A stretch of 64,000 nucleotides of DNA from Haliclystus octoradiatus (lineage: Eukaryota > Cnidaria > Staurozoa > Stauromedusae > Haliclystidae): assembly GCA_916610825.1 (NCBI GenBank), contig OU744453.1, positions 18,688,241 through 18,752,240 on the forward strand, read 5' to 3'. Shown here piece by piece: positions 1 to 64,000 of the stretch. The position numbers and the translations under genes were made by a program. Positions within the stretch are counted from its first letter, which is position 1; every line of letters begins with the position of its first letter. The notes below the pieces were generated by a model. It saw nothing but the letters and a program-made list of their open reading frames with translations. It did not search any database and was not told the origin of the DNA.

Positions 1-30
1 AATCAATGTTTTTTCCGCATCATAGGATAG

Positions 31-112
31 ACTCATAATTTTTGACGAAACTATGAGTCATAATTTCTGACGAAACTATGAGTCATAATTTCTGACAAAA
101 CTATGAGTCAAT
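31..112. repeat. 25-bp tandem repeat, about three copies
   Basis: Units of 25 bp repeat around ACTATGAGTCATAATTTCTG; each unit has ACTCATA and TATGAGT in opposite orientation, so it can also form short hairpins. It lies in the SLC41 intron that runs off the left edge. The rest of 113-299 shows only AT-rich DNA with a stretch near 205-250 that resembles the CAGGG-ended MITE family seen at 31179. Confidence 0.8.
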
Positions 113-299
113 GAGGGGAGGGGACATTCATAAATTGACGAACAATATAGGCCTAACTTCACAAAATGTTCAACTTTATAACTTGACCTATAAATCATAA
201 AATTATCAATTTTCTTCTGAATTTGCTCTAGCCTCCCCACTTTTGGCCCTGCTTGTAACGATAAAGTAGCTGATTAAAAGTTAAACAAGGAAATCTCAC

Positions 300-3200
300 C
301 TACTAAGACACATAGCAAGTATCACAGGAATCCAACCATTACAAAGAACAGTGTGAGTATATTCATTATGATATGCTATATAAATCCATAATGGTAAGGG
401 AATAAGTGTAGACACTGAGATAATAGGGGCAATCCAATGGTGATGCGTATCTAACAAAATAATCAACAAACATTTTGTCATCAAACTGTGTCACTGGCAA
501 ATTTTATAGTAAACAGACTTCATAACAAGAGGTAAACAATAATACATCTTTCAACCTTTAATGTGTTCCTGAATTCGATATCAAAAGCGAAGCCATAAAA
601 TCAATACAGTTTAAACAGTATATTTCTATTCATTATGCGAATGGTAAACAACAACAAAATCATAGCCTATCCGAACCATGGCTGAAAAATAACTAATTGG
701 AAACAAAATGAACGAAGGGCAATGGTCTAGTATGATCTAATGAATAGTGATGATATTGAAAATGAGATTGTAAAGATTTACAAAATCTGCATCAAATCTA
801 TTTGTCCATGTTCACTCACTCACCAATTGCCTTGAAAAGGAATGATGCAATACCAGAAAGCAATGCCAATGTTACCAAGTCTCCGACGCTTGCGGCAATA
901 GGCGTAGCAATATTATCTGGATTCATACCACAACGATGTGAACTAATAATTATTATAACCATTAAAGTTCCAAGTATTAAACTAGCTAACGAAGCAGTTA
1001 AAAGGCTACTAGCACACAGTAGATTGGCATGGTAAAAATGAATGTCACCATTTGAAATGTATTGAAATGTTACAGCAGCAAGTGATGCTAAGGCTGCAAC
1101 AACAAGAGCTTGTGCCTGGAGATGAAATAAAACACACAGGGTTTGATAAAATGGGGGATTCTGGGACTAAGAGTTTCGGAAGGCTAGCAGAAATTCAGAA
1201 GGAAGGAGAAGAAATAGTTGCATTCAGGAAAATGGTTGAGAATAGTTGTAAGTTGTATTACAAGTACAGTGAAACCTGTAACAGCCAGCTAGGAGTGGTA
1301 AATAAACTGACCACTATAGAAAGGTGGCCTTTATATACAGGTTTGATTCAATAGATAATACTATTTTAGACATATTAAGAGTGACAACTATAGACAGGTG
1401 GTCGCTGTATAGAGGTGACCGTTATAACAGGTTTGACAGTATAATTATAATTGTTTAATCAGATGAAGAATCAACTGCTTCCGTTTCTTGAACAGAAAAA
1501 TAAAACTGTGCAATTTTATCATATTGAATAATTGATAGTTATCATGATCATGCCGCGCTCATTTGTTGACCAGAAATTAGATACACTGTCATGTCACTTA
1601 AATTCGAATCTCTGATTTTCAAGAATTGAAACAGTCACATTTTCAAATGTGTGTTTCCCAAAAAACATTCAACCATTTGTTGAAAAAGCTTAATAAAGTA
1701 ACCAAGGCACTTTGTACAACAAGTTAGGATATACATTTTTCTTATTATTTTTAAATCATGATCAGAGAACAATATAGCAGTAGGCCATCGGCAAATGGTC
1801 GATCAATTTCGTCATTCTACCAGCAATTTTTTTTTAAAAATAATTTTACATTTTTTTATTTATAAATATATGAATATGTATTGTATAGAATAATAGCCTT
1901 GTATTGCTCCTCTAAATTATAATATTTATAAAGAGAAATTATATTAAAAGATTTTTGCATCCTGTTCGGATTCTCCACATAAAATATCGACAGCAAAAAT
2001 GTTAGAAGATCAAGTTTGAAAAATTATATTGTTCTCCAAACATGATGACTGTCAAAATGTTTGAAACATAACATACCTGAGTGAGAACAATATTTCCAAT
2101 AATTAGACTACGTAGCTTTCTCTGACAATCCATGACTCCCATGTTTGCCTACAATAATACGTAACTTATGCGTAAATAATATGTAATATGTAACCCAAAA
2201 TTAAAAAAAATAAGAATTGAGAAAGTTGCACAGTAATTGAATTTTAAGGAAAGGTACAAAAATATCAGAGCTGTGCAGTAGGGTATTGAAAATATTACAA
2301 CCCTCAGAGAATTAAGAATCAAGAAAATACTGTAATCTCCTTGAATTTGGCTTTCAAAATAAAATGTTCAATTGCTCATCAATCATCAAACTCATTTACT
2401 GTACATAAAAAGATTTAGGCTTGGTTCATGCGCCATTCTGTACATGTGCCGATCTTATTCCGGTTGAGAACGCCTTCAGATCGACTACATAAACAATTTG
2501 GTTTCCGACGCCGTTCCAAGGATTTCATGCATGAATTCACACCTGATGAAGGCTTTCAGAACGGGTAAGAAGGCGCTAGGAACGCCTGAACACGATCCAA
2601 TTTTTAGAAGGCGTTCTTATTTGTTCTATACACCGTTCTGAAGACGATCTTTGATTTTTGGCAAGAGCATTATATGATCAGCACATGTACCGATGGCGTA
2701 TGAGCCAGGCATTAGCCTTCCGGAATCCTAGAATAGTTTTGATTATTTTCTCCCGGAATGTGCGATGTTTGATTTGGCTTACAAATTAGAAAAATATTTC
2801 TTTCTACTGAATTTGATCTAGATTTTTGAAGTCTAGGGCTGCAGAGCTGAGCTGTACACTTGCAGGCTCTTACAATTCTGATAGTACCATTATTATTATT
2901 ATTATTATTATCATGATAGGTTACAACAAAGAGTTAATATATAATTATTTTTATTTCTCTTTGTTCGCATTTAGTAGTGCCATAACATATATCCAAAACA
3001 AGAAACAGAAATTGGAACTTACCGAAGTTGATAACCTTGATGCTAACGTCATTTCTAAATTTCCTTTCAAACCCAAAAGCGCAGGTACTAAAATGAAAAG
3101 TTCCTTGACCTCAAGGAAAACGGGCCAATGCTGTGAAAACAATGTATTACGCAAGATTATTTTAACTACCGGTATTTAATCGTTCATATTCAGAATACAA

Positions 3201-4766
3201 GGATTGTTTGAGGTCATTAAATCCAGATAGTTCAAAATACAGAACACCGTTCTTTGAGATCTGCATTGTTTTTACACATCTACACAAAATACACATAAAA
3301 CCTTATGAACAAATTACTTATTAAATCTGAGATAAATGACAGCGATAAAATCTAGGACATAATTTGCCAATATAGTAGGCCTACATTCAAAACAAAATCG
3401 GACGATTAATTGTATAGCATTAAGATGAACCGGTAGTTGTTCTATCAAACAGTTAACTGGTTAACCATCCCACGTGTGTGTATAATTTGGCAATTGTTCA
3501 TTATCTTCATGTAATGATATTGTCAGATAACAAGAGTGTCAATGGAAATTTACAGAATATAAACTAACTAATAATCACAATCTAGATAATGTGTAAAATT
3601 ATAACAAAGGGTGCAAATAATCAAGAAAAGGTAGTGTATTCACTGTATAGTTCTGGAATTTTAATTCACTGTAACCAAGCACTTACATTAACGCATTGAC
3701 GGACATGCGGACCGGACATTGAGCCATTTTTCAATGGTGTTCATCAAAAGAAATTGTCAAAATAGTTGCAAGAATTAGGAATTCGAAATCATTAAAATAT
3801 GAATTATTACATCATGTTTTATCCAGTAATTTATACTAATTGGATTTGGGCAAATTTGACTTGCAAGAAATATGAATTTGTAAGGTTTGCCCCATGATCT
3901 GAGAACCCCCCTCACTATGATCCCTTTGGGTATGTTTTCAGCAAAGACCTTTATTTAACCTAATGTTGCAAGTATGTGACACTTTATATATGTAAAGTGT
4001 TATTTATTCCGTTGCCATCGTTATTAACCCTACACATGTCAGCTGTCACGTCACGCGTCACATGCCCAATGCCATACATATGTGTTTGCTGTCAATGTAA
4101 TAGCGGACAAAACATTAATAGGTATTGAACATAGATAGGATATGCTGGATATAATAGTGGATCGCAACAGATTGGAGTTTAAGCTATGCTAATAACATTG
4201 TAACTGAGATGATATAGATGGCTTATCGACCCTTATCGTGATCAAACCTTGCGTATTCTACGAACCTGTACGAGATCGAGTAATAATCCAGCTAAAACAG
4301 TTCCAAAACCAGCTATCATAAATGGAAAAAATACTTGTAAACCAACACTAAAACTTGATTCATTTGTAACAGTTTTTGAAATTTCAAAGTTTTCAATGTC
4401 TTTATCCTTATTTTTACTAGGTTGTATAACAGTTAACTCAGGCAATAAAAAGGAGCTTTCTGCTGTGTCTAGTTCTTCATCGTGTAATAAAAAATCTTTT
4501 AATTCATGATCCGTTTTGCCATTCATAGCATCTTTCGGTTTGGCTTTTACCATTACAAAATCATCAGAAATTATATCACTATCACTCCCTTCTGTACTTC
4601 TTCTTCTTGATAATTGTGGTAAACGATTTGTTTCTGTTTGGTATGAATGACTAGCATCAGATGAATTTTCTCCTGTAGAAATTTTTGGCACCATATTGGA
4701 TTTTGGTAAAAGTTGATTGTCGTGAGAATATTTTTTGTGTCTTTGGCGGACGCTGTCCTTTCCCAT
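300..4766 (-). CDS. SLC41A: SLC41-family (MgtE-like) Mg2+ transporter, 5' part of gene
   Basis: Five coding exons on the minus strand, 5' to 3': 4266-4766, 3023-3130, 2077-2148, 824-1115, 300-450. The last donor is at 298-299 and the gene continues beyond position 1. All junctions are GT-AG and phases agree (0,0,0,1,2), giving 374 codons so far. Exon 1 encodes a hydrophilic, Ser- and acid-rich cytosolic N terminus, then the first membrane segment ([18 protein letters not shown]). Exon 2 carries [20 protein letters not shown], the hallmark of the first MgtE domain in SLC41A1/A2. Exon 4 has [20 protein letters not shown], the pore-region motif. Exon 5 starts the linker to the second MgtE domain, which is missing from the window. 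SLC41 proteins move Mg2+ across the plasma membrane. Start: first in-frame ATG, preceded by an AT-rich leader. A1/A2/A3 paralogy cannot be decided. Confidence 0.93.
1130..1235. repeat. Dispersed repeat in SLC41 intron 3, also at 38800-38885
   Basis: The stretch around GGGGGATTCTGGGACTAAGAG and GGCTAGCAGAAATTCAGAAGG recurs with mismatches in the PKC gene at about 38812-38882. Two copies show it is repetitive; ends and class are unclear. Confidence 0.5.
1267..1439. mobile_element. pogo-like MITE (CAGT termini, TA target site)
   Basis: Member of the most abundant family in the window, about 176 bp. It starts CAGTGAAACCTGT, ends with ACAGGTTTGACAG, and is flanked by TA. Internal blocks read ACCACTATAGAAAGGTGGCC and GTATAGAGGTGACC. 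TA target duplication plus CAGT(G/C)AAACC ends are typical of non-autonomous pogo/Tc1-mariner elements. It lies in SLC41 intron 3. Confidence 0.75.
2418..2710. mobile_element. MITE with ~36-bp imperfect terminal inverted repeats
   Basis: The left end (GGCTTGGTTCATGCGCCATT) is inverted at the right end (GGCGTATGAGCCAGGC at 2695-2710), with an ACATGTGCCGATC block inside both arms. No coding capacity. It sits in SLC41 intron 2. Confidence 0.7.
2890..2911. repeat. (ATT)n microsatellite
   Basis: Uninterrupted ATT triplets in SLC41 intron 2. Confidence 0.85.
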
Positions 4767-5167
4767 TTAAACAAAAACCATGCAAGATCCAAAATGATAT
4801 TCTTTTATTTCTCAATAGCTATTATTACGGTAAATTATTGAGGCAGCGAGCTGTTAAACTTTGTTTGCAATGCTGAAACGACAAGACGTCATCATTCAAC
4901 TCAAACGTGTCAGGAAGTATATTTTTGGAGCCGGTAATCAGAGTTCGAAAGACGGAATTCGGAAGCCGCCAAAATACACCACGGCTACACTAATAAACCT
5001 GGATATTTCTTATTTTGATTTCATTGAAATCTGTTGATCAAATAGCGAAAAATAATTGCATTGAGCTAATTAAAACATCTGTAATTTAGAAAGTAGAAGT
5101 TGGAGTATCCAAAATGTAGAAAATGTCAAAATAGATAAATATAAAGTTGGAAAACACAACAAAAGTG
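4767..5167. other. SLC41 upstream region
   Basis: Gene-free. It should hold the SLC41 5' UTR and promoter. An AGACGTCAT sequence at about 4883-4891 contains the ACGTCA half of a cAMP-response element. No TATA box was recognised with confidence. Confidence 0.4.
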
Positions 5168-5239
5168 GGGCTCGGCCGGGAATCGAACCCGGAGCCTCTC
5201 GCACCCAAAGCGAGAATCATACCTTTAGACCACCGAGCC
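5168..5239 (-). tRNA. tRNA-Pro (anticodon TGG)
   Basis: A 72-nt cloverleaf on the minus strand without intron. The acceptor stem GGCTCGG pairs with CCGAGCC; the D arm has TGGTCTAAAGGTATG; the anticodon stem CTCGC/GCGAG encloses the loop TTTGGGT (anticodon TGG); the T arm is CCGGGTTCGATTCCCGG. A run of T for Pol III termination follows (AAAA at 5161-5164 on the plus strand). All arms pair, so it looks functional rather than SINE-derived. Confidence 0.96.
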
Positions 5240-5636
5240 ATACCAATGGATTTAAACTTCAGTATTTGAATTTGGAATGACAAATTCACGTGATAAAGCT
5301 CTGATCTTCCATTGGTTAACGTCTTCTACATAATGGCGTGCTTTCTTCCCCAAATGCTCTTCGATGAGTGGTCGACCACTGTTTTGGTGAACAGCAAATC
5401 GAAATTTAGGAAAGGAGAACGAAGAAATTCCGTTGGCTAACGCATTATTTATTTGTATTGGCTGCGACCAGTAATACACGAGAATTAAAGGCAAGTGGGT
5501 AATCAAACTACAACGCTTGAATGCATTGTGCTATTAGTGAAATTCATACTTCAGTAATGCTTCTCACGAAAGAGCGCCACTGCCACACAATTTATTTTCT
5601 TTGTGTGTCCAGAGTTTCGTTGCTGCTACGATGCAA

Positions 5637-5645
5637 TATAAAAAG
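5637..5645 (+). promoter_or_regulatory. Possible TATA box for NF-YB
   Basis: TATAAAAAG 1.7 kb upstream of the NF-YB ATG. Placement is inference; the distance would be spanned by a 5' UTR intron. Confidence 0.3.
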
Positions 5646-6654
5646 CTGTTTCAATCTATTGACATGCTCTGTTCGTAGATTATTTTGAAGTTTTCATCTA
5701 TAATATGAGTGGAATTGCTGCTTATACCAAGGCAATAACTTGTTGAGATAGACCGACCTTGGTCCGACGATCAGAATAGCTTTTATTTGAAAGTTTTGAG
5801 TAGCAGCTGCTGTTCGTCAGTGTTTGATGAATTTTGGATGTTTTTATTTTCCCGCATAGTTCTTTGATTGTTTAAAAGAACCTCCTAATGTAACATATGT
5901 AAATTGTGATTGTGGAATAAATATAAATTAATTCATCAATTTGACCCTGTAAATTGATTGGTGTCCCGAAAAAAGGAATTTGCCAAACAAATTACATATT
6001 TACATTGCCGATTGTTATCATTTACAGTATTGTACATGGCGTGGGGAACAGTTATTAAATGAAATAAAAATGCGCCCAACCAACTATAAATGCATAGCGG
6101 CCACTCTGGAAGGCAATCAAATTTTCGACAACATCACAAAGATTTAAAGAAAAAATGCGGTCAATTTTGACACAAAAAATTTGCCAACTCATTTAATTTA
6201 TAGGGTATTGACTATTGAACTACTGAAGCTTCCAGTTGTGCATATAATGCCAATCCAATTTTGTCGGACATTAGAAATCCCCCCTGTCAGGAACATGTAG
6301 GTACCCCTGTGGCAATGGTGGTAATTGGAAGTCCATTAGGAGGTGTTTACAGGTTAGCCCAGGTGACGGTGGGACGGGCTGTTTATGCCGCGTGTTTAAT
6401 AATTTCCATCCCATTTTCTGGTCTCGCTTTTCAAACCTCTTATCGATCTTATTTTATATTCTCAAGTTTTCCAACGAAAATAAAAATTAATAAATTACAG
6501 CTGGATATGAATTGGATGTTTTTATCTAAAATGTTAGATTTATTGCAAATAATCATTTAAATTCAACATTATCTATTTGGTGCGTTATCGCAGACAAAGC
6601 AACGGCTGGGTTGGCCTGCCAAATTGTGTTTATAGGGAGCATTTCATTAGGCGA

Positions 6655-6785
6655 GATACCACCTGAGATGGGCTAGCCAGGTAACCATATAAACGCACTG
6701 CAATTTAAACAATAGAGAACAATAATGTATGTTAATCATACTCAAAGGTTCGCCTCACCTTGCCGGGCTGGCCCACCTCATGTGA
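6655..6785. repeat. Imperfect inverted repeat, probable MITE
   Basis: CCTGAGATGGGCTAGCCAGG near 6662 is matched in inverted orientation by CCGGGCTGGCCCACCTCATG near 6763. A related AGGTTAGCCCAGGTGAC occurs near 6350. No coding capacity. Confidence 0.45.
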
Positions 6786-7387
6786 TGTAAAGGGTTGAAA
6801 CCTAACATTTTATTGAACTATGTTAGAGTAACAACACTTGTGAAGTAACAGTCTCTAGCCACCTTACATAGCAAGTGAATAACTTTGTCACTTCTCGACA
6901 TTATACGCTGTGCAAAGTACCCGGTTTGCAATTAATAGCAATCCCACTGAGATATTGGGGGTGGCAATTGATATATTTGATAGTAAGTACGCCAAAAATA
7001 TATCATTCCAGCAACGATTACAAAGAAAATGACAGAAAATCCACTTTAAACAGCTGGTTTTGTTTTATGCAAGCTGTGAAACAAAGAAAGTTCACCCTAA
7101 CCAACTATGTGTCTATTGTGTTTGCGGTTTTTAACAAATTTTTCTCTCTTTTGACTCTTATGTCTGATAACAAATCTTTTTTTTGATGAAAATTAACTTA
7201 AATTAAATATAAAAGAAAGACAACAAATTACAGTTATCAATGTTTGTCATTGTGTAAAAAATTAGATATTTGAAGATATATTATTGTTACAACGATTGTT
7301 GACTAACGTTGACATATAGTTGAAATGCATAAATATATACATTAATCCTTGAATGCATTTAATTTATTTGTTTTTAGGTGCAGAAAT

Positions 7388-10300
7388 ATGGAAGAGCAAA
7401 GCGCAGGAGGACAGTCGCAAATATTAAACTCACAGAATACACAACATCAAGGAGCAGTCGGAGAAGACAATCCATCTCAAGTAGTAGTAAGCGGTGGACC
7501 TACATTAATGGTGATGCAACAAAACCAAGTAGGTCTCACGCTACAGAACCAACAACAACATTCTAATGTTAGTCAAGCATCCCTTGGATCTCATACAATG
7601 ATTGTTCCTGGTTCAAACACGTCTGGTGCAACAGCAGATCATGGAAATTCATCTGGATTATATACGTCAGCAACTGGTTTGCCTACTGAGTATGTGATAC
7701 CTGGTGGTAACTTGGTTCACGTTCCTGTTGTATCGCAGCAAGACCATGGTGATGGTAGGTAGTTTATAGGCAACTCCAGTACCCTTGATGATCATGTCAG
7801 ACCTTGTTTGATGATGCAAATGAATAAGAAGAGTTTGAAGAAAACTAACAATTTTGTCAACCTGTGATTTCATGTTTGGATTGGCTTAACACATCACTAT
7901 CTTCTTACGGCGTGACATGATTTTGCAACAGCAAAGTTCCATCTTGTGAGGTCGCATCTGATTGGCCTTTCCAATAGATGCCTTAATAACATCAATCTCT
8001 TAATTTTCACATTCTGAGTCCCCTATATTTTCAAACCCTGAACATCATCTTTAAATTTTCAAACATCCCCGCAGCACATTCAATGTTTGTCTTTATTAAG
8101 AAGTTATAACTTTGACAATCTTTTGCAGATGTTGATGACAGCATGCATGATATGGATGATGACGATAGGCGGCATCTTGATGAACTGCGAGAACAGGTAA
8201 ATATAAAATGTGGTTTGCACGGATTATTAAAGATGATTGTTTTCATTATTCAATTTGCGTTATTATTTCTAGGATCGCTTTTTGCCGATAGCAAATGTTG
8301 CAAGAATAATGAAGAAAGCAATACCACGTAGCGGCAAAGTAAGCCACTCAGTTATCTCTAAATGTAATGATGTAATTGTATGTCTGGTGTCGGCTCAATC
8401 TAGAAATACATAATTGATAGTTAATCTGCTTATTAGTTGTGCATATATATATTTCGCTCGATAGAAGCATATAAAATTAATACATTTGTCCGCCTATTGT
8501 TTAGTTGATTACGTCATATTAAGTCACACCTCTCCTAAGCAGACACCTGTATTATTCAGACAAAATTCTTCAGTCTGTTGGGTGTCCGGTTACAACAGGT
8601 TTGACTGTAAATTATATCCCACCCTCCAAGCACCTTTGCCTTTTGAATTTATTTGGCAAACATTCAACATGTATAGTACATTGCTTTATGGTAATCTTTG
8701 TTTGTTTTTGTTTACATAGATCGCTAAAGATGCAAAAGAATGTGTGCAAGAGTGTGTTTCTGAGTTCATCAGTTTCATAACTAGCGAGTATCTTTTTCTT
8801 CGTTTAATGTATTGCACTCATCAATTGACAGCACAGTCCCAAACCCTGGGAAACAACATTTTTAACACAGGCTTAACATTGTACAGGTACCCTGAATCTT
8901 GCCATGATGTTGGCATTAACTTGAAAGAAGATAATAAAGAGGGGCCAGAAAATAACAGTTCTTAAATTTTGGTTAAAGTTTGGATAATACCTATAGGTCT
9001 ACAGTCAAACCTTTATAACGGTCACCTCTGTAAAGCTCCCGCCTGTCTATAGTGGTCACTCTTGCAATGTCTAAATTAATATTTTCTATTGAATCAAACC
9101 TGTAAATTTTTGGTCACCTGTTTATTGTGGTCAATTTATCTACCTATCTTAGCTTGACTATTATATACAGGTTTCACTGTATAATGGTTACAGGAAAACG
9201 TCTTTACAAGGCATTTATTCAGTTCTTCAATCATTATCACAATCACCACTATTGGTCTAAAAACAGTCATCATAAACCTCGAAAAAACAACTTTGATGCA
9301 ATAGCAATGTCATGTTTAGGGTTAGGCTTTTAACAATATCAGTCAATCACAAGAAATATCGAATGGTATCTGTTCTTCTCTCATTTGGTAAATTAAAGAT
9401 TGAAACAAAAAGCCATTTGAACCGGTCCAATTTCACATTTTTTAATATTTGTTGAAGCTAAACATGTTGTACAGCTTTTACACTGTTTCCAATAACATTC
9501 TGATAGTCAAAACTAGGTACTACACAGATTGTAACTTTTCTTCGCATGTGTTTACTTCTTGATAAGGAAGATATTTTAAACGTTAATTTGGACCAGGAAA
9601 AAATTTATCCTAAGCAAGAATATATCGGGAGCTTTCTGTGATTTTAAATTATTATTATTATTTTAGATGATCTTAAAATTACTTTTATTTATTTAAAATG
9701 TACTACTTTGACTTTGTGTAACCATAGTGGTTAAATTCCGTTAACTTGAGAAATGCAGAGCAAGTGAACGATGTCACCAGGAAAAACGAAAAACAATAAA
9801 TGGCGAAGACATTCTTTATGCAATGTCAACGCTTGGTTTTGATAATTATGTTGAACCGTTAAAACTTTATTTGACTAAATATCGTGAGGTATGTAATAGA
9901 TTAAGGTTATCATTTTCAATTTGATCTCAACCAGTATCAGAATACATACTTATGAATTTGAAGATTAAATCATATTTTCTTTATTCTATACTTTTTCAGT
10001 CCAAATAATTAAAAGAAACATATATGAATATTATCGGGCAAAGTGTTTAACCTTCTGCAACTGTCAATATTTTTATTAGGGGCCATTTTTACAGTTGATG
10101 TCAATCAATTTTTGACCCTCTTGTCTTAATGGGAGTTTTGAACATTTAATACAGGCTGTCAACTTTCACACAACCCCCCTCCCTAATCATTGGTTGACAT
10201 CAATTAGGAACACTCCCTTAGATAAATGTTTGAGTAATTTTAATGACAAAAAAATGTAAAATTAGAAAAAATCAGATCAGATATTTTTCTAATGATTTCA

Positions 10301-11652
10301 GCTTTATATTCAGAGTTTTTTCTTTGCCTTCTGAATTTTCCTATTCTTCAGCAAAATGATTTGCCTGACTTTTCCGAAACCTTGCATGTGAATTATGGTT
10401 TTGGCAGTCTTAAGACAATCGTTTGATGTCTTTTACATACCAAGCTTTCAAATTGCTAGTTCCAAATTATGGGATTTCTACAAATATTGAAAGGCATTTG
10501 CTCCAGTTTAGTCTTTGATTGACAAAAATAGCGTTTGACTTAGATTTGATTTTTCTCTGATCCGTAGTGCGATTATGATCTATCGCAAATATTTTATGCA
10601 TATTCTTATACATACATTTTTTGACAGTCATTGAAAGGTGAAAAACAGCCTGGTACATCACTTGATGGAACCAGGCAAGAGGGCGACCAATCAATTGATG
10701 GTAACGCAGAACAACAAATGCAATTCCAAGTTGCAGGTAAAAATATCAAACTCAAAATCTGGTCAATTATATTTGGCCACTTTAATCACCTCCCTTGACA
10801 TTGAATATATATTTGATGGTTTACAAGTGTAAAAATTGTCACTCATCTAAGATTGATGCATAGATGCTACTCAGAAAGGAATACATGTACACATGCGGTA
10901 TTAGTAATATCAAGATAATATTATAATAAGAACTTTAGAGTTTTAAAAAGGTCATAATATCATCTTACTTTTATGTAAATAATCTAAACTATCAAAGATA
11001 AACATATTGTTGAGGATGTTATTGACAACGGCCTGAGAACCTGTTTTTATATTTGATATGACATACTTTTTGAAATTCCATAGGGGTGCTGTTATAGATA
11101 GTTTCTACTGTATGTTCATGAACAGTCAATGAAAATTGGGCCATTTAGCGTTCATGAACTCCTGGACTGTTTGAAGGGGTGCTTTAAGAATCTTCTCGGT
11201 AAATGATGAATATTTTATCTCTAAATTGCTGTTTTCTTATTGCCTAGGTGGTCTACATCCTAGTATGGTTGTTCCTGATGTACCTCCCACGTCGACAATG
11301 TACACGTATCAACCACCAGTAAGATTATTCATGAAATAAATAAGCTTAGTGGTGATTCTCTTGGTTAGATGGCAGGCAGATTATACAAAGAAAATGTCTG
11401 TCTACGTGACAAACTAGGGTGCTTTACCAAGGGAATGAAAAAAGTAAATTCCAATATCATTTCTGTCAGACATCCGATTTAATCCAACAGAAAAATATCA
11501 GTCCCATCCGATACGACCGCTGAAAGTCAATCTGATTGATCGGATTCGGGCCAGATTCACTAATTACACACTGCGAAGTTGATTAATGATTTATTTCCTT
11601 ATTGTTACAGCTACAGCCACAAGCAATTCATTCTGGCAATTGGCAAGCGTGA
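7388..11652 (+). CDS. NFYB: Nuclear transcription factor Y subunit beta (NF-YB/CBF-A)
   Basis: Eight coding exons: 7388-7754, 8129-8196, 8273-8338, 8720-8787, 9759-9888, 10628-10736, 11248-11318, 11611-11652; all GT-AG, phases agree, 306 residues. NF-YB dimerises with NF-YC through a histone fold, recruits NF-YA and binds CCAAT boxes in the nucleus. The histone fold spans residues ~146-233: [17 protein letters not shown] (exon 3), [20 protein letters not shown] (exon 4), [20 protein letters not shown] and [17 protein letters not shown] (exon 5). These blocks are nearly identical to the family. The N terminus (1-145) is Gln/Ser/Gly-rich and longer than in vertebrate NF-YB, followed by an acidic stretch with MHDMDDDD. 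The C terminus is Gln-rich. The ATG lies 10 nt after an acceptor at 7376-7377, so a 5' non-coding exon, or trans-splicing, is implied. Confidence 0.96.
9002..9179. mobile_element. pogo-like MITE, inverted copy
   Basis: Begins CAGTCAAACC after TA and ends GGTTTCACTG before TA. Same family as 1267-1439 in opposite orientation, in NF-YB intron 4. Nearly full length (178 bp). Confidence 0.85.
11105..11187. mobile_element. GTTCATGAAC-type small MITE
   Basis: Contains TGTTCATGAACAGTCAATG, then GGGCCATTTAGCGTTCATGA, and ends GACTGTTTGAAGGGGTG, an inverted version of the CCCCT.. terminus of the 3.3-kb element at 12150. In NF-YB intron 6. Confidence 0.5.
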
Positions 11653-11857
11653 TATTAATCTATAATCATCTTTCTTTGGGTGTTAAAGAAGCACTCGTGT
11701 CCGCTTCTTTTGAAATAGAAGAAAAAGTTCTTTCGTAAACTGTGTAGAATTAACATTAATTACTAATCAAAACTATATATAAGACAATGTACACATAAAA
11801 AACCCGTCTTATTTGAGTTTAGTTCAAGTTAAATAATTAATACAGGATTTATGATCC

Positions 11858-11863
11858 ATTAAA
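11858..11863 (+). promoter_or_regulatory. Possible NF-YB polyadenylation signal
   Basis: ATTAAA 206 bp after the stop codon, followed by an A-run. A weak variant signal; a longer 3' UTR is equally possible. Confidence 0.3.
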
Positions 11864-12165
11864 AAAAAATGTAAATATCTTAGCACCAAAAATTAATTTA
11901 TAACTTTGAAACAAAGCATGCTTTTATACAATTTTGTTTTCTCTGTATTCAGACATGATCAAAAGATATTATAGAGTATACAGCCTATTTATAAGAAATG
12001 TTCTCTAATAGTTGCCTGTCTCTCAAAATTAGCCTATGAAAAGTGCGCTATTTTACAATTACATTTTAAAACAAAGTGAGTGAAACTTTCATTAATACCC
12101 AAATATCGAAAAGCTGTCAATACACTCAACGTGACACAAATACTCATGGCATCCCCTAGGAAAAA

Positions 12166-12545
12166 GTTCATGAACGTTCATGAACTTTCATGAACGTTCA
12201 TGAACTAGTTCATCAACGTTAAATGGCACAGAGTTCATGAACGTTCATGAACTCAAGTTCATGAAAGTTCAACAAAGTTAATGAACTAGTTCATCAAAGT
12301 TCATGAACTAGTTCAGCAAAGTTCATGAATTAGTTCATCAAAGTTCATAAACTAGTTCATCAAAGTTCATGAACGTTCATGAACAAGTTCATCAAAGTCC
12401 ATGAAGCAGTTCATCAAAGTTCATGAAATCAGTTCATCAAAGTTCATGAACGTTCATGAACAAGTTCATCAAAGTTCATGAAGCAGTTCATCAAAGTTCA
12501 TGAAATCAGTCCATCAAAGTTCATCAAAGTTCATGAATGTTCATG
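12166..12545. repeat. Left array of GTTCATGAAC palindromes (heat-shock-element-like)
   Basis: From 12167 to 12204 there are eight contiguous pentamers alternating nTTCn and nGAAn with exact 2-bp spacing; degenerate repeats of AGTTCATCAAAGTTCATGAA follow. This is the published consensus for HSF binding; whether it is bound is unknown. Confidence 0.85.
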
Positions 12546-14829
12546 AACTGTATAGTAAATAACAGATTAAAACAAGAATGGGAAAAAGCAACTTTGAATG
12601 TTTGAACATTTAATTCACAAAAAATTGTAAAATATGATATAGTAAGAGTAAATGAATACATTCAAACAAATAAAATATATGATATAGAAATGTAGGAATT
12701 AGTATAGCTTGTTAAAATATCAAAGATTGTTTGAAGCCGATTGATACTTTAAATATGTCTAAAGTAAAATTAATTCTGCTCATTGAAGCCTAAAGCATAT
12801 CAACTTCTGAAATTGTGCTGTCCTTGAATGTCTTTTGCTTTGAACGGATTTTTCCAGTTATGGAGCATGATTTAACTTTCTATTCTGTGTACATATCCCT
12901 CTAAGTCTTCAAATCATAATGTGAAGTCTTACCTTTTAAATGTATAGTTGTATAAGTATCTTACTATATTAAGGGTAAATTGGTTCTCTGTTGGGATATT
13001 CTTTTCTTGCCATGATTCATTTCAAAACTTACTTTATCATGCAATGATATTTTGCACCTACTTTAGGAAGTGCTTTTAATAATAATGATAATTAGTATTA
13101 ATATCAACCTTTGGATTGTATATGTTCAAGAGCTTGAAGTTATGACATGTCCAGTGTTTGAATTGAAAATAGCAAGCAACACAAATAATTATGCATTGAA
13201 CTTCTTTATGTAGTTTTGTTGTGGGGGTTAATAAAAGTCTTGCAAAGCTTTGCATCTCTGATTTATCTTTTTTGTGTATAATTAAAAGGAAATATAAAAT
13301 CTGGCCTCAAATTCTTTGCATGATATTCAATGTATCCACCAACACCAGATATGAGCAACCAAACAGCCATGTGGGGAGTAGGCCTACTGTAGTAAATTCT
13401 GTTTGAGTTTTGAAAACCACAGTTTGATCTAATTAAGTATTCCAAAATCAAACTTTAGTTTCACCTGGAAATCATCTTTTCAATCCTGTTGAAGCCATAT
13501 ATTTTTATGTAAAACATTGTAGAATATCTATCCATCAGCTAAATTCTTCATATTACTGAATTAAACTCATTTTTTAAGTTTGCTATCTTTCTCTGGCTCA
13601 AGTAAACAAGCAGCAAAAGTAAGGAATGATATAAATTACTAACTGACTTCATAAGCCAGTTTTCTTTTGAATAACAATAGCTAGTACCCAGGTCCAAGCA
13701 CCTAGTCTACATATAGACAGCTTATCACCTTACTATCAGCATGAGATGACAGCATGAGCCCAGCATGAATTTATTAGCTTCTCACTTAGACACCCACTTA
13801 TCACTTCCTGTTTGTGAGATTTGTCATCAAATATTTCAAAACTTACTTTTTCACACATTGGCTATTGATGCTTCAGTTTGTTTGTTTTGATATTTTAGCT
13901 CGGGTTATCAATTTATTTAAATATACAGGATAATCAACACACAAGAAAGTTCTGCTCTCTATTGTGTGTATATTTAAAAATAAATTGAATTTTAATCAAT
14001 TAAACTATTTATTCCATTAAAATTTAGATAGCCTACACAGCATAGGATGTTTTAGGATATATTCAACACAATGTTAACATAATTAATAAAAGTACAATCA
14101 AACTAACGCATTAATGCATCAGACATGAAACAACAAACTTGAACAAGAACATTATCATATATGATGGATAAAACTCAGAAAAAAGTTAGCTGTAGATTTT
14201 ACAACTAATTAACTTATAGACATTGTAATTAATTAACTTAAGTACATACATTGTCTTGACAAATGAAGACACATATGTGTCTTAGAACTGTCTTCTCCTA
14301 AACAATCTATCAGAAAAAGGGGGTCCTCCGGGAACCTGGTTCATTGAAGGCCAGCACAAAATCAGTAGGTTTGCAAATATAAGATTTACTTTTCAACATT
14401 ATAATTCATAGGCTTCACATTCATTTTGTATACATATTTTGAAAACCCTAAAGGTGGAAAGTTTCCTATCTTATCCGGAATTTCTGATTCCAGCAATGCA
14501 ATCATTTTGTGACACCCTGCCCCTAAGGCATTGTCTATTTGTCATTAGTTGAGATCAATAATTTGCTGCTAGATTTTATTGACATTACTTATATACTGCG
14601 CTGATCACTAAGGCAATAAGCTCCAAAATTGTTGACATGGTACCAGAAATGCTGCCAATTAGACCTACATTGATTTATGTTTTCCTGCTAAAATAGCGCT
14701 TACAATTGTGTGTTAATACAGTTTCACACTTACTGTATCTAGTTGAGCTTGATTATGTATTTCGATCAGAATGTTTTTATCATGAAGTTTCATAAGCTAG
14801 GATTTCTGTTTCATTAATTCAGAACTAAT

Positions 14830-15400
14830 GTCCATGAACTTCTACTACTGATAGGGTTTACGAAAAATGACTACAAAGAATGAACATTGATTGAAGTTGA
14901 TGAACGTTCATGAACTTGGAACATAGTTCATGGACTTTGAACACTGGTTAATAATCTTAGAATGTGGTTGTTGAATGATGACTTTTAGTTCATCAAAGTT
15001 CATGAACGTTCATGAACTCTGTGGGTCCATGAACTATTTGTTTACAAACTGCTATGATTAGTTCATGAACATTCATGAACTTGAATAAAGGTTCAAGAAT
15101 GTTCATGAACTTTCATGAACTTTGATGAATTTGGAAAACTAGTTCATGAACGTTCATGAACTTTTATGAACTTGAACAACTAGTTCATAAACTTTGAGTG
15201 TAGTTCATGAATGATGACTTTGAGTTCATCAAAGTTCATGAACGTTCATGAACTGTAAGAGTTAATGAACCATATTTGTATGAACTATTCCTTATACTTC
15301 ATGAACTGTTCATCTAAGTTCATGAACTGTTCATCAAAGTTCATGAACGTTCATAAAAGTTCATGAACGTTCATGAACTTTTATGAACTTTCATGAACTT
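14830..15400. repeat. Right array of GTTCATGAAC palindromes
   Basis: Repeated GTTCATGAACGTTCATGAAC at about 14997, 15141, 15233 and 15355, separated by diverged copies. Forms the inverted counterpart of the left array. Confidence 0.85.
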
Positions 15401-15570
15401 GTTTCGCAGGGGATGATTCGCCTATTCGCATAAACAAGAACATTGCTTCAAATCAGGATTCAATGATGACGGCTCGTGATTTTCTGAAACCTTTTGATTG
15501 AGTGCATTGTAGCAACCCGAGTGTTTATATAAACCATATTGCATAGAAAGTGTTTAATATTGGAGGGATA

Positions 15571-15710
15571 CATTGACCACTATACGCAGGCAGCTTTCAT
15601 ATACAGGGTTTATTCAATAGAAAATACTGCTTTGGAGGCTGCATGAGTGACCACTATAGACAGGTGGTTGCCGCATAAAGGTGACCCTTATAACAGGTAT
15701 GAATGCACCT
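15571..15710. mobile_element. pogo-like MITE, diverged copy
   Basis: TGACCACTATACGCAGGCAG, then GACCACTATAGACAGGTGG and GGTGACCCTTATAACAGGTA match the internal blocks of the 176-bp family. Ends are eroded. Confidence 0.6.
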
Positions 15711-17994
15711 ATACAGTCCATGTTTGATTTGTACTTAATAAGATTCGGAGAACTGCTGATTGTTCATGAACTATGGATGAGATGTTATAAATGATGATGA
15801 TAAATAAGTTAAAATTATATTATGAATCATGAAAAATTGCAACAAAGGTGTAAATTCAGAAGGAAGTTTTGGAAAATCAAACAATTGGAGTTTTTCTCAT
15901 ATTGAAAGATGTGTGCGATCATACATGCATAGGAAAAGCTTTGTTGAAAAGATATTTTTATTTTATAAATCAAGTATTAAACACTTTCTTGTGCAATATG
16001 TATTATATAAACACTTGGGTTGCTATGAGGCATTCCAAAAGGATTCAGGAGATCACTCGCTGCGACGGCTAATGATTTTTCTACGCCTTCCTTGCACAGA
16101 AAGTGTTTAATATTTGTATAATATGATAGAAACTGTAGTACTTAAAAAGAATAAAATACTGTACTTATGAACGTCTAAAATTTAATAAAGAAGAATCGGT
16201 TGTCATAAAGTTATAGCAGCGTCCATTTGGTATGGTACAATATTAAAGTATAATTTAAAATAGAAAACATTGTCTATTCAATCTATCCTATTTTTTCTAA
16301 ATTCTGACTAAGATTATCTATTTCGTTTACATCAGTTTCGTAATTGTTAACAATCCTATTTAATACTTCCAGTTTTTCATTCCTAGAATTCAAAATAAAA
16401 TAAACTATTGAATGACTTTGCAGGCTGAGTAAAAATAATTTATTTAAAGTGGCAAAACTGACCGATGGGCTCTACACGCTTAAGTCACGTACGTCTTTAC
16501 CATGTGGTTGTTGTTTGTATTGTTTTTGTGCCTGAAACCATGCTGAAACTTGAAATTTGAAGCCATGACTGACATTGATCGTTGAATTAAGTTAACCTTT
16601 AATAATTCAAAATTAAGGCTCGTAGTGACTGCCAGTCAATGTTGCCCATTTGAGCAATAACATGCGGCAGTGTGAATGCCTTGGCCTAGTTGGTGTTTCT
16701 ATAGCTCTCGTTCACATATATGTAGCCTACATTTGTGTTCATTATAATGGGTTATTGAGTATGGTAGTGTTGATGCATTATACCTTGATAATCATTCAGA
16801 TAATGTGCTTTATTGAGAATTGTAATTGGTAAATTTGTTACTATCCGGCTAACAAATGAAAACATTCTGTTATTCGGGAATTAAAGGCCTTCAGTCGACA
16901 AGCATGGTTCGTCAAGTTTTGATTCTGATTCTGAAAGATGTGTTCCCTTTCATACTGTTTGCGTCGCAAAGCTGATATTGATTATTGCTATTATTAATCA
17001 ATAAAGCTTTGTCTGCTGCATTTCGAAAGCTGTAGGTCTGACTATTTCATTTCATGATTGGAATTGAATGGTTTCTACTAGTTACTGAAGAGAGGTTCCT
17101 AAGGATTATTAGTTTCATTTTTCTGAGATTGCACAATGTGGATTTCAAACCTAAGAAAACAAATAACTGCTTCTATATCAACAATATTTTTTTCTCTTGT
17201 ATTTTTACAAATCTCAAGCGGAAAAATTGATTTTATCCATCTGTTTGAACGAAATTTATGTGAAAAAAATGATAAAAAATTTCTGTTTTAATGATGTTGA
17301 TTTCTCGTTTCTAATGACAATTTTTGACAAACTTCCCTTTCGCGTTATTTAAACGCTGATTCTTGATTCCTGTTTTATAGGAAAACCTCTTTCCCCTCCC
17401 CCTACCAAATAATGATGGCTGTTACATGCAACAACTAAGTAACTTTGAATGATCCTTCCAGACAATGATCATAGCTTGGCCAACATAAATAATGTTTTTA
17501 AAGAATCTTCCCTACACCTACCATTCTTGCTCTGTTTTCTCAAGTTTCTGTTTCGTTACCATGGTATCACTTTCAATGACCATTTTATCCCAGTCATAAG
17601 GTAATAACGTATGCATTGCCAACATCAAACCAGCACAGGGAGCACTGCAGAAATAAAGTATACGCATGTTGCTCATCTTTTAGGAGAATTAAAGTATTGG
17701 CTTGGAGATCATTGGCAATTGTTATTGCAGCCCGGTGTACGCTATTTCATCATAACATCCCTTTTGCATCCATATTTTGCAAACTTTACTACAACCTCAA
17801 AGTTGAGAAAAGTAGCTTCATTCATTTTTCTCTTTCAACTTTTTCAAGCTTCTCCTTTGCCACAATAAGGATATACTCATTCAAAAACATTAACTTACGA
17901 GTAACAAAGTCAAGTAAATGTTTATAAAAGTCATGCTGGTTATTATACAAAGCGATTGGAGTACACATTTTCTATGAGCTGTTGCTTTATGACG

Positions 17995-18125
17995 CACTCA
18001 AGTCACTTCAGGAGAAATCTCAAAGGTGAAAATAGCTTGCTGCAGCAGCTTGTGATTTTCCAATGCCTTCATGTTTTCCCACTACGTGCCTCGTGTGTCT
18101 CAAAAAGCTCCAATTGGTTAATAGC
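17995..18125. repeat. Dispersed repeat family (CACTTCAGGAGAAA...), copy 1
   Basis: The order CACTTCAGGAGAAA, CAGCTTGTGATTTTC, GTGCCTC..TGTC, TCCAATTGGTTAATAGC is shared, with mismatches, by copies at 53965-54105 (plus), 28890-29010 and 55325-55480 (minus) and, in part, 16040-16100 and 56890-57000. Probably an old MITE. Confidence 0.55.
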
Positions 18126-18225
18126 TGTCACTTCATCTGTGTCAAAACCACAATGGTCTGTTAAATCAACCCTGTATGTAAAGTCCATCTCCCTAGATTA
18201 CCATAGTAGATCAATAAATATAATA

Positions 18226-18425
18226 CAGTCAAGCCTGTTATAGAAGTCATTTCCATCAAGTGGTCAATTGTCCCTTGTTGCTAACCTTGTAATGTCCCAA
18301 ATGACAATATTCTATTAAATTAACCCTGTATATAAAGGTCACCTGTTCATAGAAGTCACTTCCATCAAGTGGTCAATTGTCTATTGTTGCTAATCGTGTA
18401 ATGTCCCAAATGACAATATTCCATT

Positions 18426-18460
<35 letters not shown>

Positions 18461-18670
18461 TTGTTCAGAAACCTTTAAGTTATACATAACTTTTTTCAAA
18501 GGACTGATTAATGACAATATTTTATTAAATTAACCCTGTATATAAAGGTCACCTGTTCATAGTGGTCATTTCTGTGATGTGCGAAATAGCAACACAGTTT
18601 TGTATCAAGTTAACCCTGCATAATGTGTATATAAAGGTCACCTGAATATAGTGGTATATTTCTCTAAATC
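18226..18670. repeat. Degenerate tandem pogo-MITE copies with a CAT microsatellite
   Basis: Three or more partial copies of the family (TATAAAGGTCACCTGTTCATAG repeated with mismatches) surround an uninterrupted (CAT)n run at 18425-18460. Confidence 0.65.
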
Positions 18671-18855
18671 TAATGAAGGGTTGCTATATACAAGTTCCAC
18701 ATTTAAAAATAGATTTCTCATCAATAGCTCAATAGTCACCTGAAACATGTTCCTAATACAGTACCAACAATAATTGAACGATAACCAGAAAATATATTAT
18801 AAACTGCACCAGTAACAGCTGAAATGAGATACAAGAAAACATTTAGATAACTGGG

Positions 18856-19165
18856 TTATACGAGCGAACCGAACCTAATAGCACTTGAGCTCGCTCCTAA
18901 TCGAATTAGGTTTGCCCGCTGCATTATACATGCGAACTCAACTATTAATTTAGCTAATGTGATGTAATGTAATGTAATGTAATGTGATGTAACATTGTCT
19001 CTTTTGTCATTGAAAATTTTGTTGTGTGAAAATTGAAATTTGATCGCATAATGCGAACTTAATACATTGGCGAGCTCAACTGCGTTATACGGAGCGCGCT
19101 AACAGCGAACTTAATTCGAATGAATGAAATAATTGACGTGTATTAGGTTCGGTTCGCTCGTATAA
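18856..19165. mobile_element. 310-bp MITE with perfect 25-bp terminal inverted repeats
   Basis: The left end 18856-18880 (core CGAGCGAACCGAACCTAATA) is the exact reverse complement of 19141-19165. The interior includes ATGTA-type tandem repeats near 18957-18990 and has no coding capacity. Perfect arms suggest recent activity. Confidence 0.85.
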
Positions 19166-20337
19166 TCCATGCCTTAGACAACTGGATGATTAAACTCTCA
19201 CAAACAAATGCAAAATGGAATGCGTAAGAGGGCTTTGTGTGGATGATTTTCTTAACTTCATCATAAGCAAATGTTTAACAAATAAATGAAAAAAATAGTT
19301 TTCAAATTATCGGAAATTGCACATGACAGAAATAAAGTTATCCGGAATCTATTAGCAAAGTTTGTATGGAGCATTATTTTGGTATTCAAGAGGTTAATTG
19401 CATATAACCGAGATTTGCACTTAACGGAATTGCACTTAAGCGAGTTACACTATAGGCACAAAATCAGCACTATATTTTCATTAGGATAGTAATTATGGTT
19501 TAAAAGTTGTCCTGGAAGTACCCTGATGTGTTAGAACATAATAATGTGTTCCCATAGACTATTTTATCTCTGAATTTGGTTGCTCAATAAAACATCTCTG
19601 TGTGAAAAGCCCTGAATGAAATCTGAATTAAATTTGAATTGTATCTTACCTCCAGATATCAAATAGTTTGAACCATCATCTTTCTGCCTCGCTTCCTTGC
19701 AGACTGTAGTGAGGAGACTGCAAAACAAAATATGAAAAAGTCAAATCCAAATTGCAAATTCCACATCGCAATTCACTCACGGCCGTAGCCACAGACTGCT
19801 GCCTGGGGGTATTTCTAATGTTGCCTGCCTCAATTGGAATCTCCAGTACTTCAATTCTATCACAAATAGCCCTGGTGACTGATGTGTGTGTACTTATGTG
19901 TAGATGTTTACGTTTTTGTGCATAACTCTATCAAATTTTGATAAGTTTTCAAGTTTGTCGAATCCTGATGGTGACTATGAAAATTCAAAACAAGATTTGT
20001 CTACCATTATCTTGTAAGCTGTTATGATGTCATAAATCTAACACCCCTGTATTCTTATATCTACTGCGTATGTGTTAACTGTAATAATCAGAATGAGTTA
20101 AGTCGTCATTGTGAATGATAATAAAATCCTACATATGAAATCATACTATATATTTGATGAGAACATGATATAAGCAAGGTTATTTATATTGTTTACACAA
20201 GCAATAAATCATTGTTTACATGAACAATGAACCATTGTTTTGTAAACAATAGGATTATTTGAATACTATTCGAATATTAAAATCTCAAAATTCAAATGTT
20301 CAAATAGCGGTTTCGGCATTGAATGGCATACCTAATT

Positions 20338-20440
20338 ACTATAGACAGTCAATTGTATATACAAGGTTGATTAAACAGAATAATGCTTTGGTCTATAACT
20401 GAAGTGGCCACTATAGACAGGTGACCTTTATAAAGAGGGT
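20338..20440. mobile_element. pogo-like MITE fragment
   Basis: Contains ACTATAGACAG, ATATACAAGGTTGATTAAAC and CACTATAGACAGGTGACC, matching the internal part of the family. Confidence 0.55.
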
Positions 20441-20865
20441 TTATCCTTTCTCTCCTACCTATACAATCCAGCAAATAACCCCATTCTCCATCCCCACCGG
20501 CATCCTTGTCTGAGATATCCTGATATCATTGCTTTATGATAGACTCTCTGAAACAAATTTAAATCAAAATAGTTACGTGTATGCATTAACAAATATTCAT
20601 AGAAGAAGTTGTTATTTATGTCTAGAGACAGAGCTGTTTGTTGTGATTTATAGATGTTTTTTTTTAAATCTGAGAGTAAAGACAATTACGAAGCATAAGC
20701 CTACACACAGTTACCTAGGATACTCTATAGATATATGTCTGTCCTGATGTCTGTATGAGCAGTGCATAAATTCCATTGGACGTAATTACTCCTATTGAAC
20801 AAGTATTTTCTGCTTGAAAGATAACTTACGTAATATAGCTTTGCTTCCAAAATATATATGATACA

Positions 20866-21015
20866 TGTAGGCCTCAGACATGAGAATTCAAAATTTTAAA
20901 ATAGTCTGAAATCTAGGGTTAGGCCCTATCTTGATAAATTTCAATGGGAAAGAGTGATAAATAGAGTTTCACAAGGGAAGAAATAGTCTGAAGATTCTCA
21001 TGTCTGAGGCCTACA
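20866..21015. mobile_element. 150-bp MITE with perfect 22-bp inverted ends
   Basis: TGTAGGCCTCAGACATGAGA at the left is exactly inverted at the right end (21015). AATAGTCTGAA also occurs inside both arms. No coding capacity. Confidence 0.85.
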
Positions 21016-21059
21016 CCGTTTGAAATGAGATATGTTTATAGCCTACTCCCATTAAGATA

Positions 21060-21555
21060 TCTGGAGAAAGTGATTTACAGACAGATGGACTTTATATACA
21101 GGTTGAATTCAATAAAAATATGAATATTGCTATTTTAAACATTTCTAAAGTGAAAAATATAAACAGATGGTTGCTGTATAGAGGTGGCTGTTATAAAAGG
21201 TCTGACTGTAACTGGAATGTGTACATATACACAATCAAAAAATTATGTAACATCTATGAAGTGTAGATACAATGACCATATAGACAGGTGACCTTTATAT
21301 ACAGGTTGTTTCAGTAGAATAATTATTTTCATATTATATAGGGTTTATCTAGAGTCAAGTAATTTTAGATAAAGTGAAACCTGTATATAACAGCCAGCTA
21401 CGAGAGGTAGATAATTTGACCACTATACGCAGGTGGCTTTTATATACAGGATTTATTAAATAGAAAATTTTATTTTACATATTCCAAGAGTGACTACTAT
21501 AAACAGGTGGCCGCTGTATTGAAGTGACCGTTATACTAGGTTTGACTATATTAGT
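21060..21555. mobile_element. Cluster of two or three pogo-like MITEs
   Basis: A copy at about 21375-21550 runs from GTGAAACCTGTATATAACAG to ACTAGGTTTGACTATA; further copies at 21065-21210 and 21270-21330 are partial. Confidence 0.65.
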
Positions 21556-22522
21556 TAACTATATATACTAGTCAATATTTAAATTAAATTAAATTGTAAG
21601 CAAATGATAACCATCCACAAACAAATAAAACATTGATAGCAGCTATCTACGAATCTAGTTGAAATTTTTAAATCCTATATAAACTTAAATATTTGAAAGA
21701 AATAAATTAGAACTCTGCTCACATGGGCATCTGAAGTTGAGTTGAAGATGGTTAACTGCGTGTTTTCAATGTGTAGCGTGGCAGCAGCCTTTGAACCATA
21801 GCGACCCCCAACTAGAAATCCACCAATAGATCCACAAAGAATCACCGTCGGAATATGTTGTAATTTTGTATTAACGTTACCATTTTCTCTGAACAAAAAG
21901 AAGACATTTTTATCAATCAAATCACAAACCGATAAGTTACAGGAAGATTGTGTAAAGTAGAAATTTTTGATAATAGCTCTAGATTCGCATCAACAACATT
22001 TTTATTATTCATATATTATTTTTGTACAAAAAAATGTAAATGAGGAGCCATGTCACATGTAGGGCTTGTTACCCTGACTGCATCGTTGCAAGGATGCGCA
22101 GATGATGCTTGTATTTTAAAGAAGATTTCGTAATATATTCCCTGCTCACGACAAAAATGCAGTCAGATTTTAGCCTGTAGGGGGTAGCCTGTAGGAGGAT
22201 CAAAAGGAAGTCGATAAAAAGCTGGATGGATGATTTAAAAGATCTGGAGAAACCAATTTATAATACTTGATATGCTAAATAAGTTGTGAACATGTGACTG
22301 TGTAGTCTGTGTGGTGGCCTTGGTGTGCACTCACTGTGCCTGTGCACTGTGTGACCTGTGTCACTTGCCAAGTAATATTAATTCCTCATCCCTCCAGTCT
22401 TATTCTAGACTACATAATTGCAGGTTTGGTGTTATGATAATCTATGGATTCTAGGATTCTATGTGGCTGCCATGGATGGAGGTAGCAAGTCAAACTTGCT
22501 ACAGCCTAGACACAGCAGTCAA

Positions 22523-23184
22523 GGAGGATTAGCTCAGATGGTAGAGCAACCGAACTTCAGATCGGATCATATCTGATCGACTGTGGTTCAAATCTCCCTA
22601 AGGTCCAGTCTGCAAATAATGGCAATCTCGACGAGATCTCGGGAGTGGCAGTGCCGAAAAAAGTTAGGGACGGGGGCGGCAACTGATCAAATTTGATCAA
22701 ATTTGACTTCAGGGGCTGCAAAATTCATCATTTCAGCAAAAAATACGAAGAATATGACAAAATAATCATTTTTAACTGCCGATTTTCGATGAAAACTGCA
22801 GCTCCAGGGGCGGCAATTACGAGAAAAATTTTTATCTCGGGGGCGCAGCTGCCATGCTTTGCAGACCGGCCAAAGGACAAGGTCAACTCAGCCTTGACTT
22901 TATCTGAAACATCAAATAAGTACCATCTGAGGAAGGAAGATGGAATAGTCCAGAGGGAATTGCATTGTGAGTAGCTGCGGCGCATCGTTGCGCATTGACA
23001 ATCAAGACCTATCTGCCATGAAATCTGTTGAAATTGATCTGCATTCTGCAGTGTCGCGGGCTCGCAGCTGAGATCAACAAAGAGCATTTAAAATCATTGC
23101 TCTCAGCGAAAAAAGCCCCTCATCTAGAAATAGAGGAGTGGTACGGGGGCCTTCGGTAGGGAGACACCGTCTACATTACTTACT
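22523..23184 (+). mobile_element. tRNA-derived SINE, interrupted by an insertion
   Basis: Head 22523-22605 resembles a tRNA, with a Pol III A box (TAGCTCAGATGG) and B box (GGTTCAAATC). The body (from 22879) reads TCAACTCAGCCTTGAC ... TTGCATTGTGAGTAGCTGCG and ends near GACACCGTCTACATTACTT. Copies at 59084-59452 (minus, uninterrupted) and 36200-36431 (5' two thirds) show the head normally joins the body directly. Confidence 0.85.
22606..22876. mobile_element. ~270-bp insertion nested in the SINE
   Basis: Interrupts the SINE between AAGGTC and AAGGTCAACTC. Its ends, CAGTCTGCAAA and TTTGCAGACCG, are inverted, and AAGGTC flanks both sides, suggesting a DNA transposon with a target-site duplication. 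Internally GC-richer, with GGGGGCGGCAACTG and GGGGCGGCAATTACG. Confidence 0.7.
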
Positions 23185-23564
23185 TGGCCGTCAAGCATCA
23201 AGCAAGTTAATTCAAAACACACTCACTGTCGGATAAAAAGATTTTTGATGTGTGTCCTAGGTGATATGACAGCTTCTGTTTTTTCCAATGAAACCAGTTT
23301 TTCTTGATTCACTTCATCTTTTTGCATAATTCAGGCTATTACAAACCCATGTATATCTAGTTTAAGCCAATATTTCGTCGTGTTTTTATCGTTTAAATCT
23401 TCAAGTTTTGAACTAAAAAAAGAGTAAAGTAGTCTACCATGTTTGATTCTAAGAAAACCGAGGCAGAATCAGGATATATACCCCAAAAATGCCTTATAAA
23501 ATTTGGATAGGGGATTAGGGATGAACGACTCCCTTTTGTTCCAGATCGTGATTGGCTGTTTGGC

Positions 23565-23640
23565 TAGCCTGCGTCCAGACCATAGAGGTATAAGTACTTT
23601 ATACTTTCCTTCAGAAATGTTTTAGTCTGGACGCAGGCTA
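23565..23640. mobile_element. 76-bp foldback element
   Basis: Perfect 16-bp arms (TAGCCTGCGTCCAGAC and its inverse) around a 44-nt centre. Likely a mini-MITE. Confidence 0.75.
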
Positions 23641-24406
23641 CTGTTTGGCAAACTACAGAATCTTAGTTATGTTTTTAAATTGAACCATTCTGCAATTTAT
23701 AATGACTAATAATATCTTCGAAATAAATAACAGCAACTGAAATTTATCGCTCCGTTAATCGTCTCATTTATCGCATATAAAATCTGTCGAGAGCGTTTGT
23801 ATCGATTGCCCTCATTTAACTTTTTGAGATGTTTAATTGGTTACAAATGTCCCAGCGTCTTCTGATGCTTTTCATTTGGAATTACAGGAATTAAACTGGG
23901 CTAAATACACGGTATTCGGTGTTGGGAACAGAGCAGAGGATTCCTGGACCCGAATCCAGATCCAAGAACCCGACCGGATAATCGGATATTCACCTTTTGG
24001 CCGAACCCGGATCTGGACCCGTACATTATTCTGCAGGTCTTGAATATGATTTAAAATTAATTCTTATGATAGCTACTCAAGACCTTGACTAGCTCTAAGT
24101 CCCACTAACTTTGTTGTACCGAGATTTGATGGTTGGTAGTAAGCGCTTGACACTTACCAACATATCAAAATCGTCATAAAATAAGTGAGACTTGCAGCAA
24201 GTCAACTCAAGACCGTTTTGAAGAAATAAATAGGATTGGACTTTTTTATTTCGGATTCATTGTCAACAATAAGCTCCCTTTGAGTTTCTCAAATCTATTG
24301 TTCTCTTGATGATGATGATGACTCAATTCTTAATTGGATACAATCATCTACGCATGCGTTCTTGTAATTACTACGTATTAATACTATTTTTGTAGCAATC
24401 AAAATA

Positions 24407-24414
24407 TGACGTCA
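24407..24414. promoter_or_regulatory. Full cAMP-response element
   Basis: Palindrome TGACGTCA, 183 bp upstream of the ATG at 24598. It is the canonical CREB/ATF site; use by this gene is inferred. Confidence 0.5.
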
Positions 24415-24597
24415 CAATAAATGTTCGTCTTTGACTCGAAAGCTTTTGAGATATCGGTTGTGAATTTTTTCTAACCGATTTATCTAATTTATTTGTTACC
24501 ATTTCTTGGTGCAACGGTGCAACTGATATCATTCACATCTCTTGTAGAGGTATTTAATTAATTCTAACTGTTAATTATATCGCTGATATTATTGACA

Positions 24598-25305
24598 ATG
24601 AATTTACTTGACAACGTCAGAGAGAACATACCGAATGTTAGTGGAGTGTTAAATGGAATATCATTACCACCACGTGGCCTTACTTTTGTAAGTGCTCTTA
24701 GTCGAAAGACGTTACCAAAGATCAAAAAATCAGATCAAATTAAAGTACAAAATAATTTCCATGAAATTGAGACACCACGCAGCAAAGTTGAAACTTGCAA
24801 CCGTCTCAATTTATTAGGTGGTGTACGAAAACCCTTGCCAGGTATCAGAACTCAATCTAAATTTTTGGAAACATCTACAGTAGGAACAGAAAATAGTATT
24901 CCAAAGCAAGTGGCATTAGCTCTTGAAGACGATTGTCGCACGGAAAGCCAGCTGTCAGTATCTGTCACACCAAAAAAGAATAAGATTCGACTAAAGCGTC
25001 CATGGGAAAGAGAAGAGGAAAGCAACCATGTTATTAATTTGGCAAAGGTTACAAAGCAAACCCTTGAGGCAAAATGCCCTTCACAAGAAAGAGTGATCCC
25101 TGTCGCGGAGATTAGCGAATCAAGTCAGCCAAGGAAACCTAAAATCAGGCTTCGTCGTCCTTGGGAAAAGGAAGGTCTGACATTTGAAGATCTTGAGGAC
25201 AACTTTATAGAACAGAAAATCCTCATGCCAACTCCTCCCGCATTTCCCATCACTGATAGGGGCAAAGTATATGAACAACGCCGGCGTCGTTACGGTCTGA
25301 GATGA
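24598..25305 (+). CDS. Hypothetical basic protein, intronless, duplicated RPWE motif
   Basis: Uninterrupted 235-codon frame from ATG 24598 to TGA 25303-25305. I do not recognise a family. The protein is hydrophilic and Lys/Arg-rich with no signal peptide or membrane segment. Two near-identical motifs stand out, KIRLKRPWERE (residues ~123-133) and KIRLRRPWEKE (~181-191), separated by a low-complexity spacer, and the C terminus is basic (YEQRRRRYGLR). The frame is far longer than neighbouring chance frames, and the internal repeat conserves protein rather than just DNA, which supports coding. A CRE lies upstream and an ATTAAA signal 120 bp downstream. It could be a nuclear protein, or a retroposed or lineage-specific gene; function unknown. 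Confidence 0.75.
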   Translation: MNLLDNVRENIPNVSGVLNGISLPPRGLTFVSALSRKTLPKIKKSDQIKVQNNFHEIETPRSKVETCNRLNLLGGVRKPLPGIRTQSKFLETSTVGTENSIPKQVALALEDDCRTESQLSVSVTPKKNKIRLKRPWEREEESNHVINLAKVTKQTLEAKCPSQERVIPVAEISESSQPRKPKIRLRRPWEKEGLTFEDLEDNFIEQKILMPTPPAFPITDRGKVYEQRRRRYGLR

Positions 25306-27436
25306 ATCGTACTCGATTGTACAAAGATCGATCGCTGAAACATCGGACTGAGCACAGGAAATATTTTACAATCATTCAATGACAAATACTGGACATATAT
25401 GCAATTTCATCTATGCATAAAAACATTAAAGCAAATTAGACCCAAGACCATGCTATATAGTTTGTCTGAAAAATGTAATTCGAATTTGTAAATATTTTGT
25501 TAAATCTATTGATAATATAGAGTGATCATTACATTATAGTAATTATAACTTAATGAAGCATGCAGCATGTCCATTTTCTTGTCTATGTTTATCATGTCAG
25601 TGTAATATATATTTTTTGTTGGTATATTGTGAATCTCCTGTTTCTTTATAAGTTTAAGACCCTAAAAATTTTGAGAATTGCAATTGAAAAGTACTTGAAA
25701 GTTTTACCAATAGGAGAAAACAAAAGTTCAAAAAGTACGAAAATGTTCAAAATAGATACCGTAAAATTTCATAAGGATCTGGGATAAACCTCTCTTAAAA
25801 ACGGTACGTATAAATCCTCTTTAATTAGAATCGTTTTCTCATTTCCTTGAAAGCCTGACATTTATATGGTATTATAGATCTCTCGATATAGACCGAACTC
25901 TGGACGATTTGAAATCACATAAAAGTGTTTCATAAAAATAACATTTTTCTATTCCTTCTTTTAGTTAATATAAATTTTATTGTAATGTAAACCTTTCAAA
26001 AATCCAATGTAATAAAATTCAACTAAAACAAGAAACGGAAAAGTATTTATGGAATTCAGGATAAATACTTTTATGTGTTTTTGCACGGAGAAATCTGCCG
26101 TTTTAGATATGTGGCGCGCAGTCTAATACCTACTTCTAATCAGTCTGGTCTCACACAAAGTTCCCGTTAAAAAGAACGAAGCAAATCTGAAGCAGCCACT
26201 AATGCATTGTGGGTTCACAAGCAAAACAATGACTATTTTCCTTTGAATCCAGTTGCTTCCCTTGGGGATTGAAATGAACAAGTAATAGGTTTCATTAGAA
26301 TCTAAAAACATTTCTACAAAATCCAATTTATTTCAGTAGAAACGGATCCGGAGCTGTTAGAAATATAATACTGGGATACATTTTATATAAAATGTTTCAA
26401 TAAATAACTGAATTCAGTAATATATAATAGAATAGAATATATTTGTCACAAATTAAATTGCGCAAAATTCAAAGGCAAATAATGGAAGTACAACTTCCAC
26501 TTAAATAGAGCCTACGAATGCTTTATGCATGATTAAGAAAATGAATAATCAAATATATTGGTTTATTGTTCAACGTTGAACAAAATTAAAATTTCCTGCA
26601 ATATGGCAATTAGTCAACCTTTGATAATCAATTGCTAAAAATGATAGGATGTTTAGCTGACAATTCTATCAGGCCCCAATGAATTCCAAACATTAAACAT
26701 TGACAAAACGGTTATATAGATAATTACCAATTCAAGGATCAGTACTCCAAAATCATCTGTTAATTAAAAGTTGACTGTTGTAAATACAAATAGAGATAAT
26801 GTTGATCTGCATGTTAACCACCGCGCTATACAAACACAAATTCCTCGCAGCGATTCGTTAACCATTCGAATCAGCAATTTCTTTGTGGTGTTTAAAATCA
26901 GGTAGAAATTGTAATCGACGAAAACAAATACGAAGGTATATTAATTGAAATAAAATAAGACAATTCATATCAAGTTTGTAGTTTTTATCATTAAAAAATC
27001 AAACTTCAAGAGTAAAAATAGCTATAAATAAATAAACAATTATAATAAGATAACAAAATTTCCCAAATTTTATTTTTAAACACAATGTATTGAATTAGGG
27101 GGGAAATATTGTATATTTAAAATTGTAAAACATTTTATAAGAAACATGTAGCTGTTAAATGTAGAAATATTCGTATTTATGTTGATCAAATCAATGTATT
27201 GTTAGTAAAAAATATTTGTATCTAAAAAACAAACTAAGAAACCTAATTTAAAAGAATTAGTTGTTAAAGTTATGTATGAATATTTTAAAAAATATTGTTG
27301 ACTAATTCCTACTCCTAGATACCCTTTTATTTATATTGCTAACATAAAATATATGAGATATTTTTTCAAAATTCAGATGACTTGATTCCTAGCCATATAT
27401 TCTGATCTAATCCAGATATCCGATTCAAAATATCGA
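25306..27436. other. Intergenic, convergent 3' ends
   Basis: Lies between the stop codons of two convergent genes. ATTAAA at 25425-25430 could end the 24.6-kb gene. AT-rich, no other recognisable feature; 27110-27436 should include the PKC 3' UTR. Confidence 0.5.
27326..27331 (-). promoter_or_regulatory. Possible PKC polyadenylation signal
   Basis: AATAAA on the minus strand, about 106 nt after the PKC stop codon. Confidence 0.45.
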
Positions 27437-40730
<13,294 letters not shown>

Positions 40731-41069
40731 AATGATTATCTTTTAAATATCGTGATTTCTCTAATATCAAACATACAAGAAAATTAACCAGGAACTTGCA
40801 CCGACAAGGAAGAACCACAAGCCGCGTCAAAACTAGGTCAAAACCATCCAATTTCTTTCAAAATTAATCCTCATTGATCCATAGCTCCTAAAATCTATGC
40901 CAGTGAATTCTGATGTATGATCTTTTTTCTAATATGTAATTGTAAATACTCCAAATTTCAAAAACTCGACAGGATTGTATACTTATTACAAAATACAAAG
41001 GTTACTTCAGGGGGCATTTTAAAAATCTAACTCGTAGCAGGTAAGAAGTTGCATTGTTTACGAGATAAG

Positions 41070-41097
41070 CCAATCAAAACATTCTAAAATGACGTCA
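41070..41097. promoter_or_regulatory. CCAAT box and CRE upstream of PKC
   Basis: CCAATCA (41070-41076) and TGACGTCA (41090-41097) lie about 340-370 bp upstream of the PKC ATG. Both are consensus sites, for NF-Y and CREB/ATF. Use by PKC is inferred; the start site is unknown. Confidence 0.5.
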
Positions 41098-43164
41098 ATG
41101 TGTTCGATTGAGTTATGCCATTGTTTTTATGCGGAAAAAGACTTTTGATGTTAATACGGTGGCTTTTTAACCTCAACAAACTATTCAATTTTGAGTACAG
41201 TATCGATTAAACTGGGTGTAATTTATTATTACGTTTGGAAGAACTCCTTTTACAAAAAAAACATCAGTGCGGCTAAATGAAACATGACAGTCCAAGTGTG
41301 AAAATATCATATTTTGATAATTTAAATTTCGCATAATTATACCTTTGAGCATGTTTCAAAAAGCATGTTTCAAATTGAGCATTATTAATTTCGGTGATGG
41401 ATGACAAATATTTATATTCAACAAATAATGTATAATCCTACATTTCAAATTTTGTCTGTAACATTGGTGTCACAGAAATATGCCCCAAGACTATATTTGA
41501 CGGTATCGGAAGGACGGTGTAAATGCTCATTTTGAGTTATCATCTCTGCACGGTGAATCTATGTCTCTAGAGTCTAGACTCTGTATAGTGATATGTTCGG
41601 CAATTTTCCTTTACAGACCTTATAATAATTATACCGTCGCGTCTTGAAACTCTCCTTGAAATCTCTTTGAAACTTATAGGATACCCTGTGTATAATTTTC
41701 ACCTGTATATGCGGTCTATAGAAAGACCTACTTTCGAAATTTCCATATTAAAATTCTCTAATGGTAGAGGGTTGGAAAATAAAAATAGACTGGAAAATCT
41801 CAATAACTTGCCATTAAATAACTCTCGGATTTGAATGCAGTAATTTTCTTGATACTGAGCATGATACAGTAATTAGAATTATACACACTAACTTGACATA
41901 ATTTTGGCAAGAAAACAACATTTTAATGCTAACTTATATTCAAAATTGAAAGAATATTTTTACGATCGCAAATATTCTCATGAGAAGAGGTATGCTTGGA
42001 GCATATTTCAAGAAAACCAAGTCTCATTTTCAAGGTAAGATATCTGCAAACAGTACCGAATGAAGCTCAATAAAAAAAATCTGATACAGTACTAAAATCC
42101 TGAATAAAATAGGAATATGTCAATCTTAGAGACCTATAATACATGGACTCGAAAAACGGAAAGCTGGAGTCGTCGAGAATCGCAGCCAGTGTATGGATCA
42201 GAGGTGTAGTATACGAAGTCAGAATTTTTAAACTCCGAATCCGAAAGAAGTCCTTATAGAAGTGGGACTCCGAGTTCGGCTCCGAAATTAAAATGAAAAT
42301 AGACTCCAACTCTGATTTCTGCTCCATAATATTTCAGACAAACTCCTGTTAAAAGTCCGAAAACGGATTACTTAATCAACCCCAAATCAAGCAAACATTG
42401 AAAGGTACAAAATAAATAAACATAATCTGACTAACCTCTATGAAGAAATATCTAGACCATTTTTAACTTAATGGTTATTAATTAAGTAATTGCCAGGACT
42501 TCATTCTAGGCTCCGGTACCGACTCCTCCAGTCCTGATTGTCAACGAATTCACATTTTAATATTCTACAAATTTATATTAAAATTAATACAATCTATATT
42601 CTTTGAAATTAAATTTAAAATAATACGGCGCGGATTGAATACGCCTGGGAAGTTTGGTTTGGTTTTAACTTCAAGTCTCTTATGAAAAGCATTTCATATA
42701 TGAGGTACAGTAGTCAGTCCCATTTGGATTCACAATGACGTAGTACTTGAAAAAGACATTGGTTTGAATTTTTTTTTATACTGTATATTACTACTCTTTT
42801 ACACTTTTTAGTTTATACCATTTTTTCTTACTATGATGACTGATAATGTATATTTATTTTACTAAACTCAAAAGATCAAACGTTGGAGTGATTCGAACAA
42901 CACAACGGAACAAATTCAAATAAATCTTACACTTTCCTTCTATCGAGGCATGGCTCGAACAATCAACGTATAACGAATTAAATGTAATTATCTTATATAC
43001 AAATATAACTATATAAACAATGTATTGTAAGTTGTCTTACTGATTGAACATAGGGCTCAATGCTATACAGCACAGCTTTAATAATATATATATAAAATAA
43101 ATAATATAATATATAAAATATAAATAAATAATAATAAATAATATATATAAAATATGAAGTCAAA

Positions 43165-43397
43165 AATCAGACAATCATGTTTGCTACTCAAAGTTCACGA
43201 CAAGGCGATCATCAGGCAATCTATTCAATCTGAGAATAGATTGCCTGGTGATCGCCTTGGCATAACTATAAAAATATGCAAATTAAACCAATAATAATGG
43301 CCAGAGAATAGGACAGTGACAAAATTGAATTGATTATTGCCTGATGATCGCCGCTTTGGCATGAAACTTGAAGTAGTATATACATGATTGTCTGATT
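43165..43397. mobile_element. 233-bp MITE with long inverted arms and an inner hairpin
   Basis: AATCAGACAATCATGT at the left is inverted at the right; CGATCATCAGGCAAT recurs inside both arms. An extra palindrome (CAAGGCGATCATCAGGCAAT inverted at 43233-43259) sits in the left arm. Confidence 0.75.
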
Positions 43398-46257
43398 CTC
43401 CAACTATTATTACTATTTAAGCTTTGCTATTTATCTATTGCATCTTGAGCACCATGTCCTATCAGTAACCAATCATTAACTAGTATATGTATAATATAAT
43501 AAACAAGAGGCTATCACTTATTACTAAATTATTATTCAAATAAAATATCTGTGAAATATGCACTTTCCACCCGAACATTGAGTGCAGTTTATGAAAACAG
43601 GCCATTTAAAGTTCATGAAATCCTTATTTAAAGTTCATGAACTTTATGCATTGTTGACGATTCTTGAATTGTAATGACCTGTTCATGAAATTATGCATAC
43701 AATAATAAGCCATTTATGAAACAAGGCTCCCTCGTATTAATTAGACAGGGACATTCAAAGTCGCTATCTTTTTACAAGTCAAAATTTGATTTAAAACCAA
43801 CCCGGTAAAATCAGCTCCCGGACCCCGGTGCTGGATATCCGGGTTCGATTTCTCGTCGGTGTACAGAATGTATTTCTGTATCTAATGTATTATGTTAACA
43901 ATTATGTATATAAGTGATAAACTACATTCTTTTTCCGATTTTCTTCGGTCGTAAGCTAGTTTCATATGTGAGTTTCACCTCAAAACTCATTATTCTTTGA
44001 ATACAGATCACAGTAAGAATAATATCCCTCTATGCTTTGTAAAGATCTTAACGTTGTCCTTTAAAAATACCTCTGCAACAAGTTTCTAATCTAAAAATGT
44101 CTTTGAACCACGGGGATTTAAATTTAAACAAAGCTTTTTACACCACATCTTATAAAACATCATTCAAGCAGATATCAATTTATAAATAATAAATAACATT
44201 TGTATACAGTTGCGTACCATGTCGACTAGAGTTATTGTACAGCTGGACTTTCACTTTCGTTATAGGGTTGTAGGGTTGAGTGAGCATATAATAGCAGTTG
44301 AATGAGCCGGATTCCGGATTTCGAGCTAAATCAAAATGTAGTTCCCGAACACGGGAATAAGATCGAGAATGGACAGTTTGAAGAAAGCCGAAAACAAAAA
44401 TTTTATTAAAAAAAGTCACGGGAAACCGTGTTCCAAATTAAAAAAAGGGAATTTTTGTATTATTTTTCAAGTCTTAATTTAATTCAAGACGAATAATGAC
44501 ATCGAGCTTTGCAATGAATAATTGGTAATTTAGCACATAAATAATCATGAAGCCTCAAAGTTTTCAATCATTTTTTGCGAATTTTAGATTTATTAATATC
44601 TTTGCAAACGGGCGAAGTCTCAGAATGCAGTCCTGGTATAAATTTCATAACAAAAAAAATGCAAAGTCTAAAATTGTTTGGATATTTCTACGTAGATATT
44701 GCATTGGTTACTATTTTCAGTGTAAGTTAATTTATTTTATGCCTTTCTATTTTGATTAATCTTGTGTTGATAAATTAATCCATTTTCGGACTTTTACAGG
44801 GGTTTGTCTGAAAGTTTTTGGAGCCGAAGGTTGGAGTTCGGGTCTATTTTTCTAACATTTTCGAAGTCGGACTCCGAGTCAAATTTTTCGGATTAGGATT
44901 CTGGAAATTCTGACTCTGTAGACTTTTGATATCTCATAATTTTGCAAACTATTTTTTTCAATTTTCAAGTCCATTATAAATTATAATCAATTATTAGTAT
45001 TTCACTCATGTATACTGGACAAGTGAACATATTCTATTAATTCTATCGATTTATGTTGCCTTTACAATCTGTCAAAATATCAATGCTATATTTTCAGCTT
45101 GAAATCGTTGACTGAAGAAGACTCCCACATGGAAATAGATTTTAAATTTACAAAAAGATTCAAACAGCGGATGTTTTCCATTCTGTCTTGTACCTTTGCA
45201 GACCCGCGAGAAATCTCATCAAAATAAGATAAATCCTCATTATGCTATTATAACTTGATCTTAGATTTCAAAAAAAAAACTTGCATAACAAAGAATATAA
45301 TAAAAATGAATAGATGTTATGTTTCTTTGATTTGTTTTTACGCCCTAATACACATTAAACAGTCTTCGGTGGTCGCATTACGTCAATAAGTGAATTGAAA
45401 GCATATATCAGCGTGAGAAAGCAGCAAACCCGAAATTAATCTTGAATAGTATAACCCCGCAATCGGTTCCAGAGTCCTGACGTTGGTCTACACAAAGTTA
45501 AGGTCTACACAATCAAATTGAGCCAAAACACATCATATTTATCAATTATTCAGTCAGTCTCTAGCATGCATGTTGACTGTCAGTCTGTCATTTAGTCAGT
45601 CTGTCATTTAGTCAGTCTTCTATAGGTTGACCCATATCGATAGAGAAACATAAGAAATTTCCCTCTATCTATCCATTTCTCTATGGGACCTTCTCCAATA
45701 AAAAGTATAAGTTACCATACAAAAGTTTTCAAACTATACGAAGACTGATAGCTTTTTCCCACAATTGTGAACTCCGGTGTGAACTATAAAGGATTATGTA
45801 TGTATGTATATGACAGGCAAATGAACAAAGAAGGATATTTTTTAAGTGTATCCTCGCATAACGATATGAAACATATGGAACACAGAACATCCTCACGTAT
45901 GGGACATAAGGATAAATTCAGTATAATTATCAATTTTTCAAATTACAAAATCTACAAAAAATATAAACACATCAACAAAATGTTGTCATATATGCGTGGT
46001 TTAATCAAGTGATGTCATAGTTTTATATCCTATCGTCAGTTCTCAGTGTTCGCTGTTTTCATTTCAATAACGAACGCCAACCATATTGAATTGTTGACAA
46101 TGATAATGAAACAAAAAGTTACAACACCACAGTGGTAGGTCTTCACCCTTCACAGCCCTCAATACAATTTCTAGAATAATATATATATATGTATATATAA
46201 TGTTTTGATTTTACAGTTTAGAGCATAGATGAATCTATCCGTCGACGGTTCAACATC

Positions 46258-49200
46258 ATGTGGGGTGGCAATTTATTCTTGGTCAGCTGTATTGCTTTTA
46301 ATATAGTGACTGCTGATATTTATATACATTCACCGAGAGGTTCGAACAATCGTTTAAATGAACAGCGAGCTAAAAGACAGAATGCAAACAGAGCATTTGA
46401 TTCACAGGCAAGTAATAATATACAATTTATGTATTAAATGTTTGATTAGTTATAGCATAAGTAAATATCGGAGATCTAACGTTTTTGTTGATAAGAAGCT
46501 TTAAATCTATCTATAGATTTTTGTAATAAATGAGGAATTAATAATGTAATAAGTTTAGAATAGACACAAAGATGAGGCAGAAGCATTAAAAGACGGATAG
46601 GCTTTTGCCTCATCTTTGTGTCTATTCTATATTAATATAATTATGCTCTGTCTTAACAAACCATGAGCATGTCGCGTATGTGTTCACCTCATATTATATT
46701 ATATTATTATAATGTAAAAAATTTATAAATTTGCAACGTTTCAGTGAGTGTATGTGATTATGTGGGTACTAAATTTTTTTAAGTTTATAAGCTGTGGATT
46801 ATGACGTACTTTAAAAATTGTTTTATCAACCATATAAGAATATCGGTATAAAGAGCTTCTAGGTTGTCCAATAGTCCGACAATACCACCTCATACTATAC
46901 TACCGACTGTCTAATTAGTCTTGTCTAATTAGTCTTGTCTAATTAGTCTTGTCTAATTAGTCTAAACGCGCGTTAGATATATACTGTAATCATTGAGAGT
47001 TAAGGAATTAATTTTACTTAATGAAAAAGTCTAGCATTGCAATTTAATCATAATTGATTGATCAATTAATGCCAAAATGTATAACTAATGAGCAAAGAGA
47101 ATATGTAATGAGATAACTTTAAGGCATAAACGAACCTTCATAGAATATAATTATGTGTTGGTAATTAGAAAATGGTCAATAAAATGAAATTAAAAGTTGA
47201 ATTTCTTATTCATGGCGTGACACGGACTATGGTCGTGACAGACATATTGACTTTACTGATCGATCATAATACGCAGCGATGCGATGCATATGTAGTGTTC
47301 AAGTTCATAATTAATTGTGAATGAGATATGAGATTGAAAAGAATGCTACTGTCCTTGCATGAGCCCTCAGTAATCACATAGTCAATCACGATATCTAAAG
47401 TTAAGCTATGTATATGAATACAAACGAGGTTATACGAAAGCGAGGTAAATCAATATACTACACATCTCCATAAATCGTTCTTTTCATCTAGACTACTCCT
47501 AAACGATCCCAAACAATTATGCACTTAAAGATATTAAATTGACCCCAAGCGGTTAGAAAAGGGTACATGGGCGTGTCTTTCTACTGCGCACTTTTATTAG
47601 ATCGCTTAGGTTATAAAATAATTATATCTGCTCTTTATATAATCTTAGAACAACGACAGAGGCGGACACAATGTTGGAGATTTGACTGCAGAACCACATA
47701 CTGCAGAGACAGGTCAATATCGTATGGTAAGTATGGATATCCGATTAGTCAATACAATCCCATCCAATTCAAGCTCTTTTAAATCTATGGTGAAAATAGT
47801 ATAGGCGATGTACAAATGGTTTGTATTGGGTATGTATCGCGTCTGTTTCTCCGATATTCATGGTAAAAACGATTGATGCTACTAAGTGAAACGTGAATAC
47901 TATTTGGTCTGCCATATGAAAGCTCGCAGAGGGTAAACTTCCCCATGACAGGGGATTTGATTGTACTTACAACTTCTTCCAAGGAAATGTAAACTTCACA
48001 ATGTTAGTTTTTTTAAATAGAGACACAATTTGTTGATATTTTTTCTTTAATAATACATTATTAGTTCCCTGTTCTTCTTCAAAAACTGGCAAACGTTTTA
48101 CCGTCAAATATGACACATAAACCAACCAATCAGCTTACAAGGTTTTGGCGGGATGTTTTATAATACAGTTATCCTTAATATACCCAAGCAGTGCACGCCT
48201 GGTATAGCAGACACCTATATACAGTGGTTACCTCTGCTGCCTATAATACAAAATTCTAGCAATATCCAAATAATACGGACATGTTTCACTGCTATTGTGT
48301 GATATTTTTCAATATCCAAATAATACGGACATGTTTCACTGCTATTGTGTGATATTTTTCAATATCCAAATAATACGGACATGTTTCACTGCTATTGTGT
48401 GATATTTTTCAATATCTTTCAAACATACTTTCAGGATGATTCTCATGTGAAAAGTAATAACCCATCATTACTTGATTCCAATTATAATTTCTCACCAGCA
48501 GAAGATCTAAAAATAGAATTTAAAAGCATTTCATTTATCAAAACTGTTTTTGAAGTTATAGTCAAACGTGCTATATAACAACTACATCTATATAGCGATC
48601 ACATATCTATAGTGGCCACTTCAGTATTATACAAAATGCCTCATTTTATTGAAAAAACACTGTATAGAAAGGTCACCTGTCTACAGCAGCCACTATAGGA
48701 ATATACCATAAGCCTCATTTTATTGAATAAACACTGTATAGAAAGGTCACGTGTCTACAGCAGCCACTCTAGGAATATACCATAAGCCTCATTTTATTGA
48801 ATAAACACTGTATAGAAAGGTCACCTGTCTACAGCAGCCACTCTAGGAATATACCATAAGCCTCATTTTATTGAATAAACACTGTATAGAAAGGTCACCT
48901 GTCTACAGCAGCCACTCTAGGAATATACCATAAACCTCATTTTATTGAATAAACACTGTATAGAAAGGTCACCTGTCTACAGCAGCCACTCTAGGAATAT
49001 ACCAATAGCTTTATTCTATTGAATAAACACTGTATATAAACGTCAACTGTATTTAGCTGTCATTATATCTACATTTTTGTAGCTGGCCTTACGTACATGT
49101 TTCATAGCAATTGTAATATTTTGCATTATGTTTTAGACATATTTTCAAAGTGGTTCAAATGTGAAGAGCAACCCATCAACAGGTCAAAGTATTATGCATA

Positions 49201-52200
49201 TTGAATGGACTAATCAGCATGGCTGTGGTGGGAATGAAGAAACAGATCCTGGTAAAGCAAATTGTAACGTTGTCATTCAGTACATGTGTATGGCTGCAAA
49301 TGAAGATGAGCCAGCAGAATCGGATCGATTACGTAATGGATTTTCAACTGAAACTCAGGATTTCACACAAACAGATGCACTTGATAGTGAAACACAGGAA
49401 GAAGCTAAAGCAAGAAAAGGTGTAGAAGACCCACAGGGTGGTATTCGTAGTGATCGTGTATTACAAGAGAGTTGGGAATCGTATGATAGATGTTCAAGTC
49501 GTGATAGGAATAAAGGTACAGTAAAACATGTCTATAACGGCTAGTTATGAGATTAGACTCGCAAGGGTGGCGCTGGGATTTCTCCGACAATAGGGCTAAC
49601 TCCTCAACAAGGTCGTTATTTATAGAAAATACTTTCAAATCTGGACGATTTAATTTTTATGGATCGTTCATGAACTGTTCATGAAGTTCATGAACACTTC
49701 ATGAACCACAAATAATTTTTTCACAAGGGTGAAACTAGATTTTCGCCACAATGGCTGGTTAACTAATTCGTATTTTGAAGTGTGTGCACAATTTATGGCT
49801 AAATGCTCTCCAAAACGCCACTCCCACAATCACAAAGTAATTGATGGTTATCACACACTATGGAACAATTTTATACATCTTTATAAACAATAGTTTGTAA
49901 TCTAAATGATATGTGGTGATCCTGTTTATACGACCTCTGAGATTTAAAGAAAATGATCGCAATATTATGCAGGTGACCTTTATATACAGGGAAGATCATT
50001 ATAGACAGGTAGCTCTGTATAGATGTGACTTATATAACAGGTTTGATTGTATATCATAGTCAGATGAGATAATTGCCGATGGATAATGTTGATTTCATTT
50101 CATTAATGATACATTTATGTACATATTTCAGGACTATTTCTTGCTGACCAGCGTATTAGTAGAAGAAAAACTAGCGCAATATATACTCGTCAAAATAGAA
50201 ACGGTAACAGACGTGGTTACGAATGCCCTGAAGAACGCGACTATTATCCATATTGGCATCCAACTGATTGGAAAGATATTGCAGTATTCGCCGATAAAAA
50301 AGAACATTGTGAAACATACCAGAAAGAGAGTTTCAATGTAAAACCTAGAGGTAAGAGACACCTACTCCTATAACATCATTACTCCCTTAACATTTTCCAC
50401 CCATTCAAAGCTCTATCAACAGTTCATGAATTATTTGATTGTTCATTAACTCAAAGCATTCTACGCATGCATGCTGCAAAACGTGTCCATGGACCTCACA
50501 AACTGATCATGAATGACTTGTGAATAGTCTGTGAACTTGGTAAACCTTTTTTTAAGATGTTAATGTACATCCTGTAAACAGTTTATGAACAGTTGAATCA
50601 CATGTGGTTTATTAATCCATTTTGCATTACAGTGCGTTAATTGTATTGTGTTTCAGTGAAACCTGTATCTAACAGCCACTTGAGATATCTATAGATTGAC
50701 CATTATGGAGAGGTGGTCAGGGTCTAACAACTAGGACTCTAGGAATCCTACATTCTAGAATGCTAGAGAAAATTCAGAAGCAAATTGTTGATATTTTTAT
50801 GATTTATATATAAAACTGCAACAAAATCATTCAGAAGAAAATGTTGAAATGTTGCAGTATTCCAGAAGGCTGAACCTCAATTTATCCGTCCCTCAATTTC
50901 CCTATTGACTAAAATTCCGTCTTTGACTAAATAAAGATGGTTGCTATACAGAGGTGGTCGCTGAATAGAGTAAGTTGCTAATTCCGTTTGACTTTCTTAC
51001 AATCTTTAGGTGAATGCATGATCAAATATGCTGATAGTGATTTTTATAGTCATGCTTCGTCACACAACAACCCTAAAGATTGCGAGTCAAACGATGGCAA
51101 ATGGATTGATTTTACAAATTTCTTGGAATTGGATAAGACCCATAAAACAGAAGATGAATGCCTTGCTGCCAACGATAACAATGCTGGTATTAAATATGGC
51201 TGGGGTATACCGTTGCGTCCAACAGAACTGAAGATGATTAGTCCTGGCATAAAAGAATTAAGTAAAACATGTTTAGTTTTATTAGATGAGCCTCATTGTG
51301 AAGAAGCACCACGTACAAGAGTCAATCACCTTGGTAACACAAAATCAGGAAACCCAATACGTTATTCATGGACTATTCCTTATTTTCCAAGTAAAGATTC
51401 ACAAAATTGCTTATTACGAGTCAGGTAATTGATATTTCCTTTTTGTGTAAAAAAATGATACTGTGAAATGCAGCTAGCCACGATTCACCTTTAAGGGGTT
51501 ATATAACGTATTGAACATTATTCATGAAAACGTTATTGCAAAATAAAAAGGTGCAATGGTGGTTGAATTTAAACGTTATATAGATTTACTATCTATTCTA
51601 TACCTATAAATGCGAACGTCTGGATGCGTGTTGTCAGTCTGTTCTCAAGTAAGATACTTGAATTCAATTCCAAAATACATTGCTGTTTTCCAGTCATGCC
51701 CCTGCAAACAGTTCAGGAATTCATGAACAGTTAAATGGCCTCAAATTTTAACGCGGGCGAACCATTGCTAGTTTGCTATAAATAATACATTTGTTCTCTC
51801 CCTGTCTAGAAATCACTTTGAATCTAAAACATTGAAGAAACTAATAGTATCGGCAGGAGACAATTAACTTACAGCTATCAAATCTATAAAAAGAAGTTAT
51901 TATCCACCCCTCAAGTTTAGTCCCTATTGAAATAGTTCATGAACATTAAATGGCATAATTTTGATAAGCTGTTAATGAGATGTTTGTGAAAAAGTCCATG
52001 GGAAATTTGCAAATAAAGGTTCATGGACTATTCATGAAAATTTTCTTCAGGTTCATGAATTATACATAAGCTGTTTATAGAAGTAACATTGCAAAGGCTT
52101 CACTTATGAAATATTTTTCACTTCTCTACGTTCATGAACTCGTTAACTTCTTTTTCAAGGTTTCAAGGGGCTATACAGTGAAACCTGTATATAACAGCCA

Positions 52201-54640
52201 GCTACGAGAGGTAGATAAATTGACCATTATAGACAGGTGGCCTTTATATACAGGTTTGATTCAATAGAAAATACTATTTTAGACATTGCAAAAGTGGCCA
52301 CTGTAGACAGGTGGTCACTATATAGAGGTGACCGTTATAACAGGTTTGACTGTAGCTGTTTTAAATCCATTCTTTGAATTCTTGTTGTTAATGTTTTCTA
52401 GATACAACATTTCAACTGATGATTACGATCCAATGAACACTGACTCGTCATCAAACGGGTATGTAAAAGATTGTCATAATTTAAAAAATAGATATATAAA
52501 TTCTTGTAAAATGTTTCTTCATCAGATTCGATGGCCATTCTTAATTTTAATGACCTGTTCACAAAAGTTCATGGAAAGATTTACAAAAGCAGGATATTGA
52601 AACAAAGTTCATGAAATCTAAAACTCTAACTTGATGAATTCATGAACTCGAAATTGCCCAATTTTGCGAATTTGTTACAAGGTTAATGAACTCATGACCT
52701 GTTCATGAAGAGTGTCGACACATAAAAAAATCAAAACAAAAATTAAATAAATTGTTGAACTTAAGCATTAATAAGCATTTGAAAAAGTGACTGTTTCAAT
52801 CTTGAAAAACAAAGATTCAAAGTTAAGTGGCGTTATAAAGTCATTTTTTCTAATAACAACAAGTGAGCATGATTAAATCATGACAACTCATTAGTCGTAA
52901 TTAGAAAAAATACATTATGACGTCACTTAACTTTGAGTCTCCGTTTTTCAAGATTTGAAGTAATCAAGGCATTTAGTACAACAATTCAAGGTAAAAAACT
53001 TGAATTTTGATTTTCTATGAGTTGACCCTATTTATGAACTTTTTGGCAAGGGTAACTTCAATGACTTTCCTCAAATTTACAATGAACAATTTATTATCTA
53101 GAAATGTTTCTCCTGTTCAAAATGATCCATTGATTGATATTGGAGTTGAAAATCAACCGTTACGCTTGGCCATCAACACAGCTCAATTTGGTCGTACATT
53201 TCAAGACCGTACTCATTTATTCGTATTAGAAAGGAGGCCAGATGATGTTGATACTGAGACTATCCATAATATTGGTGTACGCGGTAAGAGAGGAAACATT
53301 GTTCAGACCTTCCCAGCTGTTGAATATGACTTTGTTCCAAATGAATTAGAAATTAAAGAAGGAGACTTGGTTCAAATCCAATGGGAAGGTAGGTTTTCAT
53401 AGGAAATAGATCGCACATTTATTGGCCTATAACATGGCCAACTTTCCCACAGCTATCTAGAAAACTTCTTTCGTTCCAGCGTTCCTCTTGAATGAGCTTA
53501 TGAAAACAGTTCATAAACAATTTGTTAAGAAGTTCATAAAATTAGGTCGTTTAATGCTCATGAACAAATTACCGTATATGAATTATTTATGAACTATTTA
53601 TGAACTATTTATGAACTGTTTATAGGGCATTCATTATTCATGAATATTTGTAAACTTCATAAATAGTTCATGAACTCAGTGAATGTCTTGCAGGCGCATA
53701 TAGATTTAAAATTCATTCTCTTGTCTAATTCATTTCAGAAGCCATGGATAACAAGACATAATGTTATATAAAAAATACATTTCTCATTAAACAATTAAAA
53801 AATAATGAAAATAAAATTGAATTGCATTTCAGGTTCAAATACCCATGACAACAATGCCCCAGGCGGTGATGGTCAAACTGGGGATGATGGAGAAGGAGCC
53901 GACGGTATGAAATGAGTTAACTACTCAATCTATTTTGAACAAATTGTTTAATCTTATTAGTCGAGTCACTTCAGGAGAAAACTCATAGGCAAAAATCACT
54001 CGTCGCAACAGCTTGTGATCTTCTGATGCTTCTCGTTTTCTCCTTACATGCCTCTTTTGCGTCAAATATCAATAGCTCATAGGAAACTGTGCGCCAGTTG
54101 TTTAACAGTGATCAGTGTTGCAATGTACGAAATATTATTTTCTATTGAACTTTCCCTGTATAGAAAGGCCACCTGCATATAATGGTCACCTCCTCTAAAT
54201 ATCATAATTTTAAAAAATTGCACAAAATGTTTATGTTATGTTGAAATTTGTTTTTAGGAACCGACCGTCATAATGTTGTTGAAATGCAAAGTCGTGACGT
54301 CAACTATCCAATGCCTTATGAAAATGCCAAATTGTTTGCTTCAGCTAAAATAAGATGGGCACCTCCTAGTAAACCTAGTGATCCATCGTCATTGTCACCG
54401 TCAATGACAGGAAAAGATGTTGCGTCAAGATATGCCAGTGCTGGATTTTATGAGTGTCATACAGGTTGCAAACATGCTGTTACCTCTAAAGATGAACGCA
54501 TGGATAATAAATTAAACAATGCGAACGCATCATATCGAGGAATGCTTCTTCAATTTGCAAAAGGAAAATATTTTTATGCATGTACAAGAAATAATAATTT
54601 TACAAACCGTTCACAAAAAGGAACAATCACAGTATCCTAA
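46258..54640 (+). CDS. DD3-3 family secreted protein
   Basis: Nine exons: 46258-46407, 47649-47726, 49137-49515, 50132-50350, 51010-51424, 52402-52458, 53102-53388, 53833-53904, 54258-54640; phases agree, 679 residues. Intron 1 starts GC (AG|GCAAGT); the rest are GT-AG. Similarity is to Dictyostelium DD3-3 and its invertebrate homologues, whose biochemical role is unknown to me. Residues 1-19 are a signal peptide ([14 protein letters not shown]), followed by the family signature [12 protein letters not shown]. Exon 3 has [12 protein letters not shown] and CNVVIQYMC; exon 5 has several cysteines and [10 protein letters not shown]; exon 7 has [20 protein letters not shown]. The last third (about 505-679) shows [24 protein letters not shown] (His533), a Gly/Asp loop and GKYFYAC (Cys661), a cupredoxin-like pattern. 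A tandem paralogue starts at 62948. Confidence 0.93.
46557..46628. other. 72-nt hairpin with 28-bp stem (possible small-RNA precursor)
   Basis: AGAATAGACACAAAGATGAG at the left and CTCATCTTTGTGTCTATTCT at the right are exact inverses; pairing continues inward to 28 bp with one G-U pair around a 16-nt loop. It lies in DD3-3 intron 1. Size fits a pre-miRNA, but near-perfect pairing also fits a mini-MITE. Confidence 0.8.
46909..46963. repeat. 14-bp tandem repeat, four copies
   Basis: GTCTAATTAGTCTT repeated head to tail in DD3-3 intron 1. Each unit contains TAATTA. Confidence 0.9.
48261..48416. repeat. 50-bp tandem repeat, three copies
   Basis: Units start AATATCCAAATAATACGGAC at 48261, 48311 and 48361 and appear identical. 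In DD3-3 intron 2. The unit contains GACATGTTTCACTG, a pogo-MITE end. Confidence 0.92.
48639..49030. repeat. 74-bp tandem repeat, about five copies
   Basis: Unit starts CCTCATTTTATTGAATAAAC at 48639, 48713, 48787, 48861 and 48935, with AGGTCACCTGTCTACAGCAG inside. Its sequence is the middle of the pogo-like MITE, amplified in tandem in DD3-3 intron 2. Copies differ by only a few bases. Confidence 0.9.
49965..50055. mobile_element. pogo-like MITE fragment
   Basis: CAGGTGACCTTTATATACAG and TATAACAGGTTTGATTGTAT, in DD3-3 intron 3. Confidence 0.55.
50655..50970. mobile_element. pogo-like MITE split by a CAGGG-type MITE
   Basis: Left part AGTGAAACCTGTATCTAACA to GGTGG (50655-50717); a CAGGGTCTAAC element with TCTAGGAATCC and ATTCCAGAAGG blocks (50722-50880); then TGGTTGCTATACAGAGGTGG (50938-50957) as the right part. 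In DD3-3 intron 4. Confidence 0.55.
51697..52140. mobile_element. GTTCATGAAC-type elements in DD3-3 intron 5
   Basis: CATGCCCCTGCAAACAGTTC (51697) resembles the right terminus of the 3.3-kb element. ATGAACAGTTAAATGGCC follows, then a second group at 51935-52140 with TTCATGAACATTAAATGGC and several TTCATGAA motifs. Confidence 0.55.
52176..52352. mobile_element. Best-preserved pogo-like MITE
   Basis: 177 bp from CAGTGAAACCTGTATATAAC to TAACAGGTTTGACTG with TA on both flanks; used here as the reference copy. In DD3-3 intron 5, ending about 50 bp before exon 6. Confidence 0.88.
52550..52710. repeat. TTCATGAA-rich stretch
   Basis: Diverged GTTCATGAA and ATTCATGAACTCG motifs and GACCTGTTCATGAAGAGTG in DD3-3 intron 6. 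Confidence 0.5.
53495..53695. mobile_element. GTTCATGAAC-type element
   Basis: AACAGTTCATAAACAATTTG at the left, three TTTATGAACTA repeats in the centre, and ATAGTTCATGAACTCAGTGA followed by CTTGCAGGCGCAT at the right. In DD3-3 intron 7. Confidence 0.5.
53965..54105 (+). repeat. Dispersed repeat family (CACTTCAGGAGAAA...), copy 2
   Basis: Best-preserved copy: GAGTCACTTCAGGAGAAAAC, AACAGCTTGTGATCTTCTGA, TCAATAGCTCATAGGAAACT. In DD3-3 intron 8. Confidence 0.6.
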
Positions 54641-54973
54641 ACCGTTGTGTCGATCACAAAATCATCAGTAATATTTTAATTAGTTTATAAAATTTAAAAA
54701 TCTAAATAATACAGATGTTTTAACTTAACGTATATTGCATGTTTTTATAATAATGATATTTTGCATGATAATCCGGCAATTATACAGTCATTTGGACTGT
54801 TTTTCTGTTTTGTTCAATGTTCGCGTATCAATGCGTGAGAGATATTAATATATATTCTCTACAATGATTCAAGGTTTTTTCTTGTTAAATTATAGCATTC
54901 GTTACATAGTTACAGATGGTCAACTATACTGCACTGCAAGTGCTGAAATACTATTGAAAAACTACTGAAAATT

Positions 54974-55045
54974 CAGTAGGCCTTATTTTTTAAGTACTAT
55001 TCCAGTAGGCCTTATTTTTTAAGTACTATTCCAGTAGGCCTACTT
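54974..55045. repeat. 29-bp tandem repeat
   Basis: CAGTAGGCCTTATTTTTTAA units start at 54974, 55003 and 55032, the last partial. Confidence 0.9.
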
Positions 55046-55324
55046 TTATTTAAACCTCATAGAGGATACCCTGCATTCAACACTATGCTGAATTACACTG
55101 GAACATGGATGCCATTATCTTCATTAAATGTCAACGCCTATTCTCATCTGTGTCTCTTGCCTAATACTTCTACCTGATTGAAACAGTACCGGTATTCATG
55201 TTTCTTCTTTATGATAATAAATCATTGACTGCTACATAAAAGTGGCCTTTACATACCTACAGGGTTGATTCAATAGAAAATGCTATTTTGGACATTGCTA
55301 GAGTGACCATTATGGCTCGAAATT

Positions 55325-55480
55325 ACCTATGATCTATTAAGCAATTGGTGCACAGTTTCCTATGAGCTATTGGTATTTGACGCACGAGAGGCATGTGAGG
55401 AAAAAACTAGATGTCATCAGAAAATTACGAGCCGCCTTGGCGAGTAATTTTCGCCTTGAAGTTTTCTCCTGGAGTCCTGT
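55325..55480 (-). repeat. Dispersed repeat family (CACTTCAGGAGAAA...), minus copy
   Basis: AAGCAATTGGTGCACAGTTT, CCTATGAGCTATTGGTATTT and AAGTTTTCTCCTGGAGTCCT are the reverse complement of the 53965 copy. A related fragment lies at 56890-57000. Confidence 0.6.
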
Positions 55481-56060
55481 GCGCTGATTTTCCTGTGCGC
55501 CAATTGCATTGTATTATAACTAGCACAACTTTTACAAGCATTTCCATGACTTTCTTGCTCATGAAATGTTTTTGAAAACTCTTCATGAAATGTTTTTGAA
55601 AACTCTTCATCAAACTAGAAATTCTTAATGTGGTTAAATCAAAGATTTAAGTGAAGTTAAAATGATGTATGGTGTGATACTGTTAGGCTATCTAGGACCT
55701 GTTTAATAGTAGCGGAAGTGAACAAGATGCAATGATAAAAACCGCAGCAGGTTAGCGGATTGACTACTGGAGCAATACGAGTCGGTGAGTGAAACAGTAC
55801 CCCTTTGTATGTGTGCGCATGTCCCAAAGGGCTGGGTGTGTCAATCACTCTTGCCATCGTGACCTAGCTTGCTAGTTGCTTTTGAGAAGCTCTTGAATTT
55901 TCATGTTGCTACCTCTTTGAGAATCGTGAAGATCTTGCCTTTGCGAATTCCGGGCATATCACTCTACTACATACTATCATGTGCTACATGTGCAATAACA
56001 TTTTCTAATTGTCTCATTCAAATGCCATGTGGCATCCTTGTGACATCAAGGTATGCCGAT

Positions 56061-56270
56061 GCTAAACTGCACATTGTCATCACTTTATTTTATGTGCTAT
56101 ACTGCACTTTTTGAGTATTGTGCTATACTGCACTTGTATAGTATGTGCTATACTGCACAGTACGGAGTATGTGTTACACTACACAGATTCATCATCATAG
56201 ATTAGTATGTGCTACACTGCACATTACGGATTTTGTGCTATACTGCACTTGAAGAAATTGCTATACTGCA
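56061..56270. repeat. Degenerate repeats of TGTGCTATACTGCAC
   Basis: About seven copies of the near-palindromic 15-mer (GTGC...GCAC) at irregular spacing, such as 56093, 56119, 56144 and 56234. Confidence 0.8.
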
Positions 56271-57179
56271 ATGAGGCTAACCGATATTGCAACTGATCAG
56301 TTTTTCTTCTCCACACCCTCCCTCCTCTCTCTCTCGACATGGTTAGGTAAGTATATTAGGTATTCCACTGACATGGCAGTGTGACTGGTGCTTGGTTTTG
56401 GTGGTGACAGGTCTGCTGTCTACGGTAGCCTAGCCCTGGTTATGGTCAACCGCCAGCCGTCCCATCAACCAACCTTTGTTTTCGAACAAAGTTTTTCTCT
56501 GGTGATTCGGGGTCAAACTCTAAACCAATCAGATTGATTGAATCAATTTCGTTATAATACAATGATATTTGGAGCAAGAGAAGACATGTATCATAAAATA
56601 TCAATAAAATCACAAGCTGCCGCGGTCCCGGGGGTAACTTCCATTGCGCTTCGACGGGTTGCTCAAATGGGACTTTGGTAGAATGACCATAAAATATTTC
56701 AAATAATGAAAAAGATACCCCGATAAATATATTTTTATGATCACTGATTTAACCAAAAACAATAAAAAAAAAAATTTTTTAAGGCAAAATTTGTTTTGCA
56801 AAATGAAAAAATTGCAAAGGCGTCAAAAGGATACCTCAAAAAATTTTAACAACTAAGCATACCCAAAAGTCACAACCCTGGGGCCGCGGTGATTAATTTT
56901 CATCTTCAAGTTTTCTCCTGAAGTGGCTCGAGTGCATCAAGTATCGATAGCTCATAGGTAACTATGCACCAATTGCTTTGTATAATAACTAGCTTACTGT
57001 TATGAACTTTTACATGAACTTTCTTGCTCGTAAGTTAATGTAACTACTGATCAAATTAGAAAGTTCGAATTGTACGATCGATTGCTTTTTTTGAACCTGG
57101 GTTTGTTCTGCGGTGATTTGGCTTATAACTCTAAATCAATCAGATTGATTAAATCAATGTTGCTACTTTACAAACCCAC

Positions 57180-57600
57180 ATGGCCTTTATATACCGTAAC
57201 AGGGTTGATTTAATAGAGCAACAATTTTCATGTATAACTATAGTGACCTCTATAGACAGGTGGCCTTTATATACAGGGTTGGTCTTATAGAAAAACCACC
57301 TTGCTACAATGACCATAATAGACAGATGGATGTTAATATCATTTTGAAATTACCTGAAAGTTACAGTCGTCGATCACTAATGCAAGCTACATTCAGCATT
57401 ATGTTGCATAATTGCGTTGAAACCTTCATATAGCAGCCATCTATGACAAGTAGAGAAATTGACTGTTATACGCATGTGGTTTTATATATTCAATGAAAAC
57501 AATTATTATTGCAGATACCACCAGAGTGACATCTTTAGACAGGTGGCTGCTAATCGATCTGCTAATAGCTAGGTGGGCATTGATAGCAAGTTTGACGTGA
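57180..57600. mobile_element. Degenerate pogo-like MITE cluster
   Basis: TGGCCTTTATATACCGTAAC, ACAGGTGGCCTTTATATACA and GACATCTTTAGACAGGTGGC are recognisable; termini eroded. Confidence 0.5.
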
Positions 57601-59083
57601 GTAGGCCTATGCCAAGCTATTTTGGCACTATCAACGTGATCAGAGTGTATGTTCCCTGTTGAACTTACCTTTCAGGATAATAATTAGCAAACAAAGCATG
57701 TGAGTGAGGGTGTGATGTCATTCCAATTCAATGGATAATCATCATTGAATTGGTATCTACATTGTGCAAAACAAATGAGAATTTTCAAAATGAGCCAGGA
57801 ATACAGTCAAAACTAGTATAACAACCATTTCTAAACCCTAGCTAGTTTATAATGGTCACCTTCGAAGGGTTTATGTAGTGGTTTTATATTGTATTCACGT
57901 CATCGCATATTTGTCTATTGTTAATCATTTCCTGTAAATCTATATGTGTGTAAACTGTATCACGTAAACGTCCTCTTTTACCTCTTGTTGTCTTACTGTA
58001 CGGTCGTGTCTGTTGTATCAAAGAGCTCTGACTAACGGCCATAGTAGCCCTTAGCATCTCTCCCTGTAATGTCAGCAGACACGGCCTACCATTATCCTAA
58101 TAAAGAGTATTAACATTGCATGGATTGTGTCGTATTAAATCTCCTACATTTACATAAAATATATTATCCCCAACTGTCAGACGTTTTCCCCAAGAGAAAG
58201 CTGTCCCCCACTGCCCAAGATGGGTTGTCTGTAGGCCCCTGATGGGTTATCTGAAATGTTTGAATCAAAACATCACGAAAAATAAATAGGCAGACATTAG
58301 GCAAACAAGAAAAATAAGGTTCTGTAAACAAAAGCCTATTGTAGGGTTATGTATGTAAATTGTAGTTAACAATGAAAACAATAAACAACAATAGTGTCTT
58401 TGTTTATTATATAGGTAGACACTGACAGTACTGATTAAACTCTGGGGATAATCAGCTTCAAATTATTTTCATACTTACCTTAGTTTATATTGAATTTAGC
58501 TGCTGTTCAGTGTTCACTTCAGGTTATACAGAATTTTAAACATCAAGTTCACATCAAAACAGTAAACAGCAGTTGCACACAAAATGGTAACAAAATGCAT
58601 ATTAATAAATTTTTCCCCACTGAAGGTATGAAGTAGCAATTTTATAAAATAAACCAATCATATGTCAATTATACAGCAAGATCAGATATTTATCGGATAT
58701 CTTGATTTGTACCTCCTACTTCACTGTTTTCATACATAAGTTCATTCTTGAATCGAAAATCTATGTATATTTAATAGTATCATAGTCGAATTAATATATT
58801 AATGACCCAAGGTCACATTCACATGAGAGTACAAATGTTGCCTTCTGTATATAACTTTTTTTTTGTAAATTCTCAACATTTTCAAATTTATTTTATTTCA
58901 TCTGTATATTAAATCTTTATTTATCATATTTCCAATTCAATTTCTGAAATTTCCAACGAATTACAGCTAATTACTTTACAGGCAACTGCCGATTTCATGC
59001 GTATCGGTCAATCATGAAGTTAATGATATTTATATACTCGAATGCCACAGAGGTAGCATTCTCCAAGACTCTCTGTAACTTAG

Positions 59084-59452
59084 TAAAGTAATGTAGACGG
59101 TGTCGCCCTACCGAAGGCACCCGTACCATTCCCCTATTTCTAGTGGAGTGGCTCTTTTCGCTAAGAGCAATGATTTCAAACGCTCTTTGTTGATCTCAGC
59201 CGCGACACTGCAGATCAATTTCAACAGATTTCATGGCAGATAGGTCTTGATTGTCAATGCGCAACAATGCGCCGCAGCTACTCACAATGCAATTCCCTCT
59301 GGACCATTCCATCCGCCATCCTCAGATGGTACTCATTTGATGTTTCAGATAAAGTCAAGGCTGAGTTGACCTTGGGGGGATTTGAACCACGGTCGATCAG
59401 ATATGATCCGATCTGAAGTTCGGTTGCTCTGCCATCTGAGCTAATCCTCCTT
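59084..59452 (-). mobile_element. tRNA-derived SINE, near full-length
   Basis: Minus-strand copy: A box TAGCTCAGATGG, B box GGTTCAAATC, uninterrupted head-body junction, and a tail ending near CCGTCTACATTAC. CTCTGTAACTT occurs just outside both ends (about 59070 and 59472), a possible target duplication. Confidence 0.85.
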
Positions 59453-59530
59453 TGTAACTTGTAAGCTCCTCCTCTGTAACTTGGGAACTTAGTAAAACAG
59501 TTTAGCAGCGAGCAGGCTGCCAAGAGGTAA

Positions 59531-59688
59531 GAGCATAGTGAAAATAGCGGAGGCTGAAGGATGGCGGGGATTGGCGAAAGGCATATTAGTTTTAGCCTAT
59601 ATCATGCATAAAGTATTCATTAGTAGTGCCCTCGCCAATCTCCTTCAATCACCGCCATCCTCTGACCTCCGCTAATTTCACCATGCTC
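59531..59688. repeat. 158-bp foldback inside the 780-bp element
   Basis: GAGCATAGTGAAAATAGCGG and GGATGGCGGGGATTGGCGA at the left are inverted at the right (TCGCCAATCTCC, CACCGCCATCC, CGCTAATTTCACCATGCTC) with small gaps. Confidence 0.8.
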
Positions 59689-61694
59689 CCTTCTACCCGC
59701 ATCCGTGCCAATACGCATGAAATCGGCAGATGCCTGTATAAAGTAATTATCTGCCTGAAATTGAATAAGAAATCTCTGAAATTCACTTAGAAAAGGAGTA
59801 GTTGCATATACTGGTGTTTTATTTCATTTAATTATTGTAATTTTGTTTCATCAGAATATATAGTATGGATACTTTCTTTTAAATTGAAATTATATATTTG
59901 TTTTCGATATAATTCCTATGTAAATTTCATTAAGCTTGCCAGGACTTGATATAATAATATTTCTATATGTTTTATACAAACAGATAGACCACACAACACG
60001 GTGCCTGCATGGTACTACATAACTTACGTCAATGAGACCTTTCCGAAAAAGATGCGAGGGCTGCTAGAGGAAATTGATTGGAGATTCTATAGTTGGCAAA
60101 CAACAGAGATCTTGCAAAGGACTAAATTGTGAATTTGCAAGAATCATATAACAGAAATATTGTTCTAAAAAAATAAATTTTCTTGTTCCAAAAAATTGTA
60201 TAGCGTCACGCGGGATTAAACGTTGAAAAATCGACAAGTTTTGGGAGCAACTATCACACGATAATATCATTACTCCCTACCAAGTAAAATGATATATATA
60301 ATAACAGAACCAAATATATATTCTTCATAGAAAACTTGTCCAAAAGTATAAAATTTATGCGTAGAGAGACAGCTGAAGTTTACAATTATTTACAGTAAAT
60401 TCAAGCCATAAATGAACCAAAATAAAAAACTTGGAATTTCCAATTTCGATTTGAATTTGACGCTTATTCCTGAGCAATTAATGTGCGTGAATTCATGCAT
60501 AATATGCAGTTATTCCGAAACGGTGAGCAATTAATGTTAATATATTTACTATGATATATACCTAATTACAATATACCCGTAGATATATATATATATTTAG
60601 CAAATAAAAAAATAATGATAACAAATCAATACAGTATGAGACATTTTCGCAAAGTTTTTTTATTTCATGGAAAATGGAAACGGTAAAACAAAAATGCCAT
60701 GAATACATTCCATTGATTAATTACACAGGATTTTAACTACCCCAAGATTTACGGCCGTGATCACAGCAGCCTATAGTATTTGTTCCATACGCAGTGTCGC
60801 AGCCGAAATTTGATTTTGGTATTGTAAGACCAGAAAGATCGAGAGATACCGCCAATAGATTTTTTCACCGGAGTTAGTTCTATACAGTTGGCTATCATCA
60901 GTCTACAAATGGCTTCCCTCGCTACTACATGTTGCGTCTATAAGATGTCGTTTATTGCGTATTCAGCTGCACTGCATCCAGAAAGGAAAATGAGTTTAAT
61001 AAGAAAAGGTTTGCAAGTGGTATACGTGAATACCAAGATGCTAAAAACACAGTTTGCAAAACATTGCGATCTCTTCATAAATGGAAATTAACTCAATGCC
61101 ATGCACGGTGTAATACGTCAAAATGCTGTATACTGTAAGAAAATTTATATGCCACCCAAACGCATTACAACTGTTTTCAGATTCGCGTGGGTTGAATAGA
61201 TCTCCTGCAGTTTGATGGCAAAGTCAATAGCCGTCTCTACGGTCTTAATTTTGAATACACCTCAAAGCCTATAGACGTCATATATACCTTTCATAGGAAG
61301 GATACTACTTTAGCGTAGGCAATATTTTGGTCTACGGTATCTTACTCGTTGTTTACGGAAATATATTGCTGCCGAGATCAATTGTTCAGAAGATTAATAA
61401 ATTACAAAAATACACGTATCTGAAAAGGATACCTTTTAATAAGAAATTGATTTTATTGATGATATAGGTCATAATTCCGATGCTCTAGAATTTGATGTTT
61501 AGCCCGGAGTGATTTTGAAAGACATAAAATATCGTAAATAAGTATAGACTGTAATTTCACATAAACCGCCGTATTTTATCCCATGGCCGTTCTTTTCAGG
61601 GTAGAATCCCCAGCTATATAAATGTTATCTTGCTATATTTGGAAAATACAGTGTGATAGAAGATTTAAAATTGCTGCAGTTGATGAACAGGTAG

Positions 61695-62080
61695 ACCGAC
61701 TACGATAACGAATTCAATAAAACTAAATATTCAACGCGAGGTAACTCCTTGAAGTTACAACTGACAAATGTAGGCGGTAGGCTAAATATCAGCAAATACC
61801 AATTTATCAATCGAGTAATTCCATGGTGGAACAGTTTGCCAGAGAGTGTGGTAACCTCCAAATCATTAATTTCCTTCAAATCAAAATTGAACACTGTTGA
61901 TCTAAATGCCTTATGCAAAGTTAATTAACAATCTATATGAACTACTAGTATAGTCAACACAATTAACACATTTTAATTTTATCCTTTCTTTATGTATTTA
62001 AAGGATATATGTAAGTGGAAGTTTTACTTTCCTATATAATCCGGTCAGTATTTTTGACAAATAAACAACAACAACACAAC
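61695..62080 (+). mobile_element. Non-LTR retrotransposon 3' end, 5'-truncated
   Basis: A 77-codon frame (61695-61928) matches the C-terminal end of CR1/L2/jockey-type reverse-transcriptase proteins: STRGNSLKLQLTNVGGRLNI, FINRVIPWWNSLPESVV, then SFKSKLN before the stop. After about 130 bp of 3' UTR comes an AATAAACAACAACAACACAA tail. The rest of the element is missing. Dead-on-arrival insertion. Confidence 0.78.
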
Positions 62081-62857
62081 ATATCTCTAGCCGCCTGGTG
62101 TATCGCCCTCAAATCGTTCTGCACTAGCTATAAATCGCCCATTGCCATCATGCGAAGAACCAAGATATCAAAATGAACGACGCAAATATCTAAATGAACC
62201 GCTTATCTGGGAAACCTTTAATGCATCCAAACAGTACTGTATTATAATTATTGGATCTGCTAATGTATGTTATATCGGAATTTCCAGTACATCACCATTA
62301 GGCCGATTTTCTGCAGGCTTCCGATATCGAGATACTGGAATAAACATGAAGTTGTTTGTGGAACCATAGAGGAACAGTGCTTTCTTTCAGAGTTGAATTA
62401 CGCAACTGGTTTGGCTTTAGCTCAATTTCATTTCGCAAAGCTTTGGAGTTATTATCATAAAATGCTATTATTCTATTTGTTCAAAATACGGAAGAGACAT
62501 TTTGTATTCTACGTGGGTTTTTAAAATTAAAGGAAATCAGATTTTGAAGGGTATCCCGTTAAGAGCGTGGTATTATTCTACTTTAGGTCTACTGTTTCAA
62601 AATTAATCTCTTGCGGAGTAGATCAATTGGACAAATAATCCATTGTTAAAAATACGATCATTTTGCAGTGTTTGGCAAAAGCGGTATTGTGTGTTAAATT
62701 AGATAATGACGTAATTGGAGTCGACCATATATTTCAGTGAGGTCTTGTTTGAAATTGACGCATTTGTAGGAAGACAGTAGTGTCGTTTTTTAGTTGAAAA
62801 TAAGGAAATGTTTTGTATTTTGTGACTCACCCACTGTTTCCAGATTCCTCCCAAAAG

Positions 62858-62865
62858 CATAAAAG
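62858..62865 (+). promoter_or_regulatory. Possible TATA box of the second DD3-3 gene
   Basis: CATAAAAG 83-90 nt before the ATG at 62948, placing a transcript start near 62890 with a short leader. Confidence 0.4.
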
Positions 62866-62947
62866 ACAGAGAAGTATTATCATTATCATCAGTTGTTCGT
62901 TGGAGACAGTTGGTGAATGTTATTTTGTTAGATTAAAGTTTTGAAAG

Positions 62948-63091
62948 ATGTGGCAGAAATTGTTTATTTCGATTGTTGTTTTCAACGCTGTTACTGCAGA
63001 TATATATTTTCATTCGCCGAGAGGCTCAAATAATCGATTGAATGAAAATTCAGCTCAAAGAAGAAATGCTAACAGAGCTTTTGATTCACAG
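62948..63091 (+). CDS. DD3-3 family paralogue, first exon only
   Basis: Exon 1 (48 codons) from ATG 62948 to a standard donor CACAG|GTATGT. It encodes a signal peptide (LFISIVVFNAVTA) and [16 protein letters not shown] ... RAFDSQ, closely matching exon 1 of the 46.3-kb gene and ending at the same codon and phase. The remaining exons must lie beyond 64000. Unlike its neighbour, it has a GT donor. Tandem, same strand, 8.3 kb downstream: a local gene duplication. Confidence 0.9.
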
Positions 63092-64000
63092 GTATGTTTT
63101 ACGCCTCAAACATTTATTATCTTTCGGCATGTCGGTCTAGCAGATTCATAATAAAGATCGTTGAAGTAAATTGTGCCGAAAGTTACCGCTCGCTCGAACG
63201 AAATTTAAATTCCAACACAGTTGAGTTCTTCTGTCGTAAATTTTTATCGTAGCCTAGCGATTGTTTCTAACCATATAATTCATAACATGGGTATATGTAG
63301 AGCCTGCTGATTATGGGTTAAGAATATAAGATTTATTTTTGAACTCCATCAAATTCATAATTACTCAGAAAGTGAAGTTCTGACATCTTGTGGTAGAGAT
63401 ATCAAGATTCTTGCGCAAGTTTGATGTATAATAATAATTTTCTCTGAGGGAGTTTGTTGCAATTCTGATTAAATGTTGTATTTTTTGTTCAAAACAGTAC
63501 CCGATCAAAAGAAGGGAATTTTTCAACAAAATAAAAGGTCCTTTTCTGTGTAAACCAGTTGACAAAATGAGTTGTGTTTAAAATCTAATAAGGCACGTGA
63601 TGTCTGAATCTGTCGTCATGGTTTCTGATTATTTTCAAAAAATTTTTAATTTATTGATTTCCAAAAAAAACATGGGGAGACATGTCTATTACAACACCTA
63701 TAGGGGCACAATAATATGAAAAATTCTCAAAGTGTTTATCAAAATTATTGATATCAAGAATATCAAAATACGTTGAAAATACAAAGACACAAAAGCAAGA
63801 GTAAAAACAACACAGATTTGTATGATAAATGCGACTATTGAAATGAAAACAACCAAGCAACCATTATAGATTTTACTTTAGTAATCGACCAACATTTCTA
63901 ACCAATATGACGGAAAGACGCAGCAGTACTTGCCTTCTTGATACATTGATTTACATTGAAATTCATGTTATGATTATAATTATTATTATCAAGAAAGTTA
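63092..64000. other. Start of intron 1 of the second DD3-3 gene
   Basis: AT-rich; no exon resembling DD3-3 exon 2 ([11 protein letters not shown]) and no recognised repeat. Confidence 0.6.

What the first reader, a model, noticed from the sequence alone, without database searches (positions are those of the whole stretch)
12150..15415. Transposon arrays that spell perfect heat-shock elements
Seen: the subterminal arrays alternate TTC and GAA at exact 2-bp spacing; 12167-12204 alone gives eight contiguous nTTCn/nGAAn pentamers, and the right array repeats this several times. Known: HSF trimers bind alternating nGAAn pentamers, three or more units. Inference: an abundant mobile family may spread strong HSF sites, making nearby genes or the element itself heat-responsive. 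The palindrome may instead be a transposase-binding site and the HSF match a coincidence.
Basis: partly seen in the sequence, partly recalled or inferred. Interest (0 to 1): 0.78.

Follow-up and report, generated by a model that had tools for sequence, protein, structure and literature searches.

The report
Transposon-like element with palindrome arrays
A 3.3-kb transposon-like stretch in an animal-type genome carries two arrays of a short palindrome that match the loosest spelling of a heat-shock switch, but with an unfavourable base beside nearly every contact and without lasting spacing, so they look more like docking sites for the element's own machinery than like heat-shock switches.

Summary
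The arrays are real: 15 of the window's 16 runs of three or more alternating TTC/GAA units lie in 12150-15415, the longest (8 units) at 12167-12204. The "exact 2-bp spacing" is half true. TTC-to-GAA gaps are 2 bp in 37 of 40 adjacent pairs because the unit is the palindrome TTCATGAA; GAA-to-TTC gaps are 2 bp in 18 of 41. T precedes GAA in 61 of 62 phased units, a base that a structural paper, from a model, calls seemingly intolerable for HSF. AGAAnnTTCTAGAA occurs 0 times. Palindromes that do not abut keep 5-bp phase no more than chance (3 of 20) but lie near whole helical turns (15 of 20). None of seven dispersed relatives holds a run of three units. The two ends match each other and recur at two relatives. 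Best reading: an old non-autonomous DNA transposon whose subterminal palindromes bound its transposase or an accessory dimer. Transposons spreading HSF sites are already known from Caenorhabditis Helitrons.

The parts
12150..15415 (.). Transposon-like element, 3,266 bp, 31.5% G+C, no coding capacity recognised
   Evidence: Ends match in inverted orientation; arrays at both ends; longest stop-to-stop frame inside is 76 aa; 10 of the 11 frames of 45 aa or more scanned, no Pfam match above cut-off
12150..12174 (+). Left terminal inverted repeat, CATCCCCTAGGAAAAAGTTCATGAA
   Evidence: Read; against the right end 14 columns outside the array, 12 identical; 0.0054 of 5000 letter shuffles reach the score; 2 edits from the right-end 14-mer
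15390..15415 (-). Right terminal inverted repeat, reading CATCCCCTGCGAAACAAGTTCATGAA on the minus strand
   Evidence: Read; also 2 edits away at 29057+ and 51708+, where 0.37 hits per window are expected
12166..12548 (.). Left subterminal array of GTTCATGAAC palindromes, including a 77-bp unit repeated 3.3 times (12288-12537)
   Evidence: Tandem Repeats Finder rows; half-site spacing
12167..12204 (.). Eight contiguous alternating TTC/GAA units (longest HSE-like run)
   Evidence: a chain this long arises in 53% of shuffles of the left array's junctions
12209..12226 (+). Family core TTCATCAACGTTAAATGG, shared with dispersed copies
   Evidence: 1 mismatch to TTCATGAACGTTAAATGG
14896..15400 (.). 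Right subterminal array of the same palindromes, in mixed orientation and less regular
   Evidence: inverted pairs within it
12549..14895 (.). A+T-rich interior without similarity (E up to 1e-3) elsewhere in the window
   Evidence: blastn of the interior against the window, self-hits set aside
29046..29112 (+). Dispersed relative with the end motif and the core (core at 29079)
   Evidence: 18-mer core exact; end motif 2 edits
51697..51745 (+). Dispersed relative with the end motif and the core (palindrome at 51720)
   Evidence: end motif 2 edits; core with one inserted base
11100..11179 (-). Dispersed relative with the core (at 11158-) and a weaker end motif
   Evidence: core 1 mismatch; end 22-mer 5 edits
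31847..31907 (+). Dispersed relative, core only
   Evidence: core 1 mismatch; no significant end match
51936..51953 (+). Dispersed relative, core only
   Evidence: core 1 mismatch
43602..43619 (-). Dispersed relative, core only
   Evidence: core 1 mismatch
49667..49705 (.). Cluster of four TTCATGAA palindromes spaced 11, 9 and 11 bp, out of HSE phase

Best explanation
12150-15415 is an old, decayed, non-autonomous DNA transposon with short terminal inverted repeats (CATCCCCT..GAAA..AAGTTCATGAA) and two subterminal arrays of the palindrome GTTCATGAAC. The palindrome was probably a binding site for a dimeric protein, the element's transposase or an accessory protein encoded by an autonomous relative, and the arrays grew by tandem duplication, giving many sites on about the same face of the helix. 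Because GTTCATGAAC placed head to tail spells TTC-n2-GAA-n2-TTC, the array matches the loose HSF consensus without having been selected for it. Shown: arrays, matching ends, dispersed relatives sharing core and ends, the unfavourable flanking base. Inferred: mobility, the binding protein, its dimeric nature.
For: Outer ends match each other (p 0.0054 by shuffling), and the right-end 14-mer recurs within 2 edits at exactly three other places: the left end, 29057 and 51708 (0.37 expected). The last two lie beside copies of the core TTCATGAACGTTAAATGG, which has 6 outside copies at 2 mismatches or fewer against 0 in 60 simulations. TTCATGAA occurs 26 times outside the element against 3.9 expected (maximum 11 of 200 simulations). 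What is kept is the palindrome: its centre is AT in 36 of 37 TTCnnGAA inside, whereas the G of GAA is kept in only 20 of 34 left-array units. Non-abutting palindromes are near whole helical turns in 15 of 20 spacings (chance 0.32) but in 5-bp phase in 3 of 20 (chance 0.2). Known precedents: the Galileo THAP domain binds several sites in long internally repetitive TIRs (PMC3688188); subterminal stem-loop motifs in soybean CACTA elements and TNPA binding to Spm/En subterminal repeats (PMC2613891).
Against: No target-site duplication: the only candidate in a scan of both ends was a 7-mer with one mismatch that does not sit at the matched ends. No transposase or remnant found (10 of 11 frames). 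A single arrayed copy; no relative outside the window (searches found none, but those collections hold viral and prokaryotic DNA). Spacings near whole turns may only reflect tandem duplication of 10-, 21/22- and 77-bp units, so the 20 spacings are not independent (9 of 13 distinct lengths). End match to the 11158- copy and the 31847 copy is not significant by shuffling.
Confidence: 0.58

Rival explanations
1. Working HSF sites: the arrays are bound by HSF trimers on heat shock and make the element or neighbouring genes heat-responsive.
For: Loose consensus nGAAnnTTCnnGAAn met; 15 runs of 3 or more units. A 29-bp composite TTCATCAAAGTTCATGAACGTTCATGAAC, with six pentamer slots in phase (one of them CAA), has 4 exact copies, two in each array, and 11 hits at 2 mismatches or fewer over both strands. 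8 gapped triples occur in the element against 2 outside, and HSFs of several species bind HSEs with 5-bp gaps (PMC3315474, passages). Repetitive GAA arrays can recruit HSF1, as human satellite III does (start of abstract PMC3704536). Transposons carrying HSEs are real in Caenorhabditis (PMC6927752).
Against: T precedes GAA in 61 of 62 phased units; HSF consensus is AGAAN NTTCT AGAAN, and T there 'seems to be intolerable' (PMC8379338, section 11; from an artificial model, not a binding assay). TTC-to-GAA dinucleotide is never pyrimidine-purine in the element, against 11 such places outside (where 22 counts both strands). G, the most conserved HSE base, is kept in 20 of 34 left units. 18 of 41 GAA->TTC gaps are 2 bp. 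0 of 7 dispersed relatives has a run of 3.
Confidence: 0.07
2. Plain minisatellites: two A+T-rich arrays that grew from a dispersed palindromic repeat by slippage and unequal exchange, with no protein-binding role; the matching ends are a remnant of an insertion but the arrays do nothing.
For: Tandem structure, including a 77-bp unit at 91% match; the longest HSE-like chain is no longer than shuffled junctions give; only one arrayed copy seen.
Against: Two arrays of the same palindrome sit just inside two matching ends, sharing a 29-bp composite; the same palindrome is enriched in dispersed copies without arrays.
Confidence: 0.24
3. Sites for another host transcription factor, for example a nuclear receptor on AGTTCA half-sites in an inverted repeat without spacer.
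For: AGTTCATGAACT resembles a nuclear-receptor inverted repeat (recalled, not from a call); palindromes are dispersed through the window.
Against: Only 2 of 36 palindromes in the element have the flanks RGKTCA-TGAMCY on both sides; half-site pattern recalled.
Confidence: 0.05

Closest known systems
Galileo (P superfamily) and Foldback-like elements with internally repetitive TIRs (PMC3688188, abstract and passages)
   Same: Repeats inside the ends; multiple transposase-binding sites located within such repeats
   Different: Galileo has long TIRs and a THAP transposase; here the inverted ends outside the arrays are 14 columns, the arrays are 0.4-0.5 kb of a 10-bp palindrome, and no transposase or target-site duplication was found
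CACTA elements En/Spm and soybean Tgmt* (PMC2613891, passages)
   Same: Short TIR followed by asymmetric subterminal arrays of direct and inverted motifs able to form stem-loops; TNPA binds the Spm/En subterminal repeats
   Different: Ends are CATCC, not CACTA; no 3-bp duplication; no Tnp2 transposase
Helitron-borne HSEs of Caenorhabditis (PMC6927752, abstract and passages)
   Same: A mobile element containing many nGAAnnTTCnnGAAn matches
   Different: There HSF-1 occupancy and heat induction were measured; here none is, the flanking base is unfavourable, and the ends are not Helitron-like
Human satellite III as an HSF1-bound repeat (PMC3704536, PMC7889540, start of abstracts in a search listing)
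   Same: Repetitive DNA with GAA units
   Different: Pericentric satellite with demonstrated HSF1 binding; no comparable evidence here

Membership tests
Heat-shock element (HSE) | Three or more alternating nGAAn pentamers with 2-bp gaps | tested here: met
   15 runs in the element
Heat-shock element (HSE) | Preferred bases: A before GAA, pyrimidine-purine between TTC and GAA | tested here: not met
   T before GAA in 61 of 62; AT centre in 36 of 37, AA in 1; preference from PMC3315474 and PMC8379338
Heat-shock element (HSE) | HSF occupancy or heat response | not testable with these tools
   No chromatin or expression data; host unidentified; no genome held
Mobile family that spreads HSEs | Multi-unit HSE kept in dispersed copies | tested here: not met
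   0 of 7 relatives in the window (6 at 2 mismatches or fewer plus 51720) overlaps a run of 3; the one outside run is at 39284. Copies elsewhere in the genome could not be examined
TIR DNA transposon, non-autonomous | Terminal inverted repeats shared with other copies | tested here: met
   Ends match; recur at 29057 and 51708 within 2 edits
TIR DNA transposon, non-autonomous | Target-site duplication | tested here: not met
   Scan of 12120-12174 against 15395-15439
TIR DNA transposon, non-autonomous | Related transposase source | not testable with these tools
   Host genome not held
CACTA (En/Spm) | Ends beginning CACTA and a 3-bp duplication | tested here: not met
   Ends CATCC; flanks TGG and ATT
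Galileo / P superfamily | THAP-domain transposase | tested here: not met
   10 of 11 frames of 45 aa or more in the element, no THAP match; a non-autonomous copy would lack it anyway
Helitron | 5' TC and 3' CTRR ends (recalled) | tested here: not met
   Both ends read CATCCCCT inward, GGGGATG outward

The most novel reading that the evidence does not exclude
A DNA transposon whose transposase-binding palindrome converged on an HSF-readable array, so that avidity of dozens of suboptimal units lets HSF and transposase compete for the same ends and couples mobility to heat stress.
Probability: 0.06. Interest if true: 0.65.

Novelty: new member of a known kind. Interest (0 to 1): 0.22.

Why it matters
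It is a caution for motif scans: a 10-bp palindrome repeated head to tail satisfies the loose HSE pattern many times over while carrying the base that HSF structures disfavour at nearly every unit. If the element is a transposon, its palindrome arrays would be a further example of multi-site end recognition. If HSF did bind, it would extend the transposon-HSE link beyond Caenorhabditis Helitrons.

Tried and rejected
Own-genome search: no genome is held for the window. Pattern scans for relatives: TTCATGAACGTTCATGAAC in viral contigs gave 12 loci, 10 of which hold just 2 palindromes within one 4-unit run; L008 (8 palindromes) and L009 (6-unit run) are the exceptions, and the three printed (L005, L008, L009) look like phage DNA without the element's ends or core by eye. 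The family core gave 0 loci; the array composite gave 0 in viral and 0 in genome contigs. None of these collections is of animals.

An automatic alignment of nine presumed ends misregistered on the palindromes and was discarded. A fuzzy search for the right end reported first acceptable, not best, matches and was capped at 8; it missed even the element's own exact copy, and was replaced by a full edit-distance scan. Pairwise tests of the dispersed copies include the core by which they were chosen; outside the core, left flanks match at p 0.005 or better for the three pairs among 11158-, 29079+ and 51720+, and most other flank pairs do not. Nuclear-receptor reading: 2 of 36. Rfam: 0 families in 11000-16500. 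Pfam matches in the element: E 0.099 and 0.14, below cut-off, taken as chance. Literature: 'GTTCATGAAC' is in 19 papers by listing; judged from titles and abstract starts only, none appeared to concern this repeat; 'foldback + sea urchin' terms: 0 papers.

Full report
What is there. The window is 33.9% G+C and looks like animal DNA (an MgtE-type transporter exon; split exons; inference). No genome is held for it, so everything rests on this one window. At 12150-15415 two arrays of the palindrome GTTCATGAAC flank a 2.3-kb A+T-rich interior. The interior has no similarity elsewhere in the window at E up to 1e-3. The longest stop-to-stop frame within the element is 76 aa, and 10 of its 11 frames of 45 aa or more gave no Pfam match above cut-off.

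The observation. Fifteen of the 16 runs of three or more alternating TTC/GAA units in the window lie in the element, with 8 units at 12167-12204; simulations give 1.0 run of 3 and 0.06 of 4 per window. The right array's longest run is 6 units, not 8. Counting adjacent tokens, TTC->GAA is 2 bp apart in 37 of 40 cases and GAA->TTC in 18 of 41.

Is it an HSE? The loose consensus is met. The finer preferences are not. T precedes GAA in 61 of 62 phased units and A in 1. The consensus measured for Drosophila HSF is AGAAN NTTCT AGAAN (PMC3315474, passages). PMC8379338 (passages, section 11) states that the TTC-GAA dinucleotide is dominantly pyrimidine-purine and that thymine before GAA 'seems to be intolerable' on steric grounds; this comes from a model, not a binding assay. 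In the element the dinucleotide is AT in 36 of 37 cases and AA in 1. AGAAnnTTCTAGAA occurs 0 times in the element and 0 times outside. Guanine is described as the most conserved HSE base, yet in the left array it is kept in 20 of 34 units while the central A and T are kept in 34 and 32; in the right array the figures are 28, 35 and 34 of 36.

Is the phase kept? Of the 35 spacings between successive TTCATGAA in the element, 13 are exactly 10 bp and two exceed 60 bp. Of the other 20, 3 are multiples of 5 (chance 4), while 15 lie within 1.5 bp of a multiple of 10.5 (chance 0.32 each, nominal p 1e-4; 9 of 13 distinct lengths). The spacings are not independent, since the arrays grew by tandem duplication. 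Shuffling the left array's junctions gives a chain as long as the observed one in 53% of trials. Outside the element, 1 of 10 close spacings is a multiple of 5; the four-palindrome cluster at 49667 has spacings 11, 9, 11.

What speaks for HSF. A 29-bp composite with six pentamer slots in phase, one of them CAA, has two exact copies in each array, and 8 gapped triples of a kind that several HSFs accept occur in the element. Repetition could compensate for weak units, as in satellite III (search listing). I therefore keep the HSF reading at about 0.07.

The family. TTCATGAA occurs 26 times outside the element against 3.9 expected. The core TTCATGAACGTTAAATGG has 6 outside copies at 2 mismatches or fewer, against 0 in 60 simulations, and one copy in the element at 12209; a seventh relative at 51720 has one inserted base. 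No run of three units lies at any of the seven; the only outside run is at 39284. The element's outer ends align as CATCCCCT..GAAA (0.0054 of 5000 shuffles). An edit-distance scan for the right-end CATCCCCTGCGAAA finds, besides itself, three places within 2 edits, namely the left end, 29057 and 51708 (0.37 expected), the last two next to core copies; extended to 22 bases, the same three are within 4 edits against none in 30 simulations. By shuffling, the right end matches the 29079 and 51720 flanks (p 0.004 and 0.0025) but not the 11158- or 31847 flanks. No target-site duplication was found at the ends.

Mechanism. I take the element for a decayed non-autonomous DNA transposon whose subterminal palindromes bound a dimeric transposase or accessory protein. 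Shown: arrays, matching ends, shared core. Inferred: mobility and the binding protein. Precedents are the multiple THAP-domain sites in Galileo's repetitive ends (PMC3688188, passages) and subterminal motif arrays of CACTA elements (PMC2613891, passages). It fails the CACTA and Helitron end tests and has no transposase, so I file it under no named superfamily.

Novelty. Transposons that carry and spread HSEs are published for Caenorhabditis Helitrons (PMC6927752, abstract and passages). Subterminal binding arrays are a known design. The family itself was not found in the collections searched, which hold no animal genomes, so whether it is already catalogued cannot be told here. The HSE match is most likely a by-product of the palindrome.

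Noticed in passing
L008:23-146: Eight TTCATGAA palindromes in about 125 bp just upstream of an open frame that by eye resembles a phage portal gene (recalled, not searched), in a G+C-rich viral contig; looks like an unrelated operator- or partition-type array built on the same palindrome.
   Followed up: partly
15567-15713 with relatives at 1302-1436, 8992-9140, 21410-21545, 27684-27814, 29487-29635, 52214-52352: A second dispersed repeat (ACCACTATAGACAGGTGG... TATAACAGG), 75-82% alike over 131-150 bp at these places, with shorter hits elsewhere and tandem forms at 34295-34532 and 48638-49050.
   Followed up: no
15476-15559 and 15975-16056: Inverted pair, 82% alike, immediately right of the element; MITE-like.
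   Followed up: no
49667-53674: TTCATGAA palindromes recur between what look like successive exons of one gene (49137-49544, 50982-51428, 53004-53402, 54245-54640; gene model inferred from frames, resemblance to protein DD3-3 recalled, no Pfam match for the two frames scanned).
   Followed up: no
22878-23181, 36200-36431, 59086-59452: Another interspersed family, with inverted copies up to 96% alike over 166 bp.
   Followed up: no
30951-31094 and 48260-48416: Perfect tandem repeats (72 bp twice; 50 bp 3.1 times, 100% match), so recent duplications.
   Followed up: no
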